64,000 nt of DNA, taken from assembly GCA_012845835.1 (NCBI GenBank), contig JABAKD010000021.1, forward strand, positions 1,563,185 to 1,627,184. Direction: 5' to 3'. Numbering within the stretch: the first letter of the stretch is position 1; each line of letters begins with the position of its first letter. The notes beneath the pieces were generated by a model that saw only the letters and a list, made by a program, of their open reading frames with translations, was not told the origin of the DNA and made no database searches. The translations under genes were made by a program, and so were the position numbers. The DNA comes from Undaria pinnatifida. Lineage: Eukaryota; Sar; Phaeophyceae; Laminariales; Alariaceae. Below are positions 1 through 64,000 of the stretch, piece after piece.

Positions 1-520
1 ATAAATCAAGCAACGCCAAAATGAAACCGACGTCCCCCGTTTCCCTGTTTATCATGGCCATTCAGTACATTGAAACCCTTTTTTTCGGTTGCAAAACACA
101 GGGTACGAAGAAAGAAGACACGAGACGTACTAATGGGAGCGACAGCCAAGGACGGACAGCGAAAGGAGCGGTGAGTGGCTGCATTATCCTCCGACCCGCA
201 CCTTAAGAGTTACGCTTGCTCTCAGCCAAGTTCTGCGCTTGACGTACGTACAATGTTTCCATGCGGTAGTTTTATTCCCAACGGTCTACTGTCATCTCCG
301 GGGCAGTCTCTGCTTTGCTCTCTATTCTGCCCCGTACAACGCTGCCCTCCACGCCGCTGCACTGCACTGCTGTGCACTGCTGTGCCCGGCTTCCCTGTAC
401 TGGTCCTTCTGTGCTATATTGTGCTATCTCGACCAGCTCTGGGTGCTACACACAATCTGTGCTTGTCCGTGGTGCAGAAGTTTGGTGTTTGATGCAGATT
501 CCCGCGTTTCGTTGTTTGAC
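1..520. other. unassigned stretch
   Basis: No coding region, RNA gene or known repeat could be supported here. Several overlapping open frames of about 105 codons at 175-632 lack codon bias, start context or splice signals. The interval around 340-385 is a short run of CTGC/CTGT-type repeats. Confidence 0.5.
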
Positions 521-524
521 TTCG

Positions 525-1262
525 GTCGGTACCCACCCCGATTTAAGAGCACGCCGTGACACGCCGAAGCTTACGGCATCGCGCTCCCGACATGGGGTCA
601 AAACACTTAGAGTTAGAACAGCATACGTTTAGAAGTTGCAAATGGGTTGACTACACATTGCTCTCACCTGTGGTGGAAATTATATACCGCTGTAGGGTTT
701 AGCACAGAGGGGCATGCTGGTTTGACCGCTCAATGCTCTTGTCCTTGGCGCTTTTAAATCGGCGTACAGTAGCGGCTACGGTTTAAGAGAAAATGTTTTA
801 GAGAAAGTACGGGTTTAAGAGAGATGAACTGGCTGGCACGACCAAAATCGATTTAAGAGATAACTGGTCTTATGTCTAGGATTTTCTCTTAAATCGAGCT
901 GCTGGAAATCACACCACACAGCCATCACACTCATCACACACACACCTGTAGCGGGCAGTCGCTGCACAGCTGTCCCCGACCCCACGCCAGGCCCACCGAA
1001 GTTCACAAATCACCAATGCAGAGGCGTCTGCGGGCAGTACCTCCATGGCACTTGTGGTGTGGTGGACCCGCTCGGGACCAGCGAGATGCACCGCATTTGG
1101 CACACCTGTGCGACCTCCTGCGAGAGTGATATACGATTTAAGAGAGTATTCTCTTATACCGTAGCCAACACAGTATAACAGAAAGCCGGATTGAAGAGAG
1201 GGAAACTGCGCTGGCACGGACCTCTCTTAAACCGTAGCCGCTACTGTACCCACTACCAGTAC
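525..1262. mobile_element. mariner-like MITE (family E), split by a second MITE
   Basis: The left terminus, with the motif ACCCCGATTTAAGAGC, lies at about 535-551. The matching right terminus, reading TTTTAAATCGG and then TA CCCACT, is cut in two by the element at 767-1246. Internal sequence at 650-760 matches the copy at 28266-28459, including a shared ACTACACATTGCTCT stretch. The reading is a family E copy that received another TA-targeting element inside its own right terminal repeat. Confidence 0.6.
767..1246. mobile_element. Tc1/mariner-like MITE (family D), 480 bp
   Basis: The ends are near-perfect inverted repeats beginning CAGTAGCGGCTACGGTTTAA and continuing to AGAGA. Each end is flanked by TA (765-766 and 1247-1248), the target duplication typical of Tc1/mariner elements. 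Internal copies of the TTTAAGAGA motif in both orientations make it strongly foldback. There is no transposase frame, so it is non-autonomous. Confidence 0.75.
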
Positions 1263-1799
1263 CTTGTAGCCGAATTTCTTGGCCCATACCGGAACCCTTT
1301 TTAGTTTAGAGCAGCAGGCGTGGTTCCTCTCACTACCAGTACGAGTGCGGTACCGTGCCAGAGATGGCAGCACGACACAGTACCCGCACTCAAGCGGGAC
1401 CCCTAATTGTCTCGGGATGGTGCGGTATGGCGCCCTGTAGCAGGACGAGGCAATGACAAACGAGTTCGGCCTGGCAACTAAGAGTATAGTACCACAATTA
1501 CCACATGTACTACAAGGGCTCCGCTCCGCGGGCGGCTGACGCCGCCCCCTACGCTCGCGCAAGGCAAGGAAGAATGCAACTAAAAACATGTACTAACTGT
1601 AAAGGGCTAACTGTAAAGGGGGCAGAAAGAAGAGGCCCGTGATTTGGTGCGAACAGCGGTTTGATACTGCCAAGAGCTGGTTATGCAGAGCAAATTGCCC
1701 TGCTGTACCCAGCTGTGCTGTGTGCTTTTGTTACCGGTGTTACGTTCTGATCGGCAGTACGGGGGTAATTTCCGGAGGGGAAAAAACAGGGGGCCGTGA

Positions 1800-2549
1800 G
1801 GCCATTTCTTATGCAGTCGGATTTGTCAGTCGAAAACGGCAAATCGGGCTTTCTTACGCAATCGAAAAAGGGCTTTTTCGACTCATTTTTTTTTGACTGA
1901 AAGTTCCGACTGGCGGATCCAGTCGAAAAACTCAGTCGAAAAAGTTTTACACGTGTTTTTTGAACCGATCGCATCGCCCATCCCACCACCGAACACACAC
2001 CCACACACCCACACACCCACACACCCACACGGCCACACACCCATACCAGGTACCACACTGCAGTATCACACAAGGCGCTGACGCTGGCTTGGCTATCCCT
2101 GCTGTTGCTTCTCGCAGCAAGTCAGCGTGGCGCATTCCTAGTTCCGCTCGCCAGCAGCGTGTATCACACGACGGCAGCAGCGCGCGGTCTCGATCCCACG
2201 CTGCCGACAACGGCTGCGCCTGCTGTAGCTTTGGCGGCTTTCGGCTGAGTGCAACTCCACGAACGTAGCTTTGGCGGCTTTCGGCTAAGCCCAAAGCCAC
2301 CAACTCGCTAGGACGAAGGTTCGTCGAGCCGTTGCTCGCGGAGACAGCGCGAAGCACAGAGCTGCCAACCGATTTCGCCTGCTATACAGCAGTACTCCCT
2401 CACGCCAACCGCCTCTAGGAAGAGCACAAAAACTATAAAATCACCTCGACTGACGATAAGAAGAAGGACCAGAAGAATTCAGTCGAAAAAAAGTCCAGTC
2501 GAAGAGGGCCGTTTTCGACTGACGGACTCCGACTGCATAAGAAATGGCC
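1800..2549. mobile_element. PIF/Harbinger-like MITE, copy 1 (750 bp)
   Basis: It is bounded by inverted repeats GGCCATTTCTTATGCAGTCG at 1800 and the reverse complement ending at 2549, and flanked by the 3-bp direct repeat TGA (1797-1799, 2550-2552). GG-CC ends with a 3-bp duplication suggest PIF/Harbinger; that assignment is inference. Subterminal CAGTCGAAAA motifs recur in both orientations. The interior holds a CACACCCA simple repeat (about 1995-2042). A 136-codon open frame on the minus strand (2357-1947) also exists in copy 2, but it runs through the simple repeat and is not a transposase. Confidence 0.8.
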
Positions 2550-2819
2550 TGAAAGATCAAATACATGTAGAAAAAGAAAAAAGAAGAGTAGTACACAACA
2601 ACACGTATTATATCCGGTACTGCTCTATGTTCGGAAGAAAGCACACAGCGCATCACGACACAGCACCGCAGCGAAGGGCACGGCACCGCACCGCACGGCT
2701 CCGCACGGCGCTACGCTGCGCTGCTGGGCTATATATAGCCGGACTGATCTGAGGTGGGCGTGCATGGTGATCCAACAGCGTAGTACCTGATGGTATGCAC
2801 AAACCTGGTGTAGTATTAA

Positions 2820-4525
2820 TAGTACCGGTATGTACTAAAAGCCTCAAGGTCTTCAAGTTGGTTCGAATCCTGGTGTCATCGAGGAAAAAACATAACGTCA
2901 TGAAAAAATAATAGATAGATATCAATGTGACTTTGTGGTCTTCTAGTAGATAAGACTGTCCGCTTATAAGCCTGGTTTTCGTTCGTTGAATCCAGGGGTC
3001 ATATGAAAAAAGAATGATCCTCATAAAGAAATTGATATATATTTGTAAAAAATAGTATTGGTAGATACACCACTGCTGCTGTGACATATTGTGGTCTAAG
3101 GCCATTTCTTATGCGGTCGGATTCCGCCAGTCGAAAACGGCCCTTTTCGACTGGACTTTTTTTTCGACTGGATTTTTCTGGCCCTTCTTATCGTCAGTCG
3201 TGTTGATGTTATAGTTTTCGTGCTCTTCCTAGAGGCGGTTGGCGTGAGGGAGTACTGCTGTATAGCAGGCGAAATCGGTTGGCAGCTCTGTGCTTCGCGC
3301 TGTCTCCGCGAGCAACGGCTCGACGAACCTTCGTCCTAGCGAGTTGGTGGCTTTGGGCTTAGCCGAAAGCCGCCAAAGCTACGTTCGTGGAGTTGCACTC
3401 AGCCGAAAGCCGCCAAAGCTACAGCAGGCGCAGCCGTTGTTGGCAGCGTGGGATCGAGACCGCGCGCTGCTGCCGTCGTGTGATACACGCTGCTGGCGAG
3501 CGGAACTAGGAATGCGCCACGCTGACTTGCTGCGAGAAGCAACAGCAGGGATAGCCAAGCCAGCGTCAGCGCCTTGTGTGATACTGCAGTGTGGTACCTG
3601 GTATGGGTGTGTGGCCGTGTGGGTGCGTGGGTGTGTGGGTGTGTGGGTGTGTGTTCGGTGGTGGGATGGGCGATGCGATCGGTTCAAAAAACACGTGTAA
3701 AACCTTTTCGACTGAGTTTTTCGACTGGATCCGCCAGTCGGAACTTTCAGTCAAAAAAAGTTGAGTCAAAAAAGCCCTTTTTCGACTGCGTAAGAAAGCC
3801 CGATTTGGGCTTCAGTCGAAAAAGGCCGTTTTCGACTGACAAATCCGACTGCATAAAAAATGGCCCAAGTACATCCGCTTATAATCCTGGTGGCCTTCAC
3901 TGGTTCGAATCCGGGTGTCATCGAGAAAAAAAGTGATCCTCATGAACAATCGATATTTAGTTGTAGAAAAAAAATACCTGGTAGATATTTATGTGTAGAA
4001 AAAAATAGATATTAACAGCAATATGACTTTGTGGTCTAATAGATAGACTGTCCCCTTATAAGCCTGGTTCTCGTTGGTTGAATCCAGGTGTCATCGGGGG
4101 AAAAAAAATATCCTCTTGAAAAAATCGATATAGTAGACTATATATTGTGCATAAAAATTGAAAAACGTCAGCTGTGAGTACGACCGATTGAATGGTTGAA
4201 ACTCAACTTTGCAAGCTGCGTGGTACATCTATGTTTCGCTAATATACAGTAGTAGTTGCACATAAAAAATAGTACTGGTAGATACCACTGCTGCTGTGAC
4301 ATTGTGGTCTAGTAGATAGACTGTCCGTTTGTAATCCTGGCCTTCGCTGGTTCGAATCCGTGTGTTATCAGAAAAAATATCATGAAAAATCGATACTACT
4401 AGTGGTATTTTTTTATCAATTATATTTGTAAAAATAAAATAGAAATCAATGTGACGTTGGGGTCTAGTAGATAGACTGTCCGCTTATTAACTTGGTCTTC
4501 GGTGGTTCGAATCTGGGTGTCATCG
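2820..4525 (+). repeat. cluster of tRNA-derived SINE-like units
   Basis: At least six related units occur: about 2841-2880 (partial), 2927-3003, 3081-3099 continued at 3866-3925 (split by a MITE), 4023-4096, 4296-4370 and 4451-4525. Each intact unit has a pol III A-box-like TGGTCTAGTAGATAGACTG, in which GTCT and AGAC can pair as a D-arm. Each then has CCGCTTATAAG in the anticodon-arm position and a B-box GGTTCGAATCC (for example 2860-2870), ending GGTGTCATC. Units are joined by A-rich linkers containing GTGATCC and ATATTTGTA. Pairing in the acceptor and T stems is imperfect, so these are tRNA-derived repeats rather than functional tRNAs. Confidence 0.75.
3100..3865. mobile_element. PIF/Harbinger-like MITE, copy 2 (766 bp), inverted relative to copy 1
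   Basis: This copy is nearly identical to the element at 1800-2549 but in the opposite orientation, so together they form a long inverted repeat with a 550 bp spacer. The ends are GGCCATTTCTTATGCGGTCG at 3100 and the complement ending at 3865. It interrupts a tRNA-derived unit: the A-box half (GTGGTCTA) lies just left and the CCGCTTATAA...GGTTCGAATCC half just right. Flanking TAA (3097-3099) and CAA (3866-3868) fit a mutated 3-bp duplication. Confidence 0.8.
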
Positions 4526-5280
4526 GAGAAAAAGTGATCCCCATAAAAAGTCGATGTATATTTGTGACAAAAGTAGATCAGGTGGAGCAAGAATTCAAAG
4601 AAAAGCTGGACTGTTCCGCAAGCAATAAGCTGGACCGTCCGACCTCGGAGATGGCAGGGAAGCACCAACCGAGCGCTTTCAGCACAAAGATATTCGTAAG
4701 TAAGTCTATGATAACGCGGGACTCGCAGCTCGCGACTGCTGTTCTTGGTGCAGTCCCCCCATAAGGCGGTCTGAATAAGGGCTAGTAAGGCGGTATCCCG
4801 ATATAAGACGGTCAAACTCGCTTGGAACGACTGAGGAATTATTGTACTCATTACCGAAGATGTCAGGAAGCACTTTCAGCCCGTGACAGACGGCAATCTT
4901 CCAAGAATTTATATTGAATGGCGGCAAACGACTACTCGCAGGTTTTAGTCTTGGAACGAGTCGGTTTGACGCCCATGACCGCTGGACGTTTTCCCGTGAC
5001 TGACCGTCTCCCGACATCTTTGCTCATAACATGGATTGAATAAGGTAGCCTTCCCCAATGAGGCGGTCACATTGCGCTTTGACATCTCCGCCTCTGGACC
5101 CCTACCATTGGGTTGTTTGCAAGAGCAGCACAGAGCGGTATCGATATTTCGCTAAACCGAACCACCGTTCGCCCGGAGGGCGTCAGGGCTGACCAGAGCT
5201 AACGGGAGCTATTCAGGTCATAGCTGGTACGCCTCATAGCCTTCAACCCCGTGTACTTGATCTGGTGCGATTTGTTGGTC
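4526..5280. other. unassigned stretch with a dispersed repeat
   Basis: No gene could be supported. The segment 4935-5020 (GGAACGAGTCGG and then GACTGACCGTCTCC) resembles 46745-46825. The segment 4780-4850 (GGCGGTATCCCGAT) resembles 26895-26960. Both point to an old dispersed element whose ends were not resolved. Confidence 0.4.
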
Positions 5281-5309
5281 AAAGCCGGTGAAGGCACCTC
5301 TATTCAGTG

Positions 5310-5880
5310 GTGGCCTTTGCGATGTTGTCACCCCACAAATCGTACCAGATAAAGTACCCGATGTTTGTGGTGGTCCGCACATTTTTTTTTTAATTTTTCC
5401 AAAACGCACGGCGAAACCGCCCTCGGGTCGGAGCCTTAAGCCTGGGATAGGGTTGGGGTCAGGGTTAGGGGTAAGGTTAGGATTAGGGTTAGGATGGGTA
5501 GACGCCCCTCTCGCGATTTTTGACAGAAAAAGAGAAAAAAAAATCATCACAGAAAACCAAGGCGCCTTTGCCGGCTTTGACCCACAAATCGTACCAAATG
5601 AAGTAAATATATTTCACTTTATAGAGGTTTTTCAGGCTGTTTTTTTGTGTTTTGGCGGTTTTTTTCAAACCGCTAGAGGGCGTCGACCCATCCTAACCCT
5701 AATATGAATCCTAACCCCAACCCCAACGCTGACCCAGGCTTTAATGCCCCGACCCGAGCGCGGCTTCGCGCCGCGAGTTTCGGAAAATCTGAGAAAAAAT
5801 GTACGGGACCACCACAAACATCGAAATGTATTTTTCACTTTATCTGGTATGATTTGTGGAGTGAGAACATCGCAAGGCTA
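5310..5880. mobile_element. foldback element carrying telomere-like tracts
   Basis: Two arms of about 200 bp are imperfect inverted repeats. Both carry GCGATGTT near the outer end, ACAAATC next, then a GATGTTTGTGGTGGT block, a CTCGGGTCGG block and an inner tract of GGGTTAGG-type repeats (5455-5500 on the plus strand; 5688-5735 as CCTAACCC on the complement). The spacer between the arms is about 5510-5680. No coding frame is preserved. Long terminal arms with no transposase fit a foldback-type mobile element. Confidence 0.65.
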
Positions 5881-5884
5881 CGGC

Positions 5885-7190
5885 TGTGTCCCCATGTCCC
5901 ATGCACCCATCCGACGATTGCTGACTAAATGCTCGCAACATAAACTGACTCGTTGTGGTGTCACACACGAACTACGAGTACTTTGCGCCTCGCGGTGAGA
6001 AGGATCCGAGGCATAGGGCATTCAGGGCACACCTGGAACCTTGGTGGCAGTCAGGCCTCATGTCCAATGATATCTTCTCCCTTGACGTGGGCGTATTGTG
6101 TCGCTGCGAAGGTCCTGTGTTTTCGCGCAATGCTTGCAGTTTAACGCCGGCCGGGCACCGCGGCCATCGCCGCGTCAATTACGGCATATGCTAGGCGTAC
6201 ACACCAGTACGCACGAAGAGCGGCATGCGGGTTCTGCCGTCGCTGTACATGTTGACCCGCGATCAAGATCTAAGAGCTGGTACTGCTGCAGCAACATTCG
6301 TCTAGCATGTGCCGAGGCTAGTGGTTCATCCCGCCACACATTGCTTGCAGCATAACTCGTACGGCTCTTTACTGTTGTGTAACGCGCACCCGGCAACTCG
6401 TAGCCACGAATGATTAGCCTGGACCCAAGTACGACATGGTCGCCGAAAGCGGCATGTCAGCAAAGCAGCAGTTCGCGAGGCTCGCTGTCGCTGTAGTGAC
6501 TGAAACCTGTGAAGCGGGCAGCTATAGGCCGCAATGCAGATATCTGGTATGTACATACCAGTACATATCGACGTGATCCATATGCATGATCACATCACAC
6601 GAAGTAGCTTTACAGCCTGTGATGGGGCGTGTCTACGCGTTTACTATCGAGGTATTAATGGTAAACAATGCTCATTGGACAGAGCTTGCGTAGTGCCATT
6701 ATTTATTTTCAGGTACCAGATGTGATATAAGGCAAAGCATCCGCCGTCGACGCGTCGTCAATCGACCCGTAACTGCTGTAGTTTAGTTGTCGGACCACCC
6801 GCAAGTACAACGCCATCGCGGCTTGGTCGTGGGTAGGGTTACGCTGCATACGTACCGGTGCAGCAGCGGCACGCTGTTGTGCTTTGCATCTTCGCACTAC
6901 AGCGGTAGCAGTACCAAAAGTTCGGGCAGAAGACCGTGGCGAAGGTAGTGATTGTTACGTGCGACATCGGCCTAACTAAGCAGTGCGTGGGTACGGACTC
7001 AAGAAGTTTTACCCAATTCGATGGACAATCGACGCGCATAGTAGTATGAGCAGTAGTAGTATTGAAAATTTGCGCGATAAATATGAAGGAACGCATCGGG
7101 AGGGGACAAGGGACGGCACCTATCACCACGGCTCTTCCAGAAGGTCGCGGAAGGTAAAATGTCCTACGGGATGAGCTGGAGACTAAAAGT
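5885..7190. other. unassigned stretch
   Basis: No repeat family seen elsewhere in the window and no spliced gene model could be recognised. The open frame at 5955-6194 (plus strand, about 79 codons) has protein-like composition but starts at GTG, lacks an acceptor and resembles no family known to me. It could be an unrecognised exon. Confidence 0.35.
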
Positions 7191-7192
7191 TA

Positions 7193-7243
7193 TTATTACA
7201 ACAACAGCAACAACAACAACAACAACAACAACAGCAACAACAA
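7193..7243. repeat. (CAA)n microsatellite
   Basis: An interrupted CAA/CAG trinucleotide run. Similar (CAA)n tracts occur at 16355-16387 and 37850-37972, and the complementary (GTT)n at 25726-25761. Confidence 0.9.
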
Positions 7244-7560
7244 TTGGTGAGATCGTTCTTTTATGTTATTTGGCAAACGCCGTTTACCGTACCCCTGTTA
7301 TACCACGTACCGTCAGCTCCGCTACAGCTGCTGCTACTGCTGCCGCTGTTGCGTCTATTACGCTTGCCCCATGTCTTCTCCCGCCTTTCTCATGCTGCTT
7401 TCAATACAGTTTTAGGTTACAAGGCCGACCAATGATAGTATGCCGTCAACTCCGCTTTTGCTGCTTCTGCTGACGTTGATGCCGTCGTTAGAACCTGCCT
7501 CCTCCGGCCCCTAACACACATGCTGCTGTTTACTCATTAACAGGCGCATAACTCGTCAGA

Positions 7561-7764
7561 ATGTTCGCACGAACGCGGCCGGGCGGGACTGCCGTCAAGA
7601 CCGTCACGACCGCTAAGACCGGGCACGTGGGTGGGGGTGGCGGCGGGGGCCGTACAGGGGGTGGGGGAGGGGCGGGCCACGAATCGGAGCGAGCTGGTTC
7701 TGCAAATGTTTTGCGGATGGATTTGGACGATTTCTTCGGCGTGGTCCCGTTTGCTGGCCCCTCG
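7561..7764 (+). CDS. gene 1, exon 1 (start codon)
   Basis: It starts MFARTRPGGTAVKTVTTAKT, passes through a Gly-rich tract encoded by G-runs (about 7627-7675), and continues MDLDDFFGVVPFAGPS to a strong donor (TCG|GTGAGT) in phase 0. No good acceptor precedes the ATG, so it is taken as the initiator exon. Assignment to the same gene as the downstream exons rests on phase, strand and proximity. Confidence 0.5.
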
Positions 7765-10700
7765 GTGAGTCTACGAAGTGTTGTAATGTTTGCCCTACGA
7801 CAGACTGTGGGTTTATGCCTTTGTAAGTATTTCGGGTCCAGGTAAAGCAATGAAGGAAAGGATCCGTGTCGGGGTGGAATTTCAAGGCAGAGAGCAAAAC
7901 GTTCCTGTGGTAGCTTCTTTTATGCACTCTGGTTTGCGCGGCTCGATGAACCTACAGTCTGTCCAAGCCACGACACCCCGATCCGGCCCATTACCAACCT
8001 ATTCGTAAAATATTTGCGAGCACAGCATCCAAGCCGGCCGAGTCAACCTAGATCATGTACAAGCTACAGCGTCCAGGCACGGTCATCTCATAGCGTTAGT
8101 GTTCAGGTTAGGTTTGGAGTTCTGCTCGGGTGGTTGGCGTCAGGCGGCACGGCCAAAATCCCGGTAAATACTCTCTATCGAGCTTCAAACAGGGCTTCAG
8201 TGTGGTCTTACCCACCGTTCTTTTTTTGGTGGTCGGTCCTCGGCCCGTACAGGTGGTAACTCCTAGCTCGGATACTCCACCTTCACGATGAGGTATTTAC
8301 CCCAGCGTTCGGGGTGGGTCCGAACAGCCGATGATGTTGGATGTGAACGACGATTGCTGCCGTAGGTAGGGGCATCACTTTTTTGCCAAAACTGTTTTAT
8401 GAATGACGAGGCTCCGAAGATCCTTCACCGATTCAGAAAATTGTCCGAAAGGTATTCTTGTATGGCGAGACGCGTGGTACGATAGAGGTGAACCAACCAT
8501 GGTATTTTTTTTGTGGTTCCTCAATTTGGGAGCTCAAGGCCTCTCCTCTCCCGAAAAACCGATTTGGAAACATATTGGAACTTCTACCGTATGAAAAATC
8601 CATTCTATTCATCGAGTTTGCACTGTTCGGGTCGGGTCGGGTCGGGTCAGGAGGCTTTGAAATATCACGGGCCGGACCGGGTCACTCTGTTCCGTGAAAC
8701 GCCCTCATTAATCCATCGTAAAGGCATCGTGTAAATTGTGTAGATTTGATGATAAATTAATCTTTGTGACTACTGGGACAGCAGCGCCAGGACAACGACC
8801 AGCAGCAGCACACCAGTTAAGTACCGAAAAGGTTGGATCGGGGTTGAGGTTGGATTGACAATAGTTTCAGCTGTCCACCAGCGTGAGATTCTAGCGAGAC
8901 CTACAACGTAGTATCTTTTTATGTGTTCACACGCTTGGGGTGCAGCAGATTCTAAGAATTTTCTGGGCTCCGAACATGAGCTGAGGGATTTTTTCCGCCC
9001 GAGACATGGCGTCGAAGACGTTCGTTCACGCAACCCGACCAACACTTGTATGCGCTAGTCGTAAGACAATGGTACTCCTAAAATTATCATACTGACCGAT
9101 AGTTCCTCCCTTGAGATGCTCAACCGGCGAGGTATACCTTTGTTTGGCTGTGAAAGTGCAACCCGTACCGTAGGATGAATCACTGCAGCAATGATTGTAC
9201 TGCTGTGGTTGATGTGGATTTTGTTCTCACGTTAACCCCTTTAGAGCCCCCAAATCCCTCCCTATAATAACTTCAAGTGAATTTGTCCCCAAAACGGGTT
9301 TCCAGTTGTAAAGGGGTTAAGCTCATCTCCCCGAGGTGAGCGCTAGTGACTACACGGCATTCGCGTACCCGGTACAGCAGTACACGGCGGTTACAAGGTC
9401 GGAAGAGACAGAGTTTCGTTCCCAGTGCCCCCCGACTTGCCACGCTGCTGTATGACAGGTGTGTCATCAATCCCTAATTGGCTCGGTGCATAGCCACACG
9501 GCATGTCCTAATCTAGGCCCCATTACTCTCCCGTGATGGCGCGGCACTTGGTAGGACGAGCTCTTGATACGATTTTTTGACAGTACTAAACTGGCACCGA
9601 GCGTTGTAGGTACCGTACCGGCGCAGAACCACGACGGTACCGGCCCCCCCCCTCCCCCTCCGCCCGCCCCCTAGGTTCCGCTTCTGGTCTGTTTTGGTGG
9701 TACCCCGGGGTATTGCGATGCTCGGGAAGACGAGACCGGCTCTAGTCTGGTCTGCCCTTACCCCGTGGTGGTGGTTGCATTTTTTTTTTCTTTAACGTTT
9801 GTAAGGAAGAATATTACTGAGCGCCCCGCATGCTTGAGGCGTCTCCGTCAGGAGTAGGAGCGGTGCTCCGTCTCGAAGGCGATGCGTGGTCAATAGTCAA
9901 TGGCTAAGGCAAGCAACGCGTGAGTTCGTCCTGCCTCGCCCCCCATCGCTCGGCTTGCGTGGTCAATGATCTAATGCCTGTGGCAAGCAATTAATGATTA
10001 CGCTGCACACCCCCCTCTCCCCTCCGCTGTTGACGGGGTCTTGTTCTTCTTCCCCGCCCCTGCAGTTCTGATCTGGTCTGTGCTTTCTCGTGTCTTCTCG
10101 TCTTGTTCTTGATTTATGCAGCAGACGCTAGGTAGCCTGATGTCAATCGACGAGCCGCTGAGTGATGCTGCTGTTGAGGCGAATGAGCTGTGGCTTAGAA
10201 CGGACCATCAGGATCATTTTTTCAAGGAAACGGATAGAATCGGCGTGGTTGTCGCGGAGTATATTGATCGACAGCGGGAGGAGGTGGGCGGTCGCGGATT
10301 GCGCAGCTCTTCTGGTTCCTCCTCGCGTCGCAAAAGCAACCGCAGCAACACAGCCACCACAATCGGCAGCAGCAACAGCAGCGGTATCGCCACAGCCAAC
10401 GTGAACGACAATAACAGCAGCAGCGGCAACAACCACGGCACCAGCAGCAGCAGCAGCGACACCACCTTTAACGCAACCTGTCATACCAACAGCAGCAGCA
10501 ATAGCAGCAGCAATACCCAAAAACGACGTAGCAATGCCTCCGGGGGTCTCGATAAGGAAAACGAACGGAGTTTGCACCATCAAGAGAGGCGGGATGGAGG
10601 GGGGCAGCGGGCCAACCAAGGACAGGATAGTGCTATTCGAAATGGCGGCGCTACTGGGCGGGGAGAAGGGGAAGAAGAGACTAGAGCGAGACCAATGAAG

Positions 10701-13700
10701 CGACGACGGGAGAACGGGGGCGTTCTGGTGAGTGCTTGCTGTAGGCAGGATTTGGTAAAGATGAGAAGGGGACACTCTGGCTTATTTCGCGTCTGAGTTT
10801 GGTGGAGGCGCGCTGTCGTACAAGACTTCGTTGGCCACTTTACCATTTTTGGTTTGCACTTGCGTTCTTGGTGGCAAACGATTTAGCGTGGAATACTTTT
10901 TCGCGTTTCTTTAAGGGGTAAAAGTGGAAGCTAAGTTTTGTTTTAGTTTTTTTTGGGTGCTAGCAAGATCTCCGAATATCGTTGCGGCTTAGCTCGGACC
11001 CTTGGCGTCCGTATCACAGTACTCGTTTTGCTTGTCACCCTTTCCACCCTGAAGTCTCAACAGGGGATAAACTTGGGCAAGCAGTAAACGTAACACCCGC
11101 GTGTTACGTTCGTTGTTCGTGCTACTTATGAGTTTGTTGTAGCCCTGACTTCAGAGGCGCCTCGCCTTGCCTTTCCTTTCCGTGCCCTGCCTTGCCTATT
11201 TGTTGTCTTGTTCAGCATTGCCTTGCTTTGCCCTGCCTTGCCCTCTGTCTCTCCATGTCTCTCCGTGCCTCGCCTAGTCTTCCCTTGCCCTCCCGTGCTC
11301 GAATTTTTGTCTTGTCGACCCTTGCTTTTACTTGCCCTGCTTTGCCTTGCCTTGACATCACACCTTCGATTTTCCTCGTCGAGCTCTGTCTTCTGGTTGG
11401 TGCCATGTGTTCGATCATCTGCACTCGTTGTCTTTTCCCTCTGACTATCGCAGTTCCATTTTTTTCCCAGTTGATGTCTGGCAATATGCAGCATAACCAG
11501 CTATGGAATCAAGAATCCACCAGGAGACCAAACAAGGAAACCTATTGGGAGAAGGTCTAGTTTCGTTCGATACATACCTTCGTCTTGGCATCAGCTCACC
11601 TCAGCATATGTATATCTTTTTTTGGTTTTTTGTCGGCAGGCTTCCACTTGCAGCTCCACGGCCAACAAGAGAGGGAAAGCCGCCATCTCGGGACCGAAAA
11701 CAACCCAGGTGCGAAATAATACACAGCCAGCGCATATTAACATATGCGTTTACCACTTGTGGTATGTTTTTTTTCCCGAGGGGTATTCCTCAGCTCCAGA
11801 GTGACTGGAGCCTGCCCTGTGACCACGAACTTGATTGTGCGAGTTCATGTGAGAACAACAATGGGTTTTAGACGAGACCGTTCTATATGTGGCGCGTCTT
11901 TCCTAAGCAGAGCATCCCCGACGGCCAAAGCACAGCGTCCACGACCGCTGCGAAGCCACAGCTGCCAAGCACGGGTCACCCCAGAACGTTCGGGCTGGGG
12001 ATAGGGTTATGGGTGGGGTTTGCGTTGCCACCGCCCCCGACCGCCACCCTGCGTGCTTTTTGCCTACCCGTAGCACAGCAGTACCGTCACGACTCGGAAC
12101 CAAATAAATTTCCCGGGAATCAGGTAGGTCTAATGTTCGTTTAGTTCAGCCTCATGGTGCATCGTATCCCGCCTTCACCCATTCGAGGCCTCAGAAGGAG
12201 ATCAACTTAGGGCTGATGTTAACCACCCTGCGTACTTTGCCTATCCGTAGAGCGGCAGTGCTTCTGTCACGACTCTGAACCAAAGAAATTTCCTTGAATC
12301 AGGTTGGTCTAATATTCCGGAATACAACCTCATAGTATATATATATATATTATAAAAAATGAAAATACACTCCAGCTGTGAGATCGAAGATTTCGTCGAA
12401 ACTCATCTTTGCAAGCTGTGTGTGATACTCCGATCGCGCGCATTACGAGTTGTGATATATATATATATATATCGTATATATCGTATCGCGCCCTAAGCCA
12501 TTCGAGGATCCTCAAAGGGGGAAAAAACGACGAAAATTTAGTATGGTGGTGGTTTCGCTGTGTATCTTAGTTCCGGTATGTGCCAGCCAACAATCAATAC
12601 CGACAGTATACCGGACTCTCTGCACGACAGTGGGTACCCCGATTTAAACGCACCCGAGTTGAGAGCATTTCGGAGTTAAGAGCGGCATGTCCCGCCACGC
12701 TAAAGGCCGCATATCACCCACTATAGATGAAAGGGATTTGTAGTCACGAGCTCCTGTTTCGGCTTGCCACGGTGCGCTCTTAAATCGGGGTGCCCGCTGT
12801 AGTCGGATTTAAGTGTTATACCTCTACGGTTACTGCTGCAGGATACGCGGGCTCAGGTCTCGCGAAGCGATTTCACCATAGTGCAGCAGCGGATAGACGA
12901 AGTCGGGTTCGGGTCCATGTCAAGAGGTAGACAATGCATCCATCGCCCGGGTTTTATGGACCATCTCTCTTCATCTACCACCCCTGTTCTCTCCGTCCTC
13001 TTACCCTGGCTGCTGCCCCGCCCGTCCTTCGTTTGCCGTCCAAGGCGAGACAGGATGCCACGGTTTTAAAAAGAAAGTGCTCTAGTTTAAGCAGAAGGGC
13101 AGACATATAAGTCCATCGCGAAAGGTTTCTCAACCACCCCCCTGCCGCTGCCCCTCCGCCTCCCGCCCCCTCCCCACTGCCCAACCCCTTTCTGGTGTTT
13201 CCTCCGAAGGGGAAACACGATCCGATGAAGATGAAGCTGCTAGAGTTCAAGCAGAAAAATGGTTCGGGGGTGTCGGCGGGGGCCGTGCGCGGTGGTACTG
13301 CCGACAATAAATCGTCGTCCAGCGCTGCTCGAGCCGCAGGACGCGGCCCTTCTTCGCGGGGTGCTGTTTCACGAAGTTCTGTTTCGCGAAGTGCTGTTTC
13401 GCGAAGTGACGTTTCGGAAGGCGACGTGTCGCGAGGTACCGCTTCGAGAAGCGACGTGTCCAGAAGAGGGGTCACGCGAAGAAGTGTTGCTGAAACTGCC
13501 GCATCGAGAAGTAACGGTTCAAGAGAGTCTGTTTCGCGAAATAACGCTTCGCGAAGTGCAGTTTCGCGAAATGACGTTTGGCGCGAGGCGAAGACCGCAG
13601 GAGCTCTGGCTTGCTCGGGAGGCAGAGCGGGCGCAGCCTCCGCGGGAAAAAGCGAAGCGAGCGCCGCCGCCGCCGCCCCGAAACGCGGCGCAGCTTCCGC

Positions 13701-16700
13701 TTCTTCGTCCGCGACGGTTACAAAGCCGGTAACGATGGTCAAGCGAAGCGTTGGCGGAGCCGCCGCCGCGGCCGCGGCCGCCAAATCCCGAAATAAAGGG
13801 AGAACTGGCGCACGACGAGGGGGAATGGGGACGGGAGATGGTCGCGGCTTGGGTGGTGCGTTTGACGGGCAAAGGTGAGGATATTTGGGGGGGCTCGTGG
13901 GGTTTGTTTTGTAATGCCTAAGGCGCTGTCACGTGCGTTTTGTATTTATGTTTGTAGTACGAGGGAGCTCGAGTTTCTCTTTTTTAATCGAAGCGCGTTT
14001 CTTGTTTGAGCTACGCGAGTTTCTTAGTTTTGTCGACGCGAGTTTTTTTCTTTAAGCGAAGCGAGTTTCTTATTGTGAGCGAAGCGAGCTGCTTATTTTT
14101 GTAACGAAGCGAGTTTCTTGTTTTTTTTCACTGCGCGGAAGAAAAAGGGGGCTGTTCCTCACCCTCGCGCGACCGATTTTGCCGTGATATCCCGCCCGAC
14201 CACCTGAAGCATGCTATATACAATATATATTAGGGTTAGGGTTATATATTATAAGAATATATATTTCGGGTGAAGGTGCACCACTTGGTTTTAGGGACTC
14301 CTTCGTTTTTTGAGCGCAATACCTTGCCCCCAAGCACTATTTTGGACAAAAAACAACCCTCCACCGGATAAACAGCCCCACCGCCTAGACTAGCCACACC
14401 TGGTACTGTACTGTACAACCAAACATGTGCAAAGCCGAAACGAAGTTCGGATGATTTTGGGTTACTCCTTTTGGCACCCATTGATTCAAACACCCAAAAT
14501 GGCGACGAGCGCGATCTAATCCAGCGTCCGGGGAGAGCTCGAGGGAGTCCGGGTAGCGTTAATCCTCGCGCTTGCCTCGCAGCTTCTTGCGTTGCAGTTC
14601 GAACGACATCCCCTACTTGGATCGCTTTTTGTGGGACCTGTGCTGTAACCGTCGTTTTTTGTTATTGTCAGTTTTTGCGCAGGAAGTCTCAGGGGGAGCA
14701 AGGATCCTTGTCTTTCAGAAAACGTTTTGACGATTTTGGGTTTAGATGGGCAACGAATCCATATCATGCAGGGCTTTTCACGGGTCATGACCCGGCCCGC
14801 GGGTCGGATCAGGAAGTTTTGAAAACCTCGCGTGTCGAGTCAGGTCGGGTCAGGGGGTGTTTGGGAACCTCATGGGTCGGATCGGGTGAGATCAGGAGGT
14901 TTTCAAACCTGAAGGGTCGGGGCCGGGTCACCCTGACTCGAGCCGACCCGCGGGAAGTGGTCTGACCCGTGAACAGCCCTGCTAAGCTATCTGCCAAAAA
15001 GGACATGCTCGAAATCGTGCTCTGTTCGCGGTGTGAAACAATCCCATTGCGTTGAGACATGCAGCGCAACGAAACACGTGCCTGGTGCAAAACGAAAAAG
15101 GGGGTTCCTCGACCGTTTTGGTTTATGAGCCTCGTCTTTCAGAAAACGTTTTAGCGTGCTGCCAATAACTTCATCGCCCCACGCGTGACCTCAAAAGGAA
15201 TGGCATTGCCTTGGTAATCAAAGTTTATCCTTTGTGGCTACCGAGGCAGCAGCACAGAGGCACGGCAGCCTGCACCAGCAGGGCTAGTGTGGGTCGGGTT
15301 GGGTTGGGTTGGGTTGGGTTGGGTTGGGTTGGGTTGGGTTGGGTTGGGTTGGGTTGGGTTGGGTTGGGCTGTGTTAACGATAATTTCAAATATCGACCAT
15401 CGCGAATCCCTAGCGAGCGCTTCAGCAGCACCTTCAACCGTTTAAGGCTGCAAACTTTATCCCACCCTAAAAAATTCCCAAATGTTTTTTTTTTTTACAA
15501 TAAGAAGGCCTGGGCTTGGCCTAAGGTTTTAGAGTAGAAGGTAGGTAAATGTTTATGTAACGAGAAGGAATGTGGAGCAAGGGCAGCAGGTGGGCCAGAG
15601 CGATACTAAGCCAGGTATAGGTACCTACGGAAGGGGGGTTGAGTTTCGTGCGTAGGTTCCTGTTTTGATGCATGACTTTGCTTTTGGTTTAGCATTTTTA
15701 TTTCGAAGGTATATGATATTGATGCGCTCGCCCCGCTCGGAGCAAGGGGGGGGGAGAGAGGGGTACGCCCCCGAGGCTGCTCCAACAGCAGCCCCACGCT
15801 CACGAAGGTAATGGCGCGTGCTACGATGATAGAGGTAAACCACATTCTTTCTGAGGCTTTCTCGATTTGGGAGCTTAAGACCGCCACCCCCAAAAAACTG
15901 GTTTTGAGAGGAGTACACCGCTACCATGGCCTAGGTACACGGCGAGAATAATGCACTTGAACAATTTTTTTCCGCTTTTTTCCGACGAGTTTGGGGTTAA
16001 GGAACCCCGTCATTTATAATCCATTTTCGCCAAGAATAGGTATACCTCTATCGTAGCACGTGCCGTTTAACACAACGTTCATGCTTACGAGCGTGTACAA
16101 TACCTGGGTCAACTTTCTATCTCGAGTGGCCACGGTGGTGGGCCAGAAATATGGCCGCCTTGTTGGGTAAGCCGCCTTAGTCGTCCCGGGCTGTGAGTGT
16201 TTTAGTGCAATTCCGTAGTCGCGCCAAACAATGTAGACCGCCGCCTAATTGAGGCTGCGTTGTTGGCGGGCGGTTTGTTGAGCTTTCGACTTTGGATGTG
16301 TTCTCATTTCTGCGTATGTTTGGGAGTGGTTGGGGTTGGAGGTCATTCGGAGTAACATCAACATCAACAACAACAACAACAACAACCACAACAGTAATAT
16401 TAACAATAACAATAAAAGGCGTGCGACAGTTCTAAAGGGGCTGAAGGGAAGCGTGTCTTTTTTTTGTATTGCAGGCGTTCCGCGAGGGGAGGGAGGGGAA
16501 CCGTTCAGCAAGGCGGCGGGGACTCCAGTGCCTTGAGCTTTGATGACGCACTGAAAGCGAAGCTGGAAGCGCACAACAAGGTGGTCAACAAGGGGAAGCA
16601 CACGTACGAGCCTGCGGCCAGCGTAAGGGATTGCCGAATGGTGAGCCAGCCCTATTTTTTTGGACTGGAGAATGGACCCTGGGTGATCGGCAAAATAGCG

Positions 16701-19700
16701 AGAAGCTACTTTTTTTACTTTCATGGCATGGGTTTTGGAAATAGGAAAATGGTATACCACGGTTTTTGAAAACCGCTCAGGCGTGTGCAATTGCTCGGTT
16801 CAGAAAATTAAACGATGCTTTTGTTTCGTGACCATGTCGACTCAAGACTGACTGCTGGCTGGGGCGGCTACGTTGGCTGACCTTAAGCTGCTGCCCGGTT
16901 ATTTGGTAGTCTATTAATCGCTACTTAGGATATTATTTACAACTGTTTAACAGTTGTTGCGTGCTGTTTCTTGCGAAGGCTCTATTGATAGCCGTTTGAC
17001 CTTTTGCTGGCGACTAGAAGGCGGAGCTATGGTAGAGGCGCACATCCAGGTGTGTCCGACAAGGGGAAGCACACGTAAGAGCTCGCATCGAACTTGAAAG
17101 GGTTGCCGAATGGTGAATCAACACTTCTTCAAGTGTTATCGTCATGGCCTTTCCCCGCATGAGAGGGAGATGATAGGATTCCGTACCCTGTACGAACGCC
17201 TCGCGATGAAATACGTCAGTCGTTGAATTTTTTCAGGATGTTATTTCATGCCTTGTATCCAACGAAACGAAGCCCAACTGTGTACGCACCTCCCGGGAGC
17301 GTGCGAGACTGCGGCATGCTATTAGACAAGCGCTTTTGGTGGGCTTGTGACCAACTCGTGTAAGAAAAAGATTTCGGAATCTACAAAAGTAGGTTTCAGC
17401 ACGTTCGCAGGCGTGTTTGAACCGGCGAACCGGAGAATCAGGCCGTTTTTTTTTTTTCAAAATCGGACTAGCTTTTTAGCGAGACGCATGCAACCACGTT
17501 TGTCGTTTTTTCAGGATAGGATGTAGCCCCAGGCTTCCCGACCATAGCCCCCACTGGGAATACGCGGCCTCGTCGGATCCAACTCCCAGACACTCGCAAA
17601 ACGATTTTTGGATGCGAATGAAATCCCCGTAAACGAGTTTTGGATGCGAAAAATCGCCGTTTCTTCCTCTTGTTTTGTAGAAGTAGCGTCCGATTTTGCA
17701 TTAATGGAACCTGCGCTGTACCGAGACGAAACCAACTCCTATCCTGAAGGAATGACCAACGTCGTTGGATGCGTCTCGACGATATGATTAGTCCGATTTT
17801 GATAAATGCAGGCCCGATTCCCCCCTCCCCCGGGTCAAACACGCCTGCGAGGGTGCTGAAACCTACCTGTTCAGTTTTCACAATCAATAATCAGATTGTT
17901 ATGTAATGTAGCCTCACAGACGGGAAGCTTGTCGAACATGAATTGTGATTGCAATGTTTTTAGATGTCGTACGGTGGATGTGCGCTATGGCCTGGGTATG
18001 GATGCGATAATGTGAAAATGTTTCAACATTTGGGTTAAGGTGTCCCGTCATTCCAAAAATGCTTTCGCCAAAAAGCGGTATACTTTAACGCCGCTATCGT
18101 AGCACACGTCCTTGGGCCCCACGAAACAAGCCGAGCTGATTCGGTGCCATTGGGGGGTGTCCGAAGGGGGTGTTTGCCTGCTGCGCCCGCGTTCTTCCGC
18201 CTCCTTGCTATGAAATTCGATGTATATGGCTAACAAGAAACAGCACGACAGCTCAAGGGCGCACAGAATTAGGGGAGTCTCTCGCGCGAGTTGCCCCGGG
18301 CCATTGCGAATAGCGGCCCCAAAAATGACCCCCCCCACCGTGGCCATCTGCCTGGCTGGGGAAAACCCGAGACGTGCTCCGTCCCGGCATAGTAGGGATG
18401 CGAGGGTCTTTGGTCATACGGCTACGGCCATGCATGAATGTCGAGTACACCCCCCTCTATCGTAGCCGCGATCTGGTTTGCCCCATTCTTTTTTTTGTTT
18501 TTTGCTCAAGACGTGGTATGATTATTCATCGGATAGCACTTTCGTTTTTTCCAGATCGGTCTCGGGTGAGGTATACCAACCATTGTTTATCAAGCCATCA
18601 TCCCCAGGGTAAAGAAAAAAATCCAGTGCACCTCTACCCTGTTATTTGTACTATTAGCAGCCAAGAGCAATGGTTGGAGCGCCTACGCCGTATATTAATA
18701 CCATTAGTACAAATAGTAGCGTGCGTCAATCGTTGCTTAGTTTTCGACAGGGTTTGACTCTGATGCCCCTTACCTCGTTGATCACCACCTGGTAGCATCT
18801 TTTCATTTTTTCCGTTTTTTCTTTTGTGACGTATGTCGCCCCCTTTTTGTCGTCGACAGGACTTCACTCTGAGGTCACTTTTCTCGTTGATTATGTTATA
18901 CCTGGTCGCATCTTTTCATTTTTTTTCCCGTTTTTTTCGTCTTTTTTTTTGTGCATGTATGTGGCCCCTTTTTTGTTGTTGTCATCCACTTCAGCAACCG
19001 TCTTTGTGTTTTCAAGTTATCGTGTTTTATTTAGGTTAAAATTGTCATCTCCATTGAACAAGCACGAAAGTCTGAAGACACGAAAACGGGCGGTCGAAGT
19101 AGATGACAACATAAGAGCGGCAACATGCACCGTACGAAAACATCAGGAGAATTTGACAAGCACAAAAGACGAAAACATGCGTTTGTATTTGCGTGCATGT
19201 GCGTCTTTTTTTATATTTTTTACCGTGATTCGGCTCGAGCGGCCTTTACTTACAGCAATACCGGTGGCTTATTGCTTGTGACAGGGTACCTTACCGCTTT
19301 TTCGAGAAAATGGTTGGCATACTCTTTTAAATTTTATCTACCCTAGCCCTAACCCAATGAAACGCGACAACCAACCAATATAGGGTGAAATCCACTTCGT
19401 CTCGTACACAGTGTGCGTCAACCATCGTCTCGAACAAGTGGTAAGCTCTACTGGCTTATTGCTTATTACATGGGGTAGTTCATCGGGTACAGTGGTACAC
19501 ATTATTGTTTTTTTTTCAACCATTTCACCCCCAGTGACGTCACTATGACGTCATTAATGACTACTACGACCGGGGTTTCGTATCGGTTAGCGTTAGGGTT
19601 AGGGTTAGTTCCATGGTTTTTATAATCTCAATGATGACGCATGCTTCGATATAGGGGCATACCTTTTTTTGGCTATTTTGTGTTCTGATTGACGGGGCTC

Positions 19701-22700
19701 CTTGACCTGGGCAAAATCGTCGGAAATAGGCACTTTTTTTTATTGCATGGTTTTCTCGTTGTATACCTAGGCCATGGGATTTTTCATCCGGTTTAGCAGT
19801 TTTATTTTTCTCTGAATCAGCTTCTGGGAGAGTTCTTGAGCTCCCCAAGTTGAGGAGCCTCAGAAAAAAACGGGTGCACCTCCTATCTTAGCACGAGTCT
19901 GATGTAAGTCACCCATCGGAAAAAATGGTCATTTTTGTCTTTGCATAATTCTCATTGTATACCTACTCGTAGGCGATGGGATTCTTCATCCGGTAGCAGT
20001 TTTTTATTTTTTTTCCCCGATCAGTTTTTGGGTTAAGGACATACTTTAACCCCTTTAGAGCCCCCGAACCTCTACCTATACTAACTTCAAGTTAAATTGT
20101 CCCCAAAAAGGGTTTCCAGTACTTAGGCGTTATCGGCTAAAGTGAGGAACCTTAAACATATAATTTGGTGTCCTTCTTAACCCATTTAGACCCTCCGAAA
20201 TCCCGCCTTATACTAGCTTCAAGTTAAATTTTACTCAAAAAGGGTTTCCAGTAGTGAAGGCGTTAAGCCCCCAAAGTGAGGAACCATGAAGTAAAAAGGT
20301 GATGTCCTTCTTAACCCTCTTTTAGAGCCCCAAAATCCCGCCCCATACTAACTTCAAGTGTAATTGTCCCCCAAAAGGGTTTCCAGTAGGGCCAGGCGTT
20401 AAGCTCCTAATGTGAGGAACCTTGAAGAAAAAATGATGAGTCCTTCTCACCCCTTTTAGAGCCCCAAAATCCAGCCCTATACTAACTTCGAGTTAAATTG
20501 TCCCCAAAAAGGGTTGTTTCCGGTACTGAAGGCAAAAGGGACATGTCTTAACCCCTTTAGAGCCGCAAAATCCCGCCCTATACACTGTACTAACTTCAAG
20601 TTTAATTGTCCCCAAAAAGGTTGCCAGTAGTGACAGGCGTTAAGCTCCTAAAGTGAGGAACCTGGAAGAAAAAATGTGGTGGCCTTCTTGACCGTTTAAA
20701 GCCCCAAAATTTCGTCCTATACTAACTTGAAGTTAAGTTGTCTTCAAGAAGAGTTTCCAGTTGTGGCAGGCGTTATTTGATCATAACCTGGTAGTGGTAG
20801 CAGGCATCTTTTCACTTTTCTTTATCTCTTTTTGGTACGTATGTCGGTTCTTTTATGTTGGCGACAGGATTTCACTCTTAGAGGTCGGTTCAGATGGAGG
20901 AAAAAACAACAAAAAATACAAAAAAGAAACGAAAATTAGAATTAAGGAATAGCCGAGTTTCATTGGTCAGATAGCAGAAACTAGCAGTAGAGATCCCGAT
21001 AAACCATTTTTGCTTTTTTTTTTTTTTTTTATCCCAAACCATTTAAAATAGCCGGGGTGAGAAAGACGAAATCTGGGGGGTAAACAGCGCAAAGAGAAAC
21101 ATAGGGTGACCGGTTCGCAGGCGCACGGTGGGTGGGGTAGTGCGTGAGGCGGCCACGGTGCTTATCCGCCGTCGAGGCCAGCATGCATGGGTAGGGTATG
21201 ACCAGGGGGTGGCTATGCGAGAAACCAGAGGGTCAGGACGTGGCTGTGGCGATATGTAGTTACGATGAGAGTGCCACCCAGTAGCCCAACGGCTGCCGAC
21301 AAACAACCATGACCAAAACACAACTTCAAGAGAACTCCCGGGGGAGCGGGATGGACCACGAGCACCGCCTACTCGCAGGGGTGCCTCGGGTGTGCGAGTT
21401 GTGTGTGTTCAGCTGCATCGTTGGGTGCATTCGCCGCGAATCGGGGTGCTGTGGCGGTTGAATTATTCTGTCAAGTTGCACCGCGAGTTTTGGCGTTAGA
21501 GATCAACAATTTCCAGTTTTGTTTTAACAGTTTTTGTTTCATGTCGTTTGGGAAGAACATGTTTTTTGCATCAAGAAATCTGAGGATCTTTCCTTTTTCG
21601 TTTTTTTCCCCCGTTTTTTTTCCAGCTTTTTTTCCCCCGTTTGGACGGGCCCCGGTGTCCCTTCTCTCGTTGATGAATACCAGGTACATGGTAAGAAACA
21701 TTTTTCATTTTTTTTTCTCTTTTTTTGTGGTGTATGTCGGCCCTTTTTTGCTGTCGTCAGCTTCCACCACGGTCTTCATGTTTTCAAGTTTTCGTGTTTT
21801 TTCTACGGTTAAAACTGTAATTTCCGTCGAAACAAACACGAAAACCTGAAAACACGAAAACGGGCGGTCGAAGCCGACGACCACATAAGAGGGACAACAT
21901 GAACCTTACGAAAAACAAAGAAAACTGCGACAAAAAAAAAAGATGGAAACATGTGTTTGTGTTGGCGGACATGCGTCCAAGGTGTGCGCCTTTGTTCGCT
22001 TCGGTGGATCAGCTCGAGCCACCTGTTTTTTCAGCGCCTTGGGCTTGTTATCTAGGATAACAATGTGTAGAATACTGGGAATTTTGTGTGTCCCACGAGT
22101 GTGCCCAGTGTTTCTGACAAGGAAGACATGAAAAATAAACTGCCCAAAAAATACCCTGCTGTTAACTATTGATACCTTAAACCTTTTTACGTTGTCTTAG
22201 CCCGGACGCCGTCCCCACACATAAAACTTCGTCCGGAAAAAATCGTTTTTTTCTTTTTGATAACTTGGTCAACCACCGTAACACTCTTGAATAAAACTTT
22301 CCCCGACTTCCATACCTTATCGTAGGATGATGATTCCATGGTGTCGTGAAGGCTGCTAACTACTACTCTGTTCATCTAGGCTCTTTTTTTCCTGTTCAGG
22401 TGTCTAGCTTGACTGCCGTTTTTCACGCCAGCTTGCTTGCATGGTGCGAATGTACACGGCATGGTATGCGTCGGTTACCTTTTGGCACGGTGAATGCCTA
22501 GGGCTGCACGCTGGTACAGTATATATTAATTATAATCGAGCCTGCTAGTAGGTTGCCAGTAGATTTGACATCTCGAGCTCACCTGAGAAACGCGCCACGT
22601 TATTAAACAAAACCCGTCTCATTGAGTTTTGGGGGGAAGTATGATAATATCTCGAGTTTACCTAAGAAATACGCCGCGTTACTGACCGACAGCCGTCCCA

Positions 22701-25700
22701 TCGAGCTGCGGACGGAAGTATGAGCGCTCGAACCCAGTATGCCGATGCAGTCCAGTGAACGATTACTGGCACACTCAGCATAACGTCTAGTGTTCGAGGC
22801 TGCCAGTGCGCAGCCGTACAGTTGTGGTTTCAGTTTTATTTTTTGCTACGATAGAGGTTCACTAACCATTGTTGTTTTTTTCCTGCAAGTTTGTTGGCCT
22901 AAGCAGCTCTCGTACTCGCCACATTTTTTCTTTTTTGAGTTATCCGAAAGTGCATCTGGGTAAACAAACCTATCTGGTCTAGGTGTATCTGCAGGTAAAT
23001 ATAGGTTAAGGAGCCCTGTCTTTCAGAAAACGTTAGTGCCAAAAAGAGGTATACCTTGAAGTCTCTGTCGTGCCATGAGTCTGAGGTTTATCTGGTATGA
23101 ATTACTGTGGTTGGGTTCGTAGTATTATGCTGTACTTTTGGTGACAGGCATTACAGGCCCGGTGCGCGTCTCGGAAGTTGTTGGAGAGCATGTCCTGTGG
23201 GAACGGGCTGGTACAATGTACATACATATCAAGATGAAGATGCGTTACGTCGATAACAAGAACGACATAAGTTTGATGTTTTGCGGGGAGGTTTTGGTCC
23301 GTCCTTTTTTTTTTTTTTTTTTCTTTGTCGCAATGTCTACACTACGTCCCCTTTCTGTTCGCCTTCGCCTTGATTGATTGGTTGCTTACTTGCCTGTTTC
23401 TTTGGGTACCGCCGCCAGTAAACCCTAAGGGATATTTTGTCACGTAGGCGCGAGTAGGAATGTCGCCAAAGCACGGTTGGTAATGAAGTGAATATTTTTT
23501 TGCAAACAAGACGCACAATTTTCGGATTCACAAATATTCAGGAGTCCAGCGTCGTTTTCCCCCCCCCAACTGTTTAACATTTTTTATAGCTCAAATTGTG
23601 ACTACCCCAAACGGGAAAGCAATGTTCTGTCCGCATTTTTTTCCAGGATTTGCACGGGTCGGGTCACCTCTCGCGGATTGGGTCTGGTCAGAGTGATCCG
23701 ACCCGACCCGTGGTATTTCGAATTGCCTCCTTACCCGACCCGACTTGACCGGGGAGAGTTTTATGGAACACTTGCAACCTGGCCCATGGGCCGGATCATG
23801 ACCTGAGAGAAGCCCTGCTTTTTGTTGGGTACGAATTGCTAGTGCTTTGTTCATACAATATCTGCCAACTGCCAGCCAACTGTTTGGGAAAACCGTTTCG
23901 CCATACGTGTTGTTGCCATGGTAGTATACGGACTCGCGCACAAGATACCTCTTGGCATTAAGCACGTATACAAGTAGTTGCGATTAGTTCCATCATTTGG
24001 TAACATACATAGGAGTCACGTGTATTCAAAGGGCCAATTGCACAGGACCATTCATCTGTAAAAACGAGCCGCCGGCGTATCACGCAGCTTGTACAGATGG
24101 CTATCGACGCTAAGTTTATGTACCTCACAGCTGACGTGTTTTCGATTATTTTATTTCATACCTACACCCTAACGTCGTATTTGAACGCTTTCGGTGATGC
24201 TCGCTGGCAACCTTGATTTCGCGAAATCACCTCGTGAGTCATTCCTGACTGCCCACGACTGCTGTCTTGTGTACTAGACGCCCTTACGCACTCCATGAGG
24301 CGCGTGCCTCTATTTCAAGTGCTGCTGTTGCTTTGTGGGCAGCTGTAGCTTTAGTTGTCCGCAAGTGAACTGCACACGCTTAGTTGGAGGTTGCCCGTGG
24401 TTTGTTCCATTTCGAGTCTTCCTATTTTCGCCGAATTTGGACCACTGGCGCACACCAAAGTCCATGTGTTGACCTCCGTCGAGAAAAAAATGCCGACGGC
24501 AGATCTGAAGAGAATCACGAGCTGCTGTGGATTCAACGCCAAGAAATAACACGAGCTGTAACCCTAAGTCACGAACTAGCTGAAAGTCGAAATGCACGGT
24601 GTTAAGAAGGAGGGTACCGAAAAACATTCTAGAGTTTGGAATGAGCCGGAAAACCGGGGATGGGGAGTGGATGTGATCCTCGAGGCCCCCACGCCTGTAC
24701 AACTGGAACCCCTTTTTTTCACAATTTTTCTCGAAATTAGTACAGAGAGGGATTTTGGGTCTCTAAAGGGGTTAAGGGCTTTAGGACGTTAGATCGTTGC
24801 TAATGGCAAGGCAACAATGTTGAACAAACCAAAATGTTTCGTCTTTTTTGGTATTTTCGATGAAGATTTTTTCGCGCCGTTAATCGCTGTGAAGACAAAA
24901 CGATTACGCATATGGTTCGAGTTCTCTTAGTGTCAGCGGGCGCAGTTTGTCAATTTTCGTCAAGCCTCGGTCGACGGTGACCAACAACCACGATTGGCCT
25001 CCACTCTTGAAATCGAGGCAACCCACGACCAGCCCTCTTCGTTTTGGACAAGGCCACAGTAATGTAGGTTACCGCGCCGAAGTGTTGATGTTGATCCATG
25101 CTATAGGGCGTGAGAAGTTGCCCGCGTTGTCTCGTGGTCTTCCGGCAAACCTGCTCAGTATTACTTTGTTTGCACGTTGTGAGACGATCGAGATTTTTCG
25201 TCTCTTTTTTCTACACTCGAGCCGATAAATGTATTTTTAACAGGAGCTTTTTCGGCCCCTGCCGAACATCGATTGATGTAGTGTGAGCACTGTACGTCAA
25301 GGGCGGGTCGAAGCCCCTAACGAGCTCACTATGTTCAGATTTCAAGATGCTGCCGTTGGTTACGTCGAGCGAAGTGTGTTGAGCACGCGGAATCTCGCCG
25401 GTTCAATTCCAATGTTTGCTTGAGAATTTGTCAAGCAGATGCTGCCCAAGGACGCCTCCAAGAATCATTCTTTTCTGAAAACTGGAAGATCCCTAATTTT
25501 TTTTTTTAAGATAAGGGGCTCATGGGCAGCCGTACGGTAGAAAATTGACTATCTTCGAAGCTTACACATATTTTTTGCAATAGATCGCCTTGCCGTTAGC
25601 AACGGTCTTACGACTTGACATTTGCCGTGTTTAATTTTTTCTTCTTCATCTTTTTTTTTTTTTTTTTTCCTTCTCCGGTTAGTTTTCTCACAGTTGTTTG

Positions 25701-25725
25701 CTGTGTTGTGTGTTGCTGTTGTGTC

Positions 25726-25760
<35 letters not shown>

Positions 25761-26110
25761 GCGTTTGTGTGCTGTTGTCGTTGCGGTTTTTGTTTTCGTT
25801 GTTGTTGCTGTTGTTGCTGGTGTTTTCGTTGTTGCTGTTTATTATTCGTGTTGCTGTTCTTGTTCCTTTTGCGTTTTTTCACGCTGCGCTTGAGATGGAT
25901 ACCCCATCGTCGCCGTCGACCAATCGCCAAACTCCACCCTGCTGTCACCCCTGTCTCCGGCGCGCTGTTTTTTTTTATTTTCTGTTGTAGTGGGAAAAGA
26001 AGACTGGGAAGAAGTACGGAAATCTGTCCTGGGACGAGAGGGCGGATGCTAACAAGGAGATTGACGAAATGCGAGCAGCCGCTAAGGAGAGGCAGGAGGG
26101 GAAGTCTTGA
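7561..26110 (+). CDS. gene 1: spliced gene for a low-complexity protein with a conserved-looking C-terminal segment
   Basis: The proposed exons are 7561-7764, 10122-10727, 11640-11708, possibly 11911-12123, 13210-13874, 16475-16640 and 25991-26110. Every junction has GT/AG ends and the phases match: all phase 0 except the 13874/16475 junction, which is phase 2 on both sides. The product would be about 609 residues, or 680 with the optional exon. The N-terminal half is Gly-, Ser-, Asn- and Ala-rich with basic stretches such as MKRRRENGG. The C-terminal segment reads HNK, YEP, SVRDCRM across the last intron into WEKKTGKKYGNLSWDERAD, and ends at TGA. I recall a similar HN...YEP...VRD..WE..TGK pattern in uncharacterised protist proteins but cannot name a family. 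The last intron is about 9.3 kb. The function is unknown. Confidence 0.6.
8000..8450. other. gene 1 intron 1 sequence, unassigned
   Basis: Nothing recognisable was found other than low-level GT-rich sequence. Confidence 0.4.
8469..8605 (+). mobile_element. family A MITE, left-end fragment
   Basis: The left terminus GACGCGTGGTACGATAGAGG is followed by the typical subterminal TCAATTTGGGAGCT...CTCTCC and the ATGAAAAATCC block. The right half is missing. It lies in intron 1 of gene 1. Confidence 0.75.
8622..8703. mobile_element. GGGTC-rich element (family G), fragment
   Basis: Tandem GGGTC units precede AGGAGGCTTTGAAATATC and the terminal motif CCGTGAAACGCCCT. This matches the right half of the complete copy at 14768-14982. 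Confidence 0.55.
8937..9065. repeat. dispersed repeat I, copy 1
   Basis: It shares GCAGATTCTAAGAA...CTGAGC and GTCGAAGACGTTCGTTCACG...CAACCCGACCAA with copies at 56905-57062 and 60950-61385. Family identity is unknown. Confidence 0.6.
9232..9320. mobile_element. piggyBac-like mini-MITE (family H), 89 bp
   Basis: TTAA followed by CCCCTTTAGAGCC at the left mirrors GTAAAGGGG followed by TTAA at the right. A TTAA target site and CCC/GGG ends are the piggyBac hallmark; the assignment is inference from the ends only. The same unit forms the tandem array at 20047-20790. Confidence 0.6.
9321..10115. other. gene 1 intron 1 sequence, C-rich
   Basis: Only C-rich stretches (9640-9675, 10008-10022) and a CT-rich tract before the acceptor at 10121 are visible. 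Confidence 0.4.
10122..10727 (+). CDS. gene 1, exon 2
   Basis: The acceptor is TTTATGCAG|CAG behind a CT-rich tract. The frame opens with a charged, ordinary-looking segment (QTLGSLMSIDEPLSD, then RIGVVVAEYIDRQREE). It then passes into Ser/Asn/Thr/His low complexity encoded by AGC/AAC-type trinucleotide repeats and ends at a basic cluster MKRRRENGG before the donor CTG|GTGAGT in phase 0. An ATG at 10116 overlaps the acceptor, so this could instead be the first exon. The long minus-strand frame over the same interval is a repeat-driven shadow. Confidence 0.6.
11640..11708 (+). CDS. gene 1, exon 3
   Basis: A 69 bp exon between TGTCGGCAG| and CAG|GTGCGA, phase 0 on both sides. It encodes ASTCSSTANKRGKAAISGPK followed by TTQ. 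Basic/Ser composition matches its neighbours. The TC-rich region at 11150-11460 upstream looks like non-coding CTTGCC-type repeats. Confidence 0.5.
11911..12123 (+). CDS. gene 1, optional exon 3b
   Basis: An open frame of 71 codons from an acceptor (CTAAGCAG|AGC) to a strong donor (CAG|GTAGGT), phase 0 at both ends so it could be included or skipped. Its 3' part (from about 12040) is duplicated at 12222-12320, where the frame is broken. That argues it may be repeat sequence rather than an exon. Confidence 0.25.
12222..12320. repeat. local duplicate of 12040-12140
   Basis: CCACCCTGCGT..., GTCACGACTC, GAACCAAA and AATCAGGT.GGTCTAAT recur in the same order about 180 bp downstream. Both copies carry the possible donor AATCAGGT. 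Confidence 0.7.
12340..12490. repeat. (TA)n-rich tracts
   Basis: Two TATATA tracts (12335-12352 and 12453-12486) flank a segment starting CTCCAGCTGTGAG. That segment resembles 4168-4240 (CAGCTGTGAGTACGACCGATTGAA..ACTCA.CTTTGCAAGCTG), a small dispersed repeat. Confidence 0.55.
12628..12799. mobile_element. Tc1/mariner-like MITE (family E), 172 bp
   Basis: The left end CAGTGGGTACCCCGATTTAA mirrors the right end (TTAAATCGGGGTGCCCGCTG). The right end is followed by TA; the left dinucleotide is GA, probably mutated. It is related to 28266-28459 and 525-1262. Confidence 0.75.
13210..13874 (+). CDS. gene 1, exon 4 with Val-Ser-Arg pentapeptide repeats
   Basis: It follows a long C/T-rich tract (13138-13205) and an AAG acceptor. 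The frame encodes GKHDPMKMKLLEFKQKNG, then a 15-bp tandem repeat (about 13360-13575) giving VSRSA/VSRSD-type pentads, then Ala-rich basic sequence. It ends CAA AG|GTGAGG (phase 2), which matches the next exon. The same 15-bp repeat stays open in another plus frame (LFREV pentads) and on the minus strand (LRETA pentads), so open length alone is weak evidence. The phase match and the flanking non-repetitive codons are the support. Confidence 0.55.
14228..14246. repeat. short interstitial telomere-like tract
   Basis: Two and a half TTAGGG units in an AT-rich context. Similar short tracts lie at 19343-19356 and 19590-19610. Confidence 0.6.
14768..14982. mobile_element. GGGTC-rich MITE (family G), complete 215 bp copy
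   Basis: The left end GCAGGGCTTTTCACGGGTCA pairs with the right end (GACCCGTGAACAGCCCTGC). The interior is nearly all GGGTC/GACCC words in both orientations, giving a very GC-rich foldback. CAGGG-type ends recall hAT elements, but no 8-bp duplication is evident, so the superfamily is not settled. Other copies: 8622-8703, 23644-23818, 42060-42229, 42905-43105. Confidence 0.7.
15291..15367. repeat. (GGGTT)n tract, about 14 units
   Basis: A homogeneous 5-bp tandem repeat of GGGTT on the plus strand, with GGGTC at its left edge and a GGGCTG interruption at the right. It is telomere-like in strand bias, and was probably seeded from a GGGTC-type element. Confidence 0.9.
15814..16064 (+). mobile_element. 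family A MITE, complete
   Basis: Termini GCGCGTGCTACGATGATAGAGG and the complement GTATACCTCTATCGTAGCACG. Internal landmarks are in the usual order: GATTTGGGAGCTTAAG, CCATGGCCTAGGTACAC, GTTAAGGAACCCCGTCATT and TTCGCCAA. Confidence 0.85.
16475..16640 (+). CDS. gene 1, exon 5 (start of the C-terminal segment)
   Basis: The acceptor TTTTTTTGTATTGCAG| is strong. Entering in phase 2, the frame reads DALKAKLEAHNKVVNKGKHT, then YEPAASVRDCRM, to the donor ATG|GTGAGC in phase 0. A decayed second copy of the 3' half of this exon and its donor lies at 17037-17118. Confidence 0.65.
17037..17118 (+). pseudogene. decayed duplicate of gene 1 exon 5
   Basis: GACAAGGGGAAGCACACGTA, then GGGTTGCCGAATGGTGA, repeat the end of exon 5, about 470 bp downstream. 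The codon after CACACG has become TAA, so it cannot replace the parent exon in frame. Confidence 0.7.
17389..17866. mobile_element. 478 bp element with long terminal inverted repeats (family L)
   Basis: The left end GTAGGTTTCAGCACGTTCGC continues to AGGCGTGTTTGAACC and is mirrored at 17832-17866. A second internal inverted pair (TTCAGGATAGGAT at 17511, ATCCTGAA at 17741) deepens the foldback. No target duplication was identified. A minus-strand open frame of 139 codons spans it but follows the palindrome and is not accepted as a gene. Confidence 0.65.
18029..18112 (+). mobile_element. family A MITE, right-end fragment
   Basis: GGTTAAGGTGTCCCGTCATTCC, TTTCGCCAAAAA and the terminus CTATCGTAGCACACGTC are present. 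The left part is absent. Confidence 0.65.
18893..19215. mobile_element. foldback repeat M, copy 1
   Basis: It shares over 300 bp of pattern with 21655-21985: a T-rich arm, TGTTTTCAAGTT.TCGTGTTTT, a short centre, then ACGAAAACGGGCGGTCGAAG and GCATGCGTC-like ends. The two halves are inverted repeats of each other. Another T-rich half-copy lies at 18775-18895, and a partial one at 20770-20940. Confidence 0.55.
19636..19899 (-). mobile_element. family A MITE, complete, 4-bp target duplication TGAT
   Basis: Ends GACGCATGCTTCGATATAGG and complement GCACGAGTC. Flanked by TGAT at 19632-19635 and 19900-19903. Confidence 0.85.
20047..20790. repeat. tandem array of family H units, about six copies
   Basis: Units begin at about 20047, 20178, 20311, 20448, 20548 and 20690. 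Each reads roughly AACCCCTTTAGAGCCCC, TACTAACTTCAAGTTAAATT, CCCCAAAAAGGGTTTCCAGT and AGGCGTTAAG. Spacing is 100 to 140 bp. The unit matches the solitary mini-MITE at 9232-9320 plus a linker (TGAGGAACCTTGAA). Confidence 0.8.
21655..21985. mobile_element. foldback repeat M, copy 2
   Basis: Second copy of the element at 18893-19215. Here TTCAAGTTTTCGTG and its complement CACGAAAACCTGAA lie about 35 bp apart as the tight centre of the foldback. Confidence 0.55.
22570..22735. repeat. tandem duplication, two units of about 85 bp
   Basis: ATCTCGAG.T.ACCT.AGAAA.CGCC.CGTTA, CCGTC.CAT.GAG.T and GGAAGTATGA occur twice in tandem. Confidence 0.7.
22842..23090 (+). mobile_element. family A MITE, diverged full-length
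   Basis: The left terminus TTGCTACGATAGAGGTTCAC and right block GGTTAAGGAGCCCTGTCTTTCAG...GTATACC...CTGTCGTGCCATGAGTC are recognisable. The middle has drifted. Confidence 0.65.
23644..23818. mobile_element. GGGTC-rich MITE (family G)
   Basis: Starts CCAGGATTTGCACGGGTCGG and ends GGATCATGACC...GAAGCCCTGC. Runs of GACCC/GGGTC fill the interior. Confidence 0.65.
24310..25600. other. gene 1 intron 5 sequence with an unassigned open frame
   Basis: A plus-strand frame at 24355-24549 and a longer minus-strand frame (24702-24310) overlap; both have moderately protein-like composition. Part of this segment (24370-24420) resembles the complement of 28605-28660, so it may be an old dispersed repeat. 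A reverse family H copy lies at 24694-24775. No spliced model was found. Confidence 0.35.
25726..25761. repeat. (GTT)n microsatellite
   Basis: Twelve GTT units, followed by looser GTT/GCT repeats to about 25855, near the acceptor side of gene 1 intron 5. Confidence 0.9.
25991..26110 (+). CDS. gene 1, terminal exon 6
   Basis: The acceptor is TTTCTGTTGTAG|TGG. The frame reads WEKKTGKKYGNLSWDERADA, then NKEIDEMRAAAKERQEGKS, and stops at TGA (26108-26110). Phase 0 entry matches exon 5 (ATG|GT). The exon is 39 codons. Three decayed copies follow downstream. Confidence 0.65.
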   Translation, partial: WEKKTGKKYGNLSWDERADANKEIDEMRAAAKERQEGKS

Positions 26111-26210
26111 TTGTTGCAGTATACTGGAAGTACACTGGCGTAGTATACCGACAGTAAGCTGGCACAGCAGTACACTGCCAGTATATATAGGCTCATACCT
26201 TTTTGTTGCT

Positions 26211-26300
26211 AGACAGCGGGTGGTAACAAGGAGATTGACAATACGCAAGCAGGCGTTAGGGCCGGGGAGGAGGTGAAGTCTTGATTGTTGCAGTATACCG
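26211..26300 (+). pseudogene. decayed duplicate of gene 1 terminal exon, copy 2
   Basis: GTAACAAGGAGATTGACAAT and then GGAGGTGAAGTCTTGATTGT repeat the end of exon 6, its stop codon and the first bases of the 3' flank (TTGCAGTATAC). Substitutions disrupt the WEKKTGKKY part. Confidence 0.8.
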
Positions 26301-26417
26301 CAGCTGGCACTATACTGGCAGTTTGCCGGCAGTATACTGGAAGCTGGCCTTATACTGGAAGCTGGCAATGTAATGGTGCCGAGTACTGGCGGTGTGCTGG
26401 TGCTTTCGATGTCGTTG

Positions 26418-26510
26418 CGAGAGGGCGAACGCTGACAGGGAAATTGACGATATGCGGGCAGACGTTATGGGGAGACAGAAAGGCGGGAGAGGAGGTCTTG
26501 ATGGTTACTA
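26418..26510 (+). pseudogene. decayed duplicate of gene 1 terminal exon, copy 3
   Basis: The frame still encodes ERANADREIDDMRADVMGRQ, clearly parallel to ERADANKEIDEMRAAAKERQ in exon 6. Beyond this it is frameshifted, passing the old stop as GGTCTTGATGG. It could be an alternative last exon if spliced, but the WEKKTGKKY part is missing. Confidence 0.75.
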
Positions 26511-26634
26511 CTGGCAGTGTATACTGGCATACTGGCAGTGTGTACTGGTCGTACACCGATACATGCCATGTTTCGATGTATTGGGGCCTGTTTGGCAAAG
26601 CTGCCGGATAAGAGGGCGATCTTTTTGTGGGTGT

Positions 26635-26788
26635 CAAGGTCTCGGCTGGCCTTAATATACTGGTTTTATTTTTGGTTGACGTCAGCCAAGGGGTTGAACC
26701 GCTCTGCGTCAAGGTCTCTGTTGGCCTTGAGATCCTGGTTTATGTGTTGGTTGCCGTCAGTCAACCGGTCAAACCGCGGCCTCCTAAT
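26635..26788. repeat. tandem duplication, two units of about 77 bp
   Basis: GTCAAGGTCTC.G.TGGCCTT, CTGGTTT, TTGGTTG.CGTCAG and AACCG appear twice in tandem. Confidence 0.75.
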
Positions 26789-27022
26789 AGTAGCACCTTT
26801 GCACACGTTTGTTGCTGTAACACACCCGTGGTTTGTTTTTTCTGCATAATGGTGAATAACATGTTGTGCTGCACTTGTGCGGAAGGGGTTTCCCCCGATA
26901 AGGCGGTGTCCCGATGTAAAGCTGTCCGAGTCGCTTTTACGCGACGGGGAATTGCACTCTGGACCTGGATGAGAAAGGTGGGTTTCCCCAATAAGGCGGC
27001 CACGTTCCTCTGGCACACCACT

Positions 27023-27466
27023 TACGCGTGGTACGATAGAGGCATACCTTTTTTTGGCGAAAACACCTTTTTTGAATGCCGGGACTGCTTAACCCAAAAT
27101 CGTCGGAAATAGGCGTGCTACACGATAAAGGTATACCTTTTTTTTGCGAAAACACGTTTTCTGAATGACGGGGCTGCACAACCCAAAATCGTCGGAAATA
27201 GGCGTGCTACACGATAAAGGTGTACCCTTTTTTGGCGGAAACACGTTTTCTGAATGACGGGGCTGCACAACCCAAAATCGTCGGAAACTGACATTTTTTT
27301 TTGTTTGCATGATTTTCGTTGTGTACCTACGAAGCTCGTGGGATGTTTTCATCCGGAGACAGCAGTTTTATTTTTCTCCAAATATTTTCTTTTGGGACAG
27401 GTCTTGAGCCCCCAAAATTGAGGAGCCTCAGAAAAAAAGTGGTGCACCCCTGTCGTGGCACGCGTC
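27023..27466 (-). mobile_element. family A MITE with triplicated left end, target duplication CACT
   Basis: Flanked by CACT (27019-27022 and 27467-27470). The first roughly 88 bp (terminus, TATACC, GGCGAAAACAC, TGAATGACGGGGCTGC, CCCAAAATCGTCGGAAA) occurs three times in tandem, starting near 27023, 27111 and 27199. A normal interior and right end (GCACCCCTGTCGTGGCACGCGTC) follow. Confidence 0.85.
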
Positions 27467-27495
27467 CACTGTACCGACCGGTTCCCGGGTCGTTT

Positions 27496-27600
27496 GACGC
27501 GTGTTACGATAGAGGTATACCTTTTATTGGCGAAAATGGTTTCTGAATGACGGGCTCCTTAACCTACTAATACTATCGTCGGAAATGCTTATACGTCAAA
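27496..27600 (-). mobile_element. family A MITE, left-end fragment
   Basis: GACGCGTGTTACGATAGAGG, TATACC, GGCGAAAATGGTTTCTGAATGACGGG and the variant block CCTACTAATACTATCGTCGG are present. That variant is shared with the copies at 45300 and 54412, defining a subfamily. Confidence 0.75.
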
Positions 27601-27744
27601 TTTGGTTGCAGCATACCTCGCACGGGGTACATCGTATGACGTACCAGTCTGATTATGAAAAATTTTGGATAATTTTCCTCGCTATGAACAAAAGTAAACA
27701 TATGTCCATTTTTTATATGTATGCCCAGGCTTGTATGAGTTGCT

Positions 27745-27835
27745 GCGGTCTGGTACGGCGAGCGGGCCGACGGCAAGACGATGGTCGGCATGCGGACGAG
27801 CGGGCAAGGGAGGCAGTAGGGGAGGTCTTGGGTTT
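27745..27835 (+). pseudogene. possible decayed duplicate of gene 1 terminal exon, copy 4
   Basis: CGAGCGGGCCGACGGCAAGA, CGG.CATGCGGACGAGC and GGAGGTCTTG align in order with exon 6 and its 3' flank, but with many changes. Confidence 0.45.
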
Positions 27836-27919
27836 GACCAGCCCCGACCCCGACTTGGTAATGTTGTATTGCTGTAGCTGGAATTGTTTTATGACACGTA
27901 CACTGTTTCGTTTGGCAAC

Positions 27920-28138
27920 ATGTCGACGAAATATCGGCTTTCGTGTGTGGAATGCGGAAGCCTCTCTTTTCCTTCGGCTGCTTGGCGAAGATTGTTGAAA
28001 CCCGTCCTCGAAAAAAAATTACCAGGTATTATGCGAGGTGGACAAAATTTTTACCATGATCCACGAACGAAGCGCGCGCCTTACCATTCTTGTGTATCCC
28101 GCTTTGGTTCTGAAGCAATCTGTGCGACTTGTGGTTAA
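27920..28138 (+). CDS. small open frame with paired Cys-x2-Cys motifs, uncertain
   Basis: A 72-codon frame begins MSTKYRLSCVECGSLSF and ends CVSRFGSEAICATCG before TAA. The CVEC and CATC pairs resemble a zinc-ribbon-like arrangement, but the spacing is unusual and I recognise no family. An AATAAA lies about 30 bp after the stop (28166-28171), compatible with a 3' end. It may be a terminal exon or chance. Confidence 0.3.
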   Translation: MSTKYRLSCVECGSLSFPSAAWRRLLKPVLEKKLPGIMRGGQNFYHDPRTKRAPYHSCVSRFGSEAICATCG

Positions 28139-28265
28139 TCGGCGTCACGTACGTGCTTTGACACGAATAAAGTTTTTGCTTTTTCTCTTTCTTAGCGATG
28201 GGGTCCTGTAACCCAAATTTGTCGGAATGTTATTCTTGTTTTCGAAAACATTTTTTTGTGTCGTA

Positions 28266-28459
28266 CAGCGGGTACCCCGATTTAAGATCACCCCGCGACA
28301 AGTCGATACCAGCGCGCTACTAACTACACATTGCTCTTATCTGCATGTGGTGGGAAATATACATATTTAGTAGAGTAGGCGGGACATACCGATTTGACTG
28401 CTCTTAGGTCCCGAATGCTCGCTCTTGTCCTGGACGCTCTTAAATCGGGTAACACACTG
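28266..28459. mobile_element. Tc1/mariner-like MITE (family E), complete, TA duplication
   Basis: Left end CAGCGGGTACCCCGATTTAA and right end (TCTTAAATCGGGTAACACACTG) are inverted repeats, flanked by TA at 28264-28265 and 28460-28461. It is 194 bp with no coding capacity. Confidence 0.85.
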
Positions 28460-28804
28460 TAAGAACCTACCTGGTATATATTTTATAACTAATTTTCAAG
28501 GACGTCAGCATTTTGTTTTTCTAAACTATATATAGTCTAATGGCTGATGTTGGTATTTTTTACGTTAGTTAGGTGGGGAATTTGGAGCTTGATATTTTTA
28601 TTGCGTTTAACCGACGCCACACCACAGGAGACCTCCAACCAAACGCAAGTGTCTTAAGCCGAGAACGTGGTGTTTTGGTAGCGACTGACCGCGTGAGAAC
28701 GAGACGCGACATGGATTACCATATTTTGGAGCTGGGAAGCTCACGAACGTGTTCTACGATATATATATGGGTCCCGAGCGCTTTTCTGCCAAACTATCTT
28801 TTTG

Positions 28805-29075
28805 CACATGCATGGTACGATAGAGGTGTAAACACCACTTTTTTTCGGAGTTTGCCTCAAATTTGGGAGCTTAAGACCTCTCCCAAAAACTGGTTTTGGA
28901 GAAAATAAAACTGTTACCGGATGAAAAACTCCATTTGTTATGGCTTAGGTATATACAACGAGAGCACATTATGAACGAAAAACTGACCGATTTTCGACGA
29001 TTTTGGGTTAAGGAGCCCTCCCCGTCGTTCAGAAACCGCCGGACGAAACGTGCTACGTCTACCGTGGCACGCGTC
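28805..29075 (+). mobile_element. family A MITE, complete
   Basis: Left GCATGGTACGATAGAGGTG; internal CAAATTTGGGAGCTTAAGAC, GATTTTGGGTTAAGGAGCCC; right CTACCGTGGCACGCGTC. Confidence 0.8.
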
Positions 29076-31140
29076 GAACGGGAGATAAGCATTTGTTTTT
29101 TTTGCTGAGGCGCTTGCGTGGTTGGAGCAGTAATGGTGACCACCGGTAGGGACAGGTCGCGCTGTCGCTACCACGGAAACTGAAGGATACGCCAGAAAAC
29201 CAGCTGGATTGCGAATACAAATGAATTTGAAATGACACACGACGTGAATGATTTCAAACATTCGAGGAAGTGTGCTGAGCTTAAGCCTCACTTGGAGGTG
29301 TCTATACCTCACCAAAAGTACTGATTTTATGACACAAAATGAAAAAATGCAACCAGGGTGTGAACAAACCCATGACGTACGAAGCACTACGAACAGACAA
29401 AACCATTTTCCTATTTTATCACAAAACAAGAATGTCATCCTCCGACGATTTTGGGCTGAAGAGCCTCGTCAACCATGATTCATTCAGAGAACAATCTCTG
29501 GCGTATAAATGCCCCCTCCATCTCGTAACACACGTCTTCCCTTGTATGATACCTAGACCGTAGACGTTGTTCACCGGGTTGTTGATTACACTTTCCAGTT
29601 TTCTGACAATTGGGTTTTGGGAGAAGAATGGGGCTCCTCAAGCGAGGCGGGCCATAAAAATCCGATTGGTTTCATTGCGCTGCTGCGCGGGGCCCAAAAT
29701 TTGGATCGGATGTAGTATTTGCGCACAATGTTCATTCGACGGAAAGCGTGTTGCGTGCGCTGCAGCGCAAACTGGTCCACGACTTTCGTGCCGCTCATAT
29801 TTTGTTTTTGCTTGGTCGCCGCAAATTGCGAAAAAATGTTCCGTTGCGCGTGTCATTGTCGTTGGAGGCAAACTACGGTTTTCATGTTTGGAGGAACTGG
29901 TCACCTCTTCTTTTCTTTTTTTCGGCGGCGAGAACCATGTCTCTTCGCCGTCTAACTAAACGCAATTTTCCAAGTATTTCTTCGGAAATATACTCACGCA
30001 ATGTGACGCAAAAAAATGCCTTCCGACGGCCCCGATGCGGGGGGCGGCTCGTTCCAGGTTCCCTTACGGGGGTATTCCACGCCTGCAGCGCAACAAGTTT
30101 GACGCCGGTGTGGAGTGGATGCTGCTTACATCCCTGCAGCAAGACGCTTCCGGCCGCTGTTTAGCTCCGCGCAACAGGCGCCGATATCCTTGTTTGTTTT
30201 TGTTTTTTTTCTCACACTTCTACTTTCCAGCTTCTGGACAAGCCTTGGTCACAGGTGTCGTCCCTTCTGCCCCCCCCCGGTTCTTGCCTTCAATTTTTAT
30301 CGCGCATAGGGTTCAGCAATTCCACTCCTCGTCGATTTTTCATCGAGTGTTGCTAACTCACGCTCTCGCGCTTTCCGCAAGTCAATTTGTGCACAAGAAA
30401 AATTCCCAACGAATTTATACGAGTATGCACTCGGCGGGGCTCGAACTCACGAAACTGACCTATACCAGGCTCGAGGATAACCTGATACGCCACCGGGGCG
30501 ACCGGTATATAAAACAACCCCTGAGCGCATCCCTTCCGTAGCGTCGATCAAGAAACGGTTATGCGTTATGCGATTCTTTTCTTTAACGTCAAGCCGTGCG
30601 TCAGGTTTTCATGGAGTATCATCGGTAAACTTCCGTCCCATGCTTGGGCGTTCCAAGCGCCGCCCCCGGTCTTGCGTGCGCGCCATCATATGCTTCTTCA
30701 TGCTGGCACAAGGAGACGTGAAGGCAACTTGATGTTGCATCGGTGTGAGGACATTAAAGTTCCGCACGTAATGGAATGACATTTTCAGGTCTGTGCATGA
30801 CTAGCGGCAATACGTTCTACACGTAATGTACCGACATATTAAGGCCTGTGCATGACCAACAGCAATATGGATGTAGTCATGTCATTCAATAGTCGCGGTT
30901 TAACTACCAGCGAGTTTATGTCCTGGCAACGATTGCGCAGCACATCTATCTCCATCATTACATGTGATCTTCACAGACCGTCGGGTCCACCTCTGCATCT
31001 CTTATGACAGAGACAGGGCCTCGTCTCGCATCATCCTTTCATGCAGTGCCAACGATTAGCGTTCGCGTACTGTTGTTGCCGTATCATACGAAGTAGACAA
31101 TATCAGCAACGAGATGCGACGCATGCTACGCACGGTAGAG
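29076..31140. other. unassigned stretch
   Basis: It contains a diverged family A right end (about 29430-29553). A plus-strand frame around 29720-29900 is moderately protein-like (LRALQRKLVHDFRAAHILFL) but lacks clear splice sites. One copy of a direct repeat (30218-30345) is shared with 33640-33830. No gene is supported. Confidence 0.35.
30218..30345 (+). repeat. direct repeat, copy 1 (with 33640-33830)
   Basis: TTCTACT.TCCAG, TGGACAAGCC.TGGTCACAGGTGTC, CTTGCCT.C.ATTTTTAT.GCGCATAG are shared. In both copies an AG acceptor-like site, a short frame ending DKPWSQ and a GTGTC donor-like site coincide. It might be a duplicated small exon, but support is thin. Confidence 0.5.
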
Positions 31141-31149
31141 GATTGAACA

Positions 31150-31407
31150 GACGCTTGCTACCATCTAGAGGTAGCACGTTTCGTCTGAATTTTTTTCTGG
31201 ATGACGGGGAACCCAAACTCCTCGGAAATAGGTAGTTTTTATGTTTGCTTGATTCTCGTTTGTGTGCCTATTAATAGGCTGTGGTTTTTTTCATCCGGTG
31301 TAGCAGTTTTGATTTTTTTCCAAATCAGTATCTTGGGAGTAGGTCTTAAGTTCCCAAATTCAGGAACCTCAAAAATAAAGTGGTGCACCTCTATCGTAGC
31401 ACGCGTC
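31150..31407 (-). mobile_element. family A MITE, complete
   Basis: Left GACGCTTGCTACCATCTAGA; internal TGACGGGGAACCCAAACTCC, TTTTTTTCATCCGGTGTAGC; right GTGCACCTCTATCGTAGCAC. Confidence 0.8.
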
Positions 31408-31541
31408 TTGGACACCATATTGTTTTCGAGCCCTCCTTCACAATGGACGAGCGCTTTACCCGATCCAAAAAATGTTTTGGAGAAAATTTAAAGTTCTGCC
31501 CAATGAAAAATAAACCCCATGTCTTAAGCATGCAACGAAGA

Positions 31542-31793
31542 GTCATTCTACGGCAGCCCTCCAGGTTTTTCTTTAAATAAATCGCCGGTTTTGAAACCAG
31601 CTCCCGGCCGAACCTCCTTAGCTACGGTGCCCCCTTGTGCCATCCCGTCGTCGTCGCTCGATAACCCTTTGCAAAAAGGAGAACCTGTATGAACATTTGG
31701 TTTTCATAGCATCCTCTTCCTTGTGTCCAGCAGCCGTGAAATGTTTGGGGAGAACATCTCGCCGGTTTTAGGGAGTGGGGCTATCGTGGAATC
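31542..31793 (-). mobile_element. family C MITE, complete
   Basis: Left TCATTCTACGGCAGCCCTCC and right GGCTATCGTGGAATC are inverted. The interior carries GCCGGTTTTGAAACCAGCTC and, inverted, TGTCCAGCAGCCGTGAAA, the landmarks of this family. Confidence 0.7.
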
Positions 31794-31804
31794 AGCCCGA
31801 AACA

Positions 31805-31909
31805 TACTGGAAGAAAAAACATGTATTTCCGGCGAATTTGGGCTTAAAATCCTCGTCGTTCAGAAACAATTCGGCGAAAATGCTCTGCTTCATCGTAGCA
31901 CGCGTCATG
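31805..31909 (+). mobile_element. family A MITE, right-end fragment
   Basis: GCGAATTTGGGCTTAAAATC, TCGTTCAGAAACAATTCGGC and terminal CATCGTAGCACGCGTC are present. It directly abuts the family C copy to its left. Further family A scraps lie at about 34035-34085 and 34220-34285. Confidence 0.65.
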
Positions 31910-32905
31910 TATGAGCGGTGTGTTTGGGAAACGTTGAAATTGTTATCGAAAAACAAGTTCCGGTTGATATGGTGACGCCTAGCAGCTAACATGCTTCGAA
32001 GTATGGTTTATGTATAGAGCAGGCGGTTCGCTATCTTGCATCTCAATATCTCCTAAGAGGACCCCAGTCCGACCCAAGGACAGGCAGTTCATACATTTAT
32101 TATGCACATCATCGTAACGTGATTCAGTCCCAACAAGGTAAATAATAGCCCTATCTTACGTTCAACTCAACCCAATCCAATTACGGTCCCTATTTATACC
32201 ACAATGAATGGTGCTCCGCCACCAGAGATACCGTGTCTGCGATTCACGACAAAAACAGAAAAATAGCCCAAGCCAGGCCTGCCTACAACGCAACCCCACA
32301 TCCCAACCCCAATCCCAAATCAAACACCAAACAAACGCCAAGTTAAACCCAGCCCGAACTTGAACCACGGAGATGCATTCACTGAGAGAGGACGACTAAG
32401 GAGTGCTGATACGCTCTCGTCACGGCCATTGCCGTACAGTAGCAATCCGATCATCGAGGTGGGCAAATATACGGTATTAAAATATTTTACACCCAGTTTG
32501 AGTTAATTTTAATATAGGCCACCCGAGTGACGGGCTCTGTACCTCTCTCAAAGACAGCCTTAAGAAAACAGCATTTGTCGGCGAAGTGAAACCTAACACC
32601 TCCACGACATCGGGAAACTGGAAATCCAAAAATCGTCAAGACTGCGAACAGAAACCCAGATAGCCATTCGCGCGAGCGCTGAAATTGATCCGGCTACCGT
32701 AGTGCTCCGTATTTGAAATGGATGAGCAGCCGACGGCCAAAATGACTAAGGCAAGCAGCAAACGAGCACAGCCCCTCCCTGCGGTAATCCAACATCGAAG
32801 TGTCCTCGAGGGGCGGTGGTGCTGTGTGCAGGGGGAAGGAAGTGGTTCCCTCCCGCGGATGTTCTCCTCACGACCATAACCAACGCTCTTTGATTCCAAA
32901 CGTAG

Positions 32906-33092
32906 GCAGCGTGATGGATGTCCTACTCCAGAGGTCACAGTGTTATAGTTCAACACCGGCCACCGTTCAGCAGGGGCGACGAATAGAGAGGGCAGAAACT
33001 GCTCTGGGTCTCACCACGCCGCGAACAAAGAAGAATACGCCCCCCGTCTCTTCCTCGTCTCTTCGGTGGATACGAGTGTACGTTGCCGTTCG
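32906..33092 (+). CDS. possible isolated exon, plus strand
   Basis: Acceptor-like AAACGTAG| at 32905 and a textbook donor CG|GTATGT at 33093 bound a frame beginning SVMDVLLQRSQCYSSTPATV and ending SLRWIRVYVAVR. No partner exon in a compatible phase was identified. The terminal exon of gene 2 lies nearby on the other strand, so one of the two calls may be wrong. Confidence 0.3.
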
Positions 33093-33465
33093 GTATGTAA
33101 CGAGCACCGAGGATCCACGACCAAGAATGCAGGAAAAAAAAGCTGGTACAAGAAAGAAACAAATACTCTTGGAATGTCGTTTGGGCGTTTTACCCATCCG
33201 GGTTTCCTCCTCCGCGGTGGGGGTGAGCGGGGCAAAACTTCTGAGCAACCCGAAACATACATGCGTGTGTCGTCTCATAATATGAGGCTGCCTGCCGACA
33301 TCAAAACATGTCGCTCGACGGTGTCACTCTTTCTCCTTGACGGACAACCACCGAGAAGCTCACCGCTAGGGCTAAAAATATTTTTACACAAAACAGGCCC
33401 GCTACTTTGGGCGCCTGCAATCGACATTTTTGGTGCCTTTTCGACGACCTGTCTTCCGGACAGTC

Positions 33466-33552
33466 TTAGCCTGTGGCAGCCAATATTCTTGAACGGCCGG
33501 GGTTGGGAGCGTTAACCTTGCCCGGAATGTTCTTGAACTTCTTCATCACGAA
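33466..33552 (-). CDS. gene 2, putative terminal exon
   Basis: After the acceptor AAATGCAG| the frame reads FVMKKFKNIPGKVNAPNPGR, then SRILAATG, and stops at TAA. Entry phase 0 matches the previous exon. The upstream intron lacks a strong pyrimidine tract, and the intron would be 4.4 kb, so this is the weakest exon of the model. Confidence 0.35.
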   Translation of the reverse strand, partial: FVMKKFKNIPGKVNAPNPGRSRILAATG

Positions 33553-36500
33553 CTGCATTTAGTTTTTTTAAACGGACGGTTAAGGGGGGGCGGTCCACGG
33601 AAATTATCGTGGCGATTGTCGTTTATGCTCATATTGAATGATCGCTTCTACTCTCCAGCCCCACTCGTAAGAGTTTTTATCCTCAGCGACCTTGTGGACA
33701 AGCCGTGGTCACAGGTGTCTTCATTTTTCCCCCTCCCCCGGTACTTGCCTCCGATTTTTATTGCGCATAGAGTCCAGAATCCCTGCTTTTTTGCTTTTTA
33801 GGGTTGTCGATTTGCATCGAATTTCGTACAAATCGGCGTGTGTTGGCGCATACTGCGAGATGTTGGCTTTTCACCCTATTTTTCTTTTCATGCTCCTCCC
33901 TTTAGGAGTTCGTTCTGTACTTCTCAAGACATCCCCAGCCTCTGAGAATCATTGTGACCTTAACCGGTTGAACTATCCCGAGCCCTAACCAAGTACATTT
34001 TTACGAACAAACACAAGAAGAACAAGAAAAAACAAAACTGGAGTTTTTCGACCATTTTTGGGTTAAGGAGCCCCGTCGTTTAAAAAAAAGATATTATTGG
34101 TAACACTTTGAGAAGTATTGTGCGATCAACTCGAAGAACCATTCCATGGGGTCTGCCTTCACGCCGAAAAAAGCGCAGGGAAAAAACTGAGTGGAATTCC
34201 GACGAGCTTGCGGTCGAGAACCCCCGTCGCTCAGAGAAAATGCAGTCCAAAAATGTGTTAGCTTTAGCGCAGCACGCGTCAGGGAACTCGGCAGTATGAT
34301 GCATGCTATGAATAGTCCCGTACCTTGGGTCCCATATCAGCCACTGGCTTGTAAGCAATGTTGTGTCCTTGCGAAGCTTTGGTTTCCCGCGGCGGAGGCA
34401 TTCGCTGGGGGGGGAGGAAGACGGGGGTCGGGCGGCAGCGTCGTCCAAATATTGGTTCGGTTAGGGACAACATAGTTGTGGTACATACACGAGCACATAG
34501 AGATATTGCTCTACATAACGAAAACGAAGCCCAAAAGTAGCACGAAAAAAATGTCAACACAAAGGCACATAAAATTGCCTTTGACAAGACCAACTAAGAT
34601 AGCACGGATGCCGTTCACGCCTGCTCCCCGCAGCAGTGGAATGTCCAATGAAAACTTTACGATACGCCAGCGTGGATAGAGTCAAGTTCCACCCCATTTG
34701 GAGGTGGGAGCAGACTCCACACGAAAACAAAAAACTCGTTGTACTACCGGCACTCCCATGCCATGGGACCCCGCAAGATTCCCAGCCTGAGGTTTCCGGG
34801 AAACATTAAACCAGGGAGCGGTTCTACGAACTTTATTGCCATTGTACAACTGGAAACCCGTTTTTTCGGGAAAGTTAATCAGAGTTAATTTTAGGGCGAA
34901 GCGTTTGGTTGCTCTAAAGCGGTTAACCCGTTTGGAGCCGTAAATCCCTCCCTATGCCTATTCCAAGTAATCTGTCCCAAAAAAACGGGTCGCCAGGTAG
35001 GTGTGGAGACGTTATGTGCACCGTTGTGTTTTCAGGGGCATCTTACGTGAGGACCTCCATCCCCTGGACCAAAAGAGCGTGATTTTGAGTGAACAAAAAA
35101 AGGTGCAAACCCGATGGCCAAACCCATGGCATATTACTAGGAACGAAAGATTTCTTGAGTGAACAAAGAAGAATGGCGATCCATACGATTGCGGGGTAAG
35201 GGGACTTGTCGTTCAGGGCATTTTGTTTTCCTTTGTCCGTGAACGCTGCTTCCATCGTATCACCCCGGTCGGACTGGAGCTGGTTTCACATCGCCCGTAG
35301 CGTTGTTGGTCGTTACTGTTGGAACCGTTGTACTCCCGAGGGATCCGGTGCCGGCAACGTGTTTCAGCTTCGCCAGGAGGTTGTGTGAGCGTTTTCGTGG
35401 CGTCGCCCCGCAAAAGGCACGAATGACCGAGGCTACGGCATGATATTAAAAGGTGGAATGGTATGATGATGTTATGATATACCCCCTTTTCACTGTGATA
35501 TTATCATACTATCATACTATCATACCATCATACTATCATACTATCATACTATCATACTATCGTGCCATCATACTCATACTATCATACTATCATACTATCA
35601 TACTATCATACTATCATACCATCATACTTTCATACTATCATACTATCGTACTATCATACTATCATACTATCATATTATCATACTATCATACTATCATACC
35701 ATCATATTATCATACTATCATACTATCATACCATCATACTATCATACTATCATACTATCGTACTATCGTACTATCATACTATCATACTGTCATACTATCA
35801 CACTATCATACTATCGTACTATCATACCATCATACTATTATGCTATCATACTATCATACTATCATAGTACCATACTATCATACTATCGTACTATCATACT
35901 ATCATACTATCATACTATCATACTATCATACTATCATACTATCGTACTATCGTACTATCATACTATAATACTATAATAATATCATACTATCGTACTATCA
36001 TACTATCATACTATCGTACTATCATACTATCATACTATCATACTATCATACTATCATACTATCATACTATCATACCATCATACTTTCATACTATCATACT
36101 ATCATACATCATACTATCATACTATCATATTATCATACTATCATACTATCATACCATCATATTATCATACTATCATACTATCATACCATCATACTATCAT
36201 ACTATCATACTATCGTACTATCGTACTATCATACTATCATACTGTCATACTATCACACTATCATACTATCGTACTATCATACCATCATACTATTATGCTA
36301 TCATACTATCATACTATCATAGTACCATACTATCATACTATCGTACTATCATACTATCATACTATCATACTATCATACTATCATACTATCATACTATCGT
36401 ACTATCGTACTATCATACTATAATACTATAATAATATCATACTATCGTACTATCATACTATCATACTATCGTACTATCATACTATCATACTATCATACTA

Positions 36501-37871
36501 TCATACTATCATACTATCATACTATCATACCATCATACTTTCATACTATCATACTATCATACATCATACTATCATACTATCATATTATCATACTATCATA
36601 CTATCATACCATCATATTATCATACTATCATACTATCATACCATCATACTATCATACTATCATACTATCGTACTATCGTACTATCATACTATCATACTGT
36701 CATACTATCACACTATCATACTATCGTACTATCATACCATCATACTATTATGCTATCATACTATCGTACTATCATACTATCATACCATCATACTTTCGTA
36801 CTATCATACTATCATACTATCATACTATCATACTATCATACTATCATACTATCGTACTATCGTACTATCATACTATAATACTATAATAATATCATACTAT
36901 CGTACTATCATACTATCATACTATCGTACTATCATACTATCATACTATCATACTATCATACTATCATACTATCATACTATCATACCATCATACTTTCATA
37001 CTATCATACTATCATACATCATACTATCATACTATCATATTATCATACTATCATACTATCATACCATCATATTATCATACTATCATACTATCATACCATC
37101 ATACTATCATACTATCATACTATCGTACTATCGTACTATCATACTATCATACTGTCATACTATCACACTATCATACTATCGTACTATCATACCATCATAC
37201 TATTATGCTATCATACTATCGTACTATCATACTATCATACTATCATACTTTCGTACTATCATACTATCATACTATCATACTATCATACTATCATACTATC
37301 ATACTATCGTGCCATCATACTCATACTATAATACTATAATAATATCATACTATCGTACTATCATACTATCGTACTATCATACTATCATACTATCATACTA
37401 TCATACTATCATACTATCATACTATCATACTATCATACTCGCACGAGTGACTCCGTGCCTCACTGACAAAACAAGTTTAGGCGAATTGTTCATGCCGCAA
37501 CATAGCTTACCGTTCCATATTGCGGATTTATCGCAAAATGAAAGCAGAACGCAAAGAAACAGGGAGCAACTCGTGAGAGTGACTCCGAGCAACCACCACC
37601 CAAACGTGACCCCCCAAGCCGTATCCCTGGTCGAATGTCGGAATAACGTTCTGAATAACATTCTGTAAGGTGCACAAAACTTCACGGTTAAGAGTGGATT
37701 GTATCTGCGGAACGTATATGGAACCTTTACTTGCATACAAAATTAAAATCAATCTTTCCACGCACGGCTGTCGTGTCGAGGTCGCTGAGTAAAACTCCTC
37801 AATATTCAATGACGATGATCATAGCGAGAAAGTCCTTCGCAACAATGTTCAACAGCAACAACAACAAAAAT

Positions 37872-37927
<56 letters not shown>

Positions 37928-37930
37928 CTC

Positions 37931-37972
<42 letters not shown>

Positions 37973-40900
37973 ACCAATACCAAGTTAACCTTTCCGTGGC
38001 ACTCACGAACTTCTTGTCAAGGACGCTGACGTCGGGGTAGTCCTTCCCCTCCCGGGTGAAATCCGTGAATCGAGCCTCAATAAGCGCCGACAGCGGACAC
38101 GCCATCTTCTCCGACTTCGTTCCGTACGGCCCTTCGAACGGAATCTGTTTTCGTTTTTCGTTTTCCGGGTGTTTTTCGACGGCAGATAAAGGCTTCTTGT
38201 TTTGTTGTGTTCAACACTCCGACACTAGTTTGGTCTTGGTTTTGGTTTTGGATTCGCCTTTGTTATTGTTTTTCGTGATTCCCCCTCCTCCTTGTTTTTC
38301 CCTTTTAGGTAACGACCGTGAAACGAGCCTACAACAAACGCCGATATAGGACACTCCCTTTTTTCCGACTTCGTTCCGTATGCCCCTTCGAAAAAGATCC
38401 GTTTTCGTTTTCGTTTTCGATTTTATTTTTGACGCCGTTTTTGATGTCGTTTTTGGTGGTGTTTTTTGGTGGTGTTTTGCGGAGCCGAGTTTGTTTTTTT
38501 TGGTTTCTGCAATTCGTTTTCGTCCGTGCAAACCGACCCTCGACAAGCCTCGGACAGGGGACACGAGATGTTTTCCGACTTCGTTCCGTATGGCCCTTCG
38601 GACGTACAGTAGTACATATGTGCTTTCTTGGTTTGGGCAGTGAGTTACTTTTATTTGGTTTGGGCTTTGTTTTTTTTTTTGATTTTTTCTTTCACACTTC
38701 TTTTAAAGCCCTTCCCCTTGAACCGAGCCTCGACGCCTCCCCCCCCCCCCTCCCTACTTATGCCGCCTCCCACCCGAAAAAAAAGCGGAAGGACGCGTTA
38801 AAGTATCACGCACGGCACATCTCAATTCGCTACTGTGTGTTACGGTTATCCCAAAAGCAACATTTGCCCCAGGCTGCCGATATTGCGAAAACGTTAACAC
38901 CTAATTCTGACTGTTTTCTGGTGGTTTTGTTTGGTATCGTACCTTGTCTTTCTTTCTTGCACCTCCTTCGGTGATGTTGGATTGCGGCGGCGAGAAGCGG
39001 ATCTCCGGGTGGGCCTGCCAATTTCCGCGTGCCACAACAAAACAGGGAGGTAGCGGTATTGCGCGCTATCGAAATCGCCTTGCCAGCCGCGGCACGCAAG
39101 ATACCAACTTACGGTACGGAAAAAACGAGGAGGGAGTAGCCGACGGAATGTACCTGGAAAACAGGAGTTGCCGCTGAGCGCCACCGACACGCAGTTGGTA
39201 TGGAGTTCACATGTCGTTTGATTAGGTTCGCGAACGCACATTCACCACTCTTACAACGCATGAATCTCACGCCGTACATAAAAATCCGATGAGTGCTTTT
39301 TTTCGACTACATAAAGTCTTCCTTCAGAAAGTCTCCTTTCTTCCGGGCGTTTGACGCGTGCTACGACGATAGAGGTGCACCACTTTTTTTCTGATGCTCC
39401 TCGATTTGGGAGCTTAAGACATGTCCCAAAACTGACTTTATAGAAAATAAAACATCTACCGGACGAAAACTCCCAGGGCCTAGGTACGCAATGAGAATCA
39501 CGCAAAAAAATGGCCAATTATTTTTGTTTTTTCCCGACGATTTTGGGTTAAGGAGCCCCGTCATTCAGAAAAATTTTTCGCCAAAAAAAGGTTTACCTAT
39601 ATCGTAGCACGTGGCACTGGCTGCTTCAGGTTACAACCCCGAAATTCTCTCCCCCACGAGTGACGCTCGCAATATCTAGTGAAAGGGTGAATATTTGATA
39701 CCCATGACCGGTGGAAGAGGGTGCCATGCCAGTTTTTTTTTAACGGCCTCGGACTGTCTCTAAGCGCGAAGATCGTTATCGACCAATGACAAGACCTTCA
39801 AATATTTAATAATATTCAGGCTTTTTCCAAGCGGGGGCGAAAAACCAAAATTGCGCCGTACTTTGCATGAATCGGTTGGAGGTACCCCAAGGTATGTCTG
39901 TAGAAATATTCGCGAAAAAAAACGAAGATCTGATCTGGCTATGTTCTAGATTAAGCAGAATCTAGGGTAGAAACTGGATCCCACGCTGAAACCAAGTCAT
40001 TTGACCGAAACTAAAACCAAGGCATTTGAAGGAACTAACGTACCTGACTTTTTCTCACGCACAAAATTCCAAATGTCCACGCTGTTTTTGATAGATAAGA
40101 CCCTGACATTTTGTGCACACGTGTTGTACACGCCCATCCCGTGTTCTGACCTCCGTTTATTGTTATTATTGTTTTTTTGTTTCGACGAAAATATTTGGTC
40201 TTAGTCTTAGGTGAGGTGGTTCACATTAAAAAAAAAAAAATCCTTACGGACGAAAATTAGCAAAAAAAAAAATAATAATAATAAACGACAGGTGAGGTCT
40301 TCGCAAGGGCACATAGAAGACGTGTGCAAAAGAAAAACTTCATGGTACGAATCGACCAAACTGCGCGGACATTCGCCGGGGGGAAGACTTTCGGGCTTAA
40401 AACTTGAACCAGCCTATAGGGGAGTCACGTTTTTTTTTTTGGCATCTTCTTGGCGGTGGCCCGAGGTCACTCGCACAAATGACCCCTCCGCCCCCTTCGC
40501 GGTCATAAAGCCCTCGTGCTGTATTTCGTTTGCGACATGAGTCCACAATGAAATAGCCAAGCTACGCTGCACCAAAAAGAAATTATCCCCGTAAGCAATT
40601 TCGTCCATGATGAGGTAGAGGAGCTCTTGTGGGGATGGCTCAAGAGACCAGTAGCAGAACTGGGGGTATACCATGATTTATATCCCCCTTCCGCAGCCAT
40701 GATCGGGGACTGAATATTTTCCCGAAATGTCCCGTCACCCCGTCCTGCCTCTCGCGCGCGCTCAAGCGTTTTTTCAATTTTTATTTGCATTTGGCGCATG
40801 CTACGATAGAGGTGCACCAACTGTTGTTTTTTGTTTTTTGAGGTTCCTCGATTTTGGGAGCTTAAGGCCTCTTGAGACCTCTCCCGAAAAACTGATTTGG

Positions 40901-43900
40901 CGAAAAATGTAACTGCTACCGGATGAAAAATCTCATTGCCTTGGTACATACCGTGACTCCACCATGCAAAAAAAAATGGTCTGTTTGCGACGATTTTGGG
41001 TTAAGGAGCCCTGTCATTCCGAAAACAAAAAGCCAAAAAGTGATGCCTCTAGTGTCGTAGCATGCTTCTTTTGCTCTTACTAAGCGCGAGAGACTGCCGT
41101 CATTGGGTCTCGCCAGAGTTAAGCTCGCGAGCGACACACTCGTTCAACCAGTGCTTGGTAAAAATACTTGTTTCCAGTTTTAACCTTTTATCGACAGTAC
41201 AGGGGGATCTAGTAATGCGCTTACCGTTGGCGGCGGCGGCGGCGGCGGCGGCGGCCGGACGCCACGAGATGGAACCGTGATTTGTGAACTAAATTATTTT
41301 TAGAGTAATCTTTACACATGTTTCTTTTTGCGGTATTAATAAGACATCTTAACAAGTTGCGTTGTCGTCATATCGCAGTTTTTCCGAACCACTGGGTTGG
41401 TTTTTACGGTTTGAAGTAGCCCCCCGATGGTACTTCAGTGGTCTAACACCTGCTATAGCTAGCCTTCCAATCCATTTTCTTACTTGAAAAAACGGCAAAT
41501 ATGCATGTACCTTATAGCCTGCACATCAACGCAAGGAAACATGGGGAAGGTTATGAGGCGTTGGCACACCTGCACGAAGAGGCTTACATCCTTTGAGGCG
41601 ATGTTTGCCGTAGTGGGTAGTGGGTAACTGTTGTTTACGTCGATTTATTTTTCTTTCGTCAGCACCCGTAGCCGCGGTAGTATCGAATACCAGAACCCTT
41701 GAATTAAAAAACAGAGGCTTACCTCAAAATATGAGAATGAACCCGTTCTTAAGCTTTGAAGTATACATAAATATATGCCTGATAGTCGAGTGTTACACTT
41801 GAAAACAAACAAATGGGCAACAGCTATCGATCGTGCACCAAAAACGAAAAACTGAAATCAGGGTTGGTCGTCTCGAGAAACCGACGATAAGATAAATCAG
41901 CTTTTTTTGTTCGAGACACGCCCACCCCCCGCCCCCCCCCCTCCTGTCTGCCGAAATACAAAGATTTGTTGCACGCATCGCTTCGTTTGTAGATAATGCC
42001 AATGCCGTTTTTTAGTTTTTCCCGTGATCAACAGCTGCTTTCAACAACTTATTTTTTTCGAGGGTCATGATCCGGCCCACGCGTCGTGTTAGGACCTTTC
42101 GGAACTCTCCCGTTGTCGGGTCGGGTCGGGTCAGGAGATATGTCAAACCGTCACGGGTCGGATCGGACCACCCTCACCCATCCCGCCCCGACCCGTGAGA
42201 GGTGACCCGATCTGTAAAGGGCCCTGATTTTTTGTCCTATTTCAGGATAAACTTTGACTCTGAAGCACATACATCTTTTTTCGAAAAACACGCAAAAAAA
42301 GTGAAAAACGAAGTTTTTCTTTTTGTCCGATCTCGTCGGGAAAGCAACTATAAAAAATTGGAAAAGATCGGCTGTTACTTGGTGTCGCAAGCAGGACGTG
42401 GCTTCCTGGGATGGCGAGTCTGTGATTGTTTTTGCAGGAAACTCTTCATCGCTACTGCGCTCGGGGATCGAAGACACTGATCCGCTTTTGAACGGCCCAC
42501 GCGTTTTTCCAGCCAGTCCACTTGAAAGAGTGCGTCGGTAGGCTTTTTTAGTTGTTGCCGTGGAAGAAGAAGAGCTAACATACCTGCGCGAAGAGCCTGA
42601 CGTCCTTGGAGGTGAGGTTTCCACAGTGAACCGCGAGCGCGTTGGTCTTGATCAGATTTCGGTCGGATGCTTTAGCCGCCGACGGTTTCGACACGTCCCA
42701 GGTCGAAATCACTGCTCGAAATGGGCAGAACAGACGTGAAAAAAAAAAACGTGCAGATTAACGTACGTAGAAATGTTGCAAACATGCGCGTCGAAATGGG
42801 AAGGAACGTGCGTCAAAACGAGCAATAACCGCAGTCATTGGCGCAAAAAAACAAAATTGCACAACTTCTGTCGGAACGTAAATTTTTTTCGTCAAAACGC
42901 CCCAAATGTGAGTCGGGTTGGATCATGACCCGAACCACCGATCCGGTCAGGAGGTTTTTCAAGATCTCGCGGGTCGAATGGCGCCGCGTCAGGAGTTGTT
43001 GGTAATTCCGCGGGTCGGGTCGGGTTGAGTGAGGTGTCTTTTTTACCTCGCGGGGCGGGGCGGGTTACCATGTGGCTAAACCTGACCCGTGAAAGGACCT
43101 GGTCCTAACGCCTGTTGAACACCGCAGGACGCCCGTCAGAGCGTGGAGCAAAACACGTCTCAAGAACCTGCATGAAATAGGTCGAGACGTCAGATGAATT
43201 TCGTCACCCGCGTGCAAGCACACGCTCTCCCGAACGCGCGGTAGTTGCACCGCAACGTGCAGCAGAGGCATGGGCACGCTTTCCTGTTGTTGAAAAAAAA
43301 AGACGCGTGCTACGATAGAGGTATTATTAGCAGTTTTCGTCCGACTTTTTTTTTCTGAGTTACGGGGGCTCCTTAACCCCAAATCGTCGGAAACATGCCT
43401 TTTTTTTTTTGGCATGATTTTCGTTGTACACAGAAAGGCCAATGGGATTTTGCATCCGGTAGCAAAATTTTTATTTTTTTTCAAATTCGGTTTTTAGGGT
43501 TAAGAAGAGGACATGTATTAAGCTCCCAAAATGAGGAAAACCTCAGAAAAAAAACGTGGAGCACCTTCTATCGTAGCACGCGTCGGAAGTATTTGACGGG
43601 ACGGGGCGCAACGTCAAATTATGGTGGTACGTTCTACAGTAGGATCCTCTATCGGTAAGGGGGTTCTATGCTGTTTTTTCTTATATTTTATTGCAGTGGC
43701 TTGGGTTCATTCGCGCGAGTAACTCCTCCGTTTCCTTTGCTGTGCTACGCTTCTTGTTGTCCTGAAATGGCGAAACCAATGCCGCGTGCTACGGCAGAGA
43801 GGAGCACCACTTTTTTTTCTTTCCTGAGGTTCCTGGACTTGGAAGCTTTAGACCTCTCCCGAAAAATTGATTCGCGGGGGAAAAAAATAAAACCACACGA

Positions 43901-44988
43901 TGCAATTGATTGAAAGCTCCATGGCTGCCTAGGCACACAACGAGAAGCAATGCAAAAAATGAACAAAATGCCCTATTTCCGACGAAGTGCGGTTGAGGAC
44001 GCCCGTCAGGAACCCATCCTGGCGAAAGTCGAGGCGAAAGTTCAGGCGAAAGTTCAGGCGAAAGTCCAGGCGAAAGTTCAGGCGAAAGTCCAGGCAAAGG
44101 TCCAGGCGAAAGGGCTACCTCTATCGTATCATGCGTCCAATCCGCAATGGAGTGTAATCTATACGCTGCTACGAGCATGGCCCAAAAAAGTGTTTTTTTT
44201 CATCCCGTGAGACGACGCGTACTGCGATAGAGAGGTGCGCAGCACCACTTTTTTTTTCCGGGAATTCCTCAATTTCGGAGCTTAAGACCTCTCCCAAAAA
44301 ATTGATTTTTTTGGAAACCAAAAAAAAAAACAAGCTGCTACCGGATGGAAAAATCATCCTGTGGACCAGCTACACGACGACAATAATGCAACCAATTTGG
44401 GGTTAAGGAGCCTCGTGGATCAGAAAACAAAATAGCCAAAAAAAGGTATACCTCTTGGTAGTGAAAAATGGGGGGAACTCCCCCTACCTTGAACAAGAAA
44501 GTCCCCCAAAGAAAAGAGAAAGTGATGCTCGCTTTTGGGCGCGAACGCTAAGAAAATCGGACTGATAATGCAATCGTACTCAGCGGCGAGCGCTACTCCA
44601 AATCCTATTGAGTATCCTATGCCCAAGGGCTGTTCAAGGGTGGTGTCACAAAAAGAATCGGAGGCTCGCTCCAAACACGATTTTATTGCGGGCGGGTCAG
44701 GGTCTATCCTGTAGCTGTGTGAAGCAGCGGATTGGCCACCGACGGTTTGGGCACGTCCCATCTCGAGAATGCCGTTCGACGAGCGCAGCAATTGGCTCAA
44801 AAGCGAAACATATCAGAAGATATTGATGTGGTCGGGAAGAAAGCGAGATTGTTAACACCCCCGGGTGGTGTGTGTATCTCAACCCAAGTTCGGCAGGTCT
44901 CACCTGCTCCCGCGCCCTCGATGTCCTTAGTGACCAGGGCTCCGTATACGTGGACGGAAGATGGTAGCTCTCTCGTGCTCGTACGAAC
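33466..44988 (-). CDS. gene 2: five-exon gene on the minus strand, function unknown
   Basis: In transcript order the exons are 44988-44904, 42711-42584, 39014-38943, 38144-38007 and 33552-33466. Junction phases agree throughout (1 then 2 bases at the first, 0 at the rest) and all have GT/AG ends, including strong donors GTGAGA, GTATGT, GTACGA and GTGAGT. The joined product is about 170 residues from the first recognised exon, which starts in phase 0 and may not be the real first exon. No transmembrane segment or catalytic motif stands out and I do not recognise the family. Introns carry decayed duplicates of two exons, a 1.9 kb satellite and several MITEs. Confidence 0.5.
33640..33830 (+). 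repeat. direct repeat, copy 2 (with 30218-30345)
   Basis: This copy has a longer frame before the shared DKPWSQ (APLVRVFILSDLVDKPWSQ) ending at a GTGTCT donor-like site. The only coding difference in the shared codons is a synonymous Pro codon. Confidence 0.5.
34843..35000. mobile_element. two head-to-head family H units
   Basis: An inverted unit (ACAACTGGAAACCC to CTCTAAAGCGGTTAA) meets a direct unit (TTAACCCGTTTGGAGCC, CTCCCTATGCCTATTCCAAG, AAAAACGGG) at a shared TTAA near 34923. Confidence 0.6.
35462..37632. mobile_element. family B MITE distended by an internal satellite
   Basis: The left edge ATACCCCCTTTTCACTGTG matches the left arm of the family B copy at 59879 (GTACCCCCGTTTTCACTGGT). 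The right edge from 37437 (CTCGCACGAGTGACTCCGTG...CCTCACTGA, ATTGCGGATTTATCG, CGTGACCCCCCAAGCCGTATCCCTGG) matches its right arm. The only material between them is the 8-bp satellite. Confidence 0.65.
35500..37438. repeat. 8-bp satellite (CATACTAT)n with about 455-bp higher-order structure
   Basis: About 1.9 kb of CATACTAT units with scattered variants (CATACCAT, CGTACTAT, CATACTTT). The variant block ACTATAATACTATAATAAT recurs at about 35961, 36417, 36871 and 37325, giving a 454-456 bp higher-order period. The open frames that read through it are artefacts of a repeat free of stops in some frames. Confidence 0.95.
37850..37972. repeat. (CAA)n microsatellite
   Basis: About 120 bp of CAA units, just beyond the donor of the gene 2 exon at 38007-38144. 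Confidence 0.95.
38007..38144 (-). CDS. gene 2, exon 4 (46 codons)
   Basis: Bounded by GAAAACAG| and |GTGAGT on the minus strand, phase 0 both sides. Encodes IPFEGPYGTKSEKMACPLSA, then LIEARFTDFTREGKDYPDVS and VLDKKF. Two upstream copies (38318-38425 and 38535-38617) retain the EGPYGTKSE-like frame, which supports the reading frame chosen. Confidence 0.65.
38318..38425 (-). pseudogene. decayed duplicate of gene 2 exon 4, copy 2
   Basis: The minus-strand frame reads FFEGAYGTKSEKRECPISAF, matching exon 4, but the 3' half is replaced and no donor follows at the right place. Confidence 0.75.
38535..38617 (-). pseudogene. decayed duplicate of gene 2 exon 4, copy 3
   Basis: The minus-strand frame reads SEGPYGTKSENISCPLSEAC. 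The acceptor has been lost; the 3' half differs from exon 4. The unit with flanking T-rich sequence repeats about every 220-260 bp. Confidence 0.75.
38943..39014 (-). CDS. gene 2, exon 3
   Basis: Acceptor TTGGCAG| after a T-rich tract and donor AAG|GTACGA on the minus strand. Encodes AHPEIRFSPPQSNITEGGAR then KKDK, phase 0 at both ends. An alternative acceptor at 39065 would extend it by 17 codons in frame. Confidence 0.55.
39113..39153 (-). CDS. possible small exon upstream of gene 2 exon 3
   Basis: A 41 bp block between a strong acceptor (TGTTTTCCAG|) and a strong donor (|GTAAGT) on the minus strand. Its length is not compatible with simple insertion between gene 2 exons 2 and 3, so it may be an alternative or unrelated exon. 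Confidence 0.3.
39353..39614 (+). mobile_element. family A MITE, complete
   Basis: Left GACGCGTGCTACGACGATAG; internal GATTTGGGAGCTTAAGACAT, GGGCCTAGGTACGCAATGAG, GGGTTAAGGAGCCCCGTCAT; right ATATCGTAGCACGTGGC. Confidence 0.85.
40412..40698 (+). mobile_element. family B MITE, diverged full-length
   Basis: Left AGCCTATAGGGGAGTCACG; internal GGTCACTCGCACAAATGACC, TTGCGACATGAGTCCACAAT and AGCTACGCTGCACCAAA; right TATCCCCCTTCCGCAGCC. The order and spacing match 49681-49940. Confidence 0.65.
40793..41068 (+). mobile_element. family A MITE, complete
   Basis: Left GGCGCATGCTACGATAGAGG; right block GGGTTAAGGAGCCCTGTCAT and TCGTAGCATGC. Flanking ATTT (left) and TTTT (right) may be a decayed 4-bp duplication. 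Confidence 0.85.
41228..41257. repeat. (GGC)n microsatellite
   Basis: About nine GGC units. Confidence 0.9.
41570..41627 (-). pseudogene. partial duplicate of gene 2 exon 2 (3' half)
   Basis: The minus-strand frame reads ANIASKDVSLFVQ before a GTGTGC donor, parallel to GNLTSKDVRLFAQ before GTATGT in exon 2. The acceptor-like AACAACAG| precedes it. It could be spliced, but the 5' half is unrelated. Confidence 0.65.
42060..42229. mobile_element. GGGTC-rich MITE (family G)
   Basis: Starts AGGGTCATGATCCGGCCCAC and ends GACCCGATCTGTAAAGGGCC then CTG. Internal TCGGGTCGGGTCAGGAG. Confidence 0.65.
42584..42711 (-). CDS. gene 2, exon 2
   Basis: Acceptor CGAGCAG| and donor CAG|GTATGT on the minus strand. 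It enters two bases into a codon (G from the previous exon gives Val). Encodes ISTWDVSKPSAAKASDRNLI then KTNALAVHCGNLTSKDVRLF and AQ. A partial 3' duplicate lies at 41570-41627 and a 5' duplicate at 44728-44770, both supporting the frame. Confidence 0.65.
42905..43105. mobile_element. GGGTC-rich MITE (family G), diverged
   Basis: TCGGGTTGGATCATGACCCG at the left, CCTGACCCGTGAAAGGACCT at the right, with GGGTCGGGTCGGGT inside. Confidence 0.6.
43303..43584 (-). mobile_element. family A MITE, complete
   Basis: Left GACGCGTGCTACGATAGAGG and right CTTCTATCGTAGCACGCGTC. Internal CCTTAACCCCAAATCGTCGG and GGGATTTTGCATCCGGTAGC. On the minus strand its left end is directly followed by TTCAACAACAG and a frame starting ESVPMPLLHVAVQL (43280-43170), a possible but unconfirmed exon. 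Confidence 0.9.
43646..44195 (+). mobile_element. family B MITE, split by a family A insertion
   Basis: Left part to 43780 (TTCATTCGCGCGAGTAACTC ... GGCGAAACCAAT) and right part from 44138 (CAATCCGCAATGG...CGCTGC.ACGAGC...CCCAAAAAAGTG) align as one continuous family B interior (compare 49790-49855) once 43781-44137 and one CAAT are removed. Confidence 0.75.
43781..44137 (+). mobile_element. family A MITE with internal 12-bp minisatellite, target duplication CAAT
   Basis: Flanked by CAAT at 43777-43780 and 44138-44141. Near its right end (about 44020-44112) the motif CAGGCGAAAGT(C/T) is repeated about eight times where other copies have one TTTTCGCCAAA-like block. The open frame reading KVQA repeats is a by-product. 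Confidence 0.85.
44214..44463 (+). mobile_element. family A MITE, complete
   Basis: Left GACGCGTACTGCGATAGAGA; internal TCGGAGCTTAAGACCTCTCC, TTGGGGTTAAGGAGCCTCGT; right GGTATACCTCTTGGTAG, decayed. Confidence 0.75.
44728..44770 (-). pseudogene. partial duplicate of gene 2 exon 2 (5' half)
   Basis: The minus-strand frame reads RWDVPKPSVANP, parallel to TWDVSKPSAAKAS in exon 2. It soon meets a stop and has no donor. Confidence 0.6.
44904..44988 (-). CDS. gene 2, exon 1 of the recognised set
   Basis: Acceptor CGCCTCTCAG| and donor GCAG|GTGAGA on the minus strand. Encodes VRTSTRELPSSVHVYGALVT then KDIEGAGA and one extra base that pairs in phase with exon 2. Because an acceptor precedes it, at least one more upstream exon is expected and was not found. 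Confidence 0.5.
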
Positions 44989-45179
44989 CTGAGAGGCGGC
45001 GCGTTGTAGCGTCAAGCAATGAAGGGTTTCCTTTCGTAAAAGTGTTGATAATCAATTTTCGTTGCATACCTACTATAACCAGTTTGTTTGAAGAGATACA
45101 TAACTCCTCAAGTCAAGAACCTTGCTGGGAAAAAAATAGTGCCTGCCAAGGCTACCGGGGGCGGGTGCACCTCCTTTTG

Positions 45180-45290
45180 CACTAGTGAAATTGAGCCCCT
45201 CGCCCGAGTAATTCTGTACCTCACCTCGAAAACAAATGCGTTCATCGTTTTTTGCTTGGCACAGTGTAGCTAGCCATTCCATTGCTGATG
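45180..45290. mobile_element. family B fragment
   Basis: TTGAGCCCCTCGCCCGAGTA, CTGTACCTCAC and AAAACAAATGCG match the family B interior. Another fragment lies at 45615-45680 (GGGGGGTCACTTGCGCGAGC) and another at 47880-47935. Confidence 0.55.
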
Positions 45291-45299
45291 ACGCGTTCT

Positions 45300-45577
45300 A
45301 CGATAGAGGTATACCTATTTTTGGCGAAAATATTTTCTGAGCGACGGGACTCCTTAACCTACTAATACTATCGCCGGAAAATGCGCCCCATTTATTTTTG
45401 CATGCTGGAGTATCGTTGTATACATAAATAGTCCATGGGGTTTTTCATCCGCGATAAAGCAGTTTTTTTTTTTTCCAAAACTGGTTTTGGGGTTAAGAAG
45501 GACATGTCTTAAGCCCCGAAAGGGAGGGGCAGTATTAAGGAAAAAAAAAGTGGTACGCCTCTATCGTGGCACGCGTA
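45300..45577 (-). mobile_element. family A MITE, complete, target duplication TGAT
   Basis: Flanked by TGAT (45296-45299, 45578-45581). Left GACGCGTTCTACGATAGAGG; variant block CTACTAATACTATCGCCGG; right GCCTCTATCGTGGCACGCGT. Confidence 0.9.
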
Positions 45578-45684
45578 TGATTCACATGGCAAATTGAAAA
45601 AAGTACGAAAACGAGTCGGGGGGTCACTTGCGCGAGCGACCCCGATCCAATGCAAACAAATGCCTAGGGTAACGTATCCTTAAA

Positions 45685-46450
45685 CTGCATCTCCACCGAG
45701 GGGGTCAAACCCCCGAAAACGGGCGCGATCTCCTGTGTTACCTGTGACCGCATTTGCGTGTTACGTCTGTCCGACGACCGGAATCTACCCTTAAAAATGA
45801 ACGGTAAAATAAAAATATAAAATCGAACCGTTTGTGTGCCGTGTGACTGCTGAACTCAATGTGTTGGCGACTCTTCTGCTTCTCGCTTCCAACGCACACA
45901 GGTAGGTGCGGGAGTTAAGAATACCCACCAGCGCGCGGTCTTTGCGAGAGCTACGAGCACAGTACCTGGTTGCTGTAGTGCTAGACCATTCCACGCGGAC
46001 AAAGTATCATAATTCTGCACTTCGACGTTTGCCCTTTTGGATTTTCGAGGGGAAACATCGTCGCAAGGAACTGACGACTACGCATACGGCACAATCACAC
46101 AAGAAGCAGACCGGATCGCATGGGCAGGGCATGTGCCCGTAATGCATCGAGGGGGGCGGTGTGGCACGCGTACAGCGTGGTGATACTCGCAGATACTCGT
46201 GATGCTGTGCCCTCCTTCTCACCGTACACGCTTGACAAGACTTCATGAACTTCTATTGTTCTTGGCCGATATGATCGGGCATGTGAAAGGGTGAACCAAC
46301 GGCGTTGAGTATCCGGGTTTTCGTATCTAGTATCGGAACCTCCGATAAGCCCAAAAAATCGTATCGGGAATCGTATCGTCGAAACAAAACATTCATATCA
46401 ATATCCGATAAGAACACGTTATTTTGTCGGAGAGGGGATGTCGCTCTACT

Positions 46451-46487
<37 letters not shown>

Positions 46488-47460
46488 CCTGTTGGGACCA
46501 AATACGTCTGGAGACGGCACTTTCACGCGTGTTCACCGACGGCAACGACCGACGGCAATTTTTTTAAAAATATCTTACCTGGACTGACGTTTAAACTACT
46601 TCGACAGACGTTTAAACTACTTGTTCTTAGTGTTGAACAATCGGTTTTGCACCGGACGCTTCCTCTTGACTGCGCCTCTTTTACCCCTTAGCCGACGCCA
46701 ATTTCCCAATAGCTTGCCTTGGTGGACTCCAGACTACTACCTGGCAGGTTCTAGTGTGGAACGATCGGTTTTGACACCTTGGCCGAAGAACCTTTTGTCC
46801 TTGACTGACCGTCTCCTGGCATTCTTGGTATGGGGGCACTAAGGCGAACGATCGAACATGAGGGTCGGACCAGAATAACAGGGCGTACTCTTTCGGCACT
46901 GGTACCACGACTTTCGGTTCCGACTTTCCGTCTCGCATGCGTCGCGTATCGTATCGGGGAACATCGTGTGTGTGTTTTTTTGTTTTTCGATTGTGGATCT
47001 GATCGGATAAATATCGGATTGTTTATCGGGGAGATCGGGTTTGGGATCCGCATAAATCTGGTTGGAATCGATTTTGTTGGTTCGGATATGCTAACGATGT
47101 CAGTGACGACGTATGCATCACTCACCCTTCCTACGACGTCTTTGACCATGGTAGACTTTTTCCCCGTGTCCTTCACCATCATGCGGTAGCTTTCCCCCCC
47201 CTCCCCGGTATCTTTGCCGCTCCGTCGGCAATTTCCTGTGTCTCTGGCCCACGCTTGCCTCTCTTCTCCCAGACGTCGTGCAGCAGTCCCTAAAAATCCG
47301 CGAAAAAAAATGTGCGATTTGTGCAGACAGAAAGTTGTGTCGGACACACCAACCATCGGTGCGGCAAGGAGGAAGGGGGGGGTACCCCATCTTGCACTAC
47401 TCTCTGGGTCTTTACCACTCGCCCGCTTTACTGCAATCCGTCAATGCCAACAATATTAAG
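45685..47460. other. unassigned stretch with poly-C and TATCGG-rich flanks
   Basis: A run of about 35 C lies at 46452-46486. TATCGG/CCGATA words cluster at 46315-46415 and again at 46940-47075, as if bounding one element, but ends could not be defined. The segment 46745-46825 repeats 4935-5020. No gene model is supported. Confidence 0.4.
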
Positions 47461-47478
47461 GCGTTTTTTTTTTGCGTC

Positions 47479-47776
47479 GACGCCTGCTACGATAGAGGTG
47501 CACGAACCACTGTTTTTTCTGAGGTTTCCTTAATTTGGGAGCTTAAGACATGTCCTTCTTAACCCAAAGACTGATTCAAAGGAGAAAAAATATAAATCTG
47601 CTACGAGTACTGGATGACAAAAACTCAGGGTCTAGGTACACGACGAGAATCATATGCAAAAAAAAATCAAAGTGACCTGTGTTTTCCTACGCCGTCAAGT
47701 GGGTTTTAAGAGCTCCGTCCTTCTGAAAACCGTTTTCAGACGAAAACTGCTACTGCCTTTATCGTTAGCGCGCGTC
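47479..47776 (+). mobile_element. family A MITE, complete
   Basis: Left GACGCCTGCTACGATAGAGG; internal AATTTGGGAGCTTAAGACAT, GGGTCTAGGTACACGACGAG; right CCTTTATCGTTAGCGCGCGT. Confidence 0.85.
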
Positions 47777-48339
47777 TGGCGGGGCGTAGCTGACCGCTTC
47801 ATGGTACTTTTTTCATACGCAAACAAAAAAAACAATCCCTATCCTCAAACGGCGCGCGACCGTGAAAAAAAAAATAGGGTGATATCACTCGAGCGAGTGA
47901 TCCCGAGCCACGCTGCCAAAACGAGGCCCCACAATTTTGCCTCCATACCCTAGCCACGTGTACCTTCCGTTGTGCATTTTAAAAATGGTTGTTCGGGCCG
48001 AAGGAGGAATACATTATTTGTCGCCTACACACTACTTCTGTTACTCCTCGATAGTGGACGTTCTTACCGCTGTTAGCTGCGCAAAGTATAGCGTGCGCCA
48101 AAGAAAGATTCCTTTCACGTCGAATTGCGGGCGCTCTCCTGTGCATTAAGCTTCAATCTTCGCTCGATGCGGCTAACCGTGTCCACACGCAAAAACATTC
48201 ACAGAGACCACCGGTCCAAAGTGCGCCGTTTCGACAAACCACTATCAATCGAAGAATGCAATTGATGAACGCAGAGTCTCCGAGCCTGCCTCGGTCCCTC
48301 ATGCGACCGAATCGTGTAAATAGCAGTGCCGCGTGTAAA

Positions 48340-48616
48340 CACGCGTGGTACAATAGAGGTAATAGCCTCGCTTTTGAAATGGTGCTTTCTGCATGGCGGG
48401 GCTCCTTAGCCCCAAATCGTCGGAAACAGGTCCCTTTTTTTTTGCATGATTCTGGTTGTGTACCTGGGCCATGGGACTTTTCATCCGGTGTAGTAGCAGA
48501 CTACTGGCTTTTATTTTTCACAAAATCTGATTTTGGGAGGGGTCTTCTAGGCTCCGGAATTGAGGAAAACCTCGGAAAAGAAAAACATGACGTGCACCTC
48601 CAACGTAGCATGTGTC
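48340..48616 (-). mobile_element. family A MITE, complete
   Basis: Left CACGCGTGGTACAATAGAGG; internal GGCGGGGCTCCTTAGCCCCA, CATGGGACTTTTCATCCGGT; right GCACCTCCAACGTAGCATGT. Flanks TAAA and TCAA are similar. Confidence 0.85.
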
Positions 48617-48649
48617 TCAAAACGACGACGACGTTGGAACTGCTGCGCA

Positions 48650-49430
48650 TGTTTTGAGAGGGAGCACGCCCCTCGGGTATAATGTACATTTTCTTGTTTA
48701 GTCAGTAGTAGGATAAGTTTTCGGAACTCGCACGTACTGGTACGAGCGCAACCGGCACGAATATAGACTATAGTCTCTAGCCAAGAAGAAAAAAGCTACT
48801 CGTGCTCGCAAATGCTATAGACTAGTCTGTACCTTTTTACGTGTTTGTTTTTTCATCTCATTTATCATTCTCGCACTACTCTCGCCCTCCCTCCCAGTAG
48901 GGCCTCAGATCCGGAGTCACATCGTCGGGCCTTCTCCCCCCTCCTCATGACGGTACGTGCATTCTTTTTTATCGCGAGAAACCTTTCATTTTTATCGCGA
49001 GAAAAATACTGGGATACGATGATTAATCATGTGTTTCTGTAACATTTTCCGCATTTGTTTCTTCTGGTCAAAATACGCATACTCGTAACCACTGCGCCCC
49101 AGACTTTGAGCTAAGGGTATAGTCTAGTCTACCCTGCACAAGACTTTGAGCTACGGGTATACCGGTATAATGTAGTACACCAAGAGTTGTACGATCAATG
49201 AGAGTAGAGGGTAGGAAATATATCCCTGTCTCTTGTCCCTGGCTTAAAGCGATGAATACACTCGCGAACACCGCAAACGCCTACGAGTTAGCTGCTACGA
49301 TACCGCATTTCCCCACGAAACCTGTTGTCCCATCGTGGCGGCTATTGCACATATTGTCGCCTGAAACTACAGGAAGTATTCGTGCCGACCAGCATCTCTA
49401 TATGGGGCAACACAGTCCACGACACCCTAC
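48650..49430. other. unassigned stretch
   Basis: Short repeats of TATAGTCTAGTCT and GACTTTGAGCTA(A/C)GGGTAT (49103, 49142) suggest a local duplication of about 40 bp. No gene or mobile element is recognised. Confidence 0.4.
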
Positions 49431-49439
49431 GTACAGAGG

Positions 49440-50445
49440 TACGAGTGTCATGCACGGGTATCTGTGTAAGCTGTTACTACTAGTTTATACGGCCATGATG
49501 CCGGCACCAGGTCGCCAGATCTGCAGTTGCATTCGTCGCACTGCCGCATGTTATCGCAATGAACGAACAGCAGTATCTCGTGTATAGGCTCTATCGTAGC
49601 ACGACTTGAGCCACGACAGAAAACTTTCAGCAGTAAGAGTATCATGCGCGCGTCGTATAATAATAAACTGCCGCGGTACCAGGCTACGGTAGGGGGGTCC
49701 CCTTTTTGGGCCTTATATTTCAGTGGCTAGGGGTCACTCGCGCGAGTTACCCCTTTGTTCCTATGCGATATTACGTTTTCTTTACGTTTTACATTGACGA
49801 AACCAATCTGCAATGCAAAGGTGATCTAAGCTGCGCCAAACCAAGTGCCTAAAACATTTACATCCGTGGGGTACAGAGCCACTCGTGCGACTGGCTCAAA
49901 CACATCAGTGAAAATCGGGGTACCCCCCCTACCGTAGCCTTGGTTGGGCGCGCTACCGGCAGAACGTCGCCATAAACGTTGTCGCATTTGGTCGCATTGT
50001 CACATACCACCGTCATCAAGGGCAGCACTCGTACGGCGGTGTCTCCGCGTAGGACGACGAAACCACGACCGAAAACGGCAGTACTAGTATCATGCACGGA
50101 TATCAATAAGCTGCATTTTTTGTAGAAACGCGATATCGCAAAACGTCGCCAGATCTGTCGTCGCTTTACTGCATAGACTATTGCGCCATGAACACGGCAG
50201 TATTTCCGTGTATAGGCTCCACATGACGACAATAACACCACAGAAGACAACAGTATTCGTATCATGCACGGGTATCATAAGCACTGCTCCGAATATCAAG
50301 ATATCGGCACACAACGTCGCCTGGTCTGTCGCCGCATTGTCGAACAGTTGTCGCTATGAACGACAGTAGCCGTACACAGCAGTTGTCCGTGCACGAAGAC
50401 AACCCACGACAGACGACAACCGCAGTTACGAGTGTCGTGAGGGTA
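49440..50445. repeat. tandem repeat, about four units near 170 bp, interrupted by a family B MITE
   Basis: Units share AGT.TCATGCACGGGTAT, CGTCGCCAGATCTG, GCATTGT and GTGTATAGGCTC. They start near 49440, about 49950 (partial), 50085 and 50255. The element at 49681-49940 sits between the first unit and the rest. Confidence 0.65.
49681..49940 (+). mobile_element. family B MITE, complete
   Basis: Ends AGGCTACGGTAGGGGGGT and its complement (CCCCCCTACCGTAGCCT) are near perfect. The interior has the paired motifs GGTCACTCGCGCGAGTTACC (49735) and GAGCCACTCGTGCGACTGGC (49877). About 260 bp, or slightly longer if the outer ACC/GGT bases are included. Confidence 0.9.
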
Positions 50446-50917
50446 GACATGTGAGCGGACAAAGTGGTAAGAACTCGCTTTTTTAGATGTCGCACCTCGG
50501 CCTGAGTCTATGGTGAGAACTTCTCGCCCTCGCAACTCCGTAGGTGCCCCTAGCTCCTGTCACGGCTGTCTGCGCTCTTTCAGGCTCCACCTGAAGACTC
50601 GGCACTTAGCTGCTTGCCACGGATGCACACGCCAGAAGGATGGCAGGACTGGGACTAGGCGTGCCGAATAGCAATTCGCCGTCCTTGATTGAGCCTGAAG
50701 CCTGAAACCGCGAAACATATCTGAACCGAAACTATAAATTCCGCCGCATATTAAATCTCGCCGCATAAAAATCTCGCCGCGTTGTGGCGGGCATGAACGG
50801 AAACACTGCCTGCCGCCCTGTGCCTCTTCATCGCTTTACGGCATGGACATTGCAGGCGAAGATGCTGGTGCAGGGGCCGGGCAAGCCTGAGACGGGCCCC
50901 GAGTACAGTCCGGTGCT

Positions 50918-51019
50918 ATGTGCCTGAACAACGGCCGGGTGAAACCGGGAGTTCCACCGCCTCCAGCAGGAAACTCTCAGCAGCAGGACAATACTGCTGC
51001 TACTACTACTTACGTCGAT
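50918..51019 (+). CDS. possible isolated exon, plus strand
   Basis: MCLNNGRVKPGVPPPPAGNS continues to QQQDNTAATTTYVD and a strong donor GAT|GTGAGT in phase 0. An acceptor-like TACAG just upstream would also keep the frame. No continuation was found, though phase 0 would fit gene 3 downstream. Confidence 0.3.
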
Positions 51020-51538
51020 GTGAGTGCTTTGTGCTCTGGAGTTTTTTTGGCATGCGAAGAGGGCAATGATGCTGCTGCATCGCCACGTACGTCGACGTGG
51101 GTGTAGCAACCATCTCGCAGAGCACACGTGTTCATGGTGCCCTCTATTTTCTGTTTGTGGTTGTAGACTAGGCGGTGTCCGCAAAACAGCGAGGCTACGA
51201 TTAGACTACACGTTGTAATGATGTAGGAGCGGGGACGGGCAATCAAGATAACATCGCTGCAGGAACGTCGATGCGTGTGTGTGCTTCGACATCCCAGTCC
51301 TTTGTCCGCTGTGTGTCTGTGTGTGGTGACACACGAAGCGGGTATCGTATCGCTCTGCCGCGTTTTATGCGGCAATCACCATCCCCCGGTCACGAAGTGC
51401 AGGTGTACGGTACGTACACGGTGGTGTCTCTTTTTCCTGGCGGTATTATAGACGATGCACCTAAAAAAGCGCAGCGACCATACACCGTGTGGGGCAAAAA
51501 AAACTTGTTGGAGCGAGGATTGAAGTTATTTCCCACAC

Positions 51539-52113
51539 ATGTCGAACCTTCGATCATTACTAGTAGCTTTACGCGCGGCAGTAGAAGTACGGCAGGGACA
51601 ACGGTGGAGCAAAAGTACTGCTACCTTCGTAGACGCATCTCCTGAAAGCGTGGGCCTGGTAGAGTGGAAAGGAGCGGGGCCAGAGCGGGGGTCGCTGGCA
51701 CAGTTTGCTTCTGGATCAACAGACAGAAGGCGCGACAACGCAGATCCTCATGAGACCTTGTCAGAAAATCTCGCCGCGTACCGGTACACATATTTTTTGG
51801 TGGTGCCACCTACCACCAACCACTAACCACGGTACGTGTAGTTTTCGTATTTTCACTGTCCCGGCACCGTTCTACCATGCCGTACACACTGCACCGCCCG
51901 TTTCACAACGAATACGTTGCCGTAGAGCTACGCATTTTCAGTGGTTCGTGTTGGAACACAGACAACCCGCCTTTGTCTGAGAGGCTTCCCGGAGCAGACT
52001 GTTTTGGTATATACAGGATGTACCTCTCCTCTACTGACGTACCAGGTGTTGGTTGGCTACATCGAGTGCACAGTTCTTCGAGGGCAATTGATTGCGGGTT
52101 TTTGCGTGTGTAA
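51539..52113 (+). other. two protein-like open frames, unrecognised
   Basis: A frame at 51539-51826 starts MSNLRSLLVALRAAVEVRQG. A frame at 51877-52113 starts MPYTLHRPFHNEYVAVELRI and contains PPLSERLPGADCFGIY. An overlapping frame ending at 51645 (KKAQRPYTVWGKKNLLERGL) also looks protein-like. The correct frame and splicing cannot be settled, and no family is recognised. Confidence 0.25.
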
Positions 52114-52127
52114 GTTTGTCAACAACA

Positions 52128-52421
52128 GACGCATACTACGATATCCATATAGAGGGAGGAATTTTCTGCTGTGAACTCGTTTCTGCATGACAGGGAGCTC
52201 CTCAGCCCAAGATCGTCGGAAACCTACAAGTAGGATTTCTTTTTGTTTTTGCATGATTCCCGTTGTGTACACCAAGGCCATGAGATCTTTCATCCGGTAC
52301 CGTCAGTTACATTTGTCTCCAAGTCAGTTTTTGGAAGAGGATGTCTTCAGCTCCAAAATTGAGGTGAAAACAGAAAAAAAAGGGGCGTGTGCACGCACCT
52401 CTGTCGTGTAGATCGCGTGTC
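52128..52421 (-). mobile_element. family A MITE, complete but diverged
   Basis: Left GACGCATACTACGATATCCA; internal CAGCCCAAGATCGTCGGAAA and TTTCATCCGGTACCG; right GCACGCACCTCTGTCGTGTA. Confidence 0.75.
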
Positions 52422-52487
52422 AACAGCAGACGCGCACTACGAGTAGGGCGCACCATTTTTCCCCCTGAAGCTCTTACCTACGGCGAG

Positions 52488-52766
52488 CTCTGTATAGACC
52501 GGGCAGCCCTCCTAAATCTTTCTTTAACGAAACTGCTTGGTTCTGAAACCAGCTCTCGGCCGTATCTCCTGCAAAACGGACCCCGTCTCCCTGGCCACCC
52601 CCCTACGTCATTGTTCCATAGTCCTTTGCAAAACAAGAATCGTATGGAGATTGCTTTTTTCATCGAGCTCATAATCCTCCCTCGTGTCGAGCAGGTAATA
52701 TTTTTTTTGTAGTTGAAGAACACACCGCTCTCTATTTTTTTTCGGCGGGGAGGCTATTGTGTGAAG
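52488..52766 (-). mobile_element. family C MITE, diverged
   Basis: Internal TTCTGAAACCAGCTCTCGGC, GTATCTCCTGCAAAACGG, TAGTCCTTTGCAAAAC and CGTGTCGAGCAGG follow the family C order in reverse orientation. Confidence 0.65.
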
Positions 52767-53030
52767 CTAGTCAAAAAGTAGGTAATCGAAACCTAATGCT
52801 GTAAAAAATGAAAAAGTGTATGCCGATAAACGCGTCAACGGTCTAGGTATTTTTAAAAACAAAAAAAAAAAAAAAAATCAACAGTTGACGGTGAAATGAG
52901 TAGTCAATTTTCCAACTAATTATTGGGTAGATTCTTCTTCACTCGCCATTCACCAAAACATAAACAGCGAAAAAAACTGCACCGCCCCCCCCATAGACCG
53001 TGCACGCTCTCTCTCTCAACAGTTCAGAGA

Positions 53031-53283
53031 GTACCGATTCTACGATCCGCCCCCCCGCAATAACTCAACCGGCGATTCTCGTTAAACGAGCGTATCATGG
53101 ATGCGCGGCACGAGGAAGAGGAGGCGCATTGATGTTATTGTTTGCAACAAGGGCTACCGAACGTTGGCCTCGGGGTCGGAAAAGGCACCGGCGTGGTTCA
53201 GGAGATACGGCCGGGGGAGCTGGGTTCGAAACCGGCGATGTCGCATGAGAAACATTGGGGGGGGGCTACCGTAGAACGTACTG
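53031..53283 (+). mobile_element. family C MITE, complete
   Basis: Left GATTCTACGATCCGCCCCCC, right GGGGGGCTACCGTAGAACG. Internal GGCGATTCTCGTTAAACGAG, CAGGAGATACGGCCGGG and TCGAAACCGGCGATG. Confidence 0.8.
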
Positions 53284-53692
53284 TATACCTGGTATGCGCG
53301 TTCACTAACCAGATCGAGACTGCCTTCGGGGTGCTCATTTCACGTTGAGGGCGTCTTTTCGCAGTAAAAGTTGGGGGAAATATCGCGTGCGTGTGGCTAG
53401 CGGTATAAAGTTTGCGCGTGTGCCGGTTTTTCGAGAAGTAAACCGCCACCAACCAACCGCAGACTCGTTTGATATGTTGCGTGGACGAAACGTGTCCAAG
53501 TCCGAGTTTTTTTTACCAATACCCGGTAATGAAAAACTGGGGGACGGGGGAGGGGTATCCCCCCCCCCCATTACCGTAGGTACTCTGCCGCAGAGAGTCT
53601 GTCGTACCGGTTACAGTTCTTTTCCGTGTGCACACTATGCGACAAATTGCGGAGTTCGTCGTGTTGGCATTTCATTTGTACAACCAAGGCAC

Positions 53693-53695
<3 letters not shown>

Positions 53696-53743
<48 letters not shown>

Positions 53744-53746
53744 TCC
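53696..53746. repeat. (CTTT)n microsatellite
   Basis: About twelve CTTT units, followed by a T-rich tract to 53776. It makes the long KKER-type minus-strand frames here spurious. Confidence 0.95.
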
Positions 53747-53957
53747 TCACACCGTCTATTTTTTTTTTTTTTTTCAACTTTTTTTGTTGGTTTGCTCGAT
53801 GCGCTTCCCAATTGAGATTGGATTTCTCTCCACCCCACCCGAGCGCGCTACGCAGCTTCTGGTAGCACCGCGCCGAGTCTATCCGACTCATACTCTTCCT
53901 GACAAAACACTCGGCCTTGGGCACGCGGCCGCACTCACGTTCGACGGAAAGCTCATC

Positions 53958-54120
53958 GACACGTGCTACGATAGTGTAGGGCGACACGCTCCCCCCCCCC
54001 CCCCCCCCCCCCTCAGACTCCGCGCCTAGCCCACGAAGCACCGATTGCGAGAAAGGAACCTGTAACCCTACCCCCGGTGAAAAATCCCATGGCCTAGTTG
54101 TAGTGATGTAATGCAGCAGC
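53958..54120 (+). mobile_element. family A MITE, degraded
   Basis: Left GACACGTGCTACGATAGTGT, a C-run of about 23 (53990-54012), then the internal GTGAAAAATCCCATGGCCTAG block. Confidence 0.55.
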
Positions 54121-54411
54121 AACACTCTCTGAGTACGCCACAACAATGCTAAATTGTGTAGTGGCATCGGGTAGCTCTTTTGTCTGAAATTTCAGATCAC
54201 TTTCAGCAGGATTCTGAAACGTACGCTACATCGTAGAGGTGCGTTATCAACCCTTTTCTGGGGCTCCTGAAATCGAGGAGCTCTGTGTCTCAGACCAGGA
54301 AAGTGGATTATAAGGTGGACCGAAGATGCGATCCGACGAACAAACCTACGACCTTGGCGCTCAAACCAATCGCATCGAAAAATGAAACAATGCCGTAGAT
54401 ACCGACTATTG

Positions 54412-54596
54412 GACACGGGCTACACGATGGAGGTATACCGTTTTTTGGCGAAATGGTTTCGGAATGACGGGGCTCCTCAACGTACTAATACTATAGGCGG
54501 AAATAGCCCATTTTTTTGCACCAAGGTTTTTCGCTGTGTACTGAGGCCATATGGCGTTTCATCCGGTAGCCACAGTTTTGTTTTTTTATTACCTCT
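54412..54596 (-). mobile_element. family A MITE, left two-thirds, joined to family C
   Basis: Left ACGGGCTACACGATGGAGGT; variant block GTACTAATACTATAGGCGG; TTTCATCCGGTAGCCACAGT. The right end is replaced directly by the family C copy starting at 54597. Confidence 0.7.
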
Positions 54597-54859
54597 GAAG
54601 AACTGATTCTACTACTCTGCCCCCCCGCCCCCCCAAACAACCAGCGATTTTCAATAAATGAACGTTCCGTGGCTGCTCGATACGAGGAAGGATGCTGTGG
54701 ATACCATATCTTCACATAATTTATTGTTCGCGAAAGACTGTCGATCGATGACGTCGGGGTGGAAAAGGGCACAGTACTTCAGGAGATACGGTCGTGGGCT
54801 GGTTTCAAAACCGGCGATTTCGTTCAAGAAACGTTGGGAGGGGCTACCACCGCAGAATG
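54597..54859 (+). mobile_element. family C MITE, complete
   Basis: Left AACTGATTCTACTACTCTGC; internal CGTGGCTGCTCGATACGAGG, GATGACGTCGGGGTGGAAAA, CAGGAGATACGGTCGTGGGC, AAAACCGGCGATTTCGTTCA; right GGGGCTACCACCGCAGAATG. Confidence 0.8.
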
Positions 54860-54888
54860 ACTCTTCTTATAGTGACAGGACCTCCAAC

Positions 54889-55097
54889 TATTTTTGCCAA
54901 AATGTGGTACACCGTGATGCCTCTACTGTAGCACGCGTCGTTGGGGGCTAAGGAGACCCATCACCCGAGAACTATTTTTGCCAAAATGTGGTACACCGTG
55001 ATGCCTCTACCGTAGCGGTTTAAGGAGACCCATCACCCGAGCTCTATTTTTTCCAAAATGTGGTACACCGTGATGCCTCTATCGTAGCACGCGTTTT
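54889..55097 (+). repeat. three tandem family A right ends
   Basis: The block CCAAAATGTGGTACACCGTG, ATGCCTCTA(C/T).GTAGC, GGAGACCCATCACCCGAG occurs three times at about 65-70 bp spacing (near 54896, 54966 and 55052). Confidence 0.8.
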
Positions 55098-55198
55098 GAC
55101 CAAAATTGCTGCTCCTACGCCGGGGCAGGACGCACCAGGCACCGGTTTGCCCCGCACGCCGACTATACACGTTCAAAAAACAGGGGATGCGTTGAGTG

Positions 55199-55464
55199 TG
55201 ACACATTCTGCTATAGCCCCCTCCAAAAAGCAACATTTTTTTTTCTTTCTCTTTTTCTTGTCTTCAACGAACGTTTCGTGTCTGCTCGACACAAGGAAGG
55301 ATACGAGTACTTATTGAAGGAAAAGTATCCATATATTCTCTTGCGTCGACAAGGTGGGGTGTAGTCAAGGGACACAGTACTTCAGGAGATACGACCGAGA
55401 GCTGGTTTTGAAACCGGCGATTTCGTTACAGAAACGTTGGGGGGGGCTACCCATCGTAGACCGA
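55199..55464 (+). mobile_element. family C MITE, complete
   Basis: Left ACACATTCTGCTATAGCCCC; internal GTGTCTGCTCGACACAAGGA, CAGGAGATACGACCGAGAGC, GAAACCGGCGATTTCGTTAC; right GGGGGGCTACCCATCGTAGA. Confidence 0.75.
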
Positions 55465-55587
55465 CGCGTGTGTGTGGGTCGTCCGTTGAACACCGCTTGT
55501 GAGTTTGTGATGTGGTATACAAATATAACCGGGAGATGCTTTGCGTGTGCGTCGTCCGCTGAACAATTGCTTCGTGTTTGCGCATAG

Positions 55588-55677
55588 ATGGAGGAAGTCA
55601 AGGAGGCCCAGAAAGACCGCATCGTGGCGATGCTGCTAAAAGGAAGCATCTACGGATTGCCAGGGTCAGATGGAACG
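55588..55677 (+). CDS. gene 3, first recognised exon
   Basis: GCGCATAG|ATG begins a 30-codon exon MEEVKEAQKDRIVAMLLKGS continuing IYGLPGSDGT, to donor ACG|GTGAGG, phase 0. The ATG directly after an acceptor may be the start, or an internal Met. Confidence 0.55.
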
Positions 55678-58600
55678 GTGAGGAACGATGTCGTCCGCCC
55701 CACGATATATGCACTACACTTTTTCCTACGTTTATGCATTTTTTTGTGTTGTGAGCTGCGAATAAACGACGTCCTATGGTTCACGGCATCGACTGGAAAT
55801 GACGCGTGCCACGATAGAGATGCACTCCTTTTTTTTCTCAAAGGTTCCTCAATTTTGGAGCTCACGACCTCTCCCGAAAGCTGATTTGGAGAAAAACAAA
55901 GCCGGCACAGGATGAAAACTCCCATGGCCTACGTACACAACGGGAATCATGCCAAAATAAAAATCGCGTATTTACGACGATCGTAGTAGTAGGGAAATGA
56001 TTTTCGCCAATAAAAGGTATACCTCTATCGTAGCATGCCTCAAATGTTTACACCAAGACGCTATAAATAGGAGGGCCAAGCATCTACGGCTTCCCAGCAC
56101 CCCAGATAAAAACCGGCCAGACGCGATGTAATCCTTCCCCCGATTTCTTCTTCTTTTTCGCGACCGCTCTTTGCATGAACCCGCTCGCACGGCGGCAAAG
56201 CTTCTGCTGCCAACTATCAAACCTGACGCATACTCTGCCGGAGGGGAACACCTCAGTGTCGAGGAACCCTCGCCGAAAAAGTTGTTTGGAGAAAATCCGA
56301 AACTGCTACTGGTACACCCGAACGGGCGCGTGGCACAATGGAGGTAGCATAGAGGTAGTTTATTTTTCAGTCATCCCACGGAAAAGGGTTTGCAGTTTTA
56401 AAGGCCGAAGCGTCCCAGGGTGATTGAGCTCTCTCCTGCGAGGAACTGCCGCTTACTGAAGTAATTTCACGGGCACATAGTTCGAAGTATTTATTTAGGA
56501 CTAAGGGGCATAAAAGCCGAGGGGTGTGCGAACGAATGCCCTGGGAACACCGTGGCACCAACTAGGTTCTTCAGCATCGACCACACCTATAAGTCATTTA
56601 AGCAAAGAAAAAGGGCAAGTGAAGAAGAACAAACAAATGTGGTCGATGGCTGTGCGCGTGTCTGTTTGTGCAGAGATGGGGCAACTTTTGCGAGTGGGCG
56701 AAGAACCAGCACCCCGTCCTGAGCATGTTCATGGCGCACGAGCTCCACCCTTTCAGCAGGTCGGAGCGGTTGAGCGTGATGATGTGCTACCTGTGTTGGG
56801 CGTTCTTCATCACCGTCCTCTTTGAACAGGTGCGCGCGCGCGGCACGAATAGAGGTAGTACCTAGGGTAGCTAACTCAGAGCCATCACACGGTATGGGGC
56901 TGCCAGCAGATTCTAAGAAACTTCTGAGCTCCTTACGCGAGGAGCTCTTCAATATCTCGACATCATCCATCATCACCCGAAAAATGACTTCGAAGGCGTT
57001 CGTTCGCGCAACCCGGCCAAACGTCTATGCCCTAGTCCTGAAACGAAGTCTATGCTCGTAAAACTGGGAGACTGGCAGGGAGTTCGGCACTTGAGGAGCT
57101 CAACCGTACCATTTTCAGGAGCGTTACCAGGAACGCTACCAGGAACATTACTTAACCCCGACCGTGGGAGGACTCCTATTGGCTAACTGATGCAACTGCA
57201 GAGCTGAGGAGGGGTGGCACATATTGGCTAACTGATACAACTCTACAGAGTGTTATTGTTTTGCAACACTGGGGCGCACGATCAAGGGGTCAACGCTCGT
57301 TTGAAGGTAGTATTAATCAGGGTGTCCTGAGCTGGCTTTTAGCGTTGGTCTCTTTTGAACCCCGACGACGCCCCCGCCCCCCCCTGCCCACCCCCGCCTC
57401 AGGCACGCTAGTGACACTGACCATCATATCGTCTCTCTCGTATATGTGAACGTAAAAAATACCCCCCTTCCACCTCAACTACAACAATATTCAACAACGC
57501 TGTAGACATCATGTCCTTGTACGTACTTATTTGCCTCCGCTGATACCCTAGCCACCGCCTCGACACTGACGGGATCGTTGGTTTACTAGCTTCTGCCGCT
57601 TTGATCGGGGCTCGCTGCTGGTTCTCTCCCGCCATGTAAATCTCGAGCAACGCTCTATTTCTCTCTCTCTCTATCTCGTCAGCTGTTGGCGTTTCGATCT
57701 ACCGGGGCTTATCTCTTGCCTTCGTGTATATCTCGGATCGCCATCCTCTGTCTTCTGAAAGCTAATATCTCGGAGAACTCCTACCTTTATTTCTACTCTA
57801 CCGCTTACATATCTAGAACAAACGTTCCCTTCCTGTTGACGCTTACGTCTGGGACCGCATGTTGCACGCACCGTTGACCCCTTCTCCTGCCGTTTGTGTT
57901 CGTAAAACCACCACCAGTCCAACAGCGACAGCGCAGCTATATGCGACCCAGGGTGCCTGAACCAGTACGTGGGCAGGCTGCCGGACGGGCTCGAGGACGA
58001 GGACATCTGTGGCTCCGGCAGCGGTGTGAACGAGGACATGGTACGCGTGTTGCGATAGAGGTACACCTTTTTTTTGCAAAAAAAATCATTTTTCTGAATG
58101 ACGGGGCTTCTTATCCCAATATCGTCGGAATTTTCATCATTTTTTTTTCAATACTTTTCTTTTTGAATATTTTGTATACCTTCGTAGGCCATCGGGTTGT
58201 ACCTTTTTCAGTTTAGTCAAATTCTCTTCGTCGTCGTGGGTGAAGCACAGGGCTCTCTCAAGCCAAGAACCTAGCAGCGAAAAAAACGCCACACCTCTAC
58301 TGGATACAGTGGTATTACCGTGGTAATGTTAGTAACATGCGTCTGCGTTGTGTGAATGGTCGGTGTCCGGCTTGTCGACGAAAATCACAGCTGGGGACCC
58401 ACCCCCATGACCACTACTAGGCCTTTTGGCCTCGAGCGGAAACAGCGCTAGGCTAATACCTTGGGCTATACCTCACTTACCGAAGCTAGTGAAGGCGAGG
58501 AGGCACCTCCACGTTCATGATGGAAAATTCGGCACTCGCACCAGTGCCTCTGTACGCTGCGGTTCTGAATTTCGCGGAAAAAAATGTTTGAGTGAGATCA

Positions 58601-61600
58601 TAACCCAAGCTCTACTGCGACGACTACTGCGACGATGCGTATGGACGCGAAACCGCAAAAGCTCAACAGCTTAAGACAGCCGGGTGGAGGAAGCCGGTAG
58701 CCACATGTGCGATTGGCTCTATTAGCCGACGATACTACGGTCTAGAGTACAATTCAACCGTATGCTTGATCCACATATAGCACGATAGCACGGCGGGTGA
58801 TGCGGGCTAAGAGAGGGGAAGAACATTTTCGCCAAAAAAAATATGTCCTGATCAGCGGAGACCCCCTAACCGAAAAATTGTTCAAGAAACGACATTTTTT
58901 TTTTTCGCAAGATTCGAATTTCTTTTTGTGCACACCTAGGGCGTGGGATTGTTCATCGGCTTTTTGACTGGTTATACGATACCCCCCCCCCGAAAAAAAA
59001 AAAATCAAAGAAAAACAGCGATTTTCTGTAACAAACGTTTCATGGCTCTTCGACCCGAAGGAAGGAGGCCGTAATATATATATATAAAAATAAATATATA
59101 TATATAATATACATATATCTCCACACATAATGCTGTTTGCAAAAAGGACCATCGAACGATGACGTCGGGGTGGCAAGAAGCACTGTAGTTAAGGAGATAC
59201 ACGGCCGCCCGGAGCTGAGTTCAAAACCGGCGATTTCGTCAAGAAAATTCGGGCGGGGCCCCCCGGGGGGGGGGGGGGGGCTACCGTAGAACCGCTCTTT
59301 TGCACTTACTTTCTGATATTTCAATATCAGTAATGCGATAGAGGCATTAAGGTATAATTTTTTTTTGGCTGAATCGTTTTCTGAATGACGGGGCTCCTTA
59401 AACCAAAATCGTCCGAATTTCAGCATTTTTTTTGCAACAATTTTCGTTGTACTTGTAAGCCTAAGCCATGAGATTTTCTCATCGATACGTGCTACGATAG
59501 AGAGGTGCACCACTTTTTTTTTCTGAGGTTTCCTCAAGTTGGGAGCTCAAGACCTCTCCCACAAAACCTAATTTGGAGAAAAACAAATTTTCTACAACTG
59601 ATGAAAAATCCCACCATGGCCTAGGTATACAACGAGAATATTCGTGCAAAACAAAATGGCACATTTGCGACGATTTTAAGTCAAGGATCCCCGTCGTTCA
59701 GAAACCGTTTTCGCCAAAAAAAGGTATACCTCCATCGTAGCCCGCGTCCCTTATGCTACCGTAGCACTGCAATTTTGAACCGAAACGGTTTTTGGGAGAG
59801 GCAAAAAAACTCCTTTCTTTGTGATGAGCCCCAGGAGCAACGACTGCACCGTAACGACTACACCGGACTCGCGCTAAGGACCAAGGCTACGGTAGGGGGT
59901 ACCCCCGTTTTCACTGGTGTGTTTGAGCCACTCGCACGAGTGACTCTGTACCTCACGTATGAAAATGGTTTAGGCTGTTGTTTTCGAGCAGCTTAGATAA
60001 CCTTTGCATTGCGGATTGATTTCGTCGATATAAAACATGAACAAAACGTAAGATCGCACAATGCCAAAGGGGTTACTCGCGCGAGTGACCCCTAGTCACT
60101 GAAATTCGAGGGCCGAAAAGGGACCCCCCTACCGTAGCCTGGGTCTAAGATACAGGTTCACCCTTTTCTTTTTTCGACGTCCCTCAATCTGGGAGCTTAA
60201 GGCCCTCCCCAAAAACGCAGTTTTTGAGATAAAAATATAACCTGTACAAGGGATGAAAAATGCCACCATGGCAAAAAACAAATTGTTCAATTTCCCGCGA
60301 TTTTGGGGTTAAGGAGCCCCGTCGTTCAGAAACCATATTTTCGCCAAAAAAGGGTATACCTCTATCGTGTAGCACACCACCTATTTTCGACGATGTTGTG
60401 TTAAGGAGAGCCCTCCCCGTCGTTCAGAAACCATTTCAGACGAAATGTGCTACCTTTGTCGTAACACGCCTCACCGGCAGATTTCTTTAACGACTGCTTC
60501 GTGGCGGCTCGACATCCATCTCCTTTTTTTTTTTTTTTTTTTTTGCAAACGGACTATCGAACTATGACATCCCGGTGCCAACGGGCACCGCATTTCAGGA
60601 GATAGATACAGTCTATACGGCTGGGAGCCGGTTCGGCAAAAGAAGGGGGATTCCGTGAAAGAATATATGGGAGAATGGGGGGATGGGAGGGGTCACCCTA
60701 GAACGGCTTGAAACCGCTCACGACGGCGATAGGCGATGCGTCGGAGATCTTTCAGGCGAGGAATCTCAAGCAAAAAAAAAAACGTTGCACCTCCAACCTT
60801 AGCCCGCGAATCATCCCACGGTGTCTACGAAAGGAGGGGTTCCCTTTTTTTTGTGGAGCCGACGCGTTTCTGACCGGTTGAGACCCTCAAGGAGACTATC
60901 TAGCGGGGTTTAGGCTGATACCCTGTTTGAGAGCAATTTCGGTAGGTAGGGGTGCAGCATATTTCTGAGATTTTTCTGAGCTCCTAACACGTGCTACGAT
61001 CGAGGTGCACCACTTTTTTTTTCTGAGATTCCTCAATTTGGGAGCTTAAGACATTTCCCTCCCAAAAAAATGATTTGGAGAAAGATATAATTGCTACATC
61101 GGATGGACAATCCCATGGCCGAGGTACACAGAGAGAATCATGAAAAAAAAATGGCCTGTTATTTTTTTTTTCCGACGATTTTGGGTTAAGAAACCCCGTC
61201 ATTCAGAAAACATTTTCGCCAAAAAAAGGTATACCTCTATGGTAGCATACGTCGAGGAGCTAGCTCAATATCAACACCATCACCCGATGCTACACGACTT
61301 CGAAGGCGTGCGTTTGCGAAACCCGACCAAGCTCCTATGCCTTAGTCCTAAGAATAAGAAATTGTGCTCTCGTGAAATTGCTTGTCTAAACCGGTGGATA
61401 CTCGCTTGAGGACCTCCCTCGGACAGGTACATTATTGGTTAATCTAACAACCGCAGCCACTACCGTGGGACGAGTCAATTTTATCTCGGATTCTCGTAGC
61501 AGGGAATGCCGGTCTTGGTCAGACTGCGCGAGTGACTGCCTTCTTCGAAGTCATGTTTTGGGTGCAGAGAGCTTGAGCTCTCTATGCTCTAAGACCTCAC

Positions 61601-63714
61601 AGACTTCCCCTTCATCACTACTGTGAGATGACTCGTGTGTCGATATTTGGACTGTTTGGAACTCCTTCCGCGGTGTTTGCGACGAACTACTTGGAATTAG
61701 TGAGCCGCACGATTTTCAGTGGTAAACATGACTGCCGCGACAGAGAGACAGCACGATTTTTTCCCAAAAAAAGTTTGTCTATATACGACGAGCCCCCCCT
61801 TGACTCAAAGGTCGTCGCAATGTTTTCCACGTTTCGCAATACATTTCGTTGAATGTCTAGGCCATGGGGTCTGTGATCGCATTTCCTTTTCTTTTTCGAA
61901 AGCTCCGTTTTTTAGGCGGGGCTAGAAAACTCTTCATGCCAAAAATCCTGGACGCAAGTTGGTGCAGCTATGACGCTTGCTACGTTGGAGGTAGCACTTT
62001 TCGCTTTTCGTCTGAGAAACGGTTCTGAAATGACGCGGCCCCTTAACCCAAAAAATCGTCGGAAATGGACCATTTTTTTTTTGCATGATGATTCTCGTTT
62101 CATACCTACGAAGGCCATGGGATTTTCTATCCGAGGTCGCAACAACAGTTTTATTTTTCTCCGATTCAGGGTTTTGGGCAGTGCTTTCTGTTGTTCTATT
62201 TTTTTTGTGAATGACGGGGCTCCTTAACCCAAAATCGTCGCAAGTTCGTTCCTCTTAGGCCAGGGGTTGGTTGGGCCATCCGGTTTGTCCTTTCAGTTCA
62301 CTAAAAATTGTGCTTTCGGATGAGGCGCATACAACCTCATCGAGTGTGGGAAGTCTCAGAAAAAAAAGATGGGTTCATTTCTACAGCAGCTTGTGTGTCG
62401 TTCCACTGTGTTGCTCGCTTCTCTTGTTGTCCCGTTCTCTGCCTGTCAACCGAAGGTCTCGGTGGAGGACTTCGAAAAGGCTTGCGACAATGTGATGCCG
62501 TGGTACTTTCTGTCGTTCATCATCGCGGCGTTCACCGTCCCTTACAGGTACACAGAGTTCATATTCGTCCCGTGTACCATGGATAAACTTTTTTGGCGTA
62601 GCAAGGCCCACGAAAAGCTGTTGACATTGTAACAGATGTAACGGCGGCAAATGTCGCCGCCACCGGTGTACCCAATGAGAGTCTACGATACGGCAAAGGC
62701 GTGGCACAGCATAACGCTATGATGCGGTCGCTTACAAGTTCATGATCGCGGTTTTTTTTTTCGGTTCATTTATATTTTCTCCATGGCGTACCACACCGAA
62801 ATTGGCCGTGTTGGGTGAACAGACACCGCAAAAAACACGGTACACAATACCCTCCATCGGTGTGAGAGGCAACCCGCCGTACATGACCTTTCGGTGAACG
62901 CGTCTGTCTCGTGGCAGAGAGGGTAGCTCAATCTTTCTTGAGTTGCCGCAGATTGATTCTACGATAGCCTCCCCCCCGAAATACTAGCAATATTGTCTTT
63001 GACGAAAGTCTCATGGCTGCTCGGCACGAAGTAGGATGCTATGCGTATGCACATGGTTTCTTGTTTGCGAAAGGACTATCAAGCGATGACGGCGGGGTAG
63101 AATAGAGCGCCGTGTTTCAGGAGACCCGGTCGCGGAGTAACTGGGTTCAACACAGCGGTTTCGCTACACTATCGTTTGGCGGGGGGGGGTACTGTAGCCT
63201 CGTGGCTGAACGCGCAAACCTGATGATCGGAAATTATTGATATGACTCTACCAAAAAGAAAAAGTATCCCTCTCTCATAGAAGGTGTCAAACGAGGACCC
63301 ACTGTTGTAGTCCATCATGGAGAGCTTTGTCTATCCACACGAAAAGACAACGAAACAGACGAAATATGGCTCAATGTGTTTGATAGAGAATGAAGCACGT
63401 CCGTGTCGGGAATCGGGGTCCTACGATATTGTCGAAAACGCAAACGAGCACCCCAAGACCAGTTGCGGATGCAGCTCGTCGCGTGCAGGCTGGCAAGTGC
63501 ACGCCAAGCGCAACCGATTTTAGGCTCTTGCTGATAACGTGGGCAGGCATGAGGTAGTTTCTGGATTGGCCAGCCAGCCAGGCCAGGCATTTGTCTAATT
63601 CTTTTCCCACCCACCCGCCGCTATTTTTTCTCAGAGTCGTTGATTTCTTTCAAAATATCATAGCGACATTAGTGGGTTCACCCTTGGAGACTTTCATTTT
63701 TGCAGAGGAGCTCA
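55588..63714 (+). CDS. gene 3: polycystin-like (PKD/TRPP-type) membrane protein, partial
   Basis: Exons 55588-55677, 56674-56829, 57918-58040, 62456-62547 and about 63635-63714 join with consistent phases (0, 0, 0, then 2). In order they give a cytosolic lead (MEEVKEAQKDRIVAMLLKGS), then a stretch with HPVLSMFMAHELHPFSRSER followed by a hydrophobic helix, then a Cys-containing soluble loop, then MPWYFLSFIIAAFTVPYR and a second helix-forming stretch with the PLETFIF element. The HP-L-S...SR-ER-L block before a helix, and PW..(x)...Y followed by ...PL, resemble the membrane region of polycystin-1-like proteins; this is a by-eye family judgement. The gene runs off the window. No pore or later helices are visible, and the large ectodomain of PKD1 was not found upstream. 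Confidence 0.5.
55801..56041 (+). mobile_element. family A MITE, complete, target duplication AAAT
   Basis: Flanked by AAAT at 55797-55800 and 56042-56045. Left GACGCGTGCCACGATAGAGA, right GGTATACCTCTATCGTAGCA. It lies in gene 3 intron 1, 120 bp from the donor. Confidence 0.9.
56674..56829 (+). CDS. gene 3, exon with first membrane helix
   Basis: Acceptor TCTGTTTGTGCAG|, donor CAG|GTGCGC, 52 codons, phase 0 both sides. Reads RWGNFCEWAKNQHPVLSMFM, AHELHPFSRSERLSVMMCYL, CWAFFITVLFEQ. The helix is about residues 34-50 of the exon. The donor falls at the start of a degenerate family A terminus. Confidence 0.7.
56830..56870 (-). mobile_element. degenerate family A terminus at a 5' splice site
   Basis: Directly after the exon, GCGCGCGGCACGAATAGAGG TAGTACC resembles GACGCGTGCTACGATAGAGG TATACC with one base deleted and one inserted. 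The rest of the element is not recognisable; repeat I follows. A similar lone terminus (GGCGCGTGGCACAATGGAGG) lies at 56325 in the preceding intron. Confidence 0.45.
56905..57062. repeat. dispersed repeat I, uninterrupted copy
   Basis: AGCAGATTCTAAGAAACTTC, GAGCTCCTTACGCGAGGAGC, ATCACCCG and CGTTCGTTCGCGCAACCCGG. It serves as the empty site for the copy interrupted at 60987-61253. Confidence 0.7.
57918..58040 (+). CDS. gene 3, soluble loop exon
   Basis: Acceptor ACCACCAG| (57917), donor ATG|GTACGC, 41 codons, phase 0 both sides. Reads SNSDSAAICDPGCLNQYVGR then LPDGLEDEDICGSGSGVNED and M. Three Cys and an acidic patch fit an extracellular loop. The donor GT is the first dinucleotide of the family A element that follows. 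Confidence 0.6.
58041..58343 (-). mobile_element. family A MITE starting exactly at an exon boundary
   Basis: Left GTACGCGTGTTGCGATAGAG, TACACC, TGAATGACGGGGCTTCTTAT, CCAATATCGTCGGAA; right CCACACCTCTAC...GTAACATGCGTC. The element begins at the first base of gene 3 intron 3. Confidence 0.8.
58964..59298 (+). mobile_element. family C MITE with internal (TA)n insert
   Basis: Left TTATACGATACCCCCCCCCC; internal ACGTTTCATGGCTCTTCGAC, CGATGACGTCGGGGTGGCAA, AAACCGGCGATTTCGTCAAG; right GGGGGGGCTACCGTAGAACC. AT-rich TATATA tracts lie at 59074-59118. Confidence 0.8.
59330..59483 (-). mobile_element. family A MITE, left half
   Basis: AATGCGATAGAGGCATTAAG, TGAATGACGGGGCTCCTTAA, CCAAAATCGTCCGAATTTCA, AGCCATGAGATTTTCTCATC. 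Truncated where the next copy begins. Confidence 0.75.
59485..59748 (+). mobile_element. family A MITE, complete
   Basis: Left TACGTGCTACGATAGAGAGG; internal CAAGTTGGGAGCTCAAGACC, CCATGGCCTAGGTATACAAC; right GGTATACCTCCATCGTAGCC. It lies head-to-head with the preceding half copy. Confidence 0.9.
59879..60145 (+). mobile_element. family B MITE, complete, target duplication TAAG
   Basis: Left GACCAAGGCTACGGTAGGGG, right complement ending CCGTAGCCTGGGTC, flanked by TAAG at 59875-59878 and 60146-60149. Interior palindromes CCACTCGCACGAGTGACTCT (59929) and GTTACTCGCGCGAGTGACCC (60071). 267 bp, no coding capacity. Confidence 0.9.
60148..60470 (+). mobile_element. family A MITE plus an extra right end
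   Basis: A complete copy to about 60377 (CAATCTGGGAGCTTAAGGCC; GGGGTTAAGGAGCCCCGTCG; CCTCTATCGTGTAGCACACC) is followed by a second right-end segment (TTTTCGACGATGTTGTGTTA ... GTCGTAACACGCCTC). Its left end abuts the TAAG of the family B copy. Confidence 0.75.
60481..60716 (+). mobile_element. family C MITE, left end degraded
   Basis: CGACTGCTTCGTGGCGGCTC, a T-run of 22 (60523-60544), GCAAACGGACTATCGAACTA, CAGGAGATAGATACAG and TCACCCTAGAACGG. Confidence 0.6.
60945..61390. repeat. dispersed repeat I, interrupted by a family A MITE
   Basis: Left half ends TTTTTCTGAGCTCCTAA and right half starts GAGGAGCTAGCTCAATATCA, then CATCACCCGATGC and CGAAGGCGTGCGTTTGCG. Removing 60987-61253 restores the arrangement seen at 56905-57062. 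Confidence 0.75.
60987..61253 (+). mobile_element. family A MITE nested in repeat I
   Basis: Left ACACGTGCTACGATCGAGGT; internal CAATTTGGGAGCTTAAGACA, CCATGGCCGAGGTACACAGA, TTTGGGTTAAGAAACCCCGT; right TACCTCTATGGTAGCATACG. Confidence 0.9.
61391..61970. other. gene 3 intron sequence, unassigned
   Basis: No repeat or exon is supported. Weak family A-like words (TACGACGAGCCCCCC near 61787) suggest an older, eroded copy. Confidence 0.35.
61972..62400 (-). mobile_element. family A MITE with internal duplication
   Basis: Left GACGCTTGCTACGTTGGAGG; the block TGACGCGGCCCCTTAACCCA/AAAATCGTCGG occurs at 62030 and again at 62212. CATGGGATTTTCTATCCGAG lies between. Right end eroded (CATTTCTACAGCAGCTTGTG). 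It ends about 55 bp before the next gene 3 acceptor. Confidence 0.7.
62456..62547 (+). CDS. gene 3, exon with second membrane helix
   Basis: Acceptor after a CT-rich tract (CAACCGAAG|GTC), donor TACAG|GTACAC. Reads VSVEDFEKACDNVMPWYFLS then FIIAAFTVPYR, entering in phase 0 and leaving in phase 2. Reading through the donor would give a further 28 codons to a stop (TAA near 62630), so a short alternative C-terminus is possible. Confidence 0.65.
62951..63207 (+). mobile_element. family C MITE, complete
   Basis: Left GATTGATTCTACGATAGCCT; internal GTCTCATGGCTGCTCGGCAC, TGCGAAAGGACTATCAAGCG; right GGGGGGGGTACTGTAGCCTC. Confidence 0.8.
63635..63714 (+). CDS. gene 3, possible next exon
   Basis: Acceptor CTATTTTTTCTCAG| and phase 2 entry fit the previous exon, giving RVVDFFQNIIATLVGSPLET then FIFAEELK. 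Helix-forming, with the PL element expected in polycystin-like proteins. No clear donor is visible, and family B sequence (CATTCGAGCGAGTGATCCCC) starts at 63719, so the true end is uncertain. Confidence 0.4.
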
Positions 63715-63910
63715 AGATCATTCGAGCGAGTGATCCCCCCTGGTCTCAAGCCTTCGTGCTGTTCCAGCAGTTTTGCGACATGAATCCGCCGTGGAATGGT
63801 TACCTATGCTGCGCCATACGGATCGAGTAAACGGTCTTAGTCGGTGAGGAACACAGTCACTCGCGCGCGAGTGGCTAAAAATCCGGCAGTGAGAAAAAAA
63901 TGGGGGCATG
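63715..63910 (+). mobile_element. family B fragment
   Basis: GATCATTCGAGCGAGTGATC, TTTTGCGACATGAATCCGCC, CTATGCTGCGCCATACG and GTCACTCGCGCGCGAGTGGC follow the family B interior, so the open frame through here is not coding. Confidence 0.65.
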
Positions 63911-64000
63911 ATAACACTACAATACCGTGCCCTTGCCAGACAACATCGAATCGTGACTACTACCTAGCACCAAAGGCCATGCGTTCCTCGTCGGGTTATC

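Follow-up and report, generated by a model that had tools for sequence, protein, structure and literature searches.

A 249-bp MITE family with a 4-bp target-site duplication in the genome of Undaria pinnatifida

The stretch of DNA analyzed here, referred to as the window, comprises 64,000 nucleotides of Undaria pinnatifida (C28:1563185-1627184) and carries many copies of a short repeat, family A; the genome searched comprised 511,146,479 bases in 68 contigs. The 20-base end of the repeat, GACGCGTGCTACGATAGAGG, was detected at 31 sites of the window at up to 3 mismatches, as compared with none in each of 100 shuffles. Using a profile derived from genome-wide copies, 48 non-overlapping stretches were identified in the window, 18 of which are near full length, in good agreement with the "about twenty near-complete copies" proposed in the first-pass annotation. 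With an earlier version of the profile, family A covered 14.6% of the window and the reversed window gave no match. The window is enriched for the family, since it contains 17 sites of the end 16-mer at up to one mismatch, that is 266 per Mb versus 32 per Mb genome-wide.

Fifteen pairs of family A ends were compared in the window for the four bases flanking them on each side. The match was exact in 5 pairs, three of four in 2, two of four in 2, one of four in 3 and zero in 3, the chance expectation for exact matches being about 15/256 = 0.06. All five duplications quoted in the first-pass annotation are present. They flank the elements at 19636-19899 (minus strand; TGAT at 19632-19635 and 19900-19903), 27023-27466 (minus strand, 444 bp; CACT at 27019-27022 and 27467-27470), 43781-44137 (plus strand; CAAT at 43777-43780 and 44138-44141), 45290-45577 (minus strand; TGAT at 45286-45289 and 45578-45581) and 55801-56041 (plus strand; AAAT at 55797-55800 and 56042-56045). 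The second TGAT had been placed at 45296, a slip of ten bases for 45286. The copy with the top profile score in the window (209.2), at 39353-39614 on the plus strand, has the unmatched flanks GTTT and ACTG, and a near-full-length copy at 60987-61251 (plus strand, score 206.9) has TCCT and GAGG, also unmatched.

Two of the long copies in the window carry internal or terminal arrays. The element at 27023-27466 consists of a MITE body of normal length, about 265 bp (27202-27466), and two additional tandem terminal units of 89 bp, so that its outer 89 bp occur 2.9 times in tandem, and the element at 43781-44137 contains an internal array of eight 12-bp units. A family A terminus at 54944-55094 (plus strand) is formed by two tandem 72-bp units without a MITE body. 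Genome-wide, perfect terminal units in tandem were observed at C30:3757678 (three units, 98-bp step), C32:28532858 (three units, 66-bp step) and C32:9248871 (two units, 115-bp step). Slippage or unequal exchange is the probable source of these tandem units.

Several other repeats lie in the window or within copies of family A. Two facing elements at 1800-2549 and 3100-3865, with GGCCATTTCTTATGC ends, are 98% complementary over 624 nt, and their flanks (TGA/TGA and TAA/CAA, respectively) are as in an element with a 3-bp duplication (Harbinger-like). An 83-nt repeat present three times at 4022-4532, with a GGTTCGAATCC-like box, resembles a tRNA-derived SINE; no tRNA was predicted in the window by ARAGORN. 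A satellite with an 8-bp unit (ATACTATC), in about 244 copies, occupies 35498-37439. Outside the window, the family A copy at L011:1566-1970 is broken by a short TG...CA element with repeated termini and CTCT flanks, similar to a miniature LTR retrotransposon. The family A copy ending at position 1518 of L018 contains an insertion with TTCTACGGTAGCCCCCCC and TTCTACCATGGACCCCC ends and apparent TCG/TCG flanks, and repeats related to this insertion seem to occur around positions 54764 and 55367 of the window.

The family A consensus is 249 bp long and is bounded by a perfect 21-bp terminal inverted repeat, GACGCGTGCTACGATAGAGGT, beyond which the two halves resemble each other only loosely. The ends are GAC...GTC; one terminus reads on as GGTGCACCACTTTTTTT, and the opposite terminus has two forms, GGTATACCTTTTTTTGGCG and GGTAGCACTTTTCGTCTGAA. 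In a pooled set of 99 pairs, sought within limits of 150-460 bp, the lengths range from 241 to 444 bp, with 5th and 95th percentiles of 248 and 341 bp. Within the 240-440 bp described in the first-pass annotation, lengths above about 300 bp are atypical. The mean identity of the copies to the consensus is 0.848. Because they are thus about 15% diverged, the family looks long inactive and no longer active. The two best-matching among 57 elements share 0.872 identity, and no very recent copy was seen among these 57, a sample selected by perfect 16-base ends.

The end 16-mer was found at 16,584 sites of the genome at up to one mismatch, and its reversed control at 1. The 15-mer GTGCTACGATAGAGG occurs in 20 stretches of viral contigs, where the family A sequence does not continue past the 15-mer, and these matches were taken as chance. 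According to the part of the published report on an Undaria pinnatifida assembly used here, 36.1% of that genome consists of "Unknown" repeats and 2.0% of DNA transposons (PMC7058681). We found no paper in the open-licence literature on a brown-algal MITE with a target-site duplication.

In order to tabulate the duplications beyond the window, as the first-pass annotation had proposed, elements were collected with a pattern that required an exact 16-mer at each end, separated by a gap of 205-235. The pattern matched 131 times in forward and 130 times in reverse orientation, and the elements listed were mostly matched on both strands. The matches listed represent 59 distinct places, of which 57 were used (two on C25 were omitted). 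Four-base flanks matched exactly in 23 of these 57 elements, at three bases in 17, at two in 6, at one in 10 and at none in 1, and the mean flank identity was 0.724 at length 4, as compared with 0.21-0.29 at lengths 2, 3 and 5 to 10. In a less stringent set of 33 pairs collected before, 10 of the 4-bp duplications were exact and the identity was 0.629. The pooled set, which comprises 99 distinct pairs in the sampled sequence and includes most of both the 57- and the 33-member sets, contains 34 exact duplications, 31 pairs matching at three of four bases, 10 at two, 18 at one and 6 at none. Its mean 4-bp identity, 0.674, lies about 18 standard deviations above the 0.266 ± 0.022 of shuffled partners, and none of the other lengths compared (2 to 10) approaches the identity at length 4. 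Mean identity at lengths 7 and 8 is about 2 standard deviations over the shuffled partners, with a single exact case, the copy at L014:2124-2376, which has a 7-bp match in place of the 4-bp one. The preferred length is thus clearly 4 bp. The 34 exact duplications represent 32 different tetramers with a slight A/T lean, and TTAA is not among them.

Empty sites were searched by joining the flanks of 64 insertions with three or four matching duplication bases and aligning them to the sampled sequence; weak, self-matching or low-complexity junction alignments were excluded from the count. Four of the 64 joined flanks gave an uninterrupted paralogous empty site with a single target, which has one altered base in some of the cases. 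The empty site for the L053 insertion (TGCA) lies in L043, with 80% identity over 161 bases. That for L071 (CTGT) lies in L009 (85% over 109 bases, a gap of 5 bases lying close to the junction) and also in L108, L060 and L015. The insertion in L072, whose target is CTCG, corresponds to positions 9004-9131 of the window itself (plus strand, 76% over 132 bases), where CTCC is found. Finally, the window element at 45290-45577 (TGAT) has its empty site in L043 (79% over 47 bases, target changed at one base). The check for empty sites suggested in the first-pass annotation therefore returned four convincing cases, with copies lying in unrelated flanks, and its description of a MITE with a fixed 4-bp duplication is borne out by these sites and by the 99 pairs genome-wide. 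Family A qualifies as a MITE in its form, its duplication and its copy number.

A sister family, family C, has the ends GACCAAGG... and ...GACCCAGG and an element length of about 269 bp. Its end forms GACCCAGGCTACGGTAGGGG and GACCAAGGCTACGGTAGGGG occur at 3,317 and 3,987 sites, respectively, at up to one mismatch, the two sets overlapping. In the window, one copy at 59879-60145 (plus strand) is flanked by TAAG on both sides, and another at 49676-49945 (minus strand) has the flanks CGCG and GGGC without a matching duplication. Elsewhere, family C is present in two of five near-identical repeat copies (97.8-99.8%) and absent from the other three; the empty site has one AAAC and the filled site two. 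Both filled copies lie on C19, separated by 20 kb, and may represent one insertion that was later duplicated. The 4-bp duplication was found in two of the three family C insertions examined. Although its body differs from that of family A and its end sites are fewer, family C has the same terminal core, GAC-N4-GCTACGRTAGRGG, and a 4-bp duplication. This common core and the equal duplication length suggest that families A and C were served by one kind of transposase.

Longer copies that could encode such an enzyme were searched by pairing convergent ends. In the window and 41 loci, 255 convergent pairs 0.5-15 kb apart gave one exact 4-bp match, with 1.0 expected. This match involves the left end of the convergent pair C1:6907227/6911234, an end that is already partnered at a distance of 268 bp, and the pair was rejected as a longer copy. 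Among the matches listed, about 100 for each end, inspection by eye revealed no convergent pair from MITE size up to 15 kb for the ends L (726 sites), R-A (442) and R-C (148). For family C, inspection by eye of the matches listed on C1 and C2 revealed, at C1:15257901-15260167, one pair of exact ends that face each other over 2,267 bp and have no nearer partner, which are equally likely to represent a longer family C element or a nested insertion. The genome contains at least 138 DDE_Tnp_4, at least 111 MULE and at least 11 DUF7869 matches. One DDE_Tnp_4 match (C2:16242905) is separated by 3.8 kb from the family C end at C2:16239133, the sole near case seen by eye among the matches listed. Many of the DDE_Tnp_4 matches share a 181-aa frame with one TAG, as if they belonged to one high-copy decayed element.

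The near-identical DUF7869 matches sit in a repeat measuring about 13.4 kb (L117+L114+L119 on C30 and L118+L116+L120 on C48), which is present in several copies of about 98% identity. DUF7869 is presumably a transposase, and the repeat is possibly a large DNA transposon. All three copies that were read terminate on the right in CTGTT. One of them has ATAT on both sides, but its left break, which coincides with an internal AACAG, falls within sequence common to the other two copies. A PDB search with one DUF7869 exon gave five matches at E 0.76-0.99, which were taken as chance. Because its ends are unlike those of family A, this repeat was rejected as the partner. In these partial genome searches, no transposase linked to family A ends was found among the matches listed, and the autonomous partner that the first-pass annotation expected in this genome is neither supported nor contradicted by them.

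Taken together, we interpret family A as a non-coding MITE of about 249 bp whose mobilization most likely depended on a DDD/E-type cut-and-paste transposase acting in trans, a reading to which we assign a probability of roughly 0.94. Such an enzyme would make target cuts staggered by 4 bases, showing little if any preference for sequence, and join the element to the cut DNA, and gap repair at the staggered ends would then generate the 4-bp duplication. The evidence against this reading is that no transposase was tied to the family A ends among the matches listed, that 24 of the 99 pairs match at none or one of the four bases, and 10 more at two, and that identity is slightly raised at lengths 7 and 8, with the 7-bp match of L014:2124-2376. 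The quarter of pairs lacking a duplication, together with the tandemly repeated ends of some copies, would fit a repeat other than a transposon, either a satellite or a product of segmental duplication, whose flanking matches are due to chance; the 18 standard deviations over shuffled partners, the unrelated flanks and the empty sites refute that explanation, which we consider extremely improbable.

Which enzyme moved family A is a separate question. We regard it as likely that the partner belonged to a known superfamily able to leave 4-bp duplications (Sola, or a relative of Harbinger/IS5 or MuDR) and is decayed, lost or unreached by the search. The duplication lengths given in the parts of PMC10045372 and PMC10741241 used here are compatible with this, the genome is well supplied with DDE_Tnp_4 and MULE matches, and the copies of family A are old; against it, none of these matches could be tied to family A or family C ends. 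With copies this far diverged from the consensus, the partner may plausibly have decayed or been lost. An undescribed brown-algal transposase lineage is an unlikely source. It would account for the failure of the partial search to find a longer copy with a known transposase, and for the end core and duplication length common to families A and C, yet that search gave nothing positive in its favor. It is correspondingly doubtful, though conceivable, that the two families are satellites of such a lineage, marked by the GAC-N4-GCTACGRTAGRGG core and a sequence-neutral 4-bp duplication, and that their MITEs account for a noticeable part of the unclassified repeats in kelp genomes. Family A alone is an ordinary MITE. 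Its missing enzyme is of mild interest, and the ends and the 4-bp duplication provide a handle for tracing it. With defined ends and duplication length, the family can also serve as a library entry for repeat annotators.

In comparison with MITEs as a class, as described in the part of PMC10741241 used here, family A shares the length below 500 bp, the inverted ends, the target duplications, the thousands of copies and the lack of a transposase frame, and no feature of the family falls outside the class. The first-pass annotation had suggested that a 4-bp duplication narrows the choice to few superfamilies; this does not hold, since the papers allow up to 4 bp in several of them. In the sections of PMC10045372 and PMC10741241 consulted, 4-bp duplications are given for Sola, Ginger1, some Ginger2, some IS481EU families and piggyBac, duplications of up to 4 bp for Harbinger/IS5 relatives, and of 4-10 bp for MuDR/IS256. 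The 4 to 6 bp reported there for Ginger1 and Ginger2 are compatible with family A, whereas Ginger elements have TG...CA ends and inverted repeats of 40-270 bp, as opposed to GAC...GTC ends and 21 bp in family A, and Ginger was therefore rejected. Specificity for TTAA, which is the Kolobok duplication in the part of PMC9587614 available, likewise argues against piggyBac and Kolobok, as TTAA is absent from the 34 exact duplications. Mariner/Tc1 was rejected because of its TA duplication, the length in family A being 4 with 32 different tetramers. CACTA/Chapaev ends begin with CAC. Those of family A begin with GAC, and these superfamilies were also rejected.

The remaining candidates agree with family A to different extents. 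Its duplication corresponds to the 4 bp of Sola, for which the consulted part of PMC10741241 also gives inverted repeats of at least 11 bp; Sola elements have a DDD transposase, and the comparison with family A concerns the duplication and the inverted repeat. For Harbinger/IS5 relatives (PHIS), with duplications of 0-4 bp, the 4 bp of family A represent the upper limit. A tandem terminal unit, as seen in some family A copies, is known from MULEs with tandem TIRs, mostly in non-autonomous elements (PMC3310237, in the part used here), although family A differs in that its inverted repeats are short, its duplication is 4 bp and its units measure 66-115 bp. The superfamily of family A may thus be Sola, or one related to Harbinger/IS5 or MuDR.
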